From contig JAKAYA010000003.1 of NCBI GenBank assembly GCA_021826965.1, positions 1 through 64,000 of the forward strand: a DNA stretch of 64,000 bases, given 5' to 3'. Origin of the DNA: Nitrospirota bacterium. Its GTDB lineage: Bacteria > Nitrospirota > Leptospirillia > Leptospirillales > Leptospirillaceae. A program made the translations under genes and the position numbers. This document shows positions 1 to 64,000 of the stretch, in pieces (positions within the stretch are counted from its first letter, which is position 1; each line of letters starts with the position of its first letter). The notes under the pieces were generated by a model that saw only the letters and a list, made by a program, of their open reading frames with translations, was not told the DNA's origin and ran no database searches.

Positions 1-1
1 G

Positions 2-1657
2 GAGCCGTGGGTCCGAATCATTCCCCTGGGGGGCATCGGCGAAATCGGGATGAACATGACGGCCTACGAGACACCGGAAGGGATCGTCGTGGTGGACTGC
101 GGAGTGCTTTTTCCGGAAGACGACCTGCTCGGAATCGACCTCATCATTCCCGATATGACTTTCCTCAAAGAGAATCGTCAAAGACTGCTGGCCCTTTTCC
201 TGACTCACGGACATGAAGACCACATCGGCGCCATCCCCTACTTCCTTCGGGAGTTTGATGTGCCGGTCTTCGGAACTCCCCTGACACTGGGCCTCGTCGA
301 GGGCAAGGTGCGCCAGCACAAGAGCCTTCCTCCTCCCCGTCTGGTGTCCATTCGCCCGCGCGAAAAATATACAGTCGGTCCCTTTACCTTCGAACCCATA
401 CGGATCACGCACAGCATCGCCGACGGGGTGGCCTTCGCAATCCGGACAGACGCCGGAACCATCCTGCATACGGGGGACTTCAAGATCGACCTGACCCCGA
501 TCGACAACGAACACTTCGACATGCACCGGCTTTGCAACCTCGGGGAAGAAGGCGTCCTCTGCCTCATCAGCGATTCGACAAACTCGGAAAAAGAGGGGCT
601 GTCGTTGTCGGAAAGGCAGGTGACGGAACCACTCGAACAGATGATCTCCCAGGCACCGGGACGGGTCATCGTGGCCACGTTTTCTTCCAATATTCACCGG
701 TTGCAGCAGGTCGCCGACGTCTCCATCCGGAACGGTCGGAAGATCGCACTCACCGGTCGCTCCATGGAAACCAACGCCCGCGTGGCGGGAGAACTCGGAT
801 ATCTCTCCATTCCTCCCGACCAGATCATCCGGCTGGACCAGGTGGCCCAGTATCCCCCGGATAAAGTGACCATCCTGACGACCGGAAGCCAGGGAGAACC
901 CATGAGCGCCCTTTTCCGGATGGCGCTGGGAGACCACAAGCATGTCTCCATCGGCCCGGGAGACACCATCCTGTTGTCGGCACGCGTCATTCCGGGAAAC
1001 GAACGGGCCATCAACAAAATCATCAACCTCCTGGGCAAAAAGGGTGCAAATGTCTTCTATCGGAGAATCTCCGAAATCCATGTTTCCGGTCACGCCAGCC
1101 AGGAAGACCAGAAACTGATGATCCGGATGCTTCGTCCCAAGTATTTCGTTCCGATGCACGGGGAATTTCGACAACTTTCCCAGCATGCGCGGACGGCCGC
1201 CAGGACTGGCGTCCCCGAAGAAAACATCTTCGTGATCGAAAACGGTGTGGTCCTCGAACTGACACAATCCTGCGTGACCCGTCGGGAAAAAGTGGTATCC
1301 GGACGGACCTTCATCGACGGCAAGGGGATCGGGGACGTCGAGGACATGGTCATTCGCGACCGGCAGCGCCTGGGTTCGGACGGTATCGTCACCGTCATCG
1401 TGGCCCTTTCCCAACAGACCGGAGAAATTGTCGTCGGACCGGAAATCTCGACCCGGGGCGTCGTCCTTTCGGACCTTTCCCTCGAAATGAACGCCATGCT
1501 GAAGACCCAGGTGGAACTTCTCCTCCAGGATCTCGATCCGGAAATCAAGAAGGAGGCTTCCGCCCTCAAGACCCATGTCCACAATCACCTGAGACGATAC
1601 TTCAAGAAAAACTTCGAGCGGGATCCGGTCATCATCCCGCTTCTACTCGAGATGTAG
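2..1657 (+). CDS. rnj: Ribonuclease J (5' end truncated by window edge)
   Basis: Metallo-beta-lactamase/beta-CASP ribonuclease J, a cytoplasmic endo- and 5'-3' exonuclease of mRNA turnover and RNA maturation. The frame enters from the left edge without a start; 551 residues are visible. The first residues (IIPLGGIGEIGMN) match the usual extreme N-terminus of the family, so little is missing. The zinc-site motif HGHEDH is at 206-223, HTGDFKID near 466-490, and the later metal/phosphate elements SGHAS and PMHGE near 1085-1162. It is the first visible gene of a co-directional run with ftsK, whose ATG begins 10 bases after the stop. Identity is secure; only the true start is unknown. Confidence 0.95.
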   Translation, partial: EPWVRIIPLGGIGEIGMNMTAYETPEGIVVVDCGVLFPEDDLLGIDLIIPDMTFLKENRQRLLALFLTHGHEDHIGAIPYFLREFDVPVFGTPLTLGLVEGKVRQHKSLPPPRLVSIRPREKYTVGPFTFEPIRITHSIADGVAFAIRTDAGTILHTGDFKIDLTPIDNEHFDMHRLCNLGEEGVLCLISDSTNSEKEGLSLSERQVTEPLEQMISQAPGRVIVATFSSNIHRLQQVADVSIRNGRKIALTGRSMETNARVAGELGYLSIPPDQIIRLDQVAQYPPDKVTILTTGSQGEPMSALFRMALGDHKHVSIGPGDTILLSARVIPGNERAINKIINLLGKKGANVFYRRISEIHVSGHASQEDQKLMIRMLRPKYFVPMHGEFRQLSQHARTAARTGVPEENIFVIENGVVLELTQSCVTRREKVVSGRTFIDGKGIGDVEDMVIRDRQRLGSDGIVTVIVALSQQTGEIVVGPEISTRGVVLSDLSLEMNAMLKTQVELLLQDLDPEIKKEASALKTHVHNHLRRYFKKNFERDPVIIPLLLEM

Positions 1658-1666
1658 CGGACCAAG

Positions 1667-3958
1667 ATGGCACCTTCTACCGAACCTCTTTCCCCGACAA
1701 ACACGGAACATCCCGAAAATCGTCTCGGCCGATACCTGCGTCTGATCACGGGAACTTCTCTTCTGATTTTCCTGATCCTCGCCCTGGCGACCGGTCACGC
1801 GGACGACCCCTCGATTTTTACGGTTTCGAGCCAGGCCACCGCCCGGAATGTCATGGGAAACCTGGGCTCCACCACCTCCGACTTTCTCCGCATGCTGCTG
1901 GGTGCAGGGGCATGGCTGCCGGTCCTTATTCTGGCTCAGGCCGTCTGGACAGTTGCCCGCGAAAAGTCCGTTCCGCTTCGCATGTACGCGGGATGGGCAC
2001 TGGCTCTGATCGCCGTCCCGGCCATGTTTTCCGGCCTCCTGCCTCCGGACTGGACGACCCCTTATCCCCCCGGAGGATCGACGGGGGGCTTCTTCTATGG
2101 ACAGGCCCTCCGGTACCTGAATCCGGCGGGAACCTATCTCTTCTATCTGACACTTCTGACTCTGGCGGCACTGACCGTGGCCTTACCGACGCTCCACGCC
2201 CTCGAAATCCGATTGAAAGAAAAATGGCTCTTGCGCCGTCGGACAAATCCGGCTTCGTCTGACACGGAAGCAGGAGAGGAACCCTCCCCTTTGCCGGACA
2301 GGAACAGGGCTCTCGCCCTGCCGCTGGAAGAAGTCCGGGACATTTCGCTTTCTCCGACACCCGTCTCTCCGGAGGAAGAATGGGAGGAAACGGAGGAGGA
2401 AGAAGAGGAAGAACCCGAAAACGAAGACGGCGACGATACTCCCCCGAAAGCGATGTCCCGCCGGAAGAACGCTTCCGGAGTCCGGAAGCTGGAGATCGTC
2501 TCGGGAAAACCCGCTGCGGAAAAAGATCTCCCGACCAATTTCCGTCCTCCCGATGAAGTCATGGATCCGGTTCCCCCTCCAAACGAAGGGTCTTCCCCCC
2601 AGTTCCTGAAAGAAACGGAACGCACCCTGGCAGATTTTTTCCAGACATACGGCGTCCCGGGACGCATGGGGGGATGCCAGCCGGGCCCCGTCGTCACCCT
2701 GTTCGAGTTTCACCCGGCTCCGGGCATCAAGGTCAACCGGGTCACGGGTCTCTCGAACGAACTTTCCTTAGCCCTGAAGGTCCCGCATATCCACATACAG
2801 GTCCCGATCCCCGGGAAATCCGCCGTCGGACTGGAAGTCCCCAACCCGCGCCGGCAAGTTGTCGTCTTCCGGGAGATCTTCCAAAGCTCGAGCTTTCGCT
2901 CCATCGGCTCTCCCCTGGCGCTCGCGCTGGGCAAAAACATCAGCGGCGACCCGGTCGCCTTCGACCTCGCCCGCATGCCCCACCTCCTGATCGCCGGTGC
3001 CACGGGAACAGGAAAGTCCGTGTGTATGAACGTCCTGGTGACGAGTATCCTGATGAACGCCGGTCCCGAAGAAGTCCGATTTCTGATGATCGACCCAAAA
3101 CGCCTGGAATTCGCCCCCTACGAAGGCATCCCCCATCTTCTTGGCCCGGTCGTGACAGATCCCCGGATTGCCGCGCAGAAACTCCGGATACTGAACGAGG
3201 AAATGCTCCGGCGGTATGACCTTATGAAGACGGCCGGGGTAAGGAACATCGCCGAATACCGGAAGGCGGTCCCCAAATCCGAATGGTTTCCCTATATCGT
3301 CGTCCTGATCGACGAACTTGCGGACCTCATGCTGAGTCTCAAGAAGGATGTGGAACCCCAGATCATCCGGCTGGCCCAGATGGCGCGGGCATCAGGCATC
3401 CATCTTGTGCTGGCGACCCAGAGGCCTTCGGCCCAGGTGCTGACGGGTCTCATCAAGGCCAACATCCCCACGAAGATCGCTTTTCAGGTCACGACCCAGA
3501 TCGATTCCCGGGTCATCCTGGATCAGGGCGGAGCGGAGCTTCTCCTTGGCGCGGGCGACATGCTGATGCGGCCACCGGGAACAGACGCCCTTCGCCGGAT
3601 GCACGGGGCTTTCATCTCCGAAGGGGAGGTCCATCGGATCGTCGAGTCCTGGTCCCGCGTCCCTCCGCCGGAAGATCGGGCGATGGAACGTCTGTCGGGG
3701 GAGTCTTTCTCGGGCGGATCCGACCCTTCCGGAGAAGAGGAGACCGAAGAGGACGACGGACTCTATCCCGAAGCCGTCCAGCTCGTCCGCCGGCAGAGGA
3801 AAGCGTCCACAAGCCTGATCCAGCGCCACTTCCGGATCGGATACAATCGAGCCGCACGCCTGATCGAACGCATGGAATCGGAAGGCATCATCGGACAGCA
3901 GGAAGGCAGCCGCCCGCGGGCGGTCCTTGACCGGAAGGAATCCAATGGCCCAAGCTAG
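1667..3958 (+). CDS. ftsK: DNA translocase FtsK/SpoIIIE
   Basis: Septal DNA translocase that pumps chromosomal DNA toward the division site and helps dimer resolution (763 residues). Four hydrophobic segments lie in roughly the first 180 residues, followed by a very acidic linker rich in Glu near residues 240-265. The motor domain carries the Walker A motif GATGTGKS (about 2998-3021) and a Walker B stretch ending in DELAD. A C-terminal winged-helix gamma domain (LYPEAVQLVRRQRKAS...) recognises KOPS-type sequences. The gene sits between rnj and lolA, and its last codons overlap the lolA translation start. The linker is much shorter than in enterobacterial FtsK. Confidence 0.95.
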   Translation: MAPSTEPLSPTNTEHPENRLGRYLRLITGTSLLIFLILALATGHADDPSIFTVSSQATARNVMGNLGSTTSDFLRMLLGAGAWLPVLILAQAVWTVAREKSVPLRMYAGWALALIAVPAMFSGLLPPDWTTPYPPGGSTGGFFYGQALRYLNPAGTYLFYLTLLTLAALTVALPTLHALEIRLKEKWLLRRRTNPASSDTEAGEEPSPLPDRNRALALPLEEVRDISLSPTPVSPEEEWEETEEEEEEEPENEDGDDTPPKAMSRRKNASGVRKLEIVSGKPAAEKDLPTNFRPPDEVMDPVPPPNEGSSPQFLKETERTLADFFQTYGVPGRMGGCQPGPVVTLFEFHPAPGIKVNRVTGLSNELSLALKVPHIHIQVPIPGKSAVGLEVPNPRRQVVVFREIFQSSSFRSIGSPLALALGKNISGDPVAFDLARMPHLLIAGATGTGKSVCMNVLVTSILMNAGPEEVRFLMIDPKRLEFAPYEGIPHLLGPVVTDPRIAAQKLRILNEEMLRRYDLMKTAGVRNIAEYRKAVPKSEWFPYIVVLIDELADLMLSLKKDVEPQIIRLAQMARASGIHLVLATQRPSAQVLTGLIKANIPTKIAFQVTTQIDSRVILDQGGAELLLGAGDMLMRPPGTDALRRMHGAFISEGEVHRIVESWSRVPPPEDRAMERLSGESFSGGSDPSGEEETEEDDGLYPEAVQLVRRQRKASTSLIQRHFRIGYNRAARLIERMESEGIIGQQEGSRPRAVLDRKESNGPS

Positions 3959-4667
3959 AACGAACGGAACGTCCTCCACAAGAGGGCTCGCTTCCCCGTT
4001 CCTTTTCTTCATCATCATTTGCGCGCTTCTTGCAATCATTCCCTGTCGGGTTCACGCGGCGACGCCGGACCGGACCCCCGAAGAGGTTCTGTCCCATCTC
4101 TCGCGGACATTCAATCGGAACAAGGGGTTCCGGGCAGATTTTCTCCAGCACCTGAAGGTCCCCGACGGAAAGCCGGTCCTGTCGAAAGGGTCCCTCCTCT
4201 ACCGGACCCCGGGGAAAATGGTCCTCCACTACTCGGACCCCCGGGGACAAATCCTGTTGCTGGTGGGAAACAGGCTGGCATTCTACATTCCACAGAACCG
4301 GCAACTCCTGGTCAAGACGATGCGGAGCCGGCACATTCCGGAAACACCTGCCCTTCTTTTCGCAAGCCTCGGGCATCTCCGGAAATACTTCTACATCCGT
4401 CCCGAACAGGGAGGTGACGTGCCGGGTTCCGGCCTGTACGGCCTCGAACTGATTCCCAGGAAACCCGACCGTCACCTGGCTGTCGCCCGGATCGTCGTGG
4501 ACATGTCCACGCACCTCCCCACAACCATCACTTTCGATGAATTCAACGGGATGGAAATGACGATCGACCTGAAAAACCTCCATCCGGTCCAGAACGTTTC
4601 CAACGATTCCTTCAACATGGTCCTTCCCCCCGGCACAACCGTGGTCCGGACGAAGCAGGGGTTCTGA
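3945..4667 (+). CDS. lolA: Outer-membrane lipoprotein carrier LolA
   Basis: Periplasmic chaperone that takes lipoproteins from the LolCDE complex to the outer membrane (240 residues). A signal peptide is clear: basic N-terminus, hydrophobic core FLFFIIICALLAIIP, and a likely cut after VHA. The mature part has the LolA fold pattern (LSRTFNRNKGFRADFLQ..., LLYRTPGKMVLHYSDP...). The ATG at 3945 is chosen because GGAAGGA lies just upstream; a TTG at 3927 is possible but lacks a ribosome site. The start overlaps the end of ftsK, and the stop overlaps the ATG of uvrA (TGATG), which suggests translational coupling. Confidence 0.9.
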   Translation: MAQARTNGTSSTRGLASPFLFFIIICALLAIIPCRVHAATPDRTPEEVLSHLSRTFNRNKGFRADFLQHLKVPDGKPVLSKGSLLYRTPGKMVLHYSDPRGQILLLVGNRLAFYIPQNRQLLVKTMRSRHIPETPALLFASLGHLRKYFYIRPEQGGDVPGSGLYGLELIPRKPDRHLAVARIVVDMSTHLPTTITFDEFNGMEMTIDLKNLHPVQNVSNDSFNMVLPPGTTVVRTKQGF

Positions 4668-7471
4668 TGGATACGAAAAAAAACCGGACGAACCACGACA
4701 GGATTGTCATCCAGGGTGCCCGGCAACACAACCTGAAAAACCTGGACATCTCCTTCCCCCGGAATGCCCTGGTCGTGATCACCGGCCTGTCCGGCTCGGG
4801 AAAAAGTTCCCTGGCCTTCGACACCCTCTACGCCGAAGGACAGAGACGATACGTGGAATCCCTGTCGGCCTATGCCCGGCAGTTTCTCGAAATGATGGAC
4901 AAGCCGGACGTCGATCATATCGACGGCCTTTCTCCCGCCATCGCAATCGACCAGAAGGTGTCCTCCAGAAACCCGCGCTCGACAGTCGGAACTGTTACCG
5001 AAATCTACGACTACCTTCGTCTCCTGTATGCTCGGATCGGTCACCCGCACTGTCCTTCCTGCGGAAAACCCGTCACCGCCCAGACAATCAGCCAGATGGT
5101 GGACCTTATCCTGTCGCGTCCCGCGGGAGAGAAGTTCATTCTGCTCGCCCCGACCGTACAGGACCGGAAAGGCGAATACCGGAAGGAAATCGCCCGGATC
5201 CTGAAGGAAGGCTTCACCCGGATCCGCCTTGACGGAAATATGCGGGAAATCGAAACGCTCGACGATATCGACCGGAAAAAAAACCACCGGATCGAAATCG
5301 TCATCGACCGCCTGACCGTGCGAGATGGCATATCCCAGCGCCTTTCGGACAGTCTCGAAACAGGTCTCCGACAGGGAAACGGCATGGTCGTCCTGCATTT
5401 CCCGGAATCGGGAGAGGACGTGATCCTGTCCGAACGACAGGCTTGCACCCAATGCAAAATCAGTTTACCGGAGATCACCCCGCGGCTTTTCAGCTTCAAT
5501 TCTCCATACGGAGCCTGTCCTCATTGCGGAGGACTGGGCGTCCTGATGGAAGTCGACCCGACTCTTCTGATTCCGTTTCCCGATCTTTCCATCGCGGAAT
5601 CCGCCATCAAGCTGCTCGACCATCGGAGCTTTTCCGAATTCCGGTCACGGACCCTGCGATTTCTCGACCAGGAAGGGATCTCGCAGTTTACCCCGTTTTC
5701 GAAGCTCCCCGAAGACAAGAGGCAGCACCTTCTTTTCGGAAAGACGCCGGCCAAGAACCAGCCACGCTTTCCCGGAATCGTCTGGATGTTCCAGGATGCC
5801 TACCAGCGTGGAAACCTTTCCGTCTGGGCCAAGGCCGAACTCGAAAACGTCATGTCGGAGCGCGACTGCGAAGTGTGCGGGGGCTCGAGACTGAAACCCG
5901 AAGCCTTGTCGGTTACCGTGAACGACCGGAACATTCACGCCTTTTCGGAAATGACCATCCGGGCCGGGGTCGATTTTCTGGACGCGCTGACCCTCCCGCC
6001 AATGGAAAAGGCCATATCGGAAAGGATTGTCCGGGAAATCCGGACACGCCTGTCCTTTCTCCGGGAAGTCGGTCTCGACTATCTCACCCTGTCCCGGAGC
6101 GCCCAGACGCTGTCCGGCGGAGAGTCCCAGCGCATCCGTCTCGCCACGCAGATCGGGTCGGGCCTGACCGGGGTCCTCTACATTCTGGACGAACCGTCCA
6201 TCGGTCTCCATCCGCGCGACAACCAGAAACTCCTCTCCACCCTCATCCACCTCCGGGATCTTGGCAATACGGTCGTGGTCGTCGAACACGACGAGGAGAC
6301 GATCCGCCTGGCGGATCATGTGATCGACATGGGGCCGGGTGCCGGACGACTGGGAGGCGAAGTCCTGGCCCAGGGAACCCCCCGGGAAATCGAGAAAAAT
6401 CCGCGTTCGATCACCGGAGACTACCTTTCGAGACGAAAATCGATCTCACGACCGCTCGCCCACCGCACTCCCCGCGGATGGATTTCCCTGATCGGCGCGA
6501 CGGAACACAATCTGAAAAACATCGACGTCCACTTCCCCCTGGGTCTCATGACGGTCGTCACCGGTGTTTCCGGCAGCGGGAAAAGCACGCTGGTGCTCGA
6601 TATCCTTTACAGGAGACTGGCCAAGGTCTTCTACGGCTCGCGGGACCGTCCCGGGAAATGCCAGGAAATCCGGGGCGTCGACCAGATCGACAAGGTGGTC
6701 CATATCGACCAGTCCCCCATCGGACGGACTCCCCGCTCCAATCCGGCGACCTATACCGGTCTGTTCACCCCCATCCGGGAACTGTTCGCCCAGGTTCCCG
6801 AGTCCCGGGCCCGCGGCTATGAAGCCGGCCGATTCAGCTTCAATATCAAGGGCGGACGCTGCGAAGCCTGCCAGGGGGACGGAGTCCTCAAGATCGAAAT
6901 GCACTTTCTTCCCGATGTGTATGTGACGTGCGACCAGTGCAAAGGGCTCCGGTACAACCGGGAAACGCTGGAAATCCGCTACCGCGGAAAAACCATCTCG
7001 GACATTCTCGGAATGGCCGTCGACGAAGCCCTGGAGTTCTATCAGCCGATCCCGTCCGTCCGGGGAAAGCTCGTCACACTGGGAGAGGTGGGTCTGGACT
7101 ACATCCACCTGGGGCAGTCGGCCACAACCCTGTCCGGAGGCGAGGCACAACGGGTCAAGCTGGCAAAAGAACTTTCCCGCCGCTCCACCGGTCGCACGCT
7201 CTATATTTTGGACGAACCCACCACCGGACTTCATTTCGCCGACATCCAGAAACTTCTGGACACCCTGAACCAGCTCGTCGAACAGGGAAACACCGTCATC
7301 ATCATCGAACACAACATCGACATCATCCAGAATGCCGACCACCTGATCGACCTGGGACCGGAAGGGGGCGACCGGGGAGGGGAGGTCGTCACGACCGGGT
7401 CGCCCGAAGAAGTCATGCGGTTCAAGAAGTCCCATACGGGGCAAGCTCTCCGGGACCGGAAAAAAGGATGA
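4667..7471 (+). CDS. uvrA: Excinuclease ABC subunit A (UvrA)
   Basis: DNA-damage recognition ATPase of nucleotide excision repair; it loads UvrB at lesions (934 residues, normal length). Two ABC cassettes are visible: Walker A GLSGSGKSS near residue 40 and GVSGSGKST near 640, with signatures LSGGESQRIRLA and LSGGEAQRVKLA. Zinc-finger cysteine pairs occur near residues 127-130, 260-292 (CTQC...CPHC) and 735-765 (CEAC...CDQC). The ATG overlaps the lolA stop, and the TGA overlaps the next gene's ATG. No lexA-box-like site was seen, and the gene lies inside an operon rather than behind its own obvious promoter. Confidence 0.97.
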   Translation: MDTKKNRTNHDRIVIQGARQHNLKNLDISFPRNALVVITGLSGSGKSSLAFDTLYAEGQRRYVESLSAYARQFLEMMDKPDVDHIDGLSPAIAIDQKVSSRNPRSTVGTVTEIYDYLRLLYARIGHPHCPSCGKPVTAQTISQMVDLILSRPAGEKFILLAPTVQDRKGEYRKEIARILKEGFTRIRLDGNMREIETLDDIDRKKNHRIEIVIDRLTVRDGISQRLSDSLETGLRQGNGMVVLHFPESGEDVILSERQACTQCKISLPEITPRLFSFNSPYGACPHCGGLGVLMEVDPTLLIPFPDLSIAESAIKLLDHRSFSEFRSRTLRFLDQEGISQFTPFSKLPEDKRQHLLFGKTPAKNQPRFPGIVWMFQDAYQRGNLSVWAKAELENVMSERDCEVCGGSRLKPEALSVTVNDRNIHAFSEMTIRAGVDFLDALTLPPMEKAISERIVREIRTRLSFLREVGLDYLTLSRSAQTLSGGESQRIRLATQIGSGLTGVLYILDEPSIGLHPRDNQKLLSTLIHLRDLGNTVVVVEHDEETIRLADHVIDMGPGAGRLGGEVLAQGTPREIEKNPRSITGDYLSRRKSISRPLAHRTPRGWISLIGATEHNLKNIDVHFPLGLMTVVTGVSGSGKSTLVLDILYRRLAKVFYGSRDRPGKCQEIRGVDQIDKVVHIDQSPIGRTPRSNPATYTGLFTPIRELFAQVPESRARGYEAGRFSFNIKGGRCEACQGDGVLKIEMHFLPDVYVTCDQCKGLRYNRETLEIRYRGKTISDILGMAVDEALEFYQPIPSVRGKLVTLGEVGLDYIHLGQSATTLSGGEAQRVKLAKELSRRSTGRTLYILDEPTTGLHFADIQKLLDTLNQLVEQGNTVIIIEHNIDIIQNADHLIDLGPEGGDRGGEVVTTGSPEEVMRFKKSHTGQALRDRKKG

Positions 7472-8379
7472 AGGACAGGATTCTCTCCCGCTTCCGGACG
7501 CCGGCGGGAGCGCTGTCGCTGGCATTCGCCGTGAACACCTTTCTGTCCGTCCTGAAGATCGGATGGGGCCATTCCATTCATTCGGCGGGCATGATCGCCG
7601 ACGGATATCATGCCCTTCTGGATTCGGTTTCGGACATGATCTGTCTGGGCGGGGTCTATCTGGCAAACCGCCCCCCTGATGAGAACCACCCCTACGGGCA
7701 CGCCAAATTCGAACCCCTCGCCCAGCTCGCCGTGAGCGTTTTCCTGTTCCTGACCGGATACGAAGTCCTCTCCCACAGCTGGGAGTCGTTTCGGGGCGGA
7801 TCGGTGGTCCTCTTTACAGTTCCCTCCCTCCTTGTCATGCTATTATCGATGGGGCTTCAGATCCTGCTCGTCCGACTCGAACGACGGGTGGGGGAACAGA
7901 CCGGAAACAGTCTTGTGAAAGCCGATGCTCTGCACATCCGCTCCGATTTGTTTGCGTCTGTCGCCGTCGTAGCAGGCCTTCTGGCTTCTCACTGGGGATA
8001 CCCGAAAGCAGACCCCGTCGTCGGCTTCCTGATCGCCGTCCTGATCGCCCACGCCGGCTACGAGCTTCTCCGGGAAGGAACGCAAATCCTGTCGGACAAA
8101 CGTCTGATGGATCCGGAAGAAATCGTCCGCATCGCTTCATCCGTCGGGGGTGTGATGGAATGCCATTCGGTCCGGTCACGCGGATCGTCGTCCCAGATCT
8201 ATATGGATCTCAACATCCACGTCGATGACAGCCTGACGGTCGCAGAGGCCCATGCCATCTCCCACGAAGTGGAAGAGGCCATCCGCCGCCGCCATCCGTC
8301 CGTGGCTGAAGTCATCGTGCATATCGAACCTTTCAGGGAGGAACATCTCCATGGCAAATCCGTCCGAGCTTCACACTGA
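7468..8379 (+). CDS. Cation diffusion facilitator (CDF) family transporter
   Basis: Inner-membrane metal/proton antiporter of the CDF family, probably exporting Fe(II), Zn, Mn or Co (303 residues). Several hydrophobic helices fill the first 200 residues, with the metal-site pattern DGYHALLDSVSD in helix 2 and a second D-x-x-x-D-like pattern (HIRSDLFAS) in helix 5. The cytoplasmic C-terminal domain (residues ~210-295) is the usual ferredoxin-like dimerisation module. The ATG at 7468 sits in an ATGA overlap with the uvrA stop, with AAAAAGG upstream. Its end overlaps the pdxA start. The transported metal cannot be read from the sequence. Confidence 0.9.
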   Translation: MKDRILSRFRTPAGALSLAFAVNTFLSVLKIGWGHSIHSAGMIADGYHALLDSVSDMICLGGVYLANRPPDENHPYGHAKFEPLAQLAVSVFLFLTGYEVLSHSWESFRGGSVVLFTVPSLLVMLLSMGLQILLVRLERRVGEQTGNSLVKADALHIRSDLFASVAVVAGLLASHWGYPKADPVVGFLIAVLIAHAGYELLREGTQILSDKRLMDPEEIVRIASSVGGVMECHSVRSRGSSSQIYMDLNIHVDDSLTVAEAHAISHEVEEAIRRRHPSVAEVIVHIEPFREEHLHGKSVRASH

Positions 8380-9385
8380 CCTGATGCCACCGCTGGCCAT
8401 CACCATGGGCGACCCGGCCGGCATCGGTCCGGAAATCATCGTCAAGGGCTGGCTTGAAAACGAAGTTCGCAACCTTCCCCGCATCGTGATCGGCGACCCC
8501 GACCTGATCGCGGAGCTGGCCCGAAAATATGCCCCGGAACTGATCGTCCAGAAGATCGATTCCCCCGAACAGGCTCCCCGGGATCCGGATATCCTGGGGG
8601 TCCTCTTTCCGGACCATGAAGACAACCTCGATCCCGTCACCCCGGGCACGAGCCAGGTCATGGCCGGCCGATGGGCCTATTACTGCGTTCGAACAGGAGT
8701 CGAACTGGCCCTGTCCGGAAAAATCTCCGGGATCGTCACCGCCCCCCTGAACAAGAAAGTCCTTCACGCCGCCGGATTCAACTATCCGGGACACACCGAG
8801 CTGATCGCCCATCTCACGAACACCCCGCGATACGGCATGATGCTCGTCGGAGGACCGCTCAGGGTGATTTTGGTGACCACACACATCCCTTTCCGGGAAA
8901 TTGCCGGAAAGATCACCAAAGAACGCGTCCTGGAAACCATCTTTCTGGCCCGGGAAGCCATGGACATGCTGAAAGTCGCCTCCCCCAAAATCGCGGTGGC
9001 CGCCCTGAATCCCCACGCCGGAGAATCCTCCCTTTTCGGTGACGAGGAGAAAACCTGCATTTTTCCCGCCATCCTCGAAGCGCGGGCGGAAGGCATCGAG
9101 GTCGAAGGCCCCCTTCCGGCCGACACGCTTTATTCCAAGGCGGCCCAGGGCCGATTCGACATCGTAGTGTCCCAGTACCATGATCAGGGACTGATCCCGC
9201 TCAAGATGCTGTCTTTCGGCCAGGGGATCAACGTGACCGTGGGCATTCCGATCATCCGGACATCGGTCGATCACGGCACTGCCTACGACATCGTCGGAAA
9301 AGGGATCGCCCAACCCGGAAGCCTGATCAAGGCCATTCGTCTTGCCGGCCAGCTGGCGGAAGCAAAAATGGTGGCGCGGACCTGA
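8351..9385 (+). CDS. pdxA: 4-hydroxythreonine-4-phosphate dehydrogenase PdxA
   Basis: NAD-dependent enzyme of the DXP-dependent pyridoxal phosphate pathway; it oxidises 4-phosphohydroxythreonine before PdxJ condensation (344 residues, family length). Typical motifs are the N-terminal AITMGDPAGIGPEI, the GHTE element, and metal-ligand histidines within HYH-like DQGLIPLK and the TSVDHGTAYD block near the C-terminus. The ATG at 8351 has GGAGG nine bases upstream; it lies inside the last codons of the CDF gene. This is the last gene of the rnj-pdxA block; 380 bases without a recognised gene follow. Confidence 0.95.
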   Translation: MANPSELHTDLMPPLAITMGDPAGIGPEIIVKGWLENEVRNLPRIVIGDPDLIAELARKYAPELIVQKIDSPEQAPRDPDILGVLFPDHEDNLDPVTPGTSQVMAGRWAYYCVRTGVELALSGKISGIVTAPLNKKVLHAAGFNYPGHTELIAHLTNTPRYGMMLVGGPLRVILVTTHIPFREIAGKITKERVLETIFLAREAMDMLKVASPKIAVAALNPHAGESSLFGDEEKTCIFPAILEARAEGIEVEGPLPADTLYSKAAQGRFDIVVSQYHDQGLIPLKMLSFGQGINVTVGIPIIRTSVDHGTAYDIVGKGIAQPGSLIKAIRLAGQLAEAKMVART

Positions 9386-9765
9386 ATCCCGATAGGCGTG
9401 ACGTTCGTCACACCGATCTGATAGAATCATTTCCGTTTTCTGGAGGATTTTAGGGCATAAGGACTCCGGCATTCCCGCCACGTTCCGGGCCCCGATGTCC
9501 GGCCAGGAATTCCCCTCCGTCCCGGGCCTGTCATCTCCTCCTGTGCGTTTCGGACTTCTCTCCTTCTGTCAACCGTTTGGCCTATTTCAAGGGAAAGAAA
9601 CCCGTGTCGGGTCCGGACGGCACGTTTCCTTTGACGAAACATCTGTTCTGATGGCTTTCTCTCTTCCGGGCCGCATGCGACAGAAGGAACACGACCCCCT
9701 GACCCGAGGGGATAACGACCGGACTGGAACGTATTTTTTGTTTTCCCGAACAAGAAAGGCGTCCT
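9386..9765 (+). other. Intergenic region before the GGDEF gene
   Basis: 380 bases with no convincing gene on either strand. It starts with a perfect 14-base palindrome (9398-9411) just after pdxA. No T-rich terminator follows that palindrome. The right part presumably holds the promoter of the large GGDEF gene, but I see no near-consensus -35/-10 pair. AGAAAGG a few bases before 9766 is the likely ribosome site. Confidence 0.5.
9398..9411. promoter_or_regulatory. Perfect palindrome GTGACGTTCGTCAC
   Basis: GTGACG and CGTCAC flank two bases, thirteen bases after the pdxA stop. The two-base centre is too small for an efficient hairpin loop and no U-tract follows, so a dimeric-protein operator is a better guess than a terminator. 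No regulator can be named. Confidence 0.35.
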
Positions 9766-12700
9766 ATGCGGAATATGGACAGGGAGAATGCGGGACCACC
9801 GGATCCCGTGAACACGTTCTTTTTCCGGGCAGACTGTATGGACCCTCTCCGGAGCGCCCTTCTCCGGCATCTGCCCGGCCTCGGTTTTGCCCAATGCGCT
9901 CGTTTTTCCCCGGCAAAAGGTCTGTGGAGGGTCTTCCCTTTTCTGGGAGAGGCCGCCCCCGTGGACGGTCTCGAGCACCGACTGGCCCAAACCCTCGAAA
10001 GATGCGTCCCCCATTTCTGGGAACAAGATCCCCTGAAAGGGAAGGAAGGTTTTGACCGGTGGGCGGGGGGTCGCGGTCTTTCCACCTTTGCCCTTTTTCC
10101 TCTTCCCGTCCCTTCCCGGGACGCCGTCATCCTCCTGGGCACAGGCGATCCGGCCCTTTTTTCCGCAGTGGACGACCCTCTGTTGCCCTGGCACATTGCG
10201 GTCGCCGTCGCGACCGGATTGATGGCTCCAAGAAACGAGGAGCCCTGCGGAGATGGCCCGGACGACCGTTACCGGCGCATTTTCCTGAACGCCCCCGACG
10301 GTCTCTTTCTGGTGGATCCCCGCACCTTGACAGTTTTGGAAGGAAACCCGATCTTCGCGGACATGACCGGCGATTTTTTCCGGGAAATCCTTCCCGGATC
10401 GTCTCTCGCATCCTTATGGAACACCACGGAAGAGGAACTCCGCTCCCTGATCGATCGCCTCCGGCAATCCGGATCGTCCATCCAGAACCAGAGACGCATT
10501 CTTCGTCGAAAGGACGGAACGTTCCTCCACACCAGCGCCAATCTGACACTCATCCTCTCGCCGGAGGGGGAACAACTCCTCGTCCAGGTCCGGGACATCA
10601 CCGCCCGGGTCGAAATGGACGGGCTCAACCGGATTTTCGCCACCCTCGACCACATGCTCCTCGCGGGAGCCCCCGTCGAAGACCTTCTGGATGCCCTTCT
10701 GGAAGGACTCCAGAGTCTTTTTTCCTTTTTTTCGGTCCATTTTTGCTCCCCTCATCCCGACGGCTCTCTCGAGATCCTCCGTTCCATTTCCCGCTCCGAG
10801 CCTTTCCGGGAAGTCATCCGGCGCATGGCTCCCCAGATCCGCTGGAATGCGGAGCAGGCGAACGAGACATCGGTCGGTCTGGCCATCCAGACCCGGACCA
10901 CCCAGTTCATGACCAGCGGGGAATCCTCCTCTCCCCTTCTGCGGAAGGTCTTTTCCGATTTCGGAATCGCGTCAACTCTGTCGGTGCCCGTTCTCCGGGG
11001 AGAAGGGGAAGTTCCCTGGGGAACAATCACGATCACGCTGACCCGGGAGGAAATTCTCTCTCCCGAAAAAGTGGCCGTTCTCGAAAAAATCGGATCCCGG
11101 ATCGGACTGGCTTTCGCTCGACACGAAGAACTTTCCCGAATCCGGCTCCAGAAAACCGCCATGGAATGCATCCCTGTCCCAATGGCCATGACCAACGCCG
11201 ACGGTTCGATCGAATGGGCCAATGCGGCCTTCCGGGATCGGGTATCGGCCGACATTCTCCGGATGATCGGAAACGTTCCCGAATATCTGGTGCGGGGGGG
11301 AGAAACAGACGAGCTCGCCCGTCAGATCTGGAGCAAGCTTGAAAGCGGGTCGTCCTATTCGGGGGAAATCCGCCACGCCGGAAAAAACGGAACCCTGTCG
11401 GTCTCCGATACCCTGATCACGGCGATCCGGGGCGAGGACGGAGCCATCCGGCATCTGATCCTGACGGAAACCGACGTGTCGGAAAAGAAGCTTCTGGAAG
11501 AAGTCCTGAAAAAACAGGCCTGGAGCGACGCGCTGACGGGTCTTGCCAACCGGACCCATCTGGAGATCCTCATGGAGGACGCCATCCGCCGCTCCCGCCG
11601 CTCCGGCAAGTCCCTGGCCGTCTGCTTCCTCGATCTGGACGGTTTCAAACCGGTCAACGACCGCCTCGGGCATGCGTTCGGGGACCGGATCCTGGTGGAA
11701 GTCGCCCAGAGGCTCCAAAGCACGGTCCGTAGCGGAGACACCGTGGCCCGCATGGGGGGCGACGAATTCGTCCTGCTCCTCGAGAACATCGACCGGGAGT
11801 CGACCTGCGAAATCCTGGTCGCCCGTATCCTCGAGTCGATCGCCCGCCCGTTCGAAGCACCGGACGGTCTGCTGACTCTGACCGCCAGCATCGGCGTCAC
11901 GCTCTTTCCCGAAGATCTGTCGCCGTCCGACGTGCTTCTTCGCCATGCCGACCACGCACTGTATCAGGCCAAGGAAACCGGTCGAAACTGTTTCGTCCTC
12001 TTCGGGCACGACCCGTCCGGACGAACCCCGACGCCAACGGAAGATGAGAGCGAACCGGTCGTCTCCGGGGTGAAAGAACCGGGGACAATGACGCTCCGGC
12101 TGGACCCCGAGCTGGACTTGTCCTCCGCGCGGATTTCAGGACTCACCCTGCTGCCGGTCTCTTTGAACACCGGCAGCCCTCCGGACCCCGTCCCGAAAAA
12201 TACCCCCCGCTGGGCCCGGTACCGGGAAGAATACTCCCTTTTTCTGCGACAGGGCTTCCGTCTCCTTTCGGAACTGGAAAGAGCAGGATTCGACCAGATC
12301 ATGAGCGTGCCGATCGACGCCCGTCTTCTTTTCGAACCAGGTTTTCTTTCGGATATGGATCACCTGCTCCGGACCACGGGACTCGAACATCCCTCCCGGG
12401 TGGAACTCGCGATGGAAGCGACATACCACATGGACAAAGCGGGGGACCCCGCCGGAACACTCTTCCGCTACCGGGAAAGGGGGTACGGCCTTTGCCTGGG
12501 CGACTGCTCCGGACAATCCCTGCATCCGATGGAACAAATCCGGTCCTGGCCGTTGACCCGGATCCGACTCCATGCGTCCCTCACCCGCCAGATTTCCGAG
12601 AACGACAAGTCGCTGGTCCTTTTCGACAATCTGGTCCACCTCGCCCGGGTCTACGGACAGGAGGCGATCGCGGCGGGCGTCGAAGACCGGGACACCTTCC

Positions 12701-13191
12701 AGCTCGTGGTCCGGTCAGGGACCCGTTTCCTTCAGGGCTCCGTCCTGTCGGTGCCCCTGGCACCGGAAAACGTACAGGACTTCCTGCGCTCCTCGACAGC
12801 TTCTGTCTTCTCCGACCCGGGACTCGCCTCCCCTTCCCCGGACTTCTATCTCCTGATGGGAACGATGCAGCATCAGCGGGCAATCCGCCGCCTCCTGGAA
12901 TTTCTGGAGACAGGCCGACCCTTTCCCTACTCCCTGGAAGAAGTCGACAGCCCTCGCACCTGCCACCTGGGAAAATGGATTGAATCGCACACGTCGGACC
13001 ATCTCGCCGGAAGCAGCGTCTTCCGGGAAACGGTCCGCCTGCATGCCCGGGCTCACTCCCTCACCGGTCAAATTCTCCGGCTTCAGCAATCGGGGAAATC
13101 CCAGGAGGCCTGGGCGCTGGTCCCGGACATCCTTGCCTGCCGGGATCATATCCTCGACAACCTCCGCTCCCTCTCAAGCGAAACTCCTTGA
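9766..13191 (+). CDS. Multidomain diguanylate cyclase: PAS-GAF-PAS-GGDEF, degenerate EAL, CZB
   Basis: 1141-residue cytoplasmic signalling protein. Order: unknown N-terminus (1-165), PAS (~168-285), GAF-like (~290-450), second PAS (~460-575), GGDEF (~585-750), EAL-like (~820-1010) and a C-terminal CZB domain (~1025-1130). The cyclase site is intact (MGGDEF near 11753-11770), with an RxxD inhibitory site (RSGD) five residues before it, so c-di-GMP synthesis with product inhibition is expected. The EAL-like part lacks the EAL triad, and DDFG is replaced by GDCS, so phosphodiesterase activity is unlikely. The tail has the CZB zinc pattern C-x-L-G-x-W (CHLGKW) and HARAH. No transmembrane segment is seen, and the gene stands alone. 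Confidence 0.88.
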   Translation: MRNMDRENAGPPDPVNTFFFRADCMDPLRSALLRHLPGLGFAQCARFSPAKGLWRVFPFLGEAAPVDGLEHRLAQTLERCVPHFWEQDPLKGKEGFDRWAGGRGLSTFALFPLPVPSRDAVILLGTGDPALFSAVDDPLLPWHIAVAVATGLMAPRNEEPCGDGPDDRYRRIFLNAPDGLFLVDPRTLTVLEGNPIFADMTGDFFREILPGSSLASLWNTTEEELRSLIDRLRQSGSSIQNQRRILRRKDGTFLHTSANLTLILSPEGEQLLVQVRDITARVEMDGLNRIFATLDHMLLAGAPVEDLLDALLEGLQSLFSFFSVHFCSPHPDGSLEILRSISRSEPFREVIRRMAPQIRWNAEQANETSVGLAIQTRTTQFMTSGESSSPLLRKVFSDFGIASTLSVPVLRGEGEVPWGTITITLTREEILSPEKVAVLEKIGSRIGLAFARHEELSRIRLQKTAMECIPVPMAMTNADGSIEWANAAFRDRVSADILRMIGNVPEYLVRGGETDELARQIWSKLESGSSYSGEIRHAGKNGTLSVSDTLITAIRGEDGAIRHLILTETDVSEKKLLEEVLKKQAWSDALTGLANRTHLEILMEDAIRRSRRSGKSLAVCFLDLDGFKPVNDRLGHAFGDRILVEVAQRLQSTVRSGDTVARMGGDEFVLLLENIDRESTCEILVARILESIARPFEAPDGLLTLTASIGVTLFPEDLSPSDVLLRHADHALYQAKETGRNCFVLFGHDPSGRTPTPTEDESEPVVSGVKEPGTMTLRLDPELDLSSARISGLTLLPVSLNTGSPPDPVPKNTPRWARYREEYSLFLRQGFRLLSELERAGFDQIMSVPIDARLLFEPGFLSDMDHLLRTTGLEHPSRVELAMEATYHMDKAGDPAGTLFRYRERGYGLCLGDCSGQSLHPMEQIRSWPLTRIRLHASLTRQISENDKSLVLFDNLVHLARVYGQEAIAAGVEDRDTFQLVVRSGTRFLQGSVLSVPLAPENVQDFLRSSTASVFSDPGLASPSPDFYLLMGTMQHQRAIRRLLEFLETGRPFPYSLEEVDSPRTCHLGKWIESHTSDHLAGSSVFRETVRLHARAHSLTGQILRLQQSGKSQEAWALVPDILACRDHILDNLRSLSSETP

Positions 13192-13324
13192 AAAACTGCC
13201 GTCAGCTTCCGGACTCAAGTCCGTACGACAATCGTCCGAGAAGAGCGCAGGCCCCTTTTTATGATCCCTTTTGAACCGAACCACCTTCGGGTTCTGTGGG
13301 TGAACACTCATCAAGGAGAACATC
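13192..13324 (+). other. Spacer with small inverted repeats
   Basis: Between the GGDEF gene and the outer-membrane barrel. CGGACT/AGTCCG (13210-13223) is a near loopless palindrome, and GAACC/GGTTC (13278-13294) can form a 5-bp stem. A run CCCCTTTTTA ends near 13261. These could terminate the upstream transcript or fold in the leader of the next gene; the evidence is weak. Confidence 0.3.
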
Positions 13325-14005
13325 ATGTATCCCAAATCCTGTCACAATCGCCGATTTGGCCAGTTCAGCATCTCCATCCTTCTGGCGGCAGTCCTTTTCC
13401 TCCTCGCGCCCGCGGCGCCCCAGGCCCGAGCGGCAACCTCCGGAAGCGGAGTCTGGGACTTCCTGATTTTCGGAAATTACGACATCTCTTCGATCGACAC
13501 CGGCAACATCTCTTCTTCCCAAGTCTTGAATACGGCCCTCTCTGCCACCGGACAGGCGACATCGTTCGCCAACACCTTCCAGAACGGCTACGGGGCCGGT
13601 CTGGCGATCGTCTACTGGTTCAACGACGTTCTCGCTTTCCGCGTGGGCGCGCAGGGAAACTTCTTCCAGGGCAAGAGCAGTTCGCTCGCCTCAGGGAACT
13701 CCTTGCAGTCCGCACCTCTTTTCGGAGGATTCGAAGCCAAGCTCTACGGGGATCCGGATTATTTTCTCTATGGAGTGATCGATGCAGGCGCCGCATACGA
13801 AGAAGAGGTCTCGGGAGCCTCGCCGACCCTGTCGAACTATCTGAACCACGGCTGGTCGGCCTACGGGGACATCGGTCTGGGTCTGAATATAAACTGGCTC
13901 TTCGTCGAAGTGAAGTTCGCCTATATGCCGCAGTTCGTTCCGAATTTTGGCTCCGGACAAAACGGCTTCTACTATGTTCCGGTCACAGTAGGCTTCAACT
14001 TCTGA
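13325..14005 (+). CDS. Small outer-membrane beta-barrel protein
   Basis: 226 residues with a classic signal peptide (basic start, core ISILLAAVLFLLAPAAP, likely cut after ARA at ~residue 36). The mature part alternates polar and aromatic/hydrophobic residues as in 8-stranded OmpA/OmpW-like barrels and ends in an aromatic residue (GFNF), the usual BAM-recognition signature. AAGGAGA precedes the ATG. A strong hairpin after the gene probably terminates it. Substrate or role is unknown; it may be a porin-like or adhesin-type protein. Confidence 0.7.
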   Translation: MYPKSCHNRRFGQFSISILLAAVLFLLAPAAPQARAATSGSGVWDFLIFGNYDISSIDTGNISSSQVLNTALSATGQATSFANTFQNGYGAGLAIVYWFNDVLAFRVGAQGNFFQGKSSSLASGNSLQSAPLFGGFEAKLYGDPDYFLYGVIDAGAAYEEEVSGASPTLSNYLNHGWSAYGDIGLGLNINWLFVEVKFAYMPQFVPNFGSGQNGFYYVPVTVGFNF

Positions 14006-14017
14006 CAACTTTCTCCC

Positions 14018-14076
14018 GACGGGGGACGGGGTCCTGAACGGCAGACCCGAAGGTGCACCGTCCCCGTCTTCCTCTT
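14018..14076. terminator. Probable (bidirectional) terminator hairpin
   Basis: GACGGGGGACGG (14018-14029) pairs with CCGTCCCCGTC (14058-14068) with one bulged G. The + strand continues TTCCTCTT. It lies between the convergent barrel gene and the phosphoesterase gene, the expected place for a shared terminator. Confidence 0.6.
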
Positions 14077-14110
14077 CGCATCCGGAGAATCGGATCCGGA
14101 CGTCCCGTGC

Positions 14111-15298
14111 TCACACCGAAGCCGCCAAAGTGACAAGCTCCACCGCCGAAGAAACCCCGAGCCGCACCGGGACACCGAAATACCCCGTTCCCACGTTGAC
14201 GAGAAGCCACTGAAGATGTCCGTCTTCCTCCCGTCGGAACATTCCCCGGTCGAAGTCGTAGAAAAGGGTCGCCAGGCTCCAGCCGCCGCCGGGAAAACCG
14301 ATCTGCCCTCCGTGGGTATGGCCGGAAAGGGTCAAGGTGGCCGGAAACCGCCGGAGACGGTCCCAGAGGACGGGGTTGTGAGCAAGAACAACCACCATGT
14401 CCCCGGGTTCCGGACGGACGTTCTGGAAGGCCTTGTCCGGATCCGGACCGCCCGTCCGGTCTTCCCGTTCCGATGCGGGATCGCTGATCCCCACGAGAAA
14501 GAGCGTCCGGTCTCCGCGGCGAAGGGGAACGCTCCGGTTTTCCAGAACCCCCCAACCGTTTTCTTCGAGGCGTTTCTGGACTGCCGGCCCGTCGATCCAG
14601 TGCTCATGATTTCCCAGAACGCAGTAAACGCCGTCCGGCGCGGACAAGCTCCCGAAAAACGACAGGAAGCGGTCGACTTCCGGAAAGCGCCGGTCGATCA
14701 TGTCCCCCGTAAAGACGAGAAGGTCATGGGGGACCGACTCGATCCGCCGCCGGAGAGACAGGAGCGTTCCGGACGATTCGAACATGCCCACATGAACGTC
14801 CGACACCTGCAGGATCCGAAACCCCGAAAGATCCCGACCGAGACCGGGAACCACGACGGTACGCCGATGAACGACGGGCCCCCGAAACCGGTTGAGGAAA
14901 ACGAGGCCGAAGAGCAGGACCGTCATCCCTCCGACAACTTCGGACTGGCGGACGGGCGAAAACATCTCCGCGGCCCATTGCCCTTTTCCGAAGAGGGTCA
15001 GGACACCTCCCGCTCCTTCCAGTGCGCCGACCGACAGAAGAAAGACGGCCGAAAGGAAAAAATGGCTGAAAAATAATGGCATGAGCCAGAGCGGACGGGG
15101 CCATTTTCGCGCGAGCGCCATCCGGAGGTAGACCGGCATCGCCAGGGTGGCAAGAAGATAGACACCGGTCACCGTCGGCAAAACCCCCGCGTGATCAAGC
15201 CACGCCGCCACCCCACCCTCCAGGAGAGCATATCCGCCGAAGACCAGCGCGATGAAGGTGCGTATGCGCATGCCTCCCCTTTTGGAACTCCGTTTCAA
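14111..15298 (-). CDS. Membrane-anchored metallophosphoesterase (YkuE/YaeI-like)
   Basis: 395 residues. The N-terminal ~150 residues hold about four hydrophobic helices. The rest is a calcineurin-like phosphoesterase with all metal motifs: SDVHVG (D-x-H), GDMID (GD), GNHEH (GNHE) and GHTHGGQ (GHTH). Relatives include UDP-diacylglucosamine hydrolase-like lipid phosphoesterases, which fits the Mla neighbours, but the substrate is not evident. A TTG at 15298 overlaps the mlaD stop (TTGA); an ATG at 15271 is an alternative, but its purine-rich site is only one base away. It is the last gene of the nfo-mla block. Confidence 0.85.
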   Translation of the reverse strand: MKRSSKRGGMRIRTFIALVFGGYALLEGGVAAWLDHAGVLPTVTGVYLLATLAMPVYLRMALARKWPRPLWLMPLFFSHFFLSAVFLLSVGALEGAGGVLTLFGKGQWAAEMFSPVRQSEVVGGMTVLLFGLVFLNRFRGPVVHRRTVVVPGLGRDLSGFRILQVSDVHVGMFESSGTLLSLRRRIESVPHDLLVFTGDMIDRRFPEVDRFLSFFGSLSAPDGVYCVLGNHEHWIDGPAVQKRLEENGWGVLENRSVPLRRGDRTLFLVGISDPASEREDRTGGPDPDKAFQNVRPEPGDMVVVLAHNPVLWDRLRRFPATLTLSGHTHGGQIGFPGGGWSLATLFYDFDRGMFRREEDGHLQWLLVNVGTGYFGVPVRLGVSSAVELVTLAASV

Positions 15299-16272
15299 AA
15301 TACGTGGACCTGGACGGAAAAATACCGGTGCGGATCTTTTTTCATATCGTCCAGGAGAGCGTTGACCCGGTCCAGTGTCGCATCCATCTTCCGGCCCATG
15401 GCGGGATCCACCAAAAGCTGACCGGCGGTCCCCTTTCCGGACTCGAGGTTCTTCAGGATACCGGACATCGCGTGGATCGATCTCCGCAGGTCGCTGGCCG
15501 TGGCGGGGTCCCGTGCCAGCATTCCCAAAGACCCCCGGGGATCGTCGAGAGCCGCCATGACGCCGTCCAGATGCTGGAGAATGTCGTTCAGCCGCCGGGT
15601 CATTTCCCGGGAGTGGATCAGGGAGGAGACGGGCCCGCTCCCGTGGTTCACTTCGCTGGCGACCGAACGGATCTCCCGCGTCGCCTGATCGAGGTTGTCG
15701 TACAGGTCCGGCCGGGTCATGAAGCGTCCCACCGTTCCCTGTCCCGCCCGGACCTGATCCATCAAATTGCGCACCGAAACCGTGAGCCCCTCGAGATTTT
15801 TGACCAGATCGGATCCCTTTCCCAGCACGGTTTCCATGGTCAACGTGGCTTTTCCGTATATGGGCAGTCCCGGATTGAGAGGCCCTTTCGTCAGATCCCC
15901 TGGAATCAGCTCGAGAAACTTGATCCCCATCAGCCCCTGCGTCCGGATCACCGCCGACGTCTCTTCCGAAAGATCCCGAAGACGGGAGGCCGCAAGGCGG
16001 ATACGGACCTGGATGACCTGCTGGTTGTGAAAGCGGACAAAATGAATGCTCTTGACGAATCCGCTGTTCATGCCCGAAATCCGGACCGGTGCCCCGACCG
16101 TAAGGCCCCGGACGTTGTCGAACAGGATCGTCAGGGGGACCTGCCGGGAAAACAGGTTCTGGACCTTCCCGTAGGTCACGATCGCCAGGGCTCCCAACAG
16201 AAAGCTGATTCCGACGATCAGTCCCACGCGGATTTCGGACAGCTTCAGGTTGCTGCTCCGTTTCATCGCCAC
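15295..16272 (-). CDS. mlaD: MlaD-like MCE-domain lipid-binding protein
   Basis: Periplasmic-facing, membrane-anchored MCE protein of the phospholipid transport ABC system (325 residues). One transmembrane helix (VGLIVGISFLLGALAIVTYG) is followed by the MCE core (VPLTILFDNVRGLTVGAPVRISGMNSGFVKSI). A long helical C-terminal part of the kind that forms a hydrophobic tunnel in larger MCE proteins follows, so it is longer than E. coli MlaD. GTG at 16272 is preferred because AGGGAGG lies seven bases upstream; ATG at 16266 is the alternative. It follows mlaF by 43 bases and overlaps the phosphoesterase start. Confidence 0.88.
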   Translation of the reverse strand: MAMKRSSNLKLSEIRVGLIVGISFLLGALAIVTYGKVQNLFSRQVPLTILFDNVRGLTVGAPVRISGMNSGFVKSIHFVRFHNQQVIQVRIRLAASRLRDLSEETSAVIRTQGLMGIKFLELIPGDLTKGPLNPGLPIYGKATLTMETVLGKGSDLVKNLEGLTVSVRNLMDQVRAGQGTVGRFMTRPDLYDNLDQATREIRSVASEVNHGSGPVSSLIHSREMTRRLNDILQHLDGVMAALDDPRGSLGMLARDPATASDLRRSIHAMSGILKNLESGKGTAGQLLVDPAMGRKMDATLDRVNALLDDMKKDPHRYFSVQVHVF

Positions 16273-16315
16273 CGGATGACCTCCCTCTTTCCCATACTTT
16301 CGCCGAATCTTGGCT

Positions 16316-17038
16316 TCATGTCGACAGGAACGTCCGGACAAACGGATCGGTCGACTGTTCGATCGTCCCGCGATCGCCTGTCAGGATGACTTTCGCGTCA
16401 TGAATGAATGCGAAGAGGTCCCCGACGCGGAAGGCATCGTGCAGGTCATGTGTTACCACAAGGCTCATGACCCGAAACTCGGACTGGACCTGCCGGACCA
16501 GATCGCAGATCGAGCGGGACGTGAAAGGATCCAGCCCTGTGGTCGGCTCGTCGTACAGCATGACCCGGGGATCCTGGGGAGCCATCGCCCGCGCGATCGC
16601 CACCCGGCGCTTCATCCCTCCGGAAAGGGCGTCAGGCCGCTGGTCGATGACCTCCTCGAGACTGACGAAGCGCAGGAGCGTACGAACCCGCTCTTCGATC
16701 TTGTCGTCCGGCCAGTCGGTGTGTTCCCAGAGCCAGAATCCGACGTTCTCTCCGACGGTGAGGGAGTCGAACAGGGCTCCTTCCTGGAACACCATCCCGA
16801 TCCGCTGGCGGTAGCGCAGAAGTTCCTCCTCTTCGAGGGTTCCCACATTTTCCCCGTCCACCAGGATCTGTCCCGAAACAGGCTGAAGAATGCCGAGAAC
16901 CCCTTTCAGAAGGGTCGATTTCCCCGATCCGCTGTCCCCCAGAATCACCATCGTCTTTCCGTCCGGCACCCGGATGTTGATGTCGCTCACCACCACCCGG
17001 TCGCCGTAGCCCAGGGAGACCGATTCGAACTGGATCAT
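16316..17038 (-). CDS. mlaF: MlaF-like ABC transporter ATP-binding protein
   Basis: Cytoplasmic ATPase energising the Mla phospholipid transporter (240 residues). It has Walker A GDSGSGKST, Q-loop VFQEGALFDSLTVGENV (the phenylalanine-rich Mla/Mkl style), signature LSGGMKRRVAIARA, Walker B VMLYDEPTTGLDP and the switch histidine in VVTHDL. The ATG at 17038 overlaps the mlaE stop (ATGA), which supports coupled translation. It works with MlaE and MlaD encoded next to it; no MlaB or MlaC gene is present here. Confidence 0.93.
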   Translation of the reverse strand: MIQFESVSLGYGDRVVVSDINIRVPDGKTMVILGDSGSGKSTLLKGVLGILQPVSGQILVDGENVGTLEEEELLRYRQRIGMVFQEGALFDSLTVGENVGFWLWEHTDWPDDKIEERVRTLLRFVSLEEVIDQRPDALSGGMKRRVAIARAMAPQDPRVMLYDEPTTGLDPFTSRSICDLVRQVQSEFRVMSLVVTHDLHDAFRVGDLFAFIHDAKVILTGDRGTIEQSTDPFVRTFLST

Positions 17039-17811
17039 CCGGTCAGCCCCCAGACGTTGATCAGCAGTTTCGACAACAGGAAATTCGCAACCAGGATCCA
17101 GATCGCAGCGGCGACGACGGCCTTGGTCGTGCTTTTTCCGACTCCGAAAGCTCCCGAGGCGCTTTTCATCCCGTAATGACATCCGATCGACGTGAGAATA
17201 AAACCGAAAAACAGAGGTTTGAGAAAGGCGTCGGTCAGGTTTTCGGCCGTCAGGGCGTCCCGTACGCCCGACCAGAAGAGAGGGGCCGGAACATGGCCGA
17301 CCGTCATGGAAATGCCGAGGCCCGCCAACAGGGCCAGAAAATCGCCGGAAACACTCAGGATTGGCATCATCACGATACCGGAGAAGATCCGGGGCGCCAC
17401 CAGCCGGTCCACCGGGTCGATTCCCATGACCCGAAGGGCGTCGATCTGCTGAGTGGAATTCATCATCCCGAGCTCCGACGAAATCCCGGCCGTGACGCGG
17501 GCAGACATGACCAGAGATGCCAGCACAGGCCCCATGTCCCGGATGATCGAAGTCGTCACCACTTTTCCCAACAAAGCCCGCGCGCCATAGGGAGCCATGA
17601 CCACTTCGAACTGGAGGGCCATGTCAAGGCCGGCGAAAATGCTGGCGAGGAAGACGATCGGGATGGATCCGACACCGATCCGGTCCATCTGGATCAGCGT
17701 GTCCCCGGTGCGGAAATGAGTCGCCATATAGCGGAAACTCTTTGCGACCATGAGCGAGAAATCTCCCATGGACTGAAGAAGATCCAGCATCTTTTTCCGG
17801 AGATACTCCAT
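17035..17811 (-). CDS. mlaE: MlaE-like ABC transporter permease
   Basis: Inner-membrane permease of the phospholipid transport system (258 residues, family length). It has the MlaE/YrbE pattern: several hydrophobic helices, MAPYGARALLGKVVTTSIIRDMGPVLASLVMSARVTAGISSELG, and the conserved IDALRVMGIDPVDRLVAPR block. The ATG at 17811 lies directly after the nfo stop (17813). Transport may run toward the outer membrane or back; this cannot be read from sequence. Confidence 0.92.
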   Translation of the reverse strand: MEYLRKKMLDLLQSMGDFSLMVAKSFRYMATHFRTGDTLIQMDRIGVGSIPIVFLASIFAGLDMALQFEVVMAPYGARALLGKVVTTSIIRDMGPVLASLVMSARVTAGISSELGMMNSTQQIDALRVMGIDPVDRLVAPRIFSGIVMMPILSVSGDFLALLAGLGISMTVGHVPAPLFWSGVRDALTAENLTDAFLKPLFFGFILTSIGCHYGMKSASGAFGVGKSTTKAVVAAAIWILVANFLLSKLLINVWGLTG

Positions 17812-17812
17812 G

Positions 17813-18769
17813 TCAGGAGACCGTCTCCAGTTCCTCGAGACAGACGCCGATCCCGGGATCGTCCGGAGTGAACGTCGCCTGTCGTGACAGCCGGTCCAGA
17901 ATGTCGAGATTGAGACGGTCCTCCCGGACATCGTCGGTCTTCGGCGTTTCAAGGACCATCGGTATCCCGTCGAAACGCGGATCTCCGAGCAGCTTCCAGA
18001 AGAACCAGAGACCGATGGTCCCCTTTCCGATGTGGGCATGCCGGTCCCGGCCGGAACCCAGGTCGAAGAGGGCGTCGTTCAGGTGCCATGCCCGGATTCC
18101 GCCAGATCCGGCGGCTGCGGACCAGTCCGAGACAACCGATTCATAGGCTTCGGGTGTCCGGATTTCGGCTCCCGAAGCGAGGAGATGGCAGGAATCGAGG
18201 CAAATGGCCACTTTGTCCGGACGGTTCACCAGATCGATCAGACGTTTCATCGTCTCCGGATCCCGACCCAGTGTCCGGCCTCCGCCAGCGGTATTTTCCA
18301 GAAGGAGACGGGTTTCTCCCGCACAGTCCATTCCGACAACCTCTGCGATCATCTCCGCCGACAGGCCGAGAGCGTCGGCGTCCGTCTGTCCCGCCGCGGA
18401 ACCGGGATGCAGGACCAGACCGTAAACGCCCAGACGGTTGGCGAGCATCCAGTCCTGTCGAAGGGCGTCGGCGGATTTCTCCCGCTTGTCCGGATCGGAA
18501 GTGGCCGTGTTGACGAGGTAGCTCGCATGCACCAGGACAGGACCCACGGAAGACTGCCGGTGTCGGGAGACGAAATCGCGGACATCCCCTTCCGAAACGG
18601 CGGGAGAAGCCCATGTCCGGGAAGAATGGGAAAAGATCTGAACGCTCCCGCATCCGAGGGCTTCTCCCCGTTCAAGCGCCAGGACAAGTCCTCCCCGGAT
18701 GGACACGTGCGTTCCGAGCCGGGACGAAGAGGAAGGCTTCCGGCCGGATGTCCCTTCAAAAATGGTCAT
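17813..18769 (-). CDS. nfo: Endonuclease IV (AP endonuclease)
   Basis: Zinc-dependent apurinic/apyrimidinic endonuclease of base-excision repair (318 residues). Family motifs appear in order: LGTHVSIRGGL at the N-terminus, LVLHPGSAAG, LLLENTAGGG, ICLDSCHLLASG, HLNDALFDLGSGRDRHAHIGKGTIG and VLETPK. ATG at 18769 gives an N-terminus of the usual size, but no good ribosome site precedes it; an in-frame upstream start cannot be excluded. It is the first gene of the nfo-mlaE-mlaF-mlaD-phosphoesterase run. Confidence 0.9.
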   Translation of the reverse strand: MTIFEGTSGRKPSSSSRLGTHVSIRGGLVLALERGEALGCGSVQIFSHSSRTWASPAVSEGDVRDFVSRHRQSSVGPVLVHASYLVNTATSDPDKREKSADALRQDWMLANRLGVYGLVLHPGSAAGQTDADALGLSAEMIAEVVGMDCAGETRLLLENTAGGGRTLGRDPETMKRLIDLVNRPDKVAICLDSCHLLASGAEIRTPEAYESVVSDWSAAAGSGGIRAWHLNDALFDLGSGRDRHAHIGKGTIGLWFFWKLLGDPRFDGIPMVLETPKTDDVREDRLNLDILDRLSRQATFTPDDPGIGVCLEELETVS

Positions 18770-19088
18770 GTCGGCCGAAGCGTGCAGATGGAGCGTGAAA
18801 ACACCGGAACCCCCGCGGAAAGAATTTTCGCACACATGGCATACCGGGATACTCCGCAGACAATGGGAACGGACGGGGACTCTCACGCGAATTCCGACAC
18901 CCTGACGAAATGTCCGAAAGCCTTGAAAATACTTGGAGAACACAATCCCCATTTATCTTGATACCCCAACTGGGTCTTCCAGTTCAACAGGACCGGCCCT
19001 CGTCCGTCCTGTTCCCGGCATTGGAATTGTACCGCAACTGTCCTATAATCCAGACGTTTCCCAACCAACAGGTCTTATCGGAGGATGT
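18770..19088. other. Divergent intergenic region nfo/galE
   Basis: 319 bases between two divergent genes. The galE promoter (19021-19049) is the only clear signal. No near-consensus promoter for nfo was found on the minus strand. Confidence 0.5.
19021..19049 (+). promoter_or_regulatory. sigma70-type promoter for galE
   Basis: -35 TTGGAA (19021-19026), 17-base spacer, perfect -10 TATAAT (19044-19049). The start of transcription would be near 19056, giving a leader of about 33 bases that ends in GGAGG before the galE ATG. Confidence 0.7.
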
Positions 19089-20060
19089 ATGATTCTTGTC
19101 ACTGGCGGCGCCGGGTATATCGGGTCCCACATGGTTCGCGTTCTGATCGAAAACGGTTTCGAGGCCGTCATCCTGGACAACCTTTCCCACGGAACAAAGG
19201 AAGTCGCCACTCTGACCGGAGCACCGCTGGTGGTGGGAGACATCCGCGACCCCCGGGCACTCACATCCCTCTTCTCCCACTATCCGGTCGAAGCCGTCAT
19301 CCATTTCGCTGCGGCCATCGAGGTCGGAGAATCCGTCCTGGATCCCCTCAAATACTGGGACAACAATCTGAACGGCACCCTCCGGATCCTGGAAACCATG
19401 CGTTCTTTCGGCGTCCGCAACCTGATTCTGAGCTCGACGGCCGCCGTCTATGCACCCAAGAGTGACGGCCCCATCACGGAAGAAGACCGGATCGATCCCC
19501 AAAATCCTTACGGGGAAACGAAAGCCGCAGCGGAACGTCTTGTCGAAGCCTCCCGGCAAGCCTTCGGCGTCTCGTCCGTCGTCTTCCGGTATTTCAATGC
19601 CGCCGCGATGGAGCCTTCCTACGGGCTCGTTTCTCATGCCATTCCCAGGTCTCATCTGATCCCGGCCGTTCTGGACGCCCTTTCAGGCCGAATTCCTGCC
19701 CTCCGCGTTTTCGGGAACGATTATCCCACGCCGGACGGTACCGGCGTCCGGGACTACATCCACGTCATGGATCTCGCGGAAGCCCATCTGGTTGCTCTCC
19801 GGCGTCTTCTCAAAGGGGAAGTCTCCGGCACGTTCAACCTCGGGACCGGACAAGGGCATTCCGTCCTGGATGTCATCCAGATGGCGGAAAAAGTGACCCG
19901 GAAGAAAGTCCCGTACCGGATCGAGGCCCGTCGGCCCGGAGATGTGTCCATGCTGGTGGCCAGCGGAACCCGCGCCCGGCAGACGCTTCCGTGGTTTCCC
20001 GTCCGGTCTGGCCTCGAACGGATTATGGAAGACAGCGCCCGCGGTTGGGGTCTTATATAG
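19089..20060 (+). CDS. galE: UDP-glucose 4-epimerase
   Basis: Extended short-chain dehydrogenase interconverting UDP-glucose and UDP-galactose (323 residues). The Rossmann motif TGGAGYIGSH is at the N-terminus, then STAAVYA and the catalytic YGETK (Y-x-x-x-K). ATG 19089 has GGAGG four bases upstream and its own TATAAT promoter. It stands alone and is convergent with the sensor-kinase gene, sharing its last eight bases (20053-20060) with that gene's end. It probably feeds galactose into lipopolysaccharide or exopolysaccharide; a UDP-GlcNAc specificity cannot be excluded. Confidence 0.93.
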   Translation: MILVTGGAGYIGSHMVRVLIENGFEAVILDNLSHGTKEVATLTGAPLVVGDIRDPRALTSLFSHYPVEAVIHFAAAIEVGESVLDPLKYWDNNLNGTLRILETMRSFGVRNLILSSTAAVYAPKSDGPITEEDRIDPQNPYGETKAAAERLVEASRQAFGVSSVVFRYFNAAAMEPSYGLVSHAIPRSHLIPAVLDALSGRIPALRVFGNDYPTPDGTGVRDYIHVMDLAEAHLVALRRLLKGEVSGTFNLGTGQGHSVLDVIQMAEKVTRKKVPYRIEARRPGDVSMLVASGTRARQTLPWFPVRSGLERIMEDSARGWGLI

Positions 20061-21408
20061 GGAGACCCGAGGAGACGGGCTCCCGGGAAGGAACCCGGAC
20101 AAGAAATGTCGATCCCTGCCCCGGGGTGCTGGTGACGCGGACCGTTCCCTGCAGGATTTCCAGAATATGCCGGACGATCGAAAGACCCAGGCCGGTTCCT
20201 CCCATCTCTCTGGACCGGGCCCGGTCCACCCGATAGAATCTCTCGAATATCCGGTCCGCCTCTGTCCGGGGAATGCCGACACCCGTATCCCGGACCTCGA
20301 ATACGATCGAATCGTCCTCTTTCCACCCGGAAAAAGACACTTCCCCCCCGGCTGGAGTGTACTTGAGGGCGTTGTCGACAAGATTGCCCAGAACCAGGTC
20401 CATTTTTCCTTCGTCGGTCTCGTAGGTGATCGTTTCGTCCGGGATGAGGGCCGTGAATCGTATCCCCTTCTTCGCCGCCTGGTCGGCATAAACGTCGCGA
20501 ATGTGGGCGATTTGGCTCGAGACCCGGACCTCGCTGTAACGCATGACTGCCTTTCCCGTCTCGAGCTCCGACAGATGCAAGAGATCGGAGACGATGTTGC
20601 CCAGCCGTTCGGCATGCGCAAGAATGATTCCTGAAAAGGCACGCGCCGTCTCCGGGTCACCGATTCCTCCATCGTGCAGGGCCTCCGCAAACCCCCGGAT
20701 CGAGGTGAGAGGCGTGCGGATTTCATGGGAGACGTTCGCGACGAAATCTTTCCGGACCCGCTCCAGGTGCCGGATATCCGTCAGGTCGAAGAGAAGGAAA
20801 ACCCCGAACACATCGGTCTCTCCCAACCCTCGGGCCGTCGTCCCGACGAGACTCCATGTTCTCGACGGCGTGACCTCGGAAAAAACCACCTCCTTCTGAA
20901 CGCTTCTGCGATGCTGGAGGACTTCCTCGATCAGATCGTTGATCCCCGTCTTCCGGGCCAGAAGACCGAACGATTCTCCCCGGACATCCCCTTCCACCTT
21001 GAAAAAGCGAAAAAAAGCCCTGTTGACCAGCAGGATTTTTCCCTTGAGGTCCGTGACAACGACCCCCTCCTCCATATGGTTCAGCACCGCATCAAAACGG
21101 GAGGAGGCTTCCTTGAGCTTTCGGGAACTCTCTTCCCGCTCGCGGTAAAGCCGGACCGTTCCCTCGTAGAGCGGATCGAGAAGGTCGGTCGCCCAGCTCA
21201 GGAAGTGGGTCATTTCCGGGCGGGAGAGAAAGGCGCGGATCTGTCCGCCGGTTTTTCGGTAGGCGACGAGACCGGAGAGAAGGATGAGGGTGATGGCCAG
21301 AAAACCGGCCCAGAAAGCCGATTTCGGCGAAGGAATCGTCCCGACTGCCCATCCCGCGAAAAAGGCGGCCAGGACACACAGGAGGAAGAAGAGGCGCAAG
21401 CCCATCAT
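20053..21408 (-). CDS. PhoR-like sensor histidine kinase
   Basis: Two-component sensor (451 residues). Two hydrophobic helices near residues 4-23 and 31-49 leave almost no periplasmic loop. A PAS domain (~115-220) follows, then HisKA with the phospho-acceptor in FVANVSHEIRTPLTSIRGF, and HATPase_c with N-box LGNLVDNALKYTP and G-boxes RDTGVGIP and GGTGLGLSIV. This is the PhoR layout. GAGGAGG precedes two consecutive ATGs (21408 and 21405; the second has the better spacing). It lies ten bases after the regulator gene, at the end of the sulfur/SAM operon. The signal is unknown. Confidence 0.9.
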   Translation of the reverse strand: MMGLRLFFLLCVLAAFFAGWAVGTIPSPKSAFWAGFLAITLILLSGLVAYRKTGGQIRAFLSRPEMTHFLSWATDLLDPLYEGTVRLYREREESSRKLKEASSRFDAVLNHMEEGVVVTDLKGKILLVNRAFFRFFKVEGDVRGESFGLLARKTGINDLIEEVLQHRRSVQKEVVFSEVTPSRTWSLVGTTARGLGETDVFGVFLLFDLTDIRHLERVRKDFVANVSHEIRTPLTSIRGFAEALHDGGIGDPETARAFSGIILAHAERLGNIVSDLLHLSELETGKAVMRYSEVRVSSQIAHIRDVYADQAAKKGIRFTALIPDETITYETDEGKMDLVLGNLVDNALKYTPAGGEVSFSGWKEDDSIVFEVRDTGVGIPRTEADRIFERFYRVDRARSREMGGTGLGLSIVRHILEILQGTVRVTSTPGQGSTFLVRVPSREPVSSGLPI

Positions 21409-21417
21409 CGACCTCCT

Positions 21418-22113
21418 CTAGGAGTCTTCCCTGTCCATGAATTTGTAGCCGATCTGCTTGACTGTCTGAACCCGGTCCTGGAAGAATCCCAGCTTTTTCC
21501 GGAGTCGCCGGATGTGAACATCCACCGTCCGGTCCGTCCCTTCGTAGTCCGGTCCCCAGACGAGATCGAGCAGCATCTGCCGATCCAGGACACGCCCGGA
21601 ATTCTTGACGAGTGTCAGAAGCAGGGAGAATTCCTTGGCGGTCAATTCCAGAAGAACATCACCTGCCCGGGCTTCGTGCCGCGCCACATCCAGCACGACC
21701 CCCGCCGCGGCGAAACGTTCCGGACGCTGCGTCGGCTCCTGCTCGGTACGTCGCAGGATCGCCTTGACCCGTGCCAAAAGTTCCTTCGGGTTGAACGGCT
21801 TGACGATATAATCGTCCGCTCCCAGCTCCAGACCCACGATCCGGTCCGTCTCATCGGATTTGGCCGTCAGGATCACAACCGGGATCCCGGCTGTCAGCGG
21901 ATCCTTCTTCAGGCTCCGGTTGATCGACAGGCCGTCGAGACCCGGCAACATCAGGTCCAGAACAATCAGGTCAGGATGAAGCGTCCTGGCGTTGGAAAGC
22001 CCGTCGAGACCGTTCGACGCGGTGATCACCTCAAAATGCTCCTGGAGAAAATAGTGCTTCAGCAGAGTGACGATATCCGCTTCATCTTCAATGACAAGGA
22101 TCTTTCGGCCCAT
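21418..22113 (-). CDS. PhoB/OmpR-family response regulator
   Basis: 231 residues: a receiver domain with phospho-acceptor Asp in DLIVLDLMLPGLDGL and acidic pair EDEAD, conserved Thr/Lys (ILTAKSD, VKPFNPKE), then a C-terminal winged helix (VDVHIRRLRKKLG...QIGYKF). It resembles PhoB most. The ATG overlaps the stop of the JAMM peptidase gene (TAATG) and has AGGAGAAGG upstream. It pairs with the following kinase. Its place at the end of the sulfur operon suggests co-transcription with those genes. Confidence 0.92.
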   Translation of the reverse strand: MGRKILVIEDEADIVTLLKHYFLQEHFEVITASNGLDGLSNARTLHPDLIVLDLMLPGLDGLSINRSLKKDPLTAGIPVVILTAKSDETDRIVGLELGADDYIVKPFNPKELLARVKAILRRTEQEPTQRPERFAAAGVVLDVARHEARAGDVLLELTAKEFSLLLTLVKNSGRVLDRQMLLDLVWGPDYEGTDRTVDVHIRRLRKKLGFFQDRVQTVKQIGYKFMDREDS

Positions 22114-22550
22114 TATCCTTCTCCTGGGACTTCTCCCGACACCATAAGCGGGATTTCGCAAACGACTCCGTTCCGGATTGTATAGGCCTTCAGGGGGGGA
22201 GGGTCTTCTGCTAGCGAGGTCAAAAGATAGTACAGTTCGGGATAAAAGGCCAGACGAACGTCCGTCTCCGAAGGGTAGGGACGGGTAGCCGGATGGGAAT
22301 GATAGATCCCCCACATCTCCAGACCCTCCCGGCGAAGGTCCTTCTGGACCTGAAACTGTTCTTTCGGGTTCATTTCGTATCGGACGGGAGAATGAAGGGC
22401 GTTTTCCATCGGAATGACGCGGACGGGCCCTCCGCCAGAAGGTGCCGCTACGAGTCCGCAGCACTCCTCGGGAAAAACGGAACGGGCATGCGCGACGATC
22501 GCCTCGTACAGCCCGGAGGGGAAGGGCAGTGCGGACAATGGCCGACTCAT
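22113..22550 (-). CDS. JAMM/MPN (M67) metallopeptidase, carrier-protein processing type
   Basis: 145 residues with the JAMM zinc site: Glu in FPEECCGLV and H-x-H...S-x-x-D in YHSHPATRPYPSETD. The family includes Mec+, QbsD and HcyD, which trim C-terminal residues from, or hydrolyse adducts of, small ubiquitin-like sulfur carriers. The gene directly follows a ThiF-like gene (TGATG overlap) and lies in the same operon as two carriers whose Gly-Gly motifs are followed by extra residues, which fits a maturation role. ATG at 22550 gives the normal N-terminus. Confidence 0.88.
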   Translation of the reverse strand: MSRPLSALPFPSGLYEAIVAHARSVFPEECCGLVAAPSGGGPVRVIPMENALHSPVRYEMNPKEQFQVQKDLRREGLEMWGIYHSHPATRPYPSETDVRLAFYPELYYLLTSLAEDPPPLKAYTIRNGVVCEIPLMVSGEVPGEG

Positions 22551-23353
22551 CAGATCGAGCAGGCCCAGTCGGTAGACCCGCTGACGGACAGGATGGAAGG
22601 ATTCTTTCCGCACAAAGGACAGCTCGGATCCTTCGGAACCCGGACTTTCCGGAAACTCATCGCCAGGGCGTCATAGATCAGAAGACGATCGTTCAGGATG
22701 TCCCCCAGCCCGAGGATCAGCTTGATCACTTCGACCGCCTGAAGAGTTCCGATCGTACCACCCAGAACCCCCAGAACCCCCGCCTCCGAACAGGAGGGGA
22801 CGAGGCCGGGGGGAGGGGCCTCCGGATAAAGGCACCGATAGCACGGAGTGGCCCCGTATCCTTCCAGAACGACGACCTGTCCCTCGAATCGGAGGATCGA
22901 CCCGGAAACCAGCGGTTTTTTGAGGAAGAAAGCCGCGTCGTTCACCACGTACCGGGTTCCGAAGTTGTCCGAGCCATCCACGATAACGTCGTACTCCCGG
23001 AAAAGGGCGGTGACATTCTCCGCGGTGAGCTTCTCCTCGATGGGAACGACCCGGACGTCCGGGTTCATGGCCGTCAGTGTGTCATATGCCGACAGGACCT
23101 TGGATTTTCCGACGGTCTTCGTTGAATGGAGAATCTGGCGCTGGAGGTTGGACAGATCCACGTTGTCCATGTCCACAATGCCGATGGTTCCGACCCCCGC
23201 GGCGGCGAGATAGAGAGCCACAGGACTCCCCAGTCCCCCCGCTCCGATGATGAGAACACGTGATTGAAGGAGCTTCTTCTGCCCGGCTCCGCCCACCTCC
23301 TTCAGGATGATGTGCCGACTGTAGCGTTCGATCTGGTCTTCCCGAAAATCCAT
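22550..23353 (-). CDS. ThiF/MoeB/HesA-type E1-like adenylyltransferase (copy 1)
   Basis: 267 residues. It adenylates the C-terminal glycine of a small sulfur carrier. It has the nucleotide site VLIIGAGGLGSPVALYLAAAGVG, the DMDNVDLSNLQRQ stretch, zinc-binding CxxC pairs (CYRC and CPLC) and SEAGVLG, where MoeB has its catalytic-loop region. There is no C-terminal rhodanese domain. ATG at 23353 has only a weak AGAGGG site. It sits between the NIL-domain gene and the JAMM peptidase gene. It is clearly related to the second E1 at 25158-25970, but which carrier each uses is not known. Confidence 0.9.
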   Translation of the reverse strand: MDFREDQIERYSRHIILKEVGGAGQKKLLQSRVLIIGAGGLGSPVALYLAAAGVGTIGIVDMDNVDLSNLQRQILHSTKTVGKSKVLSAYDTLTAMNPDVRVVPIEEKLTAENVTALFREYDVIVDGSDNFGTRYVVNDAAFFLKKPLVSGSILRFEGQVVVLEGYGATPCYRCLYPEAPPPGLVPSCSEAGVLGVLGGTIGTLQAVEVIKLILGLGDILNDRLLIYDALAMSFRKVRVPKDPSCPLCGKNPSILSVSGSTDWACSI

Positions 23354-23370
23354 GATGCCCTCTGTTGTTT

Positions 23371-23613
23371 CTAGCCTTCCAGGATCGTCTTTTCGAGGGG
23401 GTCCACATGGATTCCTCTCTGACGAAGATACTGGACGGTCCGTTCGATTTCCGGAAGCTCCCCTTCGAGTTCGAGTTCCACCCAGCCCGAACGGTCGGAA
23501 ACGTCCGCCCGACGGATATTGGGAACAACACGAAACTTCTGCGATATTTCGTACAGAATCGGCTCCTTGACCCGCTCTTCCGGAAATGTCATGTGGAACC
23601 GGAGCTTTGTCAT
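23371..23613 (-). CDS. NIL-domain (ferredoxin-like fold) protein
   Basis: 80 residues forming a stand-alone NIL domain (RFHMTFPEERVKEPILYEISQKF...GWVELELEG...). The domain is known from the C-terminus of the methionine ABC transporter MetN, where it binds methionine, and from proteins tied to homocysteine synthesis in anaerobes. No Fe-S cysteines are present. Its ATG overlaps the carrier-protein stop (ATGA). In this operon a methionine- or homocysteine-related role is a reasonable inference. Confidence 0.85.
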   Translation of the reverse strand: MTKLRFHMTFPEERVKEPILYEISQKFRVVPNIRRADVSDRSGWVELELEGELPEIERTVQYLRQRGIHVDPLEKTILEG

Positions 23614-23891
23614 CGGCTTCCACCGGCGATGGCGGGAATGATAGAGAGTTCGTCGCCATCCTTGATGGGGGTTTTTGTCCCCTCGAGAAAACGGATGTCT
23701 TCCTCGTTGACATAGATGTTGATAAACCGGCGGACTTCCCCCTTTTCATCCATCAGTCGCTCCCGGATGCCCGGATAGTCGCGGACGAGGCTCTCCAGAA
23801 TTTCCCGGACGCTGGCGCCCTTGAGCTGGACTTCCTTCTGTCCGTTAGCCAGTGGGCGGAGCGGGGTCGGAATACGGACAAGAACAGACAC
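23610..23891 (-). CDS. MoaD/ThiS-family sulfur carrier protein with C-terminal GG-SR
   Basis: 93-residue beta-grasp protein (VRIPTPLRPLANGQKEVQLKG...INIYVNEEDIRFL...GDELSIIPAIAGGSR). The Gly-Gly needed for thiocarboxylate formation is followed by Ser-Arg, so the protein must be trimmed first; the JAMM peptidase of this operon is the obvious candidate. It resembles CysO/HcyS more than MoaD. GTG start at 23891 with AAAGGAG eight bases upstream. It lies 20 bases after thrC and overlaps the NIL gene. Confidence 0.88.
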   Translation of the reverse strand: MSVLVRIPTPLRPLANGQKEVQLKGASVREILESLVRDYPGIRERLMDEKGEVRRFINIYVNEEDIRFLEGTKTPIKDGDELSIIPAIAGGSR

Positions 23892-23911
23892 GGTGCGATC
23901 TCCTTTCAGGT

Positions 23912-25195
23912 TCAGGACGGCTTGACGATTTTCTGGAACGAGGCCAAGGTGGGATCGATTCCCACCGGTTCCGGGAGGTATCCGGTCAGGGCTTCCATGG
24001 TTTTGAGGCCGTTCCCGGTGATATAGGCCACCGTAAGTTCATCCGGCCGGATCGCTCCTTTTTCCGCCAGCTTCTTGAGGCAGGCCACCGTCACCCCTCC
24101 GGCCGTCTCCGCAAAGATGCCTTCCGTTTCGGCCAGGAGGACCATGCCTGCAACGATTTCCGGATCTGAGGCCGCTTCAACCTGACCCCGGGATTTCCCG
24201 ATTACGTCGAGCGCATAATAGCCGTCGGCCGGGTTCCCGATCGCAAGAGACTTGGCAATTGTCTTCGGTTTGACCGGGACGAATTGCGTACGTCCCGCCG
24301 CAAAAGCCTGGTAGACGGGGGAACACCCCTGTGCCTGAGCACCGTTGACACGAAGACCCGGATGCGATTCGACGAGTCCCAGTTGCGCAAACTCCTGGAA
24401 GCCTTTCCAGATCTTCGTCAGGAGAGATCCCGAAGCAATGGGAACGACCACCTGATCGGGAATCTTCCATCCCAGCTGCTCTGCAGTTTCGAAAGCCATC
24501 GTCTTGGAGCCTTCCGCATAGTACGGCCGGATGTTGATGTTGACGAACGCCCAGGGATATTCTCCGCCGATCTCGCTGCAAAGGCGGTTGACGTCGTCGT
24601 AATTTCCCCGGACAGACACCACGGTCGGACGGTAGATGAGATTGCCCAGAACCTTGCCGGCCTCCAGATCGTGGGGGATGAACACGTAGCATTCCATCCC
24701 GGCGCTCGCCGCATGGGCGGACACCGAATTTGCGAGATTTCCCGTCGACGCGCAGGCGACAGTCCGGAATCCCAGTTCCCTGGCCCGGTTTATTGCAACG
24801 GAAACGACCCGGTCCTTGAACGACAATGTCGGATGGTTGACGGTATCGTTCTTGATGAAAAGGTTTTTCAGACCAAGGACTTCCCCGAGCCGTTCGGCCC
24901 GGATCAAGGGGGTCATCCCCGCATGAAGACCGATGGTCGGTTCTCCGGCGATCGGGAGCAGATGCTTGTATCGCCAGAGGGAGTTGGGGCCTTGTGCGAC
25001 CGTGGCGCGACTCATGACCTTTCCGATCGCTTCATAATCGTAGTCCACTTCCAGCGGACCAAAACAGAAATCGCAGACATGGACCGGATCAAGATCATAG
25101 ATGCGGCCACATTCGCGGCATTTGAGCCCCCTCATCAGGGAAGGGAACTTCTGGCCTTCAGGAAAGGGCCGGGGTGATGCAGACGGGTTGCTCAT
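23912..25195 (-). CDS. thrC: Threonine synthase
   Basis: PLP enzyme converting O-phosphohomoserine to threonine (427 residues). It carries an N-terminal zinc-ribbon-like segment (CRECG...CDFC) found in one ThrC group, the PLP lysine in LSFKDRV, and the STGNLANSVSAHAA motif. ATG at 25195 overlaps the tail of the upstream E1 gene by 38 bases; an ATG at 25135 is possible but has no ribosome site. It competes for the same phosphorylated or acylated homoserine pool used for homocysteine synthesis, which may explain its place in a sulfur amino-acid operon. Confidence 0.9.
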   Translation of the reverse strand: MSNPSASPRPFPEGQKFPSLMRGLKCRECGRIYDLDPVHVCDFCFGPLEVDYDYEAIGKVMSRATVAQGPNSLWRYKHLLPIAGEPTIGLHAGMTPLIRAERLGEVLGLKNLFIKNDTVNHPTLSFKDRVVSVAINRARELGFRTVACASTGNLANSVSAHAASAGMECYVFIPHDLEAGKVLGNLIYRPTVVSVRGNYDDVNRLCSEIGGEYPWAFVNINIRPYYAEGSKTMAFETAEQLGWKIPDQVVVPIASGSLLTKIWKGFQEFAQLGLVESHPGLRVNGAQAQGCSPVYQAFAAGRTQFVPVKPKTIAKSLAIGNPADGYYALDVIGKSRGQVEAASDPEIVAGMVLLAETEGIFAETAGGVTVACLKKLAEKGAIRPDELTVAYITGNGLKTMEALTGYLPEPVGIDPTLASFQKIVKPS

Positions 25196-25970
25196 AATCG
25201 TGAAGCTCCGTGATGGTTGGTTGGTCTCCGCAAACCGGACACCGTGGATTTCTCTTGACGCGCACGTTCCGGAAAGCGACAGGAAGCGCATCGTATGTCA
25301 GAAGCCTGTCGGAGAGCACGTCTCCGCGGCCCAGAAGGATCTTCAATACTTCCGTCGCCTGAATGGTGCCGATCACCCCGGCGATGACGCCCAGAATTCC
25401 GGCTTCCGAACAAGTCGGGACGGCTCCGGCCGGAGGCGGGTCGCGAAACAGGCAACGATAGCAGGCCGATTCCCCCGGAAAAATGGACATCACCTGGCCC
25501 ACGAAGCGAAGAATTCCCGCATGGACCAGAGGTTTTTTCAGAAGGACCGCCAGATCGTTGATCAGAAACTTCGCCGCGAAATTGTCGGTCCCGTCGACCA
25601 GGATGTCATAGTTTCCGGCAATTTCCCGGGCGTTCTCCGCCATCAGCTGGGTCGAGTGTTCGGTGACGCGCACATCCGGGTTCAGGAGGGTGATCTTCTC
25701 CTTCGCGGATGTGACCTTGGGCCGTCCCACATCTCCGGTCCGGTGGATGATCTGGCGTTGCAGGTTCGAGAGATCCACACGGTCCATGTCGACCAGTCCG
25801 AGATGCCCCACCCCGGCGGCGGCAAGGTAGAAAGCCACGGGACTGCCCAATCCGCCCGCACCGATAATCAGGACGCTGGAGGAAAGAAGCTTCGACTGTC
25901 CGGCCCCTCCGACTTCAGGAAGAAGAATGTGACGGGAGTACCGGAGAATCTGCTCTTCCGTCATTTCCAT
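25158..25970 (-). CDS. ThiF/MoeB/HesA-type E1-like adenylyltransferase (copy 2)
   Basis: 270 residues, close in sequence to the E1 at 22550-23353: VLIIGAGGLGSPVAFYLAAAGVG, DMDRVDLSNLQRQ, CYRC and CPVC zinc pairs, and SEAGILG. It should activate one of the two operon carriers, most simply the ThiS-like protein encoded two genes upstream. AGGAAAGGA precedes ATG 25970. Its last 38 bases overlap thrC. The presence of two non-identical E1s in one operon argues for two carrier circuits rather than recent tandem duplication. Confidence 0.9.
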   Translation of the reverse strand: MEMTEEQILRYSRHILLPEVGGAGQSKLLSSSVLIIGAGGLGSPVAFYLAAAGVGHLGLVDMDRVDLSNLQRQIIHRTGDVGRPKVTSAKEKITLLNPDVRVTEHSTQLMAENAREIAGNYDILVDGTDNFAAKFLINDLAVLLKKPLVHAGILRFVGQVMSIFPGESACYRCLFRDPPPAGAVPTCSEAGILGVIAGVIGTIQATEVLKILLGRGDVLSDRLLTYDALPVAFRNVRVKRNPRCPVCGDQPTITELHDYEQPVCITPALS

Positions 25971-26010
25971 CTGAATTGTCCTTTCCTGTCATGACGCCCG
26001 CGAAAATCCA

Positions 26011-26949
26011 TCAAAGCGCCAGATATTTTTCCATGGAAAAATATCGTTCATAGCTGTCGCAGACGATCGTGACGATATGACTTCCGGGCGGAAGAGTCCT
26101 TGCCAGAAGCAATGCTCCGGCCACATTCGCACCGGAAGAAATGCCCGCCATGATCCCTTCTTCCCGGGTCAGGCGGCGCATCGTCTCGATCGCGCTCCGG
26201 TCCTCGATTGTTTCGATTTTATCACAAACCGAACGATCCAGAATCTTCGGAACAAATCCGGCTCCGATCCCCTGGATGCGATGAGGACCGGGATCCGCCC
26301 CCGAAAGAACAGCGCTCGACGCCGGTTCCAGACCCCAGATCCGGACGGACGGATACCGCTCCTTCAAAAAACGCCCCACTCCGGTAATTGTTCCTCCGGT
26401 CCCGATTCCGGCAACGAACCCGTCTGGAGCACGCCCGAGCTGCTCCAGAATCTCCGGTCCTGTCGACCGGTAATGGGATTCAGGGTTGGCGGGGTTGTCG
26501 AACTGGCGAGGCATAAAGGAGCCCGGACGATTCTCCAGCAGGATTTCCGCCCGGCGAATCGCGCCCGCCATTCCTTCTCGAGCCGGGGTCAACTCGACTT
26601 CTGCGCCGAGGGCCTTTAAATGATAAACCCGTTCCTGGCTCACGCCTTCCGGCATCACGATAACGACAGGATACCCTTTCAGGACGCCGATCTGGGCCAG
26701 AGCGATTCCGGTGTTCCCGCTGGTTGCTTCAACAATGCTTCCGCCCGGACCCAGCTCCCCGTTTCGCTCCGCCTGTTCCACCATAAAACGGGCGGGACGG
26801 TCCTTGACAGACCCCCCCAGGTTCCGGGATTCGAGCTTGACCCAGACAACGCGGTCGAGATCACGCGTCATCGCTTCCAGGGGCACCAGGGGAGTCCGAC
26901 CGATCAGTTGCTCCAGTGTCGCGGTGTCATGCCCCGGAGGAATGACCAC
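26011..26949 (-). CDS. cysM: Cysteine synthase (CysK/CysM family)
   Basis: PLP-dependent O-acetylserine or O-phosphoserine sulfhydrylase (312 residues). It has the PLP lysine in NLGGSVKDRPA, substrate loop EATSGNTGIALAQ and glycine-rich GTGGTITGVG. In this operon the sulfur donor could be a carrier thiocarboxylate, as in the CysO-CysM system, instead of free sulfide. The start is GTG 26949 (VIPPGHD...), with GGAGG eight bases upstream. That ribosome site lies inside the Gly codons of the overlapping ThiS-like gene. Whether it is CysM- or CysK-like in substrate cannot be decided here. Confidence 0.88.
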   Translation of the reverse strand: MVIPPGHDTATLEQLIGRTPLVPLEAMTRDLDRVVWVKLESRNLGGSVKDRPARFMVEQAERNGELGPGGSIVEATSGNTGIALAQIGVLKGYPVVIVMPEGVSQERVYHLKALGAEVELTPAREGMAGAIRRAEILLENRPGSFMPRQFDNPANPESHYRSTGPEILEQLGRAPDGFVAGIGTGGTITGVGRFLKERYPSVRIWGLEPASSAVLSGADPGPHRIQGIGAGFVPKILDRSVCDKIETIEDRSAIETMRRLTREEGIMAGISSGANVAGALLLARTLPPGSHIVTIVCDSYERYFSMEKYLAL

Positions 26950-27157
26950 GCATACCCCCTCCCCCCATGAAAAAGAGGATCTCGACTTCGTCTTCCCCAT
27001 GCAGGGGAGTGACGTCCCACTCTTCCTTCTCGACGATGCGGCCGTTCAGCTCGACCGACACCAGTGCCGGGTCGAACCCTTTCTGCTGAAGAAGCTGGGA
27101 GAGCGTCGAGACCTCTCCGATTTCCTCCGTCTTTCCGTTCAGTTGTATGGTCGCCAT
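26927..27157 (-). CDS. ThiS-like sulfur carrier protein with extended C-terminus
   Basis: 76-residue ThiS-type beta-grasp protein (IQLNGKTEEIG...LLQQKGFDPALVSVELNGRIV...DEVEILFFMGGGG). Normal ThiS ends at Gly-Gly; here a run of four glycines is followed by eight more residues (MRGHSSGA) before the stop. The tail lies over the start of the cysteine synthase gene. Like the other carrier in this operon it would need trimming before sulfur transfer. ATG 27157 is three bases after ahcY. It could serve thiamine synthesis, but no thiG is nearby, so a role in cysteine or homocysteine synthesis is preferred. Confidence 0.85.
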   Translation of the reverse strand: MATIQLNGKTEEIGEVSTLSQLLQQKGFDPALVSVELNGRIVEKEEWDVTPLHGEDEVEILFFMGGGGMRGHSSGA

Positions 27158-27160
27158 CGA

Positions 27161-28450
<1,290 letters not shown>

Positions 28451-28489
28451 TTACACTTGCCCTGCAATCCTGTCCGCAGGACGATCTTG

Positions 28490-29647
28490 TCAGGCCCGCC
28501 GCTCCGCTTCCTTCTTGAGCGCCTCGACCATGTCGAGTTTTTCCCAGGTAAAATCCTCTTCGTTCCGTCCGAAATGGCCGTATGCCGCCGTCTTCCGGTA
28601 AATGGGCCGGCGAAGCTTCAGGTGGTTGATGATTCCCAGCGGGGTCATCGGAAAAAGTTCCCGGACGCAATCCGAAATGATTTCATCCGGGAGAACCGAG
28701 GTTCCCTGGGAATCGACCAGGACGGATACCGGATCGCGAACCCCGATCGCATAGGCGAGCTGGACTTCACAGCGTCTCGCCAGCCCCGCACCGACGATGT
28801 TTTTCGCGATATAGCGCGCCATGTAGCAGGCGGATCGGTCGACCTTCGTCGGATCTTTGCCGGAAAAGGCTCCGCCACCGTGGCGTCCCCAACCGCCGTA
28901 GGAATCAACAATGATCTTCCTGCCCGTCAGACCGGCATCCCCCATCGGACCTCCCGTTACAAAACGTCCCGTCGGGTTGATATGAAAGACGATCCGGGCC
29001 GGATCCACCAGATGCTCGGGCAAAACGGGACGCACGACCTTCTCCAGAATGTCGTTATGGATTTCCTCCTGGGAGATTTCCGGGGCATGCTGGGTCGAAA
29101 GAACAACCGTGTCCACCGAAACCGGGACGTTGTCGACATATCGGAGCGACACCTGGGATTTTCCGTCCGGACGAAGATACGGAAGAATTCCGGTCTTCCG
29201 GATGCTGCTCAACTGCCGGGTCAGGCGATGGGCCAGCAGGATCGGCATGGGCATGAGCTCCTCCGTCTCGTCGGTCGCCATGCCGAACATAAGGCCCTGG
29301 TCGCCAGCTCCGCCGGTATCGACTCCCATCGAAATGTCAGGCGACTGGGAATGGACCGCCGTCAGAACCGAACAGGTCTTGTAGTCGAACCCGAAGGCGG
29401 CATCCGTGTACCCGATGTCCTTGACGATTTCCCGCGCAATATCATCGTAAGGCGTATTGTGCTTTGCCGTGATCTCTCCGGCGATCATCACGATGCCGGT
29501 CGTGGTCAAGGTCTCGCAGGCAACCCGAGCCATCGGGTCCTGTGCGAGAATGGCGTCAAGAATCCCGTCGGAAATCTGGTCGCATATCTTGTCCGGATGA
29601 CCTTCCGTGACAGATTCGGATGTAAAAAGAAAAGAAGATCGGCCCAT
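28490..29647 (-). CDS. metK: S-adenosylmethionine synthetase
   Basis: Cytoplasmic enzyme making SAM from methionine and ATP (385 residues). Hallmarks are [20 protein letters not shown] at the N-terminus, GAGDQG and [23 protein letters not shown] lies nine bases before ATG 29647. It is the first gene of the sulfur operon. Upstream, in order, are a promoter, a SAM-II-like aptamer and an intrinsic terminator, so feedback by SAM is likely. Confidence 0.97.
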
Positions 29648-29679
29648 TCTTGGGTCCTCCCCGATGACAATTTCAGGAC

Positions 29680-29711
29680 AAAAAAAAACCCGGTGCGCGA
29701 GCACAGGGTTT
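29680..29711 (-). terminator. Intrinsic terminator (attenuator) in the metK leader
   Basis: Read on the minus strand, AAACCC pairs with GGGTTT (29706-29711 with 29686-29691), extended inward by GTGC/GCAC around a 4-base loop, and is followed by a run of about nine T. A competing stem, TTTACT (29726-29731) with AGTAAA (29709-29714), would use part of the terminator arm. It is located between the aptamer and the metK ribosome site. Confidence 0.85.
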
Positions 29712-29737
29712 ACTTTCGAAACACGAGTAAAGAACCT

Positions 29738-29790
29738 GGACTTTTAGCACTTTTTTTAGGTGGTTGCAATATACCTCAAATCAATCCACC
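29738..29790 (-). promoter_or_regulatory. SAM-II-like riboswitch aptamer
   Basis: On the minus strand: stem GGTGG (29786-29790) with CCACC (29759-29763). The loop contains TGATTT (29778-29783) and ATTGCAA (29764-29770), and an A-rich strand after the stem leads to GTGCTAAAAG (about 29741-29750). This order and these words match the SAM-II consensus (loop UGAUUU...AUUGCAA, then AAA...GCUAAAA), with a different but intact stem. Expected start of transcription is only a few bases upstream, and the first gene controlled is metK. Related SAM-V RNAs share this core, so the class name is provisional. Confidence 0.78.
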
Positions 29791-29800
29791 CTGCCTTTTT

Positions 29801-29830
29801 ACGATATGTCCTGACTTGCTCCGAAGTCAA
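29801..29830 (-). promoter_or_regulatory. sigma70-type promoter of the metK operon
   Basis: Minus strand: -35 TTGACT (29825-29830), 18-base spacer, -10 TATCGT (29801-29806). Transcription would begin near 29794, immediately before the aptamer stem. Confidence 0.6.
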
Positions 29831-29940
29831 GCAAAAAATCCGATGGCGACTTTCCCTCATCCCGGTGATTTCATTGACACAAAGACAATCAAATCTGGGT
29901 TCACATTTTTATTCACCCTGAAACACTTCGCGGTTTTGTC

Positions 29941-30122
29941 TCATCGAAATATAGTAACCGAAGGCATTCTATGTCCGGCACCCAAAATTTTCAACGCCAG
30001 AACCTCGACGTTCGGGATCGCCTCTTCCTCTGTCTCCCCACAGGACATCGTCCCCGGGATGGTTGGGATTTCGGCAATCCAGCGACCGCCGATTTCCTGT
30101 TCCCGGTCAATATCATCTCCAT
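29941..30122 (-). pseudogene. HicB-like antitoxin remnant, frameshifted
   Basis: The minus-strand frame ending at 29941 reads GGRWIAEIPTIPGTM, then CGETEEEAIPNVEVLALKIL, the typical HicB/COG1598 antitoxin core. No ATG, GTG or TTG exists upstream in that frame before a stop. An ATG at 30122 (ATG GAG AT) would give the expected start if one base were restored just after it. The usual C-terminal DNA-binding part is missing. No recognisable HicA lies next to it. It sits between the metK leader and the integrated element. Confidence 0.55.
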
Positions 30123-30360
30123 ATGTCCTCTGCCCGTGATCTTCTTCCGGTTCCCGAATTTCCCACCAATGCCTTCTCCGTCGAAGCCCGGACAGGATCG
30201 ATGTTCAGACTCGTATAGATAGACCAATGTCGCATGAGACTGTGGTTCCGGGGATCGTCCCCGCTCAGGAAAACGCAGATATCCCGAAAACGTTCCAGGA
30301 TTCTCCTGGCCCTGCGGTGTGAGTTCTGATCGAGTGAGTGTGATACGTGCTTGAAGGGAT
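30123..30360. other. Region between HicB remnant and the left att site
   Basis: No recognised gene. The minus strand has a frame open for about 80 codons leading away from the tRNA-like repeat, but it matches no family I know and lacks a clear start with a ribosome site. This is chromosomal DNA that originally lay downstream of the tRNA-Ala gene. Confidence 0.35.
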
Positions 30361-30412
30361 TGGTGGAGCTGAGGGGGATCGAACCCCTGACCTCAAGACT
30401 GCCAGTCTTGCG
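30361..30412. repeat. attL: 52-bp copy of the tRNA-Ala 3' part
   Basis: Identical to 36279-36330. It contains the anticodon arm, T arm and acceptor 3' strand with CCA (minus-strand sense) but no D arm or 5' acceptor strand. It is therefore a recombination scar, not a functional tRNA. Confidence 0.92.
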
Positions 30413-30637
30413 GCTCTAATTTTTACCCTCTTTGACCTCTATTGATAATCCTCTAAAAAACAAGACTTTAAAGGAATTTTCCCCATCCTCGACTTTGATC
30501 TACATCCTTGGTTTTTCGATCAAAATTGATGCACAATATGGAACATAGATGGAACTTTTTTAAGAGGGAATCGGCTACAGTCCTTAAAGTTACTCTTCTC
30601 GACCGGATCCGGAATATGGAAACGGAGGTGAAAGACG
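30413..30637 (+). other. A+T-rich leader between attL and the integrase
   Basis: Noticeably A+T-richer than the flanking chromosome. It holds one 19-bp repeat (30538-30556) and GGAGG nine bases before the integrase ATG at 30638. No gene seen. Confidence 0.5.
30538..30556. repeat. Left copy of a 19-bp repeat, possible integrase arm site
   Basis: ATGGAACATAGATGGAACT recurs in the same orientation at 36213-36231, near the other end of the element. Each copy itself contains TGGAAC twice, 11 bases apart, as expected of a helical-phased protein-binding site. Confidence 0.55.
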
Positions 30638-31824
30638 ATGACAACAGTCAAGGAAGTGGCGAAAAATGGCCGTTCTGAAAGGCCGGTCCTGCATCTCACC
30701 CAAAAGACGCTGGAAACCTTGTCTCCCAAGGAAAAGCCCTACCTTGTCCGGGACGATGAGATCAAGGGATTGGTGGTGAAGGTCTACCCCACCGGAACGA
30801 TGACCTTTTTCTCGACGTGCTGACGGAGAAGCGTCACGACATGTTCAAGATCGGACAATGGCCCGACCTGAACATTGCTCAGGCGCGGGAGAAGGCCAAG
30901 AAAATGCGGGGGGACCTCGCCCAGGGGAAGAACCCGAAGGCGGAGAAGAAAGAGGGGATCGCTGTCGGGGAATTTTTTCAGGTCTATATGGACCGGCACG
31001 GAGCCCTCAAGAAATCGAAAGCGAACGATCTGAACAGCTTCACCAAATACCTGAAGCCTTGGGCCACTCATCCTCTCCAGGGAATCACGCGCTCGAAAGT
31101 GGAAACGCTCCATCGGACCATCGGAAAGGACATGCCGGTTCAGTCGAACAGGGTTCTTGCCCTCCTGTCCACCATGTTCTCCAAGGCGATGGTCTGGGGC
31201 TATTTCAAAGGAGAGAATCCGTGCCGGGGAATCCGGAAATTCCGGGAGGCCAGCCGGGACCGATTCCTTTCCGGGGAGGAACTGGTCCGGTTCTTTGAAT
31301 CCCTGGACCTGACCGAAAATCCGGCGTTCAAGGACTTCATCCTCCTGTCGTTGTTCACTGGGGCCAGAAAGTCGAATGTCCTGTCCATGCGATGGAAAGA
31401 TGTCGACTTCGAGCGGTCCGTCTGGAAGATCCCCGGAGAACTGAGAAAGAACGGAGATCCCATGCAGATTCCCCTTGGGACGGACGTTCTGGAGATCCTG
31501 AAACGGCGTCGTGCGGAAACTTCCTCCGTCTTCGTCCTTCCGGGACCGGGGGCGAAGGGCCATTACACGGAGCCCAAGAGGGCATGGGCGACCTTGCTCA
31601 AGCGAGCCAACCTGGAAGACCTCCGGATTCATGATCTGCGTCGGAGCATGGGGTCATGGATGACCATCGGGGGGGCCTCTCTTCCAATCGTCGGTAAGGC
31701 ATTGGGACACAAAACCTCTCAGGCGACTTCCATTTATGCGAGGCTGAACCTCGATCCCGTCCGGGCCGCGATGGATCAGGCGGTCGAGGCGATGAATAGA
31801 AACAGGAAGAAGACAACAGGATGA
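30638..31824 (+). pseudogene. Tyrosine integrase, single-base frameshift
   Basis: P4-type integrase. The first 60 codons (ATG 30638, good GGAGG) encode the start of the arm-binding domain (PYLVRDDEIKGLVVKVYPTG) and hit TGA. The rest of the same domain and the whole core continue from about 30812 in another frame (TEKRHDMFKIGQWPDLNIAQAR). One extra T in the run at 30807-30813 would restore a continuous protein. Catalytic residues are present: Arg in TGARKSN, HDLRR, His in LGHKTS and Tyr in SIYARL. Either a true mutation, a sequence error in a T run, or frameshifting; there is no classic slippery heptamer. Confidence 0.88.
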
Positions 31825-31835
31825 AAGGACACCCT

Positions 31836-32030
31836 ATGAAACCGATACTACATCCCCACTACATTACGGACGAGGCAGGAAAGAAAATGTCGGTCGTACT
31901 TTCCATTGATGAGTATGAATCCTTGCTTGAAGACATTGAAGATCTTGCCATTGTCGCGGAGAGACGGGACGAGCCCACGATATCCCACGAAGACCTTGAA
32001 GCCAAGCTGAGTGCCGATGGCCTCTTATAA
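31836..32030 (+). CDS. Type II antitoxin, RelB/Phd-like
   Basis: 64-residue acidic protein (VVLSIDEYESLLEDIEDLAIVAER..., then a flexible C-terminal segment). This resembles Phd/YefM/RelB antitoxins that neutralise RelE toxins and repress their own operon. ATG 31836 has AAAGGA six to seven bases upstream. It follows the integrase end by twelve bases and overlaps the toxin start. Confidence 0.78.
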   Translation: MKPILHPHYITDEAGKKMSVVLSIDEYESLLEDIEDLAIVAERRDEPTISHEDLEAKLSADGLL

Positions 32031-32277
32031 AGTCGTCTGGAAACGCAGTGCGGAAAAGGAACTGCGAAAACTTCCGAAAGAGATGATCCGTAAGTTATTG
32101 GACCAGGCATCCATGTTGAGCCGAGATCCGTTTCCGGCAGGAGTCAAAAAGCTTGTGAACGCGGAATCGGTCTATAGACTCCGGGTTGGTGCCTATCGAC
32201 TGATTTTCAGGGTAGAGCAGTCCAAATTGGTTATCGAAGTGATTCTCGATGGGCATCGTCGGGACGTTTATCGGTAA
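32017..32277 (+). CDS. RelE/ParE-type toxin
   Basis: 86 residues with the RelE fold signature: YKVVWKRSAEKELRKLP, KLVNAESVYRLRVGAYRLIFRV and a terminal VILDGHRRDVYR. RelE members cut mRNA in the ribosome; ParE relatives act on gyrase. The conserved RxGxYR and the C-terminal basic/tyrosine residues fit RelE. ATG 32017 lies inside the antitoxin gene (14-base overlap), so translation is coupled. The pair probably stabilised the element. Confidence 0.85.
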   Translation: MASYKVVWKRSAEKELRKLPKEMIRKLLDQASMLSRDPFPAGVKKLVNAESVYRLRVGAYRLIFRVEQSKLVIEVILDGHRRDVYR

Positions 32278-32375
32278 GGAAGGCAGTCCATCACGGGGCC
32301 CAGGCTGATCACCGAAGGCGGGAATCTCCACCCGCTGGCCCCACCACTTCGGAGACGTGCAGGAGAGCGCGGACG

Positions 32376-32813
32376 ATGATTTCTTCGGACATCCTGAGCC
32401 AAATCAAATCTATCGTTAAAGACAAACCTCCCCAAACGGTCGATGTATTCCTTGCCGAGCTGGAAATACTGGCCTCTCCCGAGGTTCGTGAAAGAATCGA
32501 TCGGGACTTTCGGGAATTGGACAAAGAAGACCGCCATACCGTCAAGATGCTTGAAAAGGACCCGTCCCCCCTTTCCCGACAAATTCTGGACGACAGGAAA
32601 AAAGGTCAAGGGAAAAAGAGCCTGACGAGAGGCCGTCCCCGCAATTTGGCCGAAGAGGTCACGGTTCTCAATGTTGTCACCCTTTACCAATCCTGTTTCT
32701 GTCTGCCTCGGAAAAGTCATGAGGATCCCTGCCTCAAAATTCTGCATCTTCTCCTGAACACCGAAGAATCTCCCTGGCATTCCTTCTTGAAGGCCATCTC
32801 GGACCTTTCCTAG
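32376..32813 (+). CDS. Unknown 145-residue protein ending at the IS border
   Basis: Hydrophilic, mostly helical protein (ISSDILSQIKSIVKDKPPQ..., RERIDRDFRELDKEDRH..., GQGKKSLTRGRPRNLAEE). No family recognised. AGGAGA lies 13 bases before the ATG. The stop codon TAG (32811-32813) is formed by the first bases of the insertion sequence, so the C-terminus may be cut short. It may have been an accessory or regulatory gene of the element. Confidence 0.5.
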   Translation: MISSDILSQIKSIVKDKPPQTVDVFLAELEILASPEVRERIDRDFRELDKEDRHTVKMLEKDPSPLSRQILDDRKKGQGKKSLTRGRPRNLAEEVTVLNVVTLYQSCFCLPRKSHEDPCLKILHLLLNTEESPWHSFLKAISDLS

Positions 32814-32826
32814 CTCTACAGCGACA

Positions 32827-33256
32827 TATACCCAAAGAACATGAATAACCCCGGAGCATTTTGAGCGATGGCCAAGTCAACTCGAAACAAAAAGAGGGAA
32901 AACGATCCTCTCCGGGCCATAAAAAACGGTTTTGGGGGGCATGGATGAGAGGGTTTCGGAGGGATCCCAGGCCTCGGCGGAGGTTTCAAGACGCAGGAGG
33001 GGGGCTCGAACCTGTCATGTGCGGCCGGGAAGAATGCGCGGACGGACCGGGAAGAATGCGCGGACGGAAAGGATCGGGCGGGGGAGGGCCTACCCCGTCC
33101 GGGGAACGTCATACTTCAAGCGGTTTTTCTTGTCCCGGGAGAGGAAGGAAATCCGGTTCCGGCGCTGATGGTAAGCAAGATGCTCAAGGACGGAGATTCC
33201 AGGGAAGGCGAGCCGGGACAGGACATCGACCACCAGGAGGTGGGCCTGAGGGAGGG
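32827..33256. other. Non-coding left end of the insertion sequence
   Basis: 430 bases between the left inverted repeat and the transposase stop, with no supported gene. It contains an exact 22-base tandem duplication (33025-33046 and 33047-33068). Confidence 0.5.
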
Positions 33257-35269
33257 TCAGAAGGACTTTTTTTTAAAATCGATCCGAAGGGACTGGAGAA
33301 AGAGATGGGCCAGGAAGACGTGGAGCATGTGACGGTGCCAGCCGGTCCAGGAGCGGTTCTCGTAATGCCCCATGCCGAGAAGGGACTTGCTCTCGAGGAG
33401 GGCGCGGGAGTGGGACCAGCGAAGGATGGAGACCTGGACCATCGTCTCGAGGGGGCAGTCTTCGGGGGCATTGCAGAGGACGTACTTGGTCTTCCCTTGC
33501 GCGTTCTGGGCCTCGGAGCGGAAGAGGAAGAGCCAGACGGGAGAGGGCGGATCCAGCGGCTCCTCCGGGACCAGGAAGACCCGGAGCCGGGAGACGAAGA
33601 CCCGTTCGACGCCAAAAGAGGCACTGGGACGGATGACCTCCGTCCAGGACGTCTGGCGCGCGAGCTCCTCCACGGAGACCGGGGTCCGGGAAAGCCGGGA
33701 GCCGGGTTTTCGTCCCCGGCCGGACCATTCCGGCATCTCCCAGGTGGGGCGCTCCGGAAGAACACGGATGTTGGAGCGGACCGAGGCGAAGTACGTGAGT
33801 CCGGAAGGAATGGCGTCGAGGAAGGACCTGTCCGAGCCCAGGCCGGCATCGACCCCGACCCAGGAGGCCGCGAGAGGATCGCTCCCGTGCGCCTTTTGGA
33901 GAAGCTCGAGGGCGATCTGGTTCTTGGTCCGGAAGGTTTCGGTCTCCGGCACGCCGGTCTTCTTGCGCCGCTCCGCGTGGTCGGCATCGTACCAGATCTC
34001 CGGGAGGTAAAGTCGGGCATCGAGAAAGGCGTAGCCCCGATCGGTCACGAGGCCCAGGAAGACCCCGGACTGGCAGTTGGCCACCTTGCCCAGATGACCG
34101 CAGTACTGGGGAGCGACTCCGACCGACTCGGCCCCTTTCTTGGGGAACTCGGAGGGATCGAGCGTCCACATGGGCGGAGTCTGCGAGGTCTGGGGAGACA
34201 GAAGGAGACGCGCCTTCTTTTGGTAGATCCCTTTCAGGGCCTCGTCATCCACCAGGTAGCCGGAGACGAAGCGCTGAAGGTTCCGGACGCCTCCGCTCCC
34301 TTCCAGGGACAGGGCGATGGGTTCGATGCTCTTGCGGCCCAGATCGGACAGAAGACCCAGGGTGTAAAGATGGGAGTAGCGGCGCGTCTCCGATCTCCTG
34401 AAAACGGGAGCGAAGTCCTGGCAGAAGGTTTCGAGCGCCTGGGCGATCCTCTGGAGGTCCTGGTCTTCGAGGACCTCGCTCTTCTCGAGAAGGGCGGGGT
34501 CCACATGGTAGGACTCGGGAAGGACGATCCGGACCGGGGCGGGAGGGGGCGCCCCCTGGGGAGTCTTCGGCGCCTGGGGTTCCCTGGGAGGAGGAGGTGT
34601 CTTCCCCGTGCGGTCCCGCCGGACAACGGGCTTGGGAGGAGGCAGGAGGCCGGCCTGGATGCGGAAGTCCGGCGCCAGGGTATAGAGGTACACGTCCTTG
34701 ACCTTCCCGTGTCGGGCGTAATGCTTGGGACCCTTGCGCGTCCGGGAGAACCCCTTGCTCTGCCCCAGGCGGACGAAGCCGGCCGCCCGGTAGCTGGCTC
34801 CCGAGTGATGGACGGGATCGATGTAGCTCTCGACCAGCCAGGGGGCATAGCCGAACCGCTCTTCCCAGTCGGCGGGAAGACGGCGGAGCAGCTGCCCCAG
34901 GAGATGGGAGGCCAGGTATCGGATCCGGACGCCCGGCAGGATGAGAAATCGGCTGTTGTTGACGACCCGGTGCCGGAGGAGCTTCCGCTCCCCGGCACTC
35001 CAGCCGATATGGATGTCCCGGACCTCAAGGTGGGGAGCCGAGGCGGAAAAGGACAGGGCTCCCACGACCGTGTCCTTCACCCGCGCCAGGTACTTGATCT
35101 GGCGCCCGGGAAGCTTCTTGTACCCCAGGGGATGATGTTCCCGAACCGCTTGGTCCCAAAGGGCGGCCTCCTCCGATCCCGGATCCACCGGTTCGATCGT
35201 GATCGGGCCCAGACTCTCCAGGGTTCCCCAGAGGACGGGAGGGACGACAGAGGGGGCGGGTTGTTCCAA
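33257..35269 (-). CDS. Transposase: DUF4338/DruA-like N-terminus fused to IS701-type DDE domain
   Basis: 670 residues. The N-terminal ~220 residues match DUF4338 (DruA of the Druantia defence system): GYKKLPGRQIKYLARV, VVNNSRFLILPGVRIR, ASHLLGQLLRRLPADWEERFGY. A Pro-rich linker follows, then an IS701/DDE_5-like domain (~285-665). Probable catalytic Asp lies in MWTLDPSEFPKKG, Asp in GVDAGLGSDRSF and Glu in RALLESKSLLG. The core block SVGVAPQYCGHLGKVANCQ is family-typical. TTG at 35269 is chosen because AGGAGG lies five bases upstream; TTG 35287 is possible. The inverted repeats flank it, supporting its role as transposase. Confidence 0.85.
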   Translation of the reverse strand: MEQPAPSVVPPVLWGTLESLGPITIEPVDPGSEEAALWDQAVREHHPLGYKKLPGRQIKYLARVKDTVVGALSFSASAPHLEVRDIHIGWSAGERKLLRHRVVNNSRFLILPGVRIRYLASHLLGQLLRRLPADWEERFGYAPWLVESYIDPVHHSGASYRAAGFVRLGQSKGFSRTRKGPKHYARHGKVKDVYLYTLAPDFRIQAGLLPPPKPVVRRDRTGKTPPPPREPQAPKTPQGAPPPAPVRIVLPESYHVDPALLEKSEVLEDQDLQRIAQALETFCQDFAPVFRRSETRRYSHLYTLGLLSDLGRKSIEPIALSLEGSGGVRNLQRFVSGYLVDDEALKGIYQKKARLLLSPQTSQTPPMWTLDPSEFPKKGAESVGVAPQYCGHLGKVANCQSGVFLGLVTDRGYAFLDARLYLPEIWYDADHAERRKKTGVPETETFRTKNQIALELLQKAHGSDPLAASWVGVDAGLGSDRSFLDAIPSGLTYFASVRSNIRVLPERPTWEMPEWSGRGRKPGSRLSRTPVSVEELARQTSWTEVIRPSASFGVERVFVSRLRVFLVPEEPLDPPSPVWLFLFRSEAQNAQGKTKYVLCNAPEDCPLETMVQVSILRWSHSRALLESKSLLGMGHYENRSWTGWHRHMLHVFLAHLFLQSLRIDFKKKSF

Positions 35270-35389
35270 CGAATCCTCCTGTTCCAAACGGGTGAACCGT
35301 CAACAGGAGGCAGTGTAATCAAAAAAGAGGAACCTGTTTACCCCTCCCGACAAAAACGGGATAGGTGAAGCAGTGTCGCTGTAGAGCTA

Positions 35390-35671
35390 AGACACCGCCA
35401 CCCCAAGAAATCTTCCGACTGGATCAAGACAACTTACCTTCGGAGGGTCAGAGGTCGCGACTGGACCTTCACGGGAACAACGGGAGAAACATTGTATCAG
35501 GCCTCATCCACTCCCATCCGGCGGCATGTCAAGGTCAAAGGCGCGGCTCATCCGTTCGATCCCAAATGGACGGGCTACCTCAGAACCCGAAAGGAGTTCC
35601 TGAAGCTCAGGGGAGCGGGAGAGAATCTTTCCTTCTTCCCTATGGGCCAAGCCATCCGTCAGGTTTCCTGA
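35390..35671 (+). pseudogene. C-terminal remnant of a group II intron reverse transcriptase/maturase
   Basis: The frame is open from the IS border to TGA at 35669-35671. It reads KKSSDWIKTTYLRRV, then LYQASSTPIRRHVKVKGAAH, then PFDPKWTGYLRTR, matching the end of bacterial intron-encoded proteins (typically TPIKRHVKI...NPYDPEWE...YF). The reverse-transcriptase domains and the 5' half of the intron are absent from both sides of the IS. It is followed at the expected distance by intron domain V. Confidence 0.8.
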
Positions 35672-35719
35672 ACGCGGGGAATAACCGGGTCCGGAGGAAT
35701 CCGGGCCTTCGAATGGCGT

Positions 35720-35794
35720 GAGCCGGATGCGGTGAAAGTCGCATGTCCGGTTCTTGGGGGGCGGGGGAGCGGTGACGCTCTCCTGCTACCCGAC
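35720..35794 (+). ncRNA. Group II intron domains V and VI (3' remnant)
   Basis: A 34-base domain V at 35720-35753 begins GAGCCGGATGCGGTGAAAGT and closes with GTCCGGTTC: the outer stem GAGCCGGAT/GTCCGGTTC and a GAAA-type cap are intact. A domain VI-like hairpin follows (GAGCG/CGCTC around GTGA, about 35767-35780) with a downstream CTACCCGAC end. The 3' splice boundary is probably near 35794. With no 5' domains here it cannot self-splice. Confidence 0.85.
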
Positions 35795-35847
35795 AGGTCT
35801 CAGGTATCGGGGAAGCGAAGCATGATGCGAATCTATCCCCGGGATCG

Positions 35848-36130
35848 TCACGCCCCTTCCGGAATAGCTCCTTCCCGGATCTTCTTGGCCGCAATGATGG
35901 ATTCGCGGGAGACGTTCAGCATCTTCCCGACATCCTCTTGGGTCAAAGTGGAATTTTCAACTTTGAAATTCTCGCTTTTCCTGTCTCCTCCTCTTGGAAG
36001 GTTCGCAATTTTGGCCCCGATCATCGCCCGTTGGGACTCGTTCAGATGGCGGCGCTTCAGGTTCATCGACAGGACGAAGGAAGGGGATCATCGCCTTCGT
36101 ATTTTCGCGGAGAACACGCGGGAGGGAGCA
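35848..36130 (-). pseudogene. ParB/Spo0J-like protein remnant with frameshift
   Basis: The frame ending at 35848 reads LSMNLKRRHLNESQRAMIGA and then QEDVGKMLNVSRESI, typical of the middle of plasmid/phage ParB-like proteins. The preceding conserved stretch KYEGDDPL is found upstream (about 36085-36110) in a different frame; one missing base in the CCCCTTCC run explains this. The N-terminal catalytic part and the C-terminus are not recognisable. Confidence 0.6.
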
Positions 36131-36212
36131 GGCACCCCCCTGAGAGGGCGTCTTCACAATGCCGCTCGGAGTTTTACTGGGGACAAGAATAGGGATCCGA
36201 CTTCCGCCGAAA

Positions 36213-36231
36213 ATGGAACATAGATGGAACT
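36213..36231. repeat. Right copy of the 19-bp repeat
   Basis: Identical to 30538-30556 and in the same orientation; it lies 47 bases inside the right att copy. Confidence 0.55.
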
Positions 36232-36278
36232 CGATTTGATGACCGAGGGAATGAAGACGTTTAACTCATTATGAAATA

Positions 36279-36330
36279 TGGTGGAGCTGAGGGGGATCGA
36301 ACCCCTGACCTCAAGACTGCCAGTCTTGCG
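36279..36330. repeat. attR: 52-bp repeat within tRNA-Ala
   Basis: Perfect match to 30361-30412; the match stops at 36331, where the complete tRNA continues with its D arm. Confidence 0.92.
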
Positions 36331-36354
36331 CGCTCCCAACTGCGCCACAGCCCC
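36279..36354 (-). tRNA. tRNA-Ala (anticodon GGC), CCA encoded
   Basis: 76 bases on the minus strand. Acceptor GGGGCTG pairs with CAGCTCC (one G-T), D arm GCGC/GCGC, anticodon arm CAAGA-CTGGCAG-TCTTG giving GGC, T arm AGGGG-TTCGATC-CCCCT, and a genomic ACCA end. The 3' 52 bases recur at 30361-30412 as the att repeat. The element's right end preserves the complete gene. A good promoter lies upstream (36391-36419). Confidence 0.97.
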
Positions 36355-36390
36355 GTTTCAGAGGATAAACAACAAAGAAGAGTCTCAAGG

Positions 36391-36419
36391 ATTCTAGGGA
36401 AATCTCCCGACAAAATCAA
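36391..36419 (-). promoter_or_regulatory. Promoter of tRNA-Ala
   Basis: Minus strand: -35 TTGATT (36414-36419), 17-base spacer, -10 TAGAAT (36391-36396), about 37 bases before the tRNA 5' end. Confidence 0.65.
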
Positions 36420-36472
36420 CCTGAAGGGACCAACACCCTGAAGGGGTGTCTGTCATCACACGGAATTTTTCA

Positions 36473-36500
36473 TTGACAAGTTTTGGATCCGGGATATAGT
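36473..36500 (+). promoter_or_regulatory. Strong sigma70-type promoter
   Basis: Perfect -35 TTGACA (36473-36478), 16-base spacer, -10 TATAGT (36495-36500). Transcription should start near 36507, about 240 bases before the next ATG. Confidence 0.75.
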
Positions 36501-36706
36501 TGAATCACAGCACACAAAAGATCGGGTTTCCTTTTTCCGAGGGAACAATTCAACGTGGCCTCCTGTTTCGTGATTGCATCCGGTTGGCGCACTTTTCCCC
36601 TTTCCAGGGCCGGGTTGAGTCTTTGCTCCCGCAAGAACTGAGGAAGCGAGGTCGGGCGGAACAATGGCCCATGGCTTGTGCTCACCAGGACCAACATCCA
36701 TGGACA

Positions 36707-36729
36707 CCTGAAAGGCAGCGTCTTTCAGG
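36707..36729 (+). promoter_or_regulatory. Leader hairpin just upstream of the ribosome site
   Basis: CCTGAAAG (36707-36714) pairs perfectly with CTTTCAGG (36722-36729) around seven bases. The purine-rich ribosome site AAAGGGGGAAGAAG begins four bases later, so the hairpin could influence translation. Confidence 0.5.
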
Positions 36730-36746
36730 ACGAAAGGGGGAAGAAG

Positions 36747-37058
36747 ATGGCAACAACCACTCTGAAACGCGAGGAAATCATTCAGAAAGCCGAAAAGAAA
36801 GGACGGATGGCCTTGGTCGACCCCGTTCCGGATCCGACGGAAGCGGGGAAAGCCATGTGGGTCCAGAACATTCGGGAGTATTTTACAGAAGTCTGTGACA
36901 GCATGGTGAGCGAATACAATGCGCAGGAGATGCGCGCAGACATTCTGGCCGGGCTTGAGAGAGGGTTCGAGGACGTGATCCGGAAACAGCCGGAGATGGA
37001 TGTTCCGGTCGAGGAAGCCCTTTCCCTTTTCCGGAACGTGTTCAAGGAAATCCACTGA
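36747..37058 (+). CDS. Unknown 103-residue protein
   Basis: Small, charged, helical soluble protein (MATTTLKREEIIQKAEKKG..., MWVQNIREYFTEVCDSMVSEYNAQEMRADILAGLERG..., VEEALSLFRNVFKEIH). No signal peptide, membrane helix or known motif; one Cys. AAAGGGGGAAG precedes ATG 36747. It has its own strong promoter, a long leader and a strong terminator, so it is a monocistronic and probably highly expressed gene. Function unknown. Confidence 0.75.
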   Translation: MATTTLKREEIIQKAEKKGRMALVDPVPDPTEAGKAMWVQNIREYFTEVCDSMVSEYNAQEMRADILAGLERGFEDVIRKQPEMDVPVEEALSLFRNVFKEIH

Positions 37059-37085
37059 ACCGGAGCATCGGGAAGCACTAACCCG

Positions 37086-37121
37086 GACGGCGGGAATCTC
37101 GGTTCCTGCCGTCTTTTTTTT
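37086..37121 (+). terminator. Strong intrinsic terminator
   Basis: GACGGCGGGAA (37086-37096) pairs with TTCCTGCCGTC (37103-37113), 11 bp with one G-T, followed by eight T. It ends the 103-residue gene. Confidence 0.92.
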
Positions 37122-37145
37122 CGGGTTTTCCGGGTTATCGCCCTC

Positions 37146-38531
37146 TCAAAGGGTCCGGGAGAACAGAGGCCCCTTGGGAGCGTTCCTCAGGTAGATGTCG
37201 AAAACCATAGCGATATTGCGCATGAATATCCGTCCGAGAGGCGTCAGCGCGATTTTGTCCGGACGCATCTCCAGAAGACCGTCGCGGGCGAATTCTTCGA
37301 GCTCTTTTATTTCCGGAGCAAAATAGTGGTCGAAATCTTCTCCGAAAGGGTCCAGAACATGGGCCCGGTCAACCTCCAGATCACACATGATGCGTGTGAT
37401 GACTGACCGACGGATCTGGTCATCCTTCGAAAGCCGGTACCCTCGATGGGTCGGAATCTGTCCCGACAGGACACGGGTCTGGTAATCCGGAAGGTTCTTT
37501 TCGTTCTGGGCATAGACGTCCCCCACCATGCTGATGGAAGTCACGCCGATACCTGCCAGGTCCGCTTCCGCCTTGGTCGTATATCCCTGGAAGTTCCGAT
37601 AGAGGGTCTTGTTCGCCTGAGCGCGGGTCAGTTCATCGCCCGGTTTTGCGAAATGGTCCATTCCGATATAGACATATCCGGCCTTCGTGAGTTTCTCCCC
37701 GATCAGTTCCATCAGTTCGAACTTGACTTCCGGGCGCGGGAGATCCATCTCCCGGATCAGGACCATGTGCTTTTTCAACCACGGCACGTGGGCATAATTG
37801 AAGATTGCCAGACGGTCGGGGGACATCCGGACAATTTCGTCCAGAGTCGCCTCGAATCCTTTGACCGTCTGGAAGGGAAGTCCATAGATCAGGTCGATGT
37901 TGATACTGTGAAAACCCAGTTCCCGAACCTTGCGGTAAACCCGTTCGGTCAGATCCACCGGCTGGATGCGGTTGACGGCCTTTTGGACCACCGGGTCAAA
38001 GTCCTGCACGCCCATGCTGATGCGATTGACTCCCAGTTCGCGGACAGTTTCCAGATAATCGTCCGAAGCGTGCCGGGGATCGATTTCGATCGAAATCTCT
38101 CCTTCCTGGTAGTCTACATCGAACCACCGGTTGATGTGCGAAAAGAGAACCCTGTTCTGGGATGGCGTCAGGCTCGAAGGGGTTCCCCCGCCGAAATGCA
38201 GCTGAACCACTTTCCGGCGACGGGGAATCCGGCTTCCGAGATTCGCGATCTCGGCACCCAGCACATCGATATAGTCGGCAGCCTTCCCCTTGTCACGGGA
38301 AATGATCGTGCTGCATCCGCAGAAGTAACACAACATTTCGCAGAACGGAATATGAAAATACAGGGAAAGAGGTTTTGAAGGCACACGGTTCGAACGATCG
38401 ATCGCCTGCTGATAATCTTCCGCCGTAAAGCCGGTCTTCCAGACAGGCGCTGTGGGATAACTCGTATAACGCGGACCGGGCCGGTCGTATTTTTGAAGAA
38501 GCTCTTTTGTTGCGCCATATGTCATATACAT
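37146..38531 (-). CDS. hemN: Oxygen-independent coproporphyrinogen III oxidase
   Basis: Radical-SAM enzyme oxidatively decarboxylating coproporphyrinogen III to protoporphyrinogen IX (461 residues). The N-terminal RYTSYPTAPVW and cluster motif CEMLCYFCGC (C-x3-C-x2-C-x-C) are the true HemN pattern, distinct from HemW. Conserved FGGGTPS and DLIYGLPFQT are present. The start is ATG 38531 (MYMTYG) or 38525. It follows hemE by 66 bases. Oxygen-independent chemistry in a likely aerobic acidophile is notable but common. Confidence 0.95.
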   Translation of the reverse strand: MYMTYGATKELLQKYDRPGPRYTSYPTAPVWKTGFTAEDYQQAIDRSNRVPSKPLSLYFHIPFCEMLCYFCGCSTIISRDKGKAADYIDVLGAEIANLGSRIPRRRKVVQLHFGGGTPSSLTPSQNRVLFSHINRWFDVDYQEGEISIEIDPRHASDDYLETVRELGVNRISMGVQDFDPVVQKAVNRIQPVDLTERVYRKVRELGFHSINIDLIYGLPFQTVKGFEATLDEIVRMSPDRLAIFNYAHVPWLKKHMVLIREMDLPRPEVKFELMELIGEKLTKAGYVYIGMDHFAKPGDELTRAQANKTLYRNFQGYTTKAEADLAGIGVTSISMVGDVYAQNEKNLPDYQTRVLSGQIPTHRGYRLSKDDQIRRSVITRIMCDLEVDRAHVLDPFGEDFDHYFAPEIKELEEFARDGLLEMRPDKIALTPLGRIFMRNIAMVFDIYLRNAPKGPLFSRTL

Positions 38532-38597
38532 CGTTTTTGCCCCGATCTCCCGCTCGAACTCCCGCGGGCTTTCAGAAACCAAAAAGAACCCTGATCG

Positions 38598-39668
38598 CTA
38601 GATGTTCCCTGCCCGCCGGGGCATGGGAGCATCGAGACCTTTCTGGACCAGGGACACGAGATACTGTGCCATTGCCACAGGGGTCGACGGAAGGATGCCA
38701 TGACCAAGGTTGAACACGTAACCGGGGCGGTCCTTCATTTCATCCAGGATCCTGCGGGTTTCTTCCCGAAGGATCTCCGGCTCTCCCAGAAGGGAAACAG
38801 GGTCAAGATTCCCCTGGATGGCAACGACGGAAGGAACCCGTTCACGCACACCGGACAGCGACATGCGCCAGTCCACCGACACCACGTTCGTTCCCGCCGT
38901 CACCATGTCTTCCAGTAGCGCGCAGCTGCCGTTGACATACAGGATCGAGGGAACGCCGTAACGCTTGAGGGAGTCGACAATCCGCCGGACATAGGGAAGC
39001 GCGAAAGACCTGTAGTGAAAAGGAGACAGGGATCCGGCCCATGTGTCAAAGATCTGGTAGGCGTGGATACCGGCCTCAATCTGCATCTCAAGATAGCGGA
39101 TAACGGTTTCCGTGATGCGGTCCAGAAGCGTGTGGAGAGTTCCCGGCTCCGAAAACATCATCTGCTTTACGCGCGAAAAGTCTTTCGAGATCTCTCCTTC
39201 GACCATATACGTCGCCAGGGTGAAGGGCGCTCCCGAAAAACCGATCAGTGGCACCAGACCGTCCAGTCTCCGGTTGATTTCCCGGATGGCTTCTGCCACA
39301 AAACCTGTATGGGCGACCGGATCGGGGACGAGAAGACGGTCCACGTCCATGAGGGACTGGACCGGTCGAGGGAAAGACGGCCCCTTGTGTTCGGAAAACT
39401 CGAGTTCCATCCCCATGGCTTCCACCGGAATCAGAATGTCGGAAAACAGGATCGCCGCGTCAACTCCCAGCATCTCGATGGGAAGCATCGTGGCCCGGGC
39501 AGCCAGATCCGGGGTCTTGCACAAACCCAAAAAAGAGGTTTTTTTCCGGATCTCCTGATATTCCGGCATATATCGTCCCGCCTGCCGCATGATCCAGACG
39601 GGCGGTCTTTCGGTCTTTTCTCCCCTGCAAGCCCGGAGGAACAAATCGTTTTTCAGGGCAAGCGTCAT
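38598..39668 (-). CDS. hemE: Uroporphyrinogen III decarboxylase
   Basis: Converts uroporphyrinogen III to coproporphyrinogen III in heme synthesis (356 residues, family length). Motifs: PPVWIMRQAGRYMPEY with the substrate-binding Arg, the catalytic Asp in AILFSDILIP, and C-terminal NLGHGILPSTPV. Its ATG (39668) touches the end of the chelatase-like gene upstream. Together with hemN it provides consecutive pathway steps. Confidence 0.97.
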   Translation of the reverse strand: MTLALKNDLFLRACRGEKTERPPVWIMRQAGRYMPEYQEIRKKTSFLGLCKTPDLAARATMLPIEMLGVDAAILFSDILIPVEAMGMELEFSEHKGPSFPRPVQSLMDVDRLLVPDPVAHTGFVAEAIREINRRLDGLVPLIGFSGAPFTLATYMVEGEISKDFSRVKQMMFSEPGTLHTLLDRITETVIRYLEMQIEAGIHAYQIFDTWAGSLSPFHYRSFALPYVRRIVDSLKRYGVPSILYVNGSCALLEDMVTAGTNVVSVDWRMSLSGVRERVPSVVAIQGNLDPVSLLGEPEILREETRRILDEMKDRPGYVFNLGHGILPSTPVAMAQYLVSLVQKGLDAPMPRRAGNI

Positions 39669-40498
39669 CAGGACTCCCTTTCCGTAAGCGTCAGGTGTTC
39701 AACGGGACCGTCGGCGTAAATGACGGGCCATTTAGGCATCGGGGTTCTCCCCGTTAAGAGAAGGCGCGCGATTCGATCGGCGACATGGTCGAGAAAGGCC
39801 GGATGATCTCCGAAAGGCGGCGTCACGGCAATCTCTCCGGAAAAGTTCTTCTTCTCGCGATAACCGGCCCCCAGGTTCCGGATCCGGTCCATCAGAACTC
39901 CTTCGAAGAGGAAATAGGGAAGGAGGACGAGACGGTCCTGCCGATCCGGCTCAAGGCTTTCGAGAAGATCCGAAAGCCTGGGATCTGTCACACTGATGAA
40001 CGAAAACAGAGGGAGACTCCCTTTTCGCCGTTCCCAGAGTCTTCGTCCCTGATAGAACAGGGACGCATTGGCGTTGGCGTCCAGGCTTCCGCGACCGACG
40101 AGAACCAGGGTTTCCCGTATCGCCGGGTCGACCGGAGGCAAGATCTCCAGAAGGAGAGTGACGATCTGCTGGTCCGTTCCGAAGGCCCAGTCCCGAATGA
40201 TTTCCAGATCGGGGTGAAGGCGCTGCGCTCTCCGGATATAGGCGGACATATCGCTTTTCGAATGACCGGCATCAAACAGCAGGAAAGGAACGAGCGCTAC
40301 CCCTTCAACCTCCCGGGCCAGCAGGTCCAGGGATTCATCGACGGAAGGCGTCGCGTGCTCGATAAAACCGAGCGCCATGGGAACCCGATCCCCCATCCGT
40401 TCCTTCAGGCGGGCATATGCTTCCAGGGCATGAAGGTTTCCCCGGTTGTCGGGGCTGCCATGCACGACCAGGAGAACACCCCATTTTTTCCGGATCAC
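39668..40498 (-). CDS. CbiX/SirB-like sirohydrochlorin chelatase, two-domain
   Basis: 276 residues with two tandem CbiX-like halves. The first has LLVVHGSPDN and LFDAGHSKSDM, carrying both metal-site histidines. The second (TLVLVGRGSLDANANA..., LLPYFLFEGVLMDRI) has lost the second histidine. The family inserts Co or Fe into sirohydrochlorin for cobalamin or siroheme. GTG 40498 has GGGAGG just upstream. The hem neighbours support tetrapyrrole work; siroheme for sulfite reduction is possible given the sulfur operon elsewhere. Confidence 0.8.
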   Translation of the reverse strand: MIRKKWGVLLVVHGSPDNRGNLHALEAYARLKERMGDRVPMALGFIEHATPSVDESLDLLAREVEGVALVPFLLFDAGHSKSDMSAYIRRAQRLHPDLEIIRDWAFGTDQQIVTLLLEILPPVDPAIRETLVLVGRGSLDANANASLFYQGRRLWERRKGSLPLFSFISVTDPRLSDLLESLEPDRQDRLVLLPYFLFEGVLMDRIRNLGAGYREKKNFSGEIAVTPPFGDHPAFLDHVADRIARLLLTGRTPMPKWPVIYADGPVEHLTLTERES

Positions 40499-40604
40499 GG
40501 ACCTCCCTTTCCCGAAAATCGGGTCTGATGCGTTTTTTGTAGCTGGATTATAGCGGTCCTTCCGATGGAAGGTCAATGAATCCGACCGCAGAGAAACGGC
40601 ACTC

Positions 40605-41390
40605 TTAGGCTTCCGGAGCCTTCCGGCAACAGACTCCCGCAAGAGAGGCAAGGAGGCCGACGCACAGGTCCGCCATACCCAGTGCCCATTCCCGCAGGTA
40701 AAACGCGATGGACGCATTGAACAGAAAGACGCTCGAGTACAGAGCAACCGGTCCCCATCGGTCGATCCCCGAATCGATTGTTCGTCGCTGGAGAGAAGTG
40801 CCCCCTTCCCGCGGACATCCGGTCTCCGAAAATGGGAAACCCCAGGCGATCAGAATCAGGGTGCCGACGATCGCCCATCCGGCGAAATTGGCGAAGGGAA
40901 CGCCAAAATAGGCACCTCCCTCCGGATAGTAGTAAATCTGTCCGAGAAACCACCGGTTCCCCCGCAAGGAAACAGGATCGATGACAACATCGATCAGGAC
41001 GAAGACGATCACCGCACGCGCCCACAATCCGGCCTTTGTCCGGTCAAAAGGACCGGTCAGGCACACCCGGATGTTCGTTCCGCGAAATCTCGCCACCGTT
41101 CCCAGGCTCGCGACCATCAGAAAGGCGAACGACAACGAATCCATCAGGGGGAGATGTCCGATCCAGATTTCCTGGTCGCGGGTCGTCGGAAGATACGTGT
41201 AGTGACCGAAAGGGAACCAGCCTCCGGGAAGTGAAGAGATGTCTTCGGAAACATAGGCGATCAGATATGCCAGAACGAAACGGATCAGGGCCGGAATCCA
41301 GCCCGTTTGGCGGGCGAGGAGAACGAGGCCGGCCCCCCAGAAAAGAAAGACGTACCATCGGAACAAAATGGTGGATATCAGAAGATGCAT
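40605..41390 (-). CDS. Carotenoid biosynthesis-type membrane protein (DUF422/CruF-like)
   Basis: 261 residues with about seven hydrophobic helices. It has the DUF422 pattern: YVSEDISSLPGGWFPFGHYTY, VIVFVLIDVVIDPVSL and GGAYFGVPFANFAGW. Relatives include carotenoid 1',2'-hydratases (CruF/CrtC-like). AGTTCG-spaced GGAG lies nine bases before ATG 41390. It follows the small DMT gene in the hopanoid/isoprenoid block, which fits a terpenoid-modifying enzyme. Substrate not determined. Confidence 0.7.
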   Translation of the reverse strand: MHLLISTILFRWYVFLFWGAGLVLLARQTGWIPALIRFVLAYLIAYVSEDISSLPGGWFPFGHYTYLPTTRDQEIWIGHLPLMDSLSFAFLMVASLGTVARFRGTNIRVCLTGPFDRTKAGLWARAVIVFVLIDVVIDPVSLRGNRWFLGQIYYYPEGGAYFGVPFANFAGWAIVGTLILIAWGFPFSETGCPREGGTSLQRRTIDSGIDRWGPVALYSSVFLFNASIAFYLREWALGMADLCVGLLASLAGVCCRKAPEA

Positions 41391-41413
41391 GGGAACGAAC
41401 TCCGGAAACCGGT

Positions 41414-41803
41414 CTAGGAGCCTGCCCGGGAGATGAAGACGACACCGACCGTGATCAGGAAGATCCCTGCCCATCGTCCGGGGGAAACCGGTTCTCCCAA
41501 AAAGACCCGGGCGAGAAAAGCGGTCAGGACATATCCGAACCCGGTCATGGGGACAACCAGACTTACCGGCGCTTTCTGAATCAGGGAGAGAAGGAGCACG
41601 TAATAGACCGCCTGGAGAAACACCCCTCCGAGCACGCGCGGATTCCGCAGAATCCGTCCCAGTCTCCCCCCGCTTCCGGAATCGACAGGAGAGGAAGATT
41701 CCTTCATGCCTCGGGAAAGAAGAATGAATCCGACATCCTCCAGCAGAAGCGCGAAGAAGAAGACCAGAAGGAATGTCGTCGCAGGAAGGTTACCGAACGT
41801 CAG
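41414..41803 (-). CDS. Small EamA/DMT-type membrane protein with probable CTG start
   Basis: About 129 residues, four hydrophobic helices (TTFLLVFFFALLLEDVGFILL..., GGVFLQAVYYVLLLSLIQ, SLVVPMTGFGYVLTAFLARVFLGEPVS, WAGIFLITVGVVFIS): half of an EamA drug/metabolite transporter, SMR-sized. No ATG, GTG or TTG precedes the first helix in frame. CTG at 41803 overlaps the hpnI stop (CTGA) with AAGGGAG five bases upstream and is the likely start. An ATG at 41707 would delete helix 1. It could move a lipid or glycolipid intermediate. Confidence 0.65.
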   Translation of the reverse strand: MTFGNLPATTFLLVFFFALLLEDVGFILLSRGMKESSSPVDSGSGGRLGRILRNPRVLGGVFLQAVYYVLLLSLIQKAPVSLVVPMTGFGYVLTAFLARVFLGEPVSPGRWAGIFLITVGVVFISRAGS

Positions 41804-43038
41804 GAAGACTCCCTTCCGGAAGCCGGATCGGGGGCGAATGGAGAAGGGTCCAGTGCACGAAGGGTTCCATCCGGCATCAGTTTGTAGACGTGACCTCTCC
41901 AGACGATTCGGGAACCGAAGCTTCCGGCATAGAGAAGAAGCGACAGGATTTCCCGAACTGGAAACAGGCAAAGGTCCACTCCGTCGAGGGGACGATCCAG
42001 CATCCGGTCCGAGATGGCCGTCAGCAGCGTGAAGTGGACAAGATAAAGCAGCAAAGAGAGTCCGGCCAATGCACCATGGCCCGAAAGAATCGAAAAAATC
42101 CCGCTGGCCAGTAAAAAGACGAATGGGCGTGTCAGGATCGAAAACGCGTATCCGACCGGTCGGCAATTGCGGTACGTCCGTGCCCAACGGATTTCGTGAC
42201 GCCAGAGGTCCGGAAGGGACTCATCCCCGATCCGGGCATCCACGATATAGGAAGAAAGGTGGATTCTGTAACCCGCGGCAACAACGCGTTGCCCGAGATG
42301 ATAATCGTCCGCGAGAATGTCGGTCAGCACCGAAAATCCACCGGCTTTCTCCAGGACGTCTCTTCGAAGGAGCATGGTCGGGCCGAACGCGAAATCGATG
42401 GGGAACAGCCGATAGGCGACCAAAGCCTGGGGAATCGCTTCCGTGTTGAGCATGAGCGAAGCGAGCCGGGAAGACCAGCCTCCGACATGTGTGCCCCGCT
42501 GAAGGCATGTCACCATGCCGACGGACGAGTCTTCCTGTATCGGCCGTACAATTGCCTTCAGATAATTCGGGTCCACCCGGATGTCGCTATCGTTCAGGAG
42601 GACGAGATCTCCCCTTTCCCCCTCGAAGGCCCGGTTCACATTGTTCATTTTACGATTGGTGCCGGAATGTTCGAGAATCACCTTGAAACGGACTTTTTCG
42701 GGATAGTCTTTCTGCAGTTCCCGGAGAAGATCCACCACCGGATCGGTTCCGTCTCCCACCACAAACAGGATCCGGTAATCCGGATAGTCCTGACGCACGA
42801 AGGACAGAAAATTCTCCCGGGCTCCTTCGTCGAGACCCTTGACAGGCTTGATCATCAGAACGGAAGGCCAGCGGGTTTCCTCCCGGGACCCGGCCCTTGA
42901 AAGAAGTTTTCGTCCGCCCAGATAGGCCAGAAAGTCAAAAAAAACCCCGATTCCCCCGATCCCGAGAAGAAAATACGCCAGAAATTCCGGCAATCGGGGA
43001 ACGAGGGAACCGGGGAAAAAGATCGGAAAAGGGGTCAT
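41800..43038 (-). CDS. hpnI: Hopanoid glycosyltransferase HpnI
   Basis: Family-2, ceramide glucosyltransferase-like enzyme that adds N-acetylglucosamine to bacteriohopanetetrol (412 residues). One N-terminal helix, the GT-A domain with VLMIKPVKGLDEG, the D-x-D-type LLNDSDIRV, ILADDYHLGQRV and the acceptor motif EIRWART, then several C-terminal helices. It directly follows hpnJ (12 bases), as in known composite-hopanoid clusters. The deacetylase HpnK, which normally acts next, is not in the window. Confidence 0.88.
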   Translation of the reverse strand: MTPFPIFFPGSLVPRLPEFLAYFLLGIGGIGVFFDFLAYLGGRKLLSRAGSREETRWPSVLMIKPVKGLDEGARENFLSFVRQDYPDYRILFVVGDGTDPVVDLLRELQKDYPEKVRFKVILEHSGTNRKMNNVNRAFEGERGDLVLLNDSDIRVDPNYLKAIVRPIQEDSSVGMVTCLQRGTHVGGWSSRLASLMLNTEAIPQALVAYRLFPIDFAFGPTMLLRRDVLEKAGGFSVLTDILADDYHLGQRVVAAGYRIHLSSYIVDARIGDESLPDLWRHEIRWARTYRNCRPVGYAFSILTRPFVFLLASGIFSILSGHGALAGLSLLLYLVHFTLLTAISDRMLDRPLDGVDLCLFPVREILSLLLYAGSFGSRIVWRGHVYKLMPDGTLRALDPSPFAPDPASGRESS

Positions 43039-43050
43039 GTCCGCCCGATC

Positions 43051-44490
43051 TTACCGGCTGGCCGGAGACCTGAGCGCTTCCTTACGACGGGCCATGAAGC
43101 GGAAGTATTCGCCAGCCTCCCGGATGATCTTTTTGCGCTCCGCGCCGCTCAGCAACGCACGCTTGAGAACGCGGGCGATATAACGCGGACGGTAGTAAAA
43201 CTTCCGGTAGAATTTCGGAACCGCCATGAAAATTTCGCGGGAACCGATTTCCGGATAGCTGATATTGCACGCCTGGATACCGTCTTCGGAAACCATCTCC
43301 GAATCCATCAGATAGCCTTTTTCTTTGGCATAATTATAAAAATGGGTTCCCGGATAGGGGGATGCGAGCGACACTTGAAGAGTCTCGATGTCCATGTCGC
43401 AGGCAAACTGGATCGTTTCTTCGATGGTCTGGGGGTTTTCTCCCGGAAGGCCGAAAATGAACGTCCCATGAATCTTCATGCCAAGCTGGTGCGCATTCCG
43501 GGTAAACTCCGTGGCCTGCTCGACCCGGATCCCCTTCTTGACGTTGTTCAGGATCTGCTGGTTTCCCGACTCGTACCCGACAACCATGACCCGGCATCCG
43601 GAATCCTTCATCATTTTCAGGGTCTCGAAGTCGACGTTGGCTTTCGAGTTGCATCCCCAGGACAGTTTGAAAGGCTTGAGTGCCTCGGAAAGCTCGCGGG
43701 TCCTGTCGCGGTACTCGGTCAGCGTATCGTCGTCAAAGAACAGCTCCTTGATGCCCGGAAACGTCTTTTTGATATAAGCCACTTCCTGAATCACGTTCTC
43801 GACACTCCGGGTCCGGTACACGTTGCCCGAAAACGTCTGTGGCCAGAGGCAGAACGTACACTTGCTCCCGCAACCGCGCCCCGTATAGATCGAAACATAC
43901 GGGTACTTCATCCAGGGAATCTCATAGTCCAGGATGTTCAGGTCACGACGGTACACCTCCGAAGCGAAGGGAAGATTGTCGAGATTTTCCAGGACGGGAC
44001 GATCCGGTGTCGAACGGATTTCTCCATCGATCCGGTAGTGGATCCCGAGGACCTCGTCCCAGGGCTTTCCGTTGGCGATTTCGGGGATGGCATGGTCAAA
44101 TTCCTCCCGGACAACGAAATCGATGACCGGATCCGCCTTGAGCGTCAGTTCGGGAAGAACGCTCGGATGCGGCCCCACAAAACCGACCAGGATCGAGGGA
44201 TTCAGACTCTTGAAGCCTTTGGCGATCTGGATATCGTTCTGCAGGGATGGCGTGCTGGTGTACAAAATGACCATATCGAATTCTTTGGCCAACGAAAGGG
44301 TCTTCGCGACATCCCATCCGATCGGCGGAGCGTCCAGCACACGGGAATTCGGAAGCATTCCGGCCGGATAGGTCAGCCAGGTCGGGTACCAAAAGGAACG
44401 GACTTCTCTCGTGGCTTGGTACCGTGCTCCCGCACCACCGTCAAAATCGTCAAAGGAGGGAGGATTCAGAAACAGGGTCTTCAACGACAT
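43051..44490 (-). CDS. hpnJ: Hopanoid radical-SAM protein HpnJ
   Basis: B12-binding-type radical SAM enzyme linked to formation of the bacteriohopanetetrol cyclitol ether head group (479 residues). N-terminal Rossmann-like part (LFLNPPSFDDFDGG...), radical SAM motif GRGCGSKCTFC (C-x3-C-x2-C) near residue 210, then LFFDDDTLT and GTFIFGLPGEN. ATG 44490 has GGGAG in the preceding bases; ATG 44502 has no ribosome site. It is followed by hpnI. Confidence 0.9.
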   Translation of the reverse strand: MSLKTLFLNPPSFDDFDGGAGARYQATREVRSFWYPTWLTYPAGMLPNSRVLDAPPIGWDVAKTLSLAKEFDMVILYTSTPSLQNDIQIAKGFKSLNPSILVGFVGPHPSVLPELTLKADPVIDFVVREEFDHAIPEIANGKPWDEVLGIHYRIDGEIRSTPDRPVLENLDNLPFASEVYRRDLNILDYEIPWMKYPYVSIYTGRGCGSKCTFCLWPQTFSGNVYRTRSVENVIQEVAYIKKTFPGIKELFFDDDTLTEYRDRTRELSEALKPFKLSWGCNSKANVDFETLKMMKDSGCRVMVVGYESGNQQILNNVKKGIRVEQATEFTRNAHQLGMKIHGTFIFGLPGENPQTIEETIQFACDMDIETLQVSLASPYPGTHFYNYAKEKGYLMDSEMVSEDGIQACNISYPEIGSREIFMAVPKFYRKFYYRPRYIARVLKRALLSGAERKKIIREAGEYFRFMARRKEALRSPASR

Positions 44491-44526
44491 GGTATCTCCC
44501 ATCGAAAAGTTTGGCTGTCCGGAAAA

Positions 44527-45435
44527 TCAGTGCGTCTCAATAAACTCTTCCTCGGAGGATTCGTTTCGCGTCACTGATGGTTCGAAGCCTTTCGAACGGG
44601 AAATATCCATCAATTTTTCGATCACACCTTCGATCAGCCATTCGGGCGTGGAAGCACCGGCCGTAACACCGACACGCTCGCCACCCTTGAACCAGGCATC
44701 CGACACTTCGTCGGCGCTGTCCACCAGATAGGATGCACGGCACAATCCTGCCGACACTTCCTGAAGACGCCGGGAGTTCGCGCTGCTCATGGAACCCACG
44801 GTGATCATGACATCCATGTCGCCGGCAATCGCCAGAGCCGATGTCTGCCGCTTTTCCGTCGCGTCACAGATCGTGTTGTGGATTTCCAGCTGGGGATAGC
44901 GCTCGAGCAGCATGTCCAGAATCTCGTCGAAGTACTTGATGCTCTGGGTCGTCTGGGAAACGAGCGCAACCGGACCATCGGTCATGGGGAGATGCGCGAT
45001 TTCCTCTTTCTTGTGAAAAATATGAATATGTTCCTTCGCCACGCCCTGGACGCCCATCACTTCGTCATGATTGCGTTCACCAAGGAGAAAGATCGTGTAA
45101 TTCTTCTCGGCGAGAGCTTTCACGATCCGGTGGATTTTCCAGACCAGCGGACAGGTTGTGTCGACCACTTCAAGATTTCGGGCGCGTGCGTCGGCAATCA
45201 CCTCGGGAGCTACGCCATGGGCGCTGATGATCAGCGTTCCGTTGCCCACTTCCCTCACTTCGTCGACCGACTTGACGCCCCTTTCGGACAGGTCTTTCAC
45301 GACATGGGTATTGTGGACGATTTCATGGAGGATGAAGACGGGACCGCTGGCCTCTTCGGCCGTCTTGTGGGCCATCTTGATCGCCCGCTTGACCCCGACA
45401 CACACTCCTGCATATTCCGGAAGAAAGATATCCAT
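44527..45435 (-). CDS. ispH: 4-hydroxy-3-methylbut-2-enyl diphosphate reductase
   Basis: Last enzyme of the MEP isoprenoid pathway; a [4Fe-4S] protein giving IPP and DMAPP (302 residues). The three cluster cysteines are in YAGVCVGVKRA, VDTTCPLVWK and HNTICDATEKRQ; HEIVHN and SAHGV supply substrate histidines. GAGAGGAG lies ten bases before ATG 45435. Its place between hpnA and hpnJ couples isoprenoid supply to hopanoid synthesis. There is a C-terminal acidic tail of about 20 residues. Confidence 0.96.
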   Translation of the reverse strand: MDIFLPEYAGVCVGVKRAIKMAHKTAEEASGPVFILHEIVHNTHVVKDLSERGVKSVDEVREVGNGTLIISAHGVAPEVIADARARNLEVVDTTCPLVWKIHRIVKALAEKNYTIFLLGERNHDEVMGVQGVAKEHIHIFHKKEEIAHLPMTDGPVALVSQTTQSIKYFDEILDMLLERYPQLEIHNTICDATEKRQTSALAIAGDMDVMITVGSMSSANSRRLQEVSAGLCRASYLVDSADEVSDAWFKGGERVGVTAGASTPEWLIEGVIEKLMDISRSKGFEPSVTRNESSEEEFIETH

Positions 45436-45508
45436 ATGATTTCAACTCCTCTCGCTCGTTTTGAGGTGCTGTCCCCGGGAAGGCGGCTCTTGCCCGACCC
45501 GCCCGTTT

Positions 45509-46534
45509 TCACACACTGGATTGCCGGAAAGGCTCTCCGAGGTCATTGTTTGAAGAGAAGTAGCGAACGGCCTCTTCGAACGCTTTTTCGACCGGGGTCA
45601 GGTCCAGTCCCAGTTCCCGGACCGCCTTTTCCCCGGAATAGAACATCATTTTGTGGGCCATCCGGGCACCGTCCAGCGGAACCAGCGGTTCACGGCCCGT
45701 GATGCGCGACACTCCCTCGGAGACATAGGCCAGGGGAAGGAGCGCCGATTTGGGGATACGGACTCGCGGAGCCGGTATCCCGGTCATCGTTTCCAGAATC
45801 CCGAAGATCTCCTGGAGAAGCATGTTCCGGTTCGCCAGAATGTATTTTTCTCCGACACGTCCGAAGCGGGCCGCCAGAAGATGTCCCCGGGCCACATCCC
45901 GGACGTGAACGACGTTCAGGCCCGTGTGCACGTAGGCCTTCATCCGGCCTTTCATGTAATCCAGGACAATCCGCCCCGTCGGAGTCGGCTTGATGTCCCG
46001 GCCCCCGATGGGAGCACTGGGATTGACGACAACCACGGGAAGCCTGTTTGCATATTCCAGTACAACCTTTTCGGACAGATACTTCGACAGTTTATATTCC
46101 CCGATCAAGGACTGTGTGTCAACTGGCATGTCCTCCGTGATCGGAATCGCGTCCTTGCGGGCCCCCAGAGCCGCCACGCTGCTGCAGTAGACAATCTTTT
46201 CAAGTGGAAAGCGAAGACACGCTTCCATCAGGGAGCGCGTCCCCTCGACATTCGTCCGGATCATCTCGCCCGGGTTCGGAGACCAGATCCGGTATTCGGC
46301 CGCAACGTGAAAAAGATGAGTGACCCCGGAAAGTGCCCGGGCAAGAGAAGCCGGGTCCCGAAGATCGCCCTGGAACCATTCAACGTCTTTCGATTCGGGA
46401 GGCAAATTCCGTCTGTCACTCCGGGGACGGATCAGGCAACGAAGGCGGAATCCCTCCGCCAAAAGCTCCGATGCGACCCAGGATCCCACGAAACCGGTCG
46501 CCCCGGTCAGCATCGCCAAGGGTTTTTCACCCAT
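45509..46534 (-). CDS. hpnA: Hopanoid-associated NAD-dependent epimerase HpnA
   Basis: Extended SDR protein (341 residues): LTGATGFVGSWVASELL, HVAAEYRIWSPNP, catalytic YCSSVAALG and GEYKLSKY (Y-x-x-x-K). It matches the HpnA dihydroflavonol-4-reductase-like proteins of hopanoid clusters; the exact reaction is not settled. ATG 46534 has GGAGAG upstream; a GTG at 46546 is possible. It is the first gene of the hpnA-ispH-hpnJ-hpnI run. Confidence 0.88.
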   Translation of the reverse strand: MGEKPLAMLTGATGFVGSWVASELLAEGFRLRCLIRPRSDRRNLPPESKDVEWFQGDLRDPASLARALSGVTHLFHVAAEYRIWSPNPGEMIRTNVEGTRSLMEACLRFPLEKIVYCSSVAALGARKDAIPITEDMPVDTQSLIGEYKLSKYLSEKVVLEYANRLPVVVVNPSAPIGGRDIKPTPTGRIVLDYMKGRMKAYVHTGLNVVHVRDVARGHLLAARFGRVGEKYILANRNMLLQEIFGILETMTGIPAPRVRIPKSALLPLAYVSEGVSRITGREPLVPLDGARMAHKMMFYSGEKAVRELGLDLTPVEKAFEEAVRYFSSNNDLGEPFRQSSV

Positions 46535-46690
46535 CACACTCTCCACTCCTTACCCTTTTCGGGAATGTCCGGAACGCTCTTCCGATTTGCCGTCCGGAAA
46601 AAAACTTGCCGACATGCTATGATACCGCATCGTTTCTGTCGGAGAAACCCGGAAACCGTTTCCCGTATTGAAAGGCCGCCCGTCCGTTTC

Positions 46691-47389
46691 ATGAAACCAT
46701 CTGCAATCATTTTTGCCCTGGGACTCGCCTGCCTGGGACTTTCAGGCTGCTATACGACTTCTGTCCCTCTGGACAACCAGCCGGACCTGGACAAGGCGGG
46801 AATCGTCCTGCCGGACACGCGCTTTCCGTCGACAGCCGTCCGGGACGCGGTTCTCCCCGTACTCCTGAAAAAGGGCTTCCACTGGAACAATCCCCGGTAC
46901 TCGCTGGGACACCATCTGATCAAAGGGAACCGCCTGGTCCTGTCCGACAAAGACGGACACCTGTCGGTCCTGCGCTACCAGGCGCTCTTTTCCGACACCG
47001 GATTCCGGGTCGACCGCTATCGTCCGACCAAAAGCGGAGACATCGAACGCCTGGGGCAGATGACAACCCCCGGGCTCCTCCGATGTGTCTACAACCGTCC
47101 GGCAACCGCCTTCACGAACTACCACAGGATTTCTTTTCCGACGCTTCTGGCGGACGGGCTCTTCGGAGGAGCCATCAACACGATGCTCTCGCCGGTTCTT
47201 CTGGTCTGGTGCGAGACGGCCGACCGCCTTCCTCTCGCCTACCACTCCGTCCGGATTTCCCGGGACAAAAAGCTGAGCCGTCTTCTGGACCTTCTTCAGG
47301 CAAAAGCGGTTTCCGGGTCTCCTCTTTCCAACCGTCAGAAAGGGAACCCGATCCCCAAAAACGTCACGACACCCGCTTCGGTCGAATAA
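46691..47389 (+). CDS. Predicted lipoprotein, unknown function
   Basis: 232 residues. The signal peptide ends in the lipobox LGLSGC at about residue 20, so it is lipid-anchored, probably in the outer membrane via LolA. The mature part has no recognised domain (RFPSTAVRDAVLPVLLKKGFHWNN..., SFPTLLADGLFGGAINTMLSPVLLVWC). ATG 46691 is the best start for the lipobox; no strong ribosome site is seen. The last 55 bases overlap the end of the convergent barrel gene. Confidence 0.72.
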   Translation: MKPSAIIFALGLACLGLSGCYTTSVPLDNQPDLDKAGIVLPDTRFPSTAVRDAVLPVLLKKGFHWNNPRYSLGHHLIKGNRLVLSDKDGHLSVLRYQALFSDTGFRVDRYRPTKSGDIERLGQMTTPGLLRCVYNRPATAFTNYHRISFPTLLADGLFGGAINTMLSPVLLVWCETADRLPLAYHSVRISRDKKLSRLLDLLQAKAVSGSPLSNRQKGNPIPKNVTTPASVE

Positions 47390-48675
47390 CCCAGGTCGAG
47401 ACGGCCGACGACATCCGGCTTGACCAGTGCGCGCAAACCGACTCCGGGGTTGATCGCGTAGTCCCCCGGGTTGAGCGCCTGCGCTTCCGTCTGAAAAACC
47501 TCCCCCACACCCACGAACGGAGCAACCTGAAACTCGCTGTTGACCCCGAGGAGATTCAGATCGAAGGCCTTGATCCGGTCTTCGAGGTTGAACAGGGAGG
47601 CGTCGTATCCGTAAAACCGTCCCGTCCCGTAGCCCTCCAGGGTAAACGCCCCTCCGAGCATGCTTTGGGCAAAAAACGGGATATTCGGACCGTTCATGAG
47701 GTTCAGCATTCCTCTGATGGCGATAACGTTCTGGTCGTCCTCCCCGTACGGGATCCAGGTTTTGTACTCCACGTTGAAACGGTCGAAAACGGTGTTCTGT
47801 CCCGGCGTCAGATTCTGGTCAAGTTCCCCGAATCCCCGGGCATAGGTCCCCGAAGTCGGGATCAGATGATTGTCCCTGGTATCATAGGTAATATCGGCCC
47901 TGTGTGTATAAATGACCGCTCCCTGGGAAAAACCGTTCACGTTCGGAAAGAGTGTGGCGGAATCCGGAAGCCCGGGATATTGTCCGGGGGAAGCGGCTCC
48001 GTAGATGCGATAGCGCTCCATCAGCCACATGCGGACTTTCCCGTTGAAGGCGTTGATCCCTCCGGTGACATGGGCCGAGGTTTCCGCAAGGGTGTAATTG
48101 CTCTGGTCCGAAAACAGGGATGTCGGACCCAGCCCGTAAAATCGGGCCATAGGATTCTTGAACTCCTTGGCTCTGACGTCGAGGATATACCGACCGTTTC
48201 CTGCGGCCAGATCCCGGTAATGGACCTCGTAAAAATTCATGATGGAGTTGGATTGTATGGCCATGGCGTGCCACCGGCGAAGGTTGCCCTTGTAAAACCG
48301 GTAATACCGGATACCGAGCTCGGTTCCCATATAAGGGTTCCACATGACGGAAGGCGCCAGGATGGACGTGATCCGTCCGCTCGGTTTGGCATAGAGAATC
48401 GGCACGAGCGTCCCGAAAGTCGGTCCCGAATTATAAGAGTCCCCAATTGCCGGCACCGGAATGACAACCGTGTTCTCCGTCGGAGTGCTGTAGGCGAAGG
48501 GCGGAGGAACCCCGATCGGGAGAGTCGGAAAGTTCTGGGCGGTGGAAGGGTTTCCGGGAACGACCGGAACAGGAGGCAGTCCTCCCTGCCCTCTTGAGTC
48601 CGGCGGAAACAGGAGGCAGGCGGTCAATGCGGCCGGAAACCAGAAAGCATGCAGAAGCCTCCGGAAAATCTTCAC
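47335..48675 (-). CDS. Outer-membrane beta-barrel, Omp85/surface-antigen type
   Basis: 446 residues: signal peptide (FWFPAALTACLLFPP), a Pro-rich N-terminal stretch without POTRA domains, then a barrel resembling the bacterial surface antigen (BamA C-terminal) family (ADITYDTRDNHLIPTSGTYARG..., YGRFYG-like turns) ending in an aromatic residue (GIGFPF). GTG 48675 overlaps the hpnG stop (GTGA) with GGAGGG seven bases upstream. Co-translation with hpnG suggests a link to hopanoid handling at the outer membrane, but this is inference. Confidence 0.72.
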   Translation of the reverse strand: MKIFRRLLHAFWFPAALTACLLFPPDSRGQGGLPPVPVVPGNPSTAQNFPTLPIGVPPPFAYSTPTENTVVIPVPAIGDSYNSGPTFGTLVPILYAKPSGRITSILAPSVMWNPYMGTELGIRYYRFYKGNLRRWHAMAIQSNSIMNFYEVHYRDLAAGNGRYILDVRAKEFKNPMARFYGLGPTSLFSDQSNYTLAETSAHVTGGINAFNGKVRMWLMERYRIYGAASPGQYPGLPDSATLFPNVNGFSQGAVIYTHRADITYDTRDNHLIPTSGTYARGFGELDQNLTPGQNTVFDRFNVEYKTWIPYGEDDQNVIAIRGMLNLMNGPNIPFFAQSMLGGAFTLEGYGTGRFYGYDASLFNLEDRIKAFDLNLLGVNSEFQVAPFVGVGEVFQTEAQALNPGDYAINPGVGLRALVKPDVVGRLDLGYSTEAGVVTFLGIGFPF

Positions 48676-49463
48676 CGGATATCCCTCCAAAGCGTCTCCC
48701 CCAACTTCTCTCCGAGAGAGACAAGCGTCCGTCGTGCCAGGAGAAAAGTCGGCAACGCCCGGAAAAATGGCGCGAGGGTCACCGGGTTTTTCAGGAGGGC
48801 CTTGAATCCCCGTCCCCGACGTTCCATTCCGTTCTCGTCCGAAAACTGCATCATCTCTCGGGGAAGACCCGTTTCCCGATCATCGGAAACGACCCGCAAG
48901 ACCCCGGCGTCCGGAACTTTGTTCAGAATCATTTGCATCCATGCATAGCTCTCCATATCGACAAGATCTGCCTGCGTCTTCTGAAAAAGGGCGCTCTTTT
49001 CTCCAGGACGTTCCAGAATTTTGTCCGCTTCGACAGAGACGGCCGTCTCGAGAGCCAGCCGTCGGGACCATTCGGCAGACGAAGGGAGCGAAAGACGTCT
49101 CCCGTCTTTCCCGATGAGTTCTGAAATGGCAAAAGCCTTGCCGACAGTCGCCCGGACTGAGAGGCCTCCGGCAAAACCGGCGAGCAGGACCTTTCGGAAA
49201 GCCGAAAACTGGACCGATTCGAGTCTTCTGGCCGGACCGGCTCCCGGTCCCAGAAAACGGACTGTCACGTAGGGCGAAAAAATCATCTCGTTCGATATGG
49301 AAGGGATTTTCACCGGATTCCCCAGAAAACGGGACAGTCCGGTGGAAAGGGCCAGAGACTCGGATGCAAGGGGCGAGAGAAGAAGAAGGTGGCTCGAAGG
49401 TGAGGGTTTCCCCGGATCATCCCCGTTGTCCGGAATGCCGGACATCCGGGATGTGCCCTTCAT
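48672..49463 (-). CDS. hpnG: Hopanoid nucleosidase/phosphorylase HpnG
   Basis: Purine-nucleoside phosphorylase-like enzyme (263 residues) that removes adenine from adenosylhopane on the way to bacteriohopanetetrol. Motifs: LLLLSPLASESLAL, LAGFAGGLSV and the substrate-binding VDMESYAW with catalytic Glu, followed by RVVSDD. ATG 49463 overlaps the shc stop (ATGA); ATG 49445 is an alternative. Its direct linkage to shc is typical of hopanoid clusters. Confidence 0.87.
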   Translation of the reverse strand: MKGTSRMSGIPDNGDDPGKPSPSSHLLLLSPLASESLALSTGLSRFLGNPVKIPSISNEMIFSPYVTVRFLGPGAGPARRLESVQFSAFRKVLLAGFAGGLSVRATVGKAFAISELIGKDGRRLSLPSSAEWSRRLALETAVSVEADKILERPGEKSALFQKTQADLVDMESYAWMQMILNKVPDAGVLRVVSDDRETGLPREMMQFSDENGMERRGRGFKALLKNPVTLAPFFRALPTFLLARRTLVSLGEKLGETLWRDIR

Positions 49464-51622
49464 GCAAGGAAACGGGAACGGAGCGGATACGGGTTCCCTT
49501 TCCAGCGCCGTGACAGTCTCTCCACTCTCGACTGGCCGTCCACGAGTACATTCCGGTAAAGGGCAAGGGCCCAGAGCGAAAAATAGTCCCGGTACATGTT
49601 GTACCGGAGATAGAAGACTTTGGGAAATCCCGTTCCGGTGTACTCTGACTCCGGCCATTTGCCGTCCGGATTCTGCCGGGAAAGAAGGAACCGAACTCCC
49701 CGGGATACCGCCGGATGACGGACGTGACCGCCGTGAATCAGGGCGATCAGCGCCCAGGCGGTCTGGGACGGGGTCGAAACACCCTCGCCCGCCGTTTCCT
49801 TCCGGAAATAGGAATAACAACTTTCCCCCCATCCGCCGTCCGGATTCTGCCGGGAAAAAAGAAACTCCATCGCCTTCTGGACGTAAGAGGCGGACATGTC
49901 TTCCCCGACGGCTTTCAGCGCCGACACCACCGACCACGTTCCATAAATGTAGTTGACCCCCCACCGGCCGTACCAGGAACCGTTCTCCTCCTGTTCCTTC
50001 CTCAGGAAACGGAGTGCCCGGCGGACGACAGGGGTCCGGGCGTCATAGCCGAGGATGCCCAAAAGTTCCGTCACGCGGCCCGTCACGTCGGAAGTGCTCG
50101 GATCGAGCAATGCGCCGTGATCGGCAAACGGGATATTGTTCAAAAACAGGAAATCGTTGTCCTTGTCGAAAGCGCCCCAACCCCCGTCGGTTCCCTGCAT
50201 CGACAGGGTCCATTCGATCCCCCTCCGAAAAACGCCTTCGTATGGGCCCATCTCCGGAACCCATTTGGCAAAATCCATCAGGACGACGGAGGTGTCGTCG
50301 ATGTCGGGGTAATAATCGTTTTCAAACTGGAAGGCCCATCCGCCGGCCTCCACACCGGGGACACGCACGGACCAGTCCCCGACCGTCCGGACCTCCTTGC
50401 GGCAAAACCAGTCCAGGGCTCTTCGGACGAAAGGGAGCGACGCTTCGGACTCCGATTCGAAAAGGGCTCCAAGGGCGAGAGCCGTGTCCCAGATGGGGGA
50501 ATGACAGGGCTGGACCGACTGTCGGTCCTCGAGTTCGAAAACGAGGTCGTCGACAGACCGGATGGCCCTTTGCACCAGAGGATGATCCGAGGCATAACCT
50601 TCCAGTCGCAGAGCCAGAACGCTGTTGGCCATCGCCGGAAAAATCGCCCCGAGCCCCCCTTCCCCCTTGAGTCTCGGAATCATCCATTCCATGGCTTTTT
50701 TCAAGGCTTTGCGCCGCAAGAACGAAGGATGATGACGATTCCAGGATTGAAGGATCCGGTCCAGCACAAAGAAGAGGTTCTTCCAGGAGATCCATTTTTT
50801 GTCCCAGGCGTAATGGACCCGGACTTCGCTCATCGGAGTGATGAACAGTTCCTGAACTCCTTTTTCCGGCGGAAGCGGGAAAAGGGGTTTGTAATGGTAA
50901 ATGAAGAGAAGCGGAACGATCACCGTCCTGGACCAGTAAGACACGGTATAGATGGAAAGCGGAAACCATCGGGGCAGGAGGATCATTTCCGGCGGAAGCG
51001 CCGGAACGCCTTTCCAGTCGTACTGGCCGAAGAGTGCCAGCGTGATCCGGGTAAAAACATTCACGTTGATGGCGCCACCCCGCTCCAGAACCAGGGCTTT
51101 CGCGCGTTGCATCGCCGGATGGTCGGCATCGTATCCCAGAAGCTTCAGCGCCAGATATGCCTTGACCGTGGCGCTGATTTCCGCTGGACCGCCATGATAG
51201 AGTGGCCATCCCCCGTCTTCCCCCTGGGCATCCAGGATGAAAGGAGCGGCCCGGCGGAAGAATTCTTCGCGGTCACGGCCGAGGAGAAACTGCAAAAGAA
51301 CGTATTCCGCAGTGATCGTCACATCGGCTTCCAGCGGTTCGACCCAATAGCCTTCTTCCTGCTGGCGTGCGATCAGAGAATCGGCGGCCCGGCGGATTCC
51401 TTCGAAAACGACTTCTGTCGAAGGATCAACCGCGCTTTCTTCCCCCGAAGCCGTATGCAAGCCGGAGGAAGAACCAGAAAAAAGTTGCTCCGGAACCGGT
51501 TCCTTTCCCTTCAATCGCTCCTCCTCTGACTTTGAGATTCTCTGCCCGCTCCAAGGCCCCGGAGCCGTTTTCCTTTTCCCGAATCCCTGTTCCGAACCGC
51601 ACAAGATTTCTCGGGAAAACAT
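49460..51622 (-). CDS. shc: Squalene-hopene cyclase
   Basis: Membrane-associated cyclase making hopene/hopanol from squalene (720 residues). The catalytic acid motif is D-x-D-D (YPDIDDTSV) near residue 405. QW repeats are clear (AQGEDGGWPLY, SMQGTDGGWGAFD, EQEENGSWYGRWG, RQNPDGGWGES, RQNPDGKWPES). The first ~65 residues before VDPSTEVVFEGI are low in conservation, so the true start could be internal. No ribosome site is evident at ATG 51622, though a good promoter lies 38 bases upstream. Leads the shc-hpnG-barrel run. Confidence 0.95.
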   Translation of the reverse strand: MFSREILCGSEQGFGKRKTAPGPWSGQRISKSEEERLKGKEPVPEQLFSGSSSGLHTASGEESAVDPSTEVVFEGIRRAADSLIARQQEEGYWVEPLEADVTITAEYVLLQFLLGRDREEFFRRAAPFILDAQGEDGGWPLYHGGPAEISATVKAYLALKLLGYDADHPAMQRAKALVLERGGAINVNVFTRITLALFGQYDWKGVPALPPEMILLPRWFPLSIYTVSYWSRTVIVPLLFIYHYKPLFPLPPEKGVQELFITPMSEVRVHYAWDKKWISWKNLFFVLDRILQSWNRHHPSFLRRKALKKAMEWMIPRLKGEGGLGAIFPAMANSVLALRLEGYASDHPLVQRAIRSVDDLVFELEDRQSVQPCHSPIWDTALALGALFESESEASLPFVRRALDWFCRKEVRTVGDWSVRVPGVEAGGWAFQFENDYYPDIDDTSVVLMDFAKWVPEMGPYEGVFRRGIEWTLSMQGTDGGWGAFDKDNDFLFLNNIPFADHGALLDPSTSDVTGRVTELLGILGYDARTPVVRRALRFLRKEQEENGSWYGRWGVNYIYGTWSVVSALKAVGEDMSASYVQKAMEFLFSRQNPDGGWGESCYSYFRKETAGEGVSTPSQTAWALIALIHGGHVRHPAVSRGVRFLLSRQNPDGKWPESEYTGTGFPKVFYLRYNMYRDYFSLWALALYRNVLVDGQSRVERLSRRWKGNPYPLRSRFLA

Positions 51623-51666
51623 GAAAGCATACAGGAGAATTGAAATCCTGCATTGACCAACAAATC

Positions 51667-51695
51667 ATTCTATGGGCACAGGACGCAGTGGTCAA
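51667..51695 (-). promoter_or_regulatory. sigma70-type promoter of shc
   Basis: Minus strand: -35 TTGACC (51690-51695), 17-base spacer, -10 TAGAAT (51667-51672). Start near 51660, leader about 38 bases. Confidence 0.65.
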
Positions 51696-51936
51696 GGAAT
51701 TCTCCCCCTCAACGATATGTCTTCCTTCTCCGAACCTCCCGAAGAACTTTACCGGGGCTTTCTCCATCCGGACTCCGGCAGGATGTGCGGTGGTCCGGAA
51801 AGACCTCTTCGGGAACCACACACCGAAAACAGACGAAGAAGCCCGGAGCAAAGGGCAATCCCGAGGATGCTCCCGGAAAACGTGGAACATCCTTGTTGTC
51901 TTGGATCAGGACCGGAATCCGGGATTTGAATCTTCC

Positions 51937-51966
51937 TTGCCCTTTTTTCCGGTGATCGGGTAAAAT
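51937..51966 (+). promoter_or_regulatory. Possible promoter of the 198-residue membrane protein
   Basis: -35 TTGCCC (51937-51942), 18-base spacer, -10 TAAAAT (51961-51966); leader about 90 bases. Confidence 0.45.
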
Positions 51967-52061
51967 GACAGGGTTCAGGAGTTCTGAAGCCGGATACGTA
52001 TTTTACGGCCGGCAGAATTTGTCCTGCCCACACGACCGCATCACGTCACAACCGGAGTCCC

Positions 52062-52658
52062 ATGGCCACTTCCAAACAACAAAAGGATCCGACTGAAACC
52101 CGGAAAACCGACCAGTCCGGAAACGGATCCGCTTTTCAGGAGCTGCCCGACGAAGAGTTTTTCAGTCCTAGCCGGCCTCGGGAAGAGCCAGGATTCAGTC
52201 CCGTCACCATTGCCATCTATATCGTTATCGGTCTGTTGCTCGTTGCGGGAATAGGGGGATCGGTCGTCGGCTTCCGGAGCACGCCCCTCTGGATATCCCA
52301 CACGCCGGTGTCGAAGAGGAGCATCAGCACCCGGACAACTTTCCGGGAAATTCATGGAAACGGGTGGACTCTGACATTCCAGATGATGCTGAGCCCGTCG
52401 GTGGCCTATTTCAAAACGCATTTGAGCGGAAAGACGCCGCTGAAGTACCAGCTGATCGGGGCAAACTACAAGATCGGGAACGGTTCGGTCATCCCCTTGA
52501 AGCTTCCGCCCGCCTACCTGCTCTTTGAACCGCTCTCCCCCGGAGAAACGGCGGAAAGGACACTCTGGCTGGGAGGTTCCCCCGTCGACTCGATTACTCT
52601 CCAGATCCGTATCGACGATGGACAAGGAATCCGGAGCGAGACGCTCACTTTCGACTAG
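52062..52658 (+). CDS. Single-pass membrane protein, unknown
   Basis: 198 residues: a hydrophilic, probably cytoplasmic N-terminus (1-45), one transmembrane helix (VTIAIYIVIGLLLVAGIGG, ~47-68) and an external beta-rich domain (~75-198) with WTLTFQMML, SVAYFKTHLSGKTPLKYQLIG and a final SITLQIRIDDGQG. It looks like a DUF3426/FxLYD-style domain but is not securely matched. GGAG lies six bases before the ATG. The stop overlaps the convergent DUF167 gene by four bases. Confidence 0.65.
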   Translation: MATSKQQKDPTETRKTDQSGNGSAFQELPDEEFFSPSRPREEPGFSPVTIAIYIVIGLLLVAGIGGSVVGFRSTPLWISHTPVSKRSISTRTTFREIHGNGWTLTFQMMLSPSVAYFKTHLSGKTPLKYQLIGANYKIGNGSVIPLKLPPAYLLFEPLSPGETAERTLWLGGSPVDSITLQIRIDDGQGIRSETLTFD

Positions 52659-52963
52659 GGGTTTTTCAGAGACTCCCCGAGCCATTGGAGGATCCGGTCT
52701 CGAACTTCCGAATCGGACAATCCCTCGACAACGATCGTTTTTTTGCGAGAGGTCTTTCCTTTTTCAACCCGGATTCGGGAAGACGGCCAAGAGAGCCAGG
52801 TCCCAAGATTCCTCACGAGACGGACATTGGCTTCCCCTTCCCGGGCGGGAGCCGCCAGATCCGCCTGAAACTCGTCCCCCTGTCGGGAAAGAACATCTTT
52901 TTTCTTTCCGGGGCGCACACAAATCCGGAGAGTCCCCGATCGGAGCCCTGCGGTGGGTCGCAT
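52655..52963 (-). CDS. DUF167/YggU family protein
   Basis: 102 residues with the family pattern RICVRPGKKKDVLSRQGDEF, LAAPAREGEANVRLVRNLG and VEKGKTSRKKTIVV. Function unknown; the family is often encoded next to yggT and proC, as here. It follows divIVA by six bases and is the last gene of the division-cluster run. Confidence 0.85.
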   Translation of the reverse strand: MRPTAGLRSGTLRICVRPGKKKDVLSRQGDEFQADLAAPAREGEANVRLVRNLGTWLSWPSSRIRVEKGKTSRKKTIVVEGLSDSEVRDRILQWLGESLKNP

Positions 52964-52969
52964 CGTCCG

Positions 52970-53497
52970 TCAGTCTCTCTCGAGAAATCCATTTTCGGCG
53001 CCGTCCGGATCGCCGGGAGGAAGTGGCCATGTGAGAGCGTTCCACTGATTTTCGAGAATTTCGAGCGACTGGACCATTTGCCCTGTGTCTCTCTTGATCC
53101 GGGCCAGATCGGATAGCCAGCCTTCCCGGGTGCGGGAAAACCATTCCTCGGCTCTTCGGCGTCGTTCCTCCGCATCGGAAACGATCTGCCTCGCCGACAG
53201 GTCCGCGTCGCGTACGATCTCTTCCGCCTCCTTGCGCGCAGATTCCAGCGTGTTCTGTGCAAGAAGCCTCGCTTCAACAAGAGTGTCCGACAAAAGCTTC
53301 TCTTTTTTTTCCACCTCCCCCATCAGACTTTCCGCCCGGGCGAGACTTTCCTGCTGGGCCCGGTATGCCGCCAGAAGCTCCGCCATTTCTCCGGCAATCT
53401 TCTCGAGCGTGTCTTCCACTTCCCGGGGTTCATAACCCCGGAAGACCCTGGAAAATTCCAGATGCCGGATTTCATCGATACGTCCCTGGTCGATCAT
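52970..53497 (-). CDS. divIVA: DivIVA-domain protein
   Basis: 175 residues. The N-terminal DivIVA lipid-binding motif is degenerate but clear (IRHLEFSRVFRGYEPREVEDTLEKIAGEM), followed by a long coiled coil (~45-150, rich in E/R/K/A heptads). Such proteins mark curved membrane at poles and septa and recruit partners. Its place downstream of ftsZ, proC and yggT is the conserved order. Confidence 0.87.
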   Translation of the reverse strand: MIDQGRIDEIRHLEFSRVFRGYEPREVEDTLEKIAGEMAELLAAYRAQQESLARAESLMGEVEKKEKLLSDTLVEARLLAQNTLESARKEAEEIVRDADLSARQIVSDAEERRRRAEEWFSRTREGWLSDLARIKRDTGQMVQSLEILENQWNALTWPLPPGDPDGAENGFLERD

Positions 53498-53543
53498 GAG
53501 TTCATTCTCCTTTCTGCGGGTTGTTTCGGAGCGGTTCTCCCGT

Positions 53544-53780
53544 CTAATACAGAAAGTGCTGGAGAACCTGAATAAGAAAGATCGCTATGAGGGGAGAAAT
53601 ATCCATGCCCGCCAGCTTTTCGGGAGGGACCAGCTTGCGTATTGGGGCCAGCACCGGTTCCGTGATCTGATGCAGGATGCGTACGACCGGGTTATACGGA
53701 TCCGGGGACACCCAGGACAGAAGGGCCCGGATGATGATGACCCAGGAATAAAGGGTCAGCAGACGGTCAACGATGAGAAT
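53544..53780 (-). CDS. YggT family membrane protein with probable ATT start
   Basis: 78 residues with two hydrophobic segments (LLTLYSWVIIIRALLSWV and ISPLIAIFLIQVLQHFLY) and the YggT motif SWVSPDPYNPVVRILHQITEPVLAPIRKL. No ATG, GTG or TTG is available in frame at the expected place; ATT 53780 lies six bases after a perfect AAGGAGG. The start overlaps the proC tail by 14 bases. The family is linked to osmotic tolerance and division-cluster neighbourhoods; its precise function is unknown. Confidence 0.8.
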   Translation of the reverse strand: MLIVDRLLTLYSWVIIIRALLSWVSPDPYNPVVRILHQITEPVLAPIRKLVPPEKLAGMDISPLIAIFLIQVLQHFLY

Positions 53781-54633
53781 GGGATTCCTCCTTTCGAGAT
53801 TCGACGGACATGGCGGCCGATCGTCCGACCATCCGGCCGACGGCCTGGATGAATGATGCGCGGACACCCCCTTCTTCCAGTGCGACAAGTCCTTCGATCG
53901 TCGTGCCGGACGGAGAAGCGACCCTCTTGCGAAGCTCCGAGGGATCCATCCCTTCGTCCAGAATCAGTGCCGCCGTTCCTTTCAGCATCTGAGCCGAGAG
54001 GAATACCGCATCTTCACGCTTGAGTCCGTGTCGCACTCCGGCATCGGAAAGGGCTTCCAGGACAAGGGCCATGAGTCCCGGGCCCGATCCCGCCAGGGCT
54101 GTCGCCACGTCGAAATCTTTCTCCGGAATCATCATAACACGCCCGAGTTCCAGGAAAATCCGGGATACGAACGAAAGGTCCTCGTCCGTTGCCCGGACGC
54201 CAGTGGTCAGGAGGGTCATGCCCTCCCCGCGCGTCAGGGCCAGGTTGGACATCGTCCGGATCCAGCGCCATCGAGGAAGGGCTTCCTCAAGCGTCGAAAG
54301 CGGAGTGCCCGCCATGACCGAAACTCCGAGGGGACTCATGTCCAACCCCCCGAAAACGGGAGCCAGATCCGGGAAAAGGGACGGTTTCACAGACCAGAAG
54401 ACCAGGGAGGGGGGCGATTTCTCTCCCCGCAGAAGGAGCTCTTCCACGGTGCCAACGACCTCCACCGACCGTTCGCGGGACAGACGTTCCCGAACGCCGG
54501 GATCCGGATCGCAGACGATCGTTTCTTCCGGACGTGCTCCCCGCCCGCCTTTCAGGATTCCGGTCAAAAAGGCCTGTCCCATGCGACCGGCGCCAATAAT
54601 CCAGCTGGCACCGTCTCTGCCCGAACGACTCAC
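53767..54633 (-). CDS. proC: Pyrroline-5-carboxylate reductase
   Basis: NAD(P)H-dependent last step of proline synthesis (288 residues). The Rossmann motif IIGAGRMGQAFLTGIL, VMAGTPLSTLEEALP and the C-terminal substrate/dimer block ATALAGSGPG...LRKRVASPSGTTIEGL are typical. GTG 54633 has CGGAGG six bases upstream; a TTG at 54654 is less likely. It starts one base after the yggS stop. The yggS-proC-yggT order is widely conserved. Confidence 0.92.
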   Translation of the reverse strand: MSRSGRDGASWIIGAGRMGQAFLTGILKGGRGARPEETIVCDPDPGVRERLSRERSVEVVGTVEELLLRGEKSPPSLVFWSVKPSLFPDLAPVFGGLDMSPLGVSVMAGTPLSTLEEALPRWRWIRTMSNLALTRGEGMTLLTTGVRATDEDLSFVSRIFLELGRVMMIPEKDFDVATALAGSGPGLMALVLEALSDAGVRHGLKREDAVFLSAQMLKGTAALILDEGMDPSELRKRVASPSGTTIEGLVALEEGGVRASFIQAVGRMVGRSAAMSVESRKEESHSHR

Positions 54634-54634
54634 T

Positions 54635-55330
54635 CTATGCCTCCGTTTCTTCAAAAAAATATCGACCGATCCGGATTTCCGTCGAACCGGCAGCCACCGC
54701 TTCCCGAAAATCCCCGGTCATGCCCATCGACAGGATCTTGTTCCCTTCAGGAAAAAACCGGTCAAACAGGGATTTTCCCCGAAGAAAAACTCGACGGGAA
54801 AGGGCGCGGTCGTCCGGAGGGGGGCCCATGACCAGAAAGCCCGATACGGACAACTCCGGCCATCGCGCACATTCTTCCAAAAGTGGCTCCAGATCCGGCT
54901 CCCGAACGCCGGAGCGCCCCGGAATGCCAGTCAGGTCGAGTTCAATCAGAATCGCCTGGAGCTCTTTCGTCTGTCCGGCCAGTCGGGCCAGAACCGGAAG
55001 CACCGAAGAGCGGTCGACCGTATCGACGCAAGCGACCGGACGATAGCCGTGGCGGAGGGATCGTCTCTGCAGGGCCCCGATGAAATGCCAGCAGGGAGAC
55101 TGCTTCGTCTCCCGAAACAGATCCGCCCGGCGGGACAGGGATTCCCACCGATTTTCCGCCAGATGTTCGACTCCGGCCCCGAAGAGGGCCAGAGCCTCTT
55201 CATCGGAGCGGCCTTTCGTTACACCTACGATCCGGGGTTCAATGCGGAAGCCATTCTCGCGGGACAACGCGGAGACTTCCTGGCGCAGCCGTTCCAGACG
55301 ACCCCGAAGGACCGACACCTTGTCGTCCAC
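54635..55330 (-). CDS. YggS/PLPHP pyridoxal-phosphate homeostasis protein
   Basis: 231 residues, single-domain PLP-binding protein that buffers PLP. The PLP lysine is K39 in VGVTKGRS; HLAENRW, HFIGALQRRS, SMGMTGDF and STEIRIGRYFF are family motifs. GTG start at 55330. It follows pgeF by six bases and precedes proC by one base, a conserved pairing. Confidence 0.92.
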   Translation of the reverse strand: MDDKVSVLRGRLERLRQEVSALSRENGFRIEPRIVGVTKGRSDEEALALFGAGVEHLAENRWESLSRRADLFRETKQSPCWHFIGALQRRSLRHGYRPVACVDTVDRSSVLPVLARLAGQTKELQAILIELDLTGIPGRSGVREPDLEPLLEECARWPELSVSGFLVMGPPPDDRALSRRVFLRGKSLFDRFFPEGNKILSMGMTGDFREAVAAGSTEIRIGRYFFEETEA

Positions 55331-55336
55331 GTTTGT

Positions 55337-55987
55337 CTAGCCTTTTCGGCGAATGTAGTTCAGCATGCTCCGTCCTGCGCGCTTTTCACCCATTCCGCGA
55401 TGGGAAAAGAACAGTTCCGGATGACACACCGTACACAAGGAAATCTCGCCGATCTGTCCGGTCCGGAAGCCCTCCCCTTCAAGCTGGTGCCGGATCAGGT
55501 CCGGCAGGTCCAGTGCGGAAGACCCTGTACGCGCAGACCATAACGGCCAGGACTGGCGGACTTCCGACCAGACCTCCTCTCCAACCGGATAGCAGCAGGA
55601 CTTGATCGACGGACCAATGACCGCAAGGAAATCCGACGTATTCCGTCCGGAAACCACAACAAGGCTTCGAACGGCTTCGGGCAGGATTCCCCGAACCGTT
55701 CCACGCCAACCGGCATGGACGGCCGCCACAAAGACTCCCTCCGGATCGGAAAACAGCACGGGAACGCAGTCCGCCGTCCAGACAGCCACCGCACGGCGGG
55801 GAACGGACGTCCAGCCGCCGTCGGCCTCCGGCCGGGGTTCCTGGACGGCACCGGCCTCCGCTTCCCGGACATTGGACCCGTGAACCTGCCGAAAGGAAAA
55901 TGCATCCTTCCCTTCGGAAGAGTCCGATCGCGTCCCGAAACCGTGCTCGATCCCCCGCGAAGAAAAAAGGGGATGGCGCAAAAACAC
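55337..55987 (-). CDS. pgeF: Purine nucleoside phosphorylase/polyphenol oxidase family protein (YlmD/PgeF)
   Basis: 216 residues of the DUF152/YfiH family: FRQVHGSNV, WTADCVPVLF, AVHAGWRGTVRG and CTVCHPELFFSHR, containing the His/Cys metal site. Members act on purine nucleosides and help peptidoglycan editing by removing wrong UDP-MurNAc-amino acids. GTG 55987 overlaps the ftsZ stop (TAGTG). Location next to ftsZ is the usual one. Confidence 0.9.
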   Translation of the reverse strand: MFLRHPLFSSRGIEHGFGTRSDSSEGKDAFSFRQVHGSNVREAEAGAVQEPRPEADGGWTSVPRRAVAVWTADCVPVLFSDPEGVFVAAVHAGWRGTVRGILPEAVRSLVVVSGRNTSDFLAVIGPSIKSCCYPVGEEVWSEVRQSWPLWSARTGSSALDLPDLIRHQLEGEGFRTGQIGEISLCTVCHPELFFSHRGMGEKRAGRSMLNYIRRKG

Positions 55988-57159
55988 TAGGAGTCTCCCC
56001 GCTTTCGCCAGATGGCCGGACGCTCGAATTCTCCACCCTCTTCTCCGGACAGGGGAGAGTGGCGTTCCGTCGCATGAGGATAAGCTGTTCCGCTGACGGA
56101 CCTCTGCTTTCGGAGATATGCCGGGATTTCCTGGATCTGTTCCGGATCCAGCGGCTCTTCCCGTGACTCCTCTTCGGCGGGCTCTTCGGCGGCGTCGAAG
56201 CCGGCCGCGATGACCGTGATGCGGATCTCTTCCCGGGGTTCGTCCTCGACCACCGTTCCAAAGATCATGTTGATCCCCTTGTCCCCTTCTTCCTGAATCA
56301 GTTTGGACGCTTCGATGACTTCGTGCAGCGTCATGTCCGATCCTCCATGAAAATTGACCAGAACGCCCCGGGCACCCCGGATCGAGGCGTCTTCGAGAAG
56401 AGGGCTGTTGATCGCGTGCCGCGCGGCGACGCTCGCCCTCCCTTCACCCCGGCCGGTTCCGATGCCCATGACGGCTCGCCCCATCCGGGCCATCGTCGTC
56501 TTGACGTCCGCAAAATCCAGGTTGATAAGCCCTGGCCGGGTAATGATGTCCGATATTCCCTGGACGCCCTGTCTCAGGATGTCGTCGGCCATCTTGAATG
56601 CGTCCGTGATGGGCACGTTTTTTTCGACCACCGACAGCAGCCGGTCGTTGGGGATGATGATGAGGGTGTCCGTGGATTTTTTCAGATCCTGAAGACCTTC
56701 CAGGGCGTTCCTTTCCCGTTTCGGTCCTTCGAAGCCGAATGGACGCGTCACCACCGCCACTGTCAGGGCTCCCGCTTCCATCGCCACCTGAGAAATGACC
56801 GGTGCCGCTCCTGTCCCCGTTCCTCCTCCCATTCCCGCGGTGACGAAAACCATGTCGGCCCCTTTCAGAACACCCCGAATCTTTTCGATGTCCTCCATCG
56901 CTGCCCGGCGACCGATTTCGGGGTTCGCACCCGCTCCCAGCCCCCTGGAAAGCTGGCCTCCGATCTGGATCCTCTGGGCGGAAATCCGGTTCAGGGCTTG
57001 CAGGTCGGTATTGACCGCCACGAACTCCACCCCGGCCACCTTCTCCCGGACCATGGTGTTCACCGCGTTACAACCGCCGCCCCCCACTCCCACGACAAGG
57101 ATACGAGCATCCAGAAGGCCTGACTGGTTGTAGTCAATCAGTGGTTCCCTGTCATCCAT
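55987..57159 (-). CDS. ftsZ: Cell division protein FtsZ
   Basis: Tubulin-like GTPase forming the Z ring (390 residues). N-terminal [13 protein letters not shown], the tubulin signature [12 protein letters not shown] and the T7/synergy region NLDFADVKT are intact. A short acidic linker follows the core; the C-terminal tail containing IPAYLRKQ is the FtsA/ZipA-binding peptide. It is followed by an unusual extra tail of about 30 residues ([13 protein letters not shown]...). GGAG lies eight bases before ATG 57159. It follows ftsA by 48 bases. Confidence 0.97.
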
Positions 57160-57207
57160 CGAACACGCTCCATTCCGGAAACCGGAAGGTTCCCGCAGGA
57201 AAAATTT

Positions 57208-58494
57208 TCAAATGATTTCCCGAAACCAGTTGAGAAGGCGGGAAGAACCGGACAGCCCCTTCTTTTCTTTTGGACTCTCGGCGGATTTCCCTTCCGGAAG
57301 ACCGGTGGATTCTTCCCCGTACATCGCTTCCCAGTGATCCCGGGCATAATAGAGAAGACCGATGGCGGAGGAGAATTCCGGATGAATCGCCCGTTCGACG
57401 AGACCCTGGACCCGCGGCCGGACCGTCCCGACCGTCACATGCAGGGGGGCAAGTATTTTTTGAGCGAACGGAATCATCCGGGGCATGCCGACAACGCCAC
57501 CCGTCAGGACCACCCCTCTTTGCAAACGGTTTTCCAGACGCATCTCCCGAAGTTCCCTCCCCACGATCCCCAGGATTTCAGCCAGTCGGGCCTCGACCAC
57601 ATCCATGACCTGGGTTGCGTGTTCCGGAGTTGCCGGCCCGGTGGTTTTTCCTCCGGTCTCCGTGGCGGTTTCCGGTGTTTCCTGAAGGCTGGCCTGACCG
57701 AGAGCCTCGATCTTGATCCGCTCCGCCTCTTCCTGGGAGACCTGCAAGACGATCGCCAGGTCCTTTGTCATGTTGATTCCGCCATAGGGGAACATCCGGA
57801 TCGCAGCCAGCGACCCGTTCACATAAACAGCAAGATTCGTCGTTCCTCCTCCGATGTCGACGACCGCGACCCCGAGCTCCTTGTCGTCTTCCGTCAGCAA
57901 GGCGCGGGCTGCTGCCAACGGCTGGAGAATCAGGTCCCCCTCTCTCAGGACAAGACCGGACCGTTCAATCGTGCGACGAAGGTTTGCGATCACCATTTCG
58001 GATCCCCGGATGACATGGACATGCGCTTCCAGCCGGGCACCAACCATGCCAACCGGATTGGGGATGTTCGCCAGGTCATCGATCGTGTAGGATTTGGGAA
58101 TCACATGCAGAATCTCCGCAGCGGGTCGATTGATCATCGAACGGGCTTCCTGCAAAACCTTTTCGATGTCGGAGGGCTGAACTTCCCGATCCCGAAGGGC
58201 AATCGTCACCCTCTGGTCCATACCGACGATCTCTCCCCCGGCAAAGCCCACCATGACATGCTTTATGGGTCTGCCCGCCATGCGCTGGGCCTGATCGACC
58301 GCTCGGTTGATCGCGGTCACCGCCTGCGGAACGCCGATAATCGTGCCGTTCCGAAGAGCCGAACCCGTCGAAGAGACTCCAAGACCAACGATTTCAAAAA
58401 TATTGTCGTCGACCGAATGACCCGCTACCGCAACGACTTTTGTCGAACCCAGATCGACTGCCGCATAAAGAGGATTGCTCGACACCTTTTCCAC
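57208..58494 (-). CDS. ftsA: Cell division protein FtsA
   Basis: Actin-like protein anchoring FtsZ to the membrane (428 residues). ATP-site motifs: AAVDLGSTKV, VDIGGGTTNLAVY and VLTGGVVGMPRM. The 1C domain is present (~85-165). The C-terminal LLNWFREII is the amphipathic membrane-targeting helix. A Thr/Glu/Gly-rich insertion near residues 275-300 is unusual. GTG 58494 is the start used, with AAGGA very close; GTG 58485 is an alternative. Confidence 0.95.
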   Translation of the reverse strand: MEKVSSNPLYAAVDLGSTKVVAVAGHSVDDNIFEIVGLGVSSTGSALRNGTIIGVPQAVTAINRAVDQAQRMAGRPIKHVMVGFAGGEIVGMDQRVTIALRDREVQPSDIEKVLQEARSMINRPAAEILHVIPKSYTIDDLANIPNPVGMVGARLEAHVHVIRGSEMVIANLRRTIERSGLVLREGDLILQPLAAARALLTEDDKELGVAVVDIGGGTTNLAVYVNGSLAAIRMFPYGGINMTKDLAIVLQVSQEEAERIKIEALGQASLQETPETATETGGKTTGPATPEHATQVMDVVEARLAEILGIVGRELREMRLENRLQRGVVLTGGVVGMPRMIPFAQKILAPLHVTVGTVRPRVQGLVERAIHPEFSSAIGLLYYARDHWEAMYGEESTGLPEGKSAESPKEKKGLSGSSRLLNWFREII

Positions 58495-58641
58495 ATCCTT
58501 GTCTCAACCGTTTTTGACCGATAACCACTGCACCTGTCCCGTCGTTAAAAAACCGAGACTCTCCTTTAGGGAGCCCGGTCCCGATTGTCGCATATCCGGG
58601 GAAAACAGGACAACACCGGAGAGGCTCCCCGGACAAACGTG

Positions 58642-59496
58642 TCATCGAGCCGGAGAGACCTTCCGGGACTTGTCTTCCGACGTCGCGGATCCGCCGGGAC
58701 GAACAAGAACCATGCCCCTGAAACGAAGGTCGTACCCGACTGGCGTCACTGTCGCCGGCAGGACCGAAGACTGTCCGACCAAGCGGGAGTATAACTGAAA
58801 CGGCTTGCAGGAAGCTTCTTCCGGCAAAACAAGGTAGACGGAGGAGCGATCCGGAAAGAACCGGATTTCGTGCGGCTTGCGGAAAACGAACAGCTGGCCC
58901 GAAGGAGCTCCACTGCTGCGACAGGAACGGACGAGCCGGATCGTGTCGACCAGCCTCTTTCCTCCCGATCGTCCGAGCGGAGACCGGACGATCACCTCCG
59001 GCATGCGGGTTACGGCGGGAACGACACGTCCGGTCAGAACTTTTCCGTCGGGAAGCAGATACGGAACAAAAAGCGGACTTTCAGACGGCAGATCGGTACC
59101 GGAAGGCAAGATTCCGGAAGAGGAGCGCAATACGGCCAGAGGCTCCTTCAGCCGGATCGAGATCGTACGGGCTCCCCAGGGAAAGGTCTTGGCGGAAACT
59201 TCCCGAACCCAGGGGTGTCGCCCCATCCACCCCTGCAGATCGGAAGCGCTCAGGAACGTTCCTTCCGGCGCCTTTTCGACCCACGCGTCGAGAGTTTTTT
59301 GGGGAACGACCGGCCATCCATCGCCCACAACCGGAACAACGGGAGGCAGAAAGGAATGACCCGGCCGGAAAGACAGCACTGTCAGGGCAAGGAAGAAGAA
59401 ACCGGTCAGGACGAGCCGTCCCTTTCCCTTCCATTTCCGGGGGATTGGTTCCTGCCGAACCGGATGTTCTCCAGGAGAGGAAGGGAGGGAAGGCAT
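58642..59496 (-). CDS. ftsQ: Cell division protein FtsQ/DivIB
   Basis: Bitopic divisome protein (284 residues): a basic cytoplasmic start, one transmembrane helix (LVLTGFFFLALTVLSF, ~27-43), then POTRA/FtsQ domains (LSASDLQGWMGRHPWVREVSAKTFPWGARTISIRLKEPLAVLR). It follows ddl with the stop-start pattern TAGCCATG. Sequence conservation is low, but position and architecture fit. It lies 147 bases before ftsA. Confidence 0.85.
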   Translation of the reverse strand: MPSLPSSPGEHPVRQEPIPRKWKGKGRLVLTGFFFLALTVLSFRPGHSFLPPVVPVVGDGWPVVPQKTLDAWVEKAPEGTFLSASDLQGWMGRHPWVREVSAKTFPWGARTISIRLKEPLAVLRSSSGILPSGTDLPSESPLFVPYLLPDGKVLTGRVVPAVTRMPEVIVRSPLGRSGGKRLVDTIRLVRSCRSSGAPSGQLFVFRKPHEIRFFPDRSSVYLVLPEEASCKPFQLYSRLVGQSSVLPATVTPVGYDLRFRGMVLVRPGGSATSEDKSRKVSPAR

Positions 59497-59498
59497 GG

Positions 59499-60446
59499 CT
59501 ATCGAACGGGAGTGGGGGCGGGAGCATCCAGGCGGGCAGAAGACAGGATCGTTTCCACCAGATCCTCGAAGGAAAGGCCGCATCCCCGGGCGATCTCGGG
59601 AACAAGAGACGTTTCCGTGAGCCCCGGAAGGGTGTTGATTTCAAGGACGACCACACGACCGTCGGGAAGCACCAGCGTATCCAGACGGGCGATTCCCCGA
59701 AGCTCCAGCAGGGAGAACGCCCGAACGGTCGCCTCTTCCAGCCGGGCCGCGACATGGCTTGCCAGGGGGGCCGGGAAAATATGCCGGGATTTTCCGGCCT
59801 GGTACTTCGAAGCATAGGTATAAAAAGGTTCGGAAGAGTCCGGGACGATCTCGATCGCACCCAGATAGCGCCCGTCGAGGACCCCGGACTGAACTTCGCG
59901 CCCCTCCAGGAAAGGTTCCACCAGAACCCGCGTGGAATGTTTTTCCGCTTCGGCAAGGGCATCCGGCAAATCGCGGGCGTGGTCGACCCGCGCCACGCCG
60001 ATGGACGATCCGGCCGACTCGGGCTTGACCATATAGGGCAACGGGAAAGGGAAGTCTTCCGGAGCAGGACTCGCTCCGGCTTCGAGCGTGACGGTCGGAG
60101 GAACATCGAGGCCTCCCTGGCGGAAAAGAGCCCTGGAGGCGCTTTTGCTCATTCCGAGAGCGCTTCCCAGGACGCCGGAACCGGTGTAGGGGATACCCAG
60201 AACTTCCAGACATCCCTGCAGGGCACCATTTTCACCGTGTCCCCCGTGCGTGGCGAGGAAGCATACATCCGGAGAGTACCGGGACAACGACAAAAACAGG
60301 TCCGGACCGGCTTCCATCGGCACAGCTTCGTAACCGCGGAAGCGCAAGGCCTCCAGCACCGCCTTCCCGCTTCTGCGGGAGACAGCCGCCTCCGGGGAAT
60401 CACCGCCCATGAGAACAGCCACTTTCCGGAATGTCTTTTTCACCAC
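59499..60446 (-). CDS. ddl: D-alanine--D-alanine ligase
   Basis: ATP-grasp ligase making the D-Ala-D-Ala dipeptide for peptidoglycan (315 residues). Motifs: VAVLMGGDSPEAAVSRRSG, THGGHGENGALQG, MVKPESAGSSIGV, VLEINTLPGLTETSLVPEIA. GTG 60446 has AGGTG eight bases upstream (GTG 60443 is adjacent). It overlaps the region of the murB stop and precedes ftsQ. Confidence 0.95.
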   Translation of the reverse strand: MVKKTFRKVAVLMGGDSPEAAVSRRSGKAVLEALRFRGYEAVPMEAGPDLFLSLSRYSPDVCFLATHGGHGENGALQGCLEVLGIPYTGSGVLGSALGMSKSASRALFRQGGLDVPPTVTLEAGASPAPEDFPFPLPYMVKPESAGSSIGVARVDHARDLPDALAEAEKHSTRVLVEPFLEGREVQSGVLDGRYLGAIEIVPDSSEPFYTYASKYQAGKSRHIFPAPLASHVAARLEEATVRAFSLLELRGIARLDTLVLPDGRVVVLEINTLPGLTETSLVPEIARGCGLSFEDLVETILSSARLDAPAPTPVR

Positions 60447-60460
60447 GAATCCGTCACCTT

Positions 60461-61375
60461 TCAGACTGCAGCCGGAGTCTCCTCCGGCACGATTTCCACT
60501 TCGGTCTCCAGCCGGAGGCCGCTTTCCCGCAAAATGGAAAGACGCACGTCCTCCACGAGAGAACGAAAATCCCGGGACAGACCGCCTCCCTTGTTGATAA
60601 AAAAGTTTGCATGTCGTCGGGATATCTCGATTCCTCCCCGCACGGTTCCTTTCCATCCGGCCTCTTCGATCAGACGACCGGCAAAATCTCCCGGAGGATT
60701 GCGAAAAACCGAACCCAGATTCGGACTTTCGAGCGGCTGGCTCTTGCTTCTCGATCGCCTCAAGCGCTCCCATTCCGCGAGCAGGCGGGCGGGTTCGGAC
60801 GGAAAGGTCTCCAGAACGGCCGAAACGATCACGCAATCCTGCCATCTGGACGTCTTCTCCGACAACCCCTCGTGCTGGAACTCCGAAGTCCGGTAGGAAA
60901 ACAGAAGGTCCTCCCGGGAGACGCAAAACGTCGAACCGTCGGGAGATGCCAGTCGCACTTCGCGCAACACCTCCGACATTTCGCCCGTGGTGGTTCCGGC
61001 GTTCATCACGACTCCTCCCCCCACCGTTCCGGGGATCCCCGACAAAAATCCCAGGCCCCCTCTTCCCGTCCGGGCCGCGTGAAAGGCCAGACGCGGGAGA
61101 AATGCCCCGGCCTGGGCTTCGATCAGGCCGTCCGGACGGAAATCGAACCGGTCCATTTTTTTCAGGGAAACGACCGTACCCAAAAGCCCCCCGTCCGGAA
61201 ACAGGATGTTACTGGCGTTCCCGATGAATCGCACGGGCGAGGGCAACAACCCTTCCCGCACTCTTTCCAGGACGGAAATCAGCTCCTCCGTCGACTCCGG
61301 AAGAGCGACCACCTGGCCCGGACCTCCGGTACGGATGGACGAATGCCGGGAAAGGGGTTCTTCGTAAAGGATCAT
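60461..61375 (-). CDS. murB: UDP-N-acetylenolpyruvoylglucosamine reductase
   Basis: FAD enzyme giving UDP-MurNAc (304 residues). It has HSSIRTGGPGQ, FIGNASNILFPDGG, GIPGTVGGGVVMNAG, SYRTSEF and the catalytic Ser region GSVFRNPPGDFAGRLIEEAGWKG, with the type II-like short substrate domain. The ATG overlaps the murC stop (ATGA). Confidence 0.96.
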   Translation of the reverse strand: MILYEEPLSRHSSIRTGGPGQVVALPESTEELISVLERVREGLLPSPVRFIGNASNILFPDGGLLGTVVSLKKMDRFDFRPDGLIEAQAGAFLPRLAFHAARTGRGGLGFLSGIPGTVGGGVVMNAGTTTGEMSEVLREVRLASPDGSTFCVSREDLLFSYRTSEFQHEGLSEKTSRWQDCVIVSAVLETFPSEPARLLAEWERLRRSRSKSQPLESPNLGSVFRNPPGDFAGRLIEEAGWKGTVRGGIEISRRHANFFINKGGGLSRDFRSLVEDVRLSILRESGLRLETEVEIVPEETPAAV

Positions 61376-62766
61376 CCGACCACCCGGCTGGACTGCTTCA
61401 GCCTGGCGAGGATTTCCCCGCCCAGATGGGTCACGTCTCCCGCACCCATCGTCATCAGAAGATCTCCCGGTTTCAGGACCGTCATCAGCCGGGAAATCAT
61501 TGCCTTCTGGTCTGCCGCAAAATAGGATTCATTCCCGAAGGCCGCCTGGATTTCGCTGAAGAGCCGCCCCCCGGAAATCCCCGCGATCGGGTCTTCCCCC
61601 GCGGCATAAATTTCGCCCAGAACAAGCACGTCCGCCAGGCGGAAGGCCGTTGCGAACTTCGACAGGAGATCCCGCGTCCGGGAAAAACGGTGGGGCTGGA
61701 ACGCGACAACGAGCCTTCTGTCCGGATAGGCTTGCCGGGCCGCGGCAAGAGTCACGCTGATCTCGGTCGGGTGGTGGCCATAGTCGTCAACGATCCGGAT
61801 TCCACCCTCTTCCCCCACTTGCGTAAACCGCCGTCCGACGCCCCGAAAGCAGTCCAGTGCCTCCCGGGAGCATTCCGGCTCCAGTCCGAAGTGATGGGCG
61901 ACGGAGATCGCGGCGAGAGCGTTCAGCACGTTGTGCAGTCCCGGAACGTTCAGGTTGAATGTTCCAAGGTCCTTTCCCCTGAGATGGACGGAAAACTGGG
62001 TGGAAAGCCCTTCTCCGGAAACGTCGCTGGCCACGACGTCCGCATCGGCACCGAAACCGTAGGTCATCCGGGGAACATGCAGGGACGGCAGAAGCTTCGA
62101 CAGCTCCGGGTCGTCAAGACAGGCGACGGCGAGTCCATCCGGGGGTACGGACGAAAGAAACCGGACGAAAGCCTCCTTCAGCTGCTCGAAGGACTGGTAA
62201 TAATCCATGTGTTCCTGGTCGATATTGGTAACGACGGCGACATGGGGAGCGATCTTCAAAAAGGAGCCGTCGCTTTCGTCCGCCTCGGCGACAAAATAAG
62301 GCTTCTTCCCGACACGGGCGTTCCCCCCGAAGCCCGCAACGCGACCGCCGACCACGCAGGTGGGGTCGAGCCCTCCCTGGGTCAGAACGTGGGCGATCAT
62401 GGAGGTCGTCGTCGTTTTTCCGTGGGAGCCGCCAACGGCAATCCCCTGGAACCCGCGCATGATACCCGCGAGAGCCTCTCCCCGATGAACGACCGGAATC
62501 CCCCGGCGGCGTGCCGCCAGGAGTTCCGGATTTTCCGGAGAAATCGCCGTGGAGATGATAACGGCGTCGACCATGCCGACCTGATCGGCCCGATGCCCCA
62601 CATGGACCCTGGCTCCCAGCTCGGACAGACGTCGGGTCATGTCGGTCTGGGTCTTGTCCGATCCGGAGACGCGCGCTCCCCGGGAGAGCAGGATCTCGGC
62701 CACAGGCGCCATCCCGTTCCCACCGATCCCCACAAAGTGAAAAGATCCGAAACTGTCATCCCACAT
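61372..62766 (-). CDS. murC: UDP-N-acetylmuramate--L-alanine ligase
   Basis: First amino-acid ligase of the stem peptide (464 residues). FHFVGIGGNGMAPVAEIL at the N-terminus, ATP loop GSHGKTTTTSMIAH, EADESDGSFL and NIDQEHMDYY, and the C-terminal domain with DDYGHHPTEI and FQPHRFSRT. ATG 62766 has AAGGGGGAACG upstream. About 150 bases separate it from murG. Confidence 0.97.
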   Translation of the reverse strand: MWDDSFGSFHFVGIGGNGMAPVAEILLSRGARVSGSDKTQTDMTRRLSELGARVHVGHRADQVGMVDAVIISTAISPENPELLAARRRGIPVVHRGEALAGIMRGFQGIAVGGSHGKTTTTSMIAHVLTQGGLDPTCVVGGRVAGFGGNARVGKKPYFVAEADESDGSFLKIAPHVAVVTNIDQEHMDYYQSFEQLKEAFVRFLSSVPPDGLAVACLDDPELSKLLPSLHVPRMTYGFGADADVVASDVSGEGLSTQFSVHLRGKDLGTFNLNVPGLHNVLNALAAISVAHHFGLEPECSREALDCFRGVGRRFTQVGEEGGIRIVDDYGHHPTEISVTLAAARQAYPDRRLVVAFQPHRFSRTRDLLSKFATAFRLADVLVLGEIYAAGEDPIAGISGGRLFSEIQAAFGNESYFAADQKAMISRLMTVLKPGDLLMTMGAGDVTHLGGEILARLKQSSRVVG

Positions 62767-62914
62767 CGTTCCCCCTTGTCGTTTCCGCCCGCGACAACGG
62801 AACACGGATCTTTCCCTGTGCCCCATGATCCTTATCGGACAACTCGCCGATACGGACAGACGTTCTTGTAATTATGGACAAATTCCTGTCATTTGGAAAC
62901 TCTCCCCCTTGTCT

Positions 62915-64000
62915 TTATCTTTCGTTTTCGCCCCGATCCAGGAGCGAAAGGAGCCACTGAGCGGCCGGCCGGCCCGGAGAGAAGGACCAGGCTTTCTTGC
63001 CCGCCTCCCGAAGGCGGTCCGGCGCGTTCAAGACCGCCGAAAGTTCCGCGGCGCGAGCGGCGGTGTCCGAAAGCCCGCCATCGGGCCAGACCCACCCGCC
63101 TCCCGCCCGCTGGATGGCTTCCGCATTGATCCTCTGATGATCCCGGATAGCGCGCGGATAAGGCACGTAAAACGCGGGAGTTCCGGAGTAGGTGATCTCC
63201 GCAACGGTCATGGCTCCCGCCCGCGCAATGACCAGGGAACTCGTCCGGTAACGGCCCGACAGATCCGGATCGAAACCGAGAACCTCCGCTTCCAATCCCA
63301 GCGTCCTATAGAGTTCTCGCGTCTCTTCCGCACCCGCTTCTCCCGCCTGATGGATAATCCGCAGGACAGGGCCCTCCTTTTCCAGAACGGCCTTCAGGAT
63401 CCCTGGCACCTGCCGGTTGATCTGCCGGGCTCCCTGGCTTCCTCCCACGACCAGAAGCGTCAGTGTCCCCGAAAAACGTTCTTCGTCAGGCCTCTCCGGA
63501 CGAATCGCACTCTTCAGGGGAATGCCCGACGGGGCTTTGTCTCCGTAGGGAAGAACCACACCGGAGACAAACGGTTTCAAAAGGCGGTTCGCCCAACCCG
63601 TCACCCCGTTCGGTTCGAGGAGAAAGACCGGTACTCCCAGGAGAGCGGCAGCCAACACCGATGGAACCTGCACGTATCCCCCCGTACCGACCATCAGATC
63701 CGGACGGAAGTCCTTCAGAATCCGAAGAGCCTCCGAGACTCCGGGAGCGATCCGGGAAACAGCCTGCAGTTTCTCCAGAGGGCTCTTGCCCATAAATCCC
63801 GAGGTCAGAATCCCGGAAAAAGGGATATTTCTCTGCCGGGTCAACCGGTCTTCCAGATTGCCCGGCGTCCCGACATACAGGATGTCGGCGCCGAACTCTT
63901 CCCGGGCGGCTTCAAGAAGAGTGATTGCCGGGACGACATGTCCTCCCGTCCCTCCTCCGGTTACGACCAGACGGGAGATTCTCCCGGAAAGACGGTCAGG
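62915..64000 (-). CDS. murG: MurG glycosyltransferase (5' end at window edge)
   Basis: Peripheral membrane enzyme adding GlcNAc to lipid I (361 residues visible). The frame is open to the right edge: LVVTGGGTGGHVVPAITLLEA shows the GGGTGGH donor-loop motif, and only a few N-terminal codons are missing. Further motifs are GTGGYVQVPSVLAA, FLLEPNGVTGWANRLL, VVGGSQGARQINRQV and ITYSGTPAFYVPYP. Upstream murein and division genes presumably continue beyond the window. Confidence 0.95.
   Translation of the reverse strand, partial: PDRLSGRISRLVVTGGGTGGHVVPAITLLEAAREEFGADILYVGTPGNLEDRLTRQRNIPFSGILTSGFMGKSPLEKLQAVSRIAPGVSEALRILKDFRPDLMVGTGGYVQVPSVLAAALLGVPVFLLEPNGVTGWANRLLKPFVSGVVLPYGDKAPSGIPLKSAIRPERPDEERFSGTLTLLVVGGSQGARQINRQVPGILKAVLEKEGPVLRIIHQAGEAGAEETRELYRTLGLEAEVLGFDPDLSGRYRTSSLVIARAGAMTVAEITYSGTPAFYVPYPRAIRDHQRINAEAIQRAGGGWVWPDGGLSDTAARAAELSAVLNAPDRLREAGKKAWSFSPGRPAAQWLLSLLDRGENER

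Follow-up and report, generated by a model that had tools for sequence, protein, structure and literature searches.

A SAM-II aptamer followed by a terminator, very probably a SAM-dependent OFF switch, precedes a metK-led twelve-gene sulfur operon in a Nitrospirota bacterium

The window, a 64,000-nucleotide stretch of a Nitrospirota genome (contig JAKAYA010000003.1, positions 1 to 64,000), carries on its minus strand a run of genes that begins with metK and ends with a two-component pair. These genes, with the profiles that identify them, are:

28490–29647, minus: metK, S-adenosylmethionine synthetase, ATG at 29647 (TIGR01034, 576.7 bits)
27161–28417, minus: ahcY, adenosylhomocysteinase (TIGR00936)
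26927–27157, minus: ThiS-family sulfur carrier 1 (PF02597)
26011–27000, minus: cysteine synthase (cysK/M), with the actual start probably downstream of that of the ORF (TIGR01139/TIGR01136)
25158–25970, minus: MoeB/ThiF-type carrier-activating enzyme 1 (PF00899; NF004281)
23912–25291, minus: threonine synthase thrC, with the actual start probably near 25190 (TIGR00260)
23610–23891, minus: ThiS-family sulfur carrier 2 (PF02597)
23371–23613, minus: NIL-domain protein (PF09383)
22550–23353, minus: MoeB/ThiF-type activating enzyme 2, with a longer ORF extending to 23749 (PF00899)
22113–22613, minus: JAB-domain (Mec+-like) metallopeptidase (PF14464)
21418–22113, minus: PhoB-like response regulator (PF00072, PF00486)
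20053–21408, minus: PhoR-like sensor histidine kinase, end of the run (PF00512, PF02518)

From 29647 to 20053 the twelve genes are co-directional and closely spaced or overlapping, and the next gene, an epimerase (18933–20060), lies on the opposite strand. An earlier note, made from the sequence of the window, had proposed feedback on twelve genes including a carrier system and a two-component pair, and the TIGR and Pfam profile matches bear this gene content out. The operon order is kept in three related genomes (G003, G004 and G006; leaders L115–L117) for the genes covered by that query, which left the NIL and JAB genes outside, and L117 has about 1.7 kb extra between cysK/M and MoeB. In the case of family f7 (G043, G035 and G026; L099–L101 and L108), a SAM-II leader precedes genes for ThiS, cysM, thrC, TusA, ThiS, MoeB and a radical SAM protein with no metK near these sulfur-carrier loci, which argues that the sulfur-carrier genes are themselves a natural target of control by S-adenosylmethionine (SAM).

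A small integrative element (30364–36354) adjoins the leader. It contains a tyrosine integrase (30817–31821, plus), an ORF with Pfam matches to DruA in its N-terminal part and to the DDE_5 transposase (33260–35287, minus), and a group II intron domain V (35718–35794, plus; RF00029, 63.1 bits). The 3′ end of the tRNA gene at 36282–36354 recurs as a direct repeat that begins at 30364. None of the element ORFs checked was identified as a reverse transcriptase.

Between 29830 and 29647 the minus strand presents a promoter, a SAM-II aptamer, a terminator, a Shine-Dalgarno sequence and metK, in this order; the promoter, the GGTGG/CCACC stem, the words GATTT and ATTGC, the A-rich strand and the terminator that the earlier note had read there are all found. 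The promoter and the aptamer comprise:

29801–29830, minus: sigma-70-like promoter TTGACT-18-TATCGT, 10 nt upstream of P1 (sequence and leader comparison)
29734–29795, minus: SAM-II (long loop) aptamer (RF01726, 46.5 bits)
29786–29790, minus: P1 5′ strand GGUGG, partner 29763–29759 (GGUGG/CCACC in the window)
29778–29782, minus: GAUUU, L1 triplex strand of the ligand pocket (U10–U12 of 2QWY; invariant in A1 and A2)
29774–29775, minus: P2a 5′ strand GG of the pseudoknot, possible partner CC 29739–29738 (relatives pair here too)
29766–29770, minus: AUUGC, P2b 5′ strand (U20 U21 G22 C23; UUGC invariant)
29759–29763, minus: P1 3′ strand CCACC (P1 pairing)
29757–29751, minus: A-rich strand, L3 (read from sequence)
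29750–29741, minus: GTGCTAAAAG (read from sequence)
29743–29748, minus: GCUAAA, P2b 3′ strand (G42–A47; GCUAA invariant)
29738–29739, minus: P2a 3′ strand CC (relatives pair here too)

Assignment to the SAM-II class rests on an Rfam covariance search, in which RF01726 (SAM-II, long loop) matches 29795–29734 with 46.5 bits against a curated gathering cut-off of 44 bits; the earlier note had proposed this check. The E-value is 1e-5 when the whole window is compared with 4,227 Rfam families and 8.4e-8 in a search of the 2.2-Mb genome, where the RNA is a single copy. Two other families were tried and set aside as better descriptions of the RNA: SAM_alpha (RF00521) scores 22.6 bits, under its cut-off of 36, and SAM-V, the other model suggested in the earlier note, gives no match to the window RNA at E up to 10.

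In the crystal structure of SAM-II (2QWY), a fully conserved pocket formed by U10–U12, U20, U21, G22, C23 and G42–A47 surrounds SAM (PMC3764141). All 13 of these nucleotides are present in the window RNA, within GAUUU, AUUGC and GCUAAA. Among the leaders compared, U11 and U21, whose O4 atoms face the sulfonium, are invariant, as are nearly all other pocket bases; the last A of GCUAAA is almost invariant, L106 being the sole exception, with a departure at A47. P2a would consist of only two G-C pairs in the window sequence. The earlier note had regarded GG and CC as a compensatory swap of the reference pairing, which we take to be CC/GG: the loop GG (29775–29774) and the tail CC (29739–29738) can indeed pair, but there are only two pairs and they sit one position out of register with that presumed reference. 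Five P2a pairs are reported in 60% of SAM-II RNAs (PMC6061858).

The RNA shares features with three described groups. Long-loop SAM-II (RF01726) has been published in Bacteroidetes and marine metagenomes (PMC2864571); the window RNA passes this model and has the same pocket words, and metK lies downstream in two Bacteroidota genomes (L169, L170) as well, but the host belongs to another phylum, the loop is short and lacks the extra loop hairpin, and the terminator has an overlapping antiterminator, of which none was seen in the two Bacteroidota leaders. SAM_alpha of Alphaproteobacteria has the same architecture and pocket, and many of its members are followed by terminators (PMC2258182, PMC9373788); in addition to the lower score, it differs in that the alphaproteobacterial examples consulted precede metA and metZ, not metK. 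SAM-V shares the ligand-binding core by crystal structure (PMC6061858) and has a P2a of 2 bp, the length possible in the window RNA, whereas its control is translational, with the Shine-Dalgarno sequence within P2a. The window RNA, which its model does not match, has a terminator, and the Shine-Dalgarno sequence GGAGG (29660–29656) is located 78 nt past P2a, beyond that terminator.

Conservation was assessed in a search of 61 related genomes. The window's own family accounts for 21 of these, of which 18 have an RF01726 match. Loss of the RNA in the other three (G007, G013 and G020) was considered and rejected: two assemblies lack metK and the contig of the third starts inside it, so that every family member's assembled metK leader carries the RNA. 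Across the phylum, 25 of 396 genomes carry it, seven of them from four other families. The resulting comparison set holds 27 leader loci from five families (26 distinct leaders), and the stem and loop words are kept in related metK leaders, a comparison that the earlier note had put forward as a check. R2, a covariance model of our own built from the Nitrospirota leaders and Acidobacteriota members, recovers the identical 25 genomes at 65–80 bits and nothing weaker, although scores for its own members are not independent because several were in the training set; as a control, 150 Bacillota genomes yield one borderline match (E 3e-4).

P1 occurs among relatives as GGUGG/CCACC, CGUGG/CCACG, CCUGG/CCAGG and GCUGG/CCAGC, with double changes from G-C to C-G at two pairs, and its covariation score is reached by none of 500 shuffles and exceeds all slid versions. 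P2a is longer and varied in relatives (GAC/GUC, CGGC/GCCG, GGCU/AGCC), and covariation in the putative H-type pseudoknot is modest (p 0.04 on re-pairing loops and tails). Of the 27 loci, 23 have a TTGAC box with a good -10 in a comparable position, and another two have TTGACG and a weak -10; in nearly all loci at most 5% of shuffles contain boxes as good. Since the promoter-like box ends 10–20 nt before P1 in those 23 loci, the transcript would begin with the aptamer itself. The earlier claim that a SAM-II-type aptamer and a terminator precede a metK-led sulfur operon is upheld by the covariance score, the 26 leaders, the covariation of P1 and the gene context; sequence and comparison together establish the aptamer, its pocket nucleotides, the terminator, the promoter-like box and the operon, as well as their conservation.

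In two leaders (L102, L103; L110 256–318; genomes G018 and G012), SAM-II occurs a second time, as an orphan copy that has a terminator of its own and precedes a short ORF. The ORF of L110 encodes about 65–75 aa and the region is without a Pfam match; the gene after the orphan copy is possibly controlled by SAM.

Downstream of the aptamer, the terminator and the predicted antiterminator share sequence:

29735–29742, minus: antiterminator 5′ strand AGUCCAGG, overlapping P2a, partner 29707–29700 (predicted fold)
29726–29731, minus: inner antiterminator stem UUUACU, partner 29714–29709 (predicted fold)
29709–29714, minus: inner antiterminator stem AGUAAA (predicted fold)
29700–29707, minus: antiterminator 3′ strand CCUGUGCU, which makes up most of the terminator 5′ arm as well (predicted fold)
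29693–29696, minus: GCAC in the terminator 3′ arm, alternative partner of aptamer GUGC 29750–29747 (terminator-free predicted fold)
29680–29711, minus: intrinsic terminator AAACCCUGUGC-UCGC-GCACCGGGUUU with nine U (in 26/26 distinct leaders)

The terminator of most leaders reads CCCUGUGC...GCACYGGG with a U run, after the GCUAAA tail and a variable spacer; all leaders have a short stretch between aptamer and terminator, and the 26 distinct ones share the order of aptamer, predicted antiterminator, terminator and gene. The earlier note had suggested TTTACT/AGTAAA as the antiterminator. This stem exists (29731–29726/29714–29709), but it was rejected as the whole structure: folding gives a longer outer helix and retains it as the inner part, the base being AGUCCAGG/CCUGUGCU together with GUGC/GCAC.

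When the transcript is folded only as far as the terminator 5′ arm, most leaders show this arm paired to the aptamer tail, and when the region from tail to arm is folded alone, an outer helix of 6–7 pairs is predicted in all 26 distinct leaders, formed by AGUCCAGG/CCUGUGCU in the window, by CGGG/CCCG-based pairing in family f7 and by another variant in L107. The spacer forms an inner hairpin in the predicted folds, though its sequence differs between lineages. Penalising terminator pairs when the full-length RNA is folded adds a second helix to the best structure, between aptamer GUGC and terminator GCAC. Folding therefore predicts, in all 26 distinct leaders, that the terminator and the aptamer-linked antiterminator are mutually exclusive. 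The ON fold is on average 5.5 kcal/mol better than the SAM-like OFF fold, in energies that leave out the OFF pseudoknot and kinetics, and the nearness of the two makes ligand control feasible. An alternative fold of similar or lower energy is available in 24 of the 26 leaders; the ON and OFF folds are about equal in L103, and in L105 and L106 the terminator greatly exceeds the alternative in stability. Cross-clade permutation finds the pairing of aptamer core and 3′ arm marginally specific (p 0.046) and that of tail and 5′ arm not specific (p 0.31), with an automatic terminator finder that missed several leaders and sometimes took the second SAM-II copy of the same locus. This weak support follows from the strong conservation of both pairing partners, and we do not claim compensatory change in the antiterminator as proof.

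Folding and homology suggest the competing structures, the identity of the ligand and the direction of control. Transcription would begin just upstream of P1. At low SAM, the 3′ part of the aptamer would join the antiterminator, AGUCCAGG pairing with CCUGUGCU of the terminator 5′ arm; the inner stem would form, aptamer GUGC could pair with GCAC of the terminator 3′ arm, and RNA polymerase would continue into metK and transcribe the operon. At high SAM, the pseudoknot P2 (AUUGC/GCUAAA and GG/CC) would close around the ligand and occupy GUGCUAAAAGUCC, blocking the antiterminator and leaving both terminator arms free, so that the terminator at 29711–29680 would form, transcription would halt before metK and the operon would be OFF. 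It is highly likely that the SAM-II riboswitch acts as a SAM-dependent transcription-termination OFF switch for the twelve-gene sulfur and methionine operon. This mode agrees with descriptions of SAM-II as mostly transcriptional (PMC6061858) and with reports that regulatory terminators are common after SAM-II aptamers in alpha- and beta-Proteobacteria (PMC2258182).

Two other readings accept the aptamer. In the first, the terminator is a constitutive attenuator and SAM acts mainly in another way, for example on mRNA stability. The terminator that follows the SAM-II aptamer of S. meliloti metA is reported as not predicted to be SAM-dependent (PMC9373788), and the strong terminators of L105 and L106 would fit this reading; we consider it improbable, as every leader has complementarity between the aptamer tail and the terminator 5′ arm, in addition to the available alternative folds and the short spacing described above. 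In the second, the SAM-II fold is kept for another ligand such as SAH, which would suit ahcY as the second gene; membership of an RNA family is, moreover, no proof of ligand specificity. Against this reading stand the invariance of the sulfonium-facing U11 and U21 and of nearly all other pocket bases, as well as the f7 and Acidobacteriota leaders without an adjoining ahcY, and it appears less probable still. Chance resemblance of a plain terminator after AT-rich leader sequence, to which a single-sequence score only 2.5 bits above the Rfam cut-off might have pointed, is refuted by the recurrence of these words, in a constant position, in 27 leader loci from five families, by the covariation of P1 and by the clean separation from controls. 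The window RNA very probably senses SAM and thereby halts transcription of its own twelve-gene operon.

The published range of SAM-II in searchable papers comprises alpha-, beta- and gamma-Proteobacteria, Bacteroidetes and marine metagenomes; we found no earlier report from Nitrospirota, Leptospirillum or Acidobacteriota in the open-access literature, and a listing elsewhere is possible. The suggestion that the RNA would widen the class is fair when set against those papers, but because the RNA passes an existing Rfam model, it represents an extension of range, not a new kind. It is a known type of switch in a phylum for which no earlier report was found, and not a conceptual surprise. In Acidobacteriota, whole-genome searches give RF01726 matches in 4 of 199 genomes, all under the cut-off, and R2 matches in 38 of 297 genomes at E up to 0.001, weaker matches being uncertain.

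The SAM-II-like leaders of this phylum (L119–L127 and L148–L166) are mostly below the Rfam cut-off, and some genomes have 2–4 copies. Several, often with a terminator, precede metH, other homocysteine methyltransferase, thrC-like and metY/metZ-like genes, as named by eye from the translated sequence, not by profile search. The aptamers of L119–L121 carry an extra hairpin in the loop, and the first ORF past the terminator encodes a conserved small protein with the motif FPINPQIYHDA.

A broader proposal is that the SAM-II riboswitches of several Nitrospirota families and of Acidobacteriota make up a regulon, either ancient or transferred repeatedly, beyond the Proteobacteria and Bacteroidota. 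Many members would have been missed because they fall below the Rfam cut-off, and they would share an antiterminator with two arms, the strand that binds the ligand pairing with each arm of the terminator; we regard the chances of this proposal as slightly short of even. For the Nitrospirota, the switch would place SAM-controlled transcription over an operon for sulfur carriers, cysteine, threonine and the SAM cycle, and would link a two-component pair to the SAM level through that operon. The SAM-II class extends past its published range, and the conserved, compact arrangement of terminator and predicted antiterminator is suited to studying termination by a small pseudoknot aptamer.

Follow-up and report, generated by a model that had tools for sequence, protein, structure and literature searches.

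What does a domain that Pfam names after an anti-phage protein do in a transposase? The question is raised by an open reading frame at 33257..35287, on the reverse strand of the 64,000-nucleotide stretch of DNA analysed here (the window), which starts at a TTG codon and encodes a protein of 676 residues. A preliminary reading made from the letters alone (the sequence-only reading) had described a DruA module and an IS701-like transposase joined in one protein; matches to Pfam and NCBIfam models confirm both halves, and the length of 670 aa that it gave is corrected to 676 aa.

An extended IS701 transposase and its element

The Pfam model DruA (PF14236) matches residues 28-154 of the protein (E = 8e-24, 84.7 bits, above the cut-off of 27), Pfam DDE_5 matches residues 291-550 (E = 7e-52) and the NCBIfam IS701 model NF033540 matches residues 285-667, covering model positions 1-362 of 363 (E = 3e-83, 280 bits, cut-off 150). 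Structure prediction, which the sequence-only reading had proposed for both domains, gives a GNAT-fold N-terminus and a Tn5-like transposase. In the AF2 model of the full-length protein, the folded Mom/DruA-like domain occupies residues about 19-205 (34673..35233, reverse strand; its limits are consistent with the Pfam match and the alignments). It is followed by a low-confidence linker of residues about 206-272 (34472..34672, reverse strand; pLDDT <50 at 209-272), which is probably disordered, and then by the DDE transposase, residues 273-676 (33260..34471, reverse strand), which is identified by NF033540, Foldseek and alignment; the best Foldseek matches of the full-length model are the Tn5 transposase structures 4dm0/1muh. 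The IS701 part lacks nothing when the N-terminal domain is set aside, so this domain is an addition to an IS701 transposase. It has the appearance of a nucleic-acid-related module, as had been supposed, and is distinct from the IS701 DNA-binding domain, a candidate that we rejected because the IS701 model has its first match at residue 285 and needs no part of the N-terminus to be complete. Between the window protein and its relative at locus L035, the domain is better conserved than the transposase (67% against 59% identity; dN 0.26 against 0.36), and selection has therefore maintained it.

Perfect 16-bp inverted repeats (TAGCTCTACAGCGACA and TGTCGCTGTAGAGCTA) are present at 32811-32826 and 35374-35389, the ends from which the sequence-only reading had concluded that the locus is a transposon. 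The terminus YACTACAGCGA, whose form in the window is CTCTACAGCGACA, is common to ten IS701-DruA elements, and exact 4-bp NTAR duplications surround relatives of the element (TTAG at L064 and at L071, ATAA at L073, ATAG at L074). On these grounds of sequence we take the inverted repeat proper to be 13 bp, at 32814-32826 (forward strand; the right end in coding orientation) and 35374-35386 (reverse strand; the left end), with the outer 3 bp belonging to the target site. The target duplication in the window is then 4 bp and imperfect, with CTAG at 32810-32813 on the left and CTAA at 35387-35390 on the right. The insertion lies where an ORF of 145 aa (32376-32813) has its stop codon, inside the CTAG flank, and the element codes for the fusion protein alone, with no second gene inside. 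The likeness to the IS701 family consists of a complete DDE transposase, a length of about 2.6 kb, short terminal repeats and the 4-bp NTAR-type duplication seen in relatives; the window protein differs from the family by about 280 extra N-terminal residues, comprising the GNAT/Mom-like domain and the linker, and by the absence of the DDE glutamate.

Alignment with 13 relatives reveals the latter difference. The first two residues of the DDE triad, D377 and D480, are kept in the window transposase, whereas residue 627, a glutamate within an R-W-(S/P)-I-E motif in 13/13 relatives, is a serine in the window, where the sequence reads RWSHSR, with HS for IE (codon at 33407..33409, reverse strand). 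We take this glutamate to be that of the DDE triad because it is spaced as in R-x3-E-x6-K, the Tn5-type motif of the IS4/Tn5 group. Because it has been replaced, the window copy, the one full copy of the element in the genome, is probably immobile: as judged by sequence, a relic that is a member of IS701 by descent and has kept its putative modification domain. The claim that the repeats prove a transposon is fair where the lineage is concerned, with the reservation that the window copy is without its catalytic glutamate. Towards its 3' end, the transposase gene contains an A8 run (33265-33285). In the window the frame ends directly behind this run, whereas L035 continues for ~30 residues; a homopolymer slip or a frameshift site at the run is possible.

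Several features adjoin the insertion. A RelE/ParE-like toxin-type ORF of 88 aa (32011-32277, forward strand) and a tyrosine-recombinase-like integrase ORF (30817-31824, forward strand) were recognized by reading. Just downstream of the IS, Rfam RF00029 (63 bits) identifies a group II intron 3' end, the domain V region, at 35718-35794 (forward strand), preceded by sequence that resembles a decayed intron protein, and Rfam also places a tRNA gene at 36282-36354 (reverse strand). Since the integrase ORF and the tRNA gene bracket the IS region, they suggest an integrated island around it.

Kinship of the N-terminal domain to phage Mu Mom

The sequence-only reading had described DruA as having no assigned biochemical role. 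The fold of DUF4338, however, is not unknown: a paper of 2024 that reports it from DndF names it a GNAT domain (PMC10853773), and our comparisons tie it specifically to Mom of phage Mu. According to work on jumbo phages, Mom is a GNAT by which adenine in DNA is acylated at N6 (PMC7824862). Aligning a profile of 14 transposon domains with a profile of 11 phage Mom proteins in hhalign gave an E-value of 4e-10 and a score of 69.8, compared with at most 22.3 over 100 Mom alignments with shuffled columns, 19.9 for a generic GNAT profile and about 14 for three transposase profiles. PHROG 1384, 'Mom-like DNA modification protein', matches 12/14 members of the transposon alignment (best 3.5e-8) and Pfam Mom (PF25680) matches 8/14 (best 1.3e-5), at scores that for the first member are 17.7 bits, under the cut-off of 27.1. 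A stand-alone IS66-associated protein likewise gives a weak Pfam Mom match, and in the Pfam scan the full-length window protein was unmatched at the PF25680 cut-off.

Structure comparison points the same way. The AF2 model of a homologous domain (L064/L017) has a pLDDT of 92.3, and its best Foldseek match among 350,542 PDB chains is Mu Mom (8bv8, E = 7e-8), followed by another GNAT at 1.9e-5; in a BFVD search a phage Mom stands at rank 4. The TM-score to Mom is moderate, 0.61, at 15% identity. With the full-length window model, which is of lower confidence, Mom is absent from the best 50 PDB matches listed and generic GNATs are present, so the structure-based match to Mom rests on the homologue. 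When the PDB was searched by sequence, neither the window protein nor the domain profile returned anything useful; only structure comparison succeeded. The transposon domain and Mom are also alike in being basic, with net charges per 100 aa of +6.8 and +5.6; generic GNATs have +1.3. In fold the domain is a GNAT, and its kinship is specifically to Mom of phage Mu.

The profile alignment places H58, R111, S124, D149 and Y159 of Mom opposite H21, R82, S96, D126 and Y135 of the domain, which are H52, R113, S127, D157 and Y166 in the window protein and are all kept there. Two otherwise common positions deviate in the window domain (Y22 to P and N139 to G), and in the domain tree it sits on a longer terminal branch than its nearest relatives do. 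Beyond the GNAT fold, the equivalent H/R/S/D/Y residues and the basic character, the transposon domain shares with Mom that it is carried by a transposing element, phage Mu in the case of Mom. It differs in its low identity (about 15-20%), in scoring below the Pfam Mom cut-off, in possessing an RDxxIGW motif absent from Mom and in having an IS transposase as its fusion partner or encoded alongside it. The DndF-fused DUF4338/GNAT domain (PMC10853773) is a further parallel, likened here by its description: it is the same Pfam domain, N-terminally fused in a DNA-targeting system, but its context is a defence ATPase instead of a transposase.

Association with several transposon families

The fusion is not an isolated case, as a wider survey shows. 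A genome scan confirmed at least 554 relatives in GTDB representatives, a census biased to canonical sequences by its 5-member query alignment, the 14-domain alignment being too divergent for the scan; PF14236 itself is present in 20/198 genomes of the phylum. We observed that 86 of 100 distinct transposon-type DruA domains are fused to or adjoin a transposase, compared with 0/30 control GNAT loci drawn from the same and related genomes. Naming the transposase families with NCBIfam, we found IS66 genes adjoining 33 of the 100 domains, fusion to an IS701 transposase in 17, an ISAs1 transposase fused or adjoining in 13, ISKra4 adjoining 7 and fusion to an IS4/Tn5-type transposase in 6, as well as adjoining IS1182-like (9) and IS701_3-like (1) transposases, the last two assignments being below the model cut-offs. 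For the remaining 14 domains, several of them on short contigs, there was no transposase within reach.

In several of these elements the domain gene lies within the terminal repeats. In IS66 elements it is placed between tnpB and tnpC, and Desulfoferrobacter suflitae contains two identical 3571-bp IS66 copies whose 21-bp repeats enclose it; in an ISKra4 element with the domain gene the repeats are 22 bp long and 8 bp (GATAACTT) are duplicated exactly. Fusions of the same architecture recur in several phyla, in genomes independent of one another and with terminal repeats that match, which is the outcome of the survey of fusions and their termini that had been suggested at the outset. At least six unrelated DDE transposon families have the domain as a recurring accessory, present either as a fusion or as a gene within the element. 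In the domain tree we count nine partner changes for seven partner types, and since each partner mostly corresponds to one clade or a few, the module has on several occasions moved from one transposon family to another. The IS families concerned are already known; what is new here is the unrecognised, DNA-modification-like module common to them. In the literature that we covered, which takes in few of the subscription journals, we found no paper linking DUF4338 to insertion sequences or to Mom.

Two more DruA-domain fusions were seen in the genome of the window (L004, G000:C51:90737-91228, and L005, G000:C39:6635-7102), both with IS4/Tn5-type transposases as partners. On the Thiodictyon plasmid pTs485 (L160, 4339-10324), a DUF4338 gene, an integrase gene and IS91 and IS4 transposase genes are flanked by two DUF2235-annotated pieces, as if a composite insertion had split one gene.

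A candidate DNA-modifying function and the relation to Druantia

From the fold, the specific kinship to Mom, the conservation of Mom's key positions and the recurrence of the module, we lean towards the view that the domain modifies DNA, as a Mom-homologous acyltransferase carried by an IS701-family insertion sequence. It would transfer an acyl group from acyl-CoA to DNA bases while tethered by a flexible linker to the transposase; in the stand-alone form the tether would be to an N-terminal extension of its own. Since three families have the domain joined to the transposase and others encode it within the element, the DNA so marked would, by analogy with Mu, be that handled by the transposase, most likely the transposon ends or transposition intermediates. 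The mark might protect these from host restriction, as Mom does for Mu DNA, or might tune transposition. Proteins, tRNA and small molecules are GNAT substrates too, and a Mom-like fold with Mom-like residues leaves the substrate unfixed.

A catalytically idle GNAT fold could instead help the transposase to hold the ends, as a supplementary module for DNA binding or target selection; other transposases do carry added DNA-binding modules, the domain is basic and the window version varies at a few otherwise common positions. However, the serine, histidine, arginine and tyrosine equivalent to those of Mom are among the most conserved positions of the 100 distinct domains (H21 in 97/97, R82 in 100/100, S96 in 98/100 and Y135 in 98), together with E122 (100/100) and D126, which is D or E. 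That S124 is essential in Mom is supported by the title of PDB entry 8bv8, which names an 'inactive mutant S124A', and the conservation of the equivalent residues argues for an enzyme over an idle scaffold. End binding, moreover, would already be provided, since the IS4/Tn5 fusions retain their Tnp_DNA_bind domain and the IS701 part is complete. We therefore consider an idle module unlikely.

A shade more doubtful still, in our judgement, is an enzyme that acylates a protein, be it the transposase or a host factor, or an RNA, and thereby regulates transposition. For most GNATs the substrate is an amine on a protein or a small molecule, and the next structural matches after Mom are generic acetyltransferases; the kinship is nevertheless specific to the DNA-modifying Mom branch, and the stand-alone versions ride in unrelated insertion sequences with transposases of different families, which makes a common protein substrate less likely.

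The sequence-only reading had called the domain Druantia-like: it does belong to the Pfam DruA family, but the Druantia DruA models do not recognize it. The PADLOC models (PDLC00001/2) score genuine DruA proteins (L007-L009) at E = 1e-82 to 1e-90 and transposon-type proteins at 1e-3 or not at all; the window protein matched 0 PADLOC families, and the element contains no other Druantia gene. Pfam 'DruA' therefore takes in two groups, and the window domain is to be regarded as a relative of Druantia DruA and not as a member. Druantia DruA shares with the transposon domains the Pfam family (PF14236), the RD motif and the conserved tyrosine. It is longer (about 380-700 aa), and stands beside helicase or other defence genes. 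The conserved histidine, the NLAS motif and the TFVD motif are missing from it, and direct comparison detects no similarity to Mom (profile E = 0.14; a PHROG scan likewise gave nothing). Its profile does align with that of the transposon domains (E = 2.8e-10), so these form the bridge between Mom and DruA, the sole link obtained between the two. That a true Druantia DruA was captured by the transposon and still acts in host anti-phage defence, as the shared Pfam name and the alignment of the two profiles might suggest, is very improbable in view of the PADLOC results, the missing Druantia genes and the motifs that Druantia DruA lacks. Least probable of all is a passive passenger or one-genome assembly artefact, for which the single full copy and its missing glutamate might speak: either is rejected for the family by the homologous fusions with matching repeats elsewhere, and by a constraint on the domain at least equal to that on the transposase.

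More tentatively, and with less confidence than we attach to DNA modification itself, we propose that these elements may constitute an unrecognised and widespread class of insertion sequences, spanning at least six DDE families and equipped with a self-encoded DNA-modifying acyltransferase, and that Druantia DruA may be a diverged cousin with altered active-site residues, acting on DNA as a reader or as a writer of another kind. Simple transposons were thought to require little beyond a transposase; if the proposal is true, base modification would be a self-encoded function of many of them, and DruA, the namesake of the Druantia defence system, would gain a chemical hypothesis that is directly testable. 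A review (PMC12904381) gives methylation for Druantia and refers to the phage protein Druad1. Many transposon proteins go under the Pfam name 'Druantia protein DruA', and annotation-based counts of Druantia may be inflated as a result. At two loci with Druantia-type DruA genes, L008 and L009, the gene is directly followed by a NurA-like ORF, recognized by reading, a defence arrangement that is unusual for Druantia.
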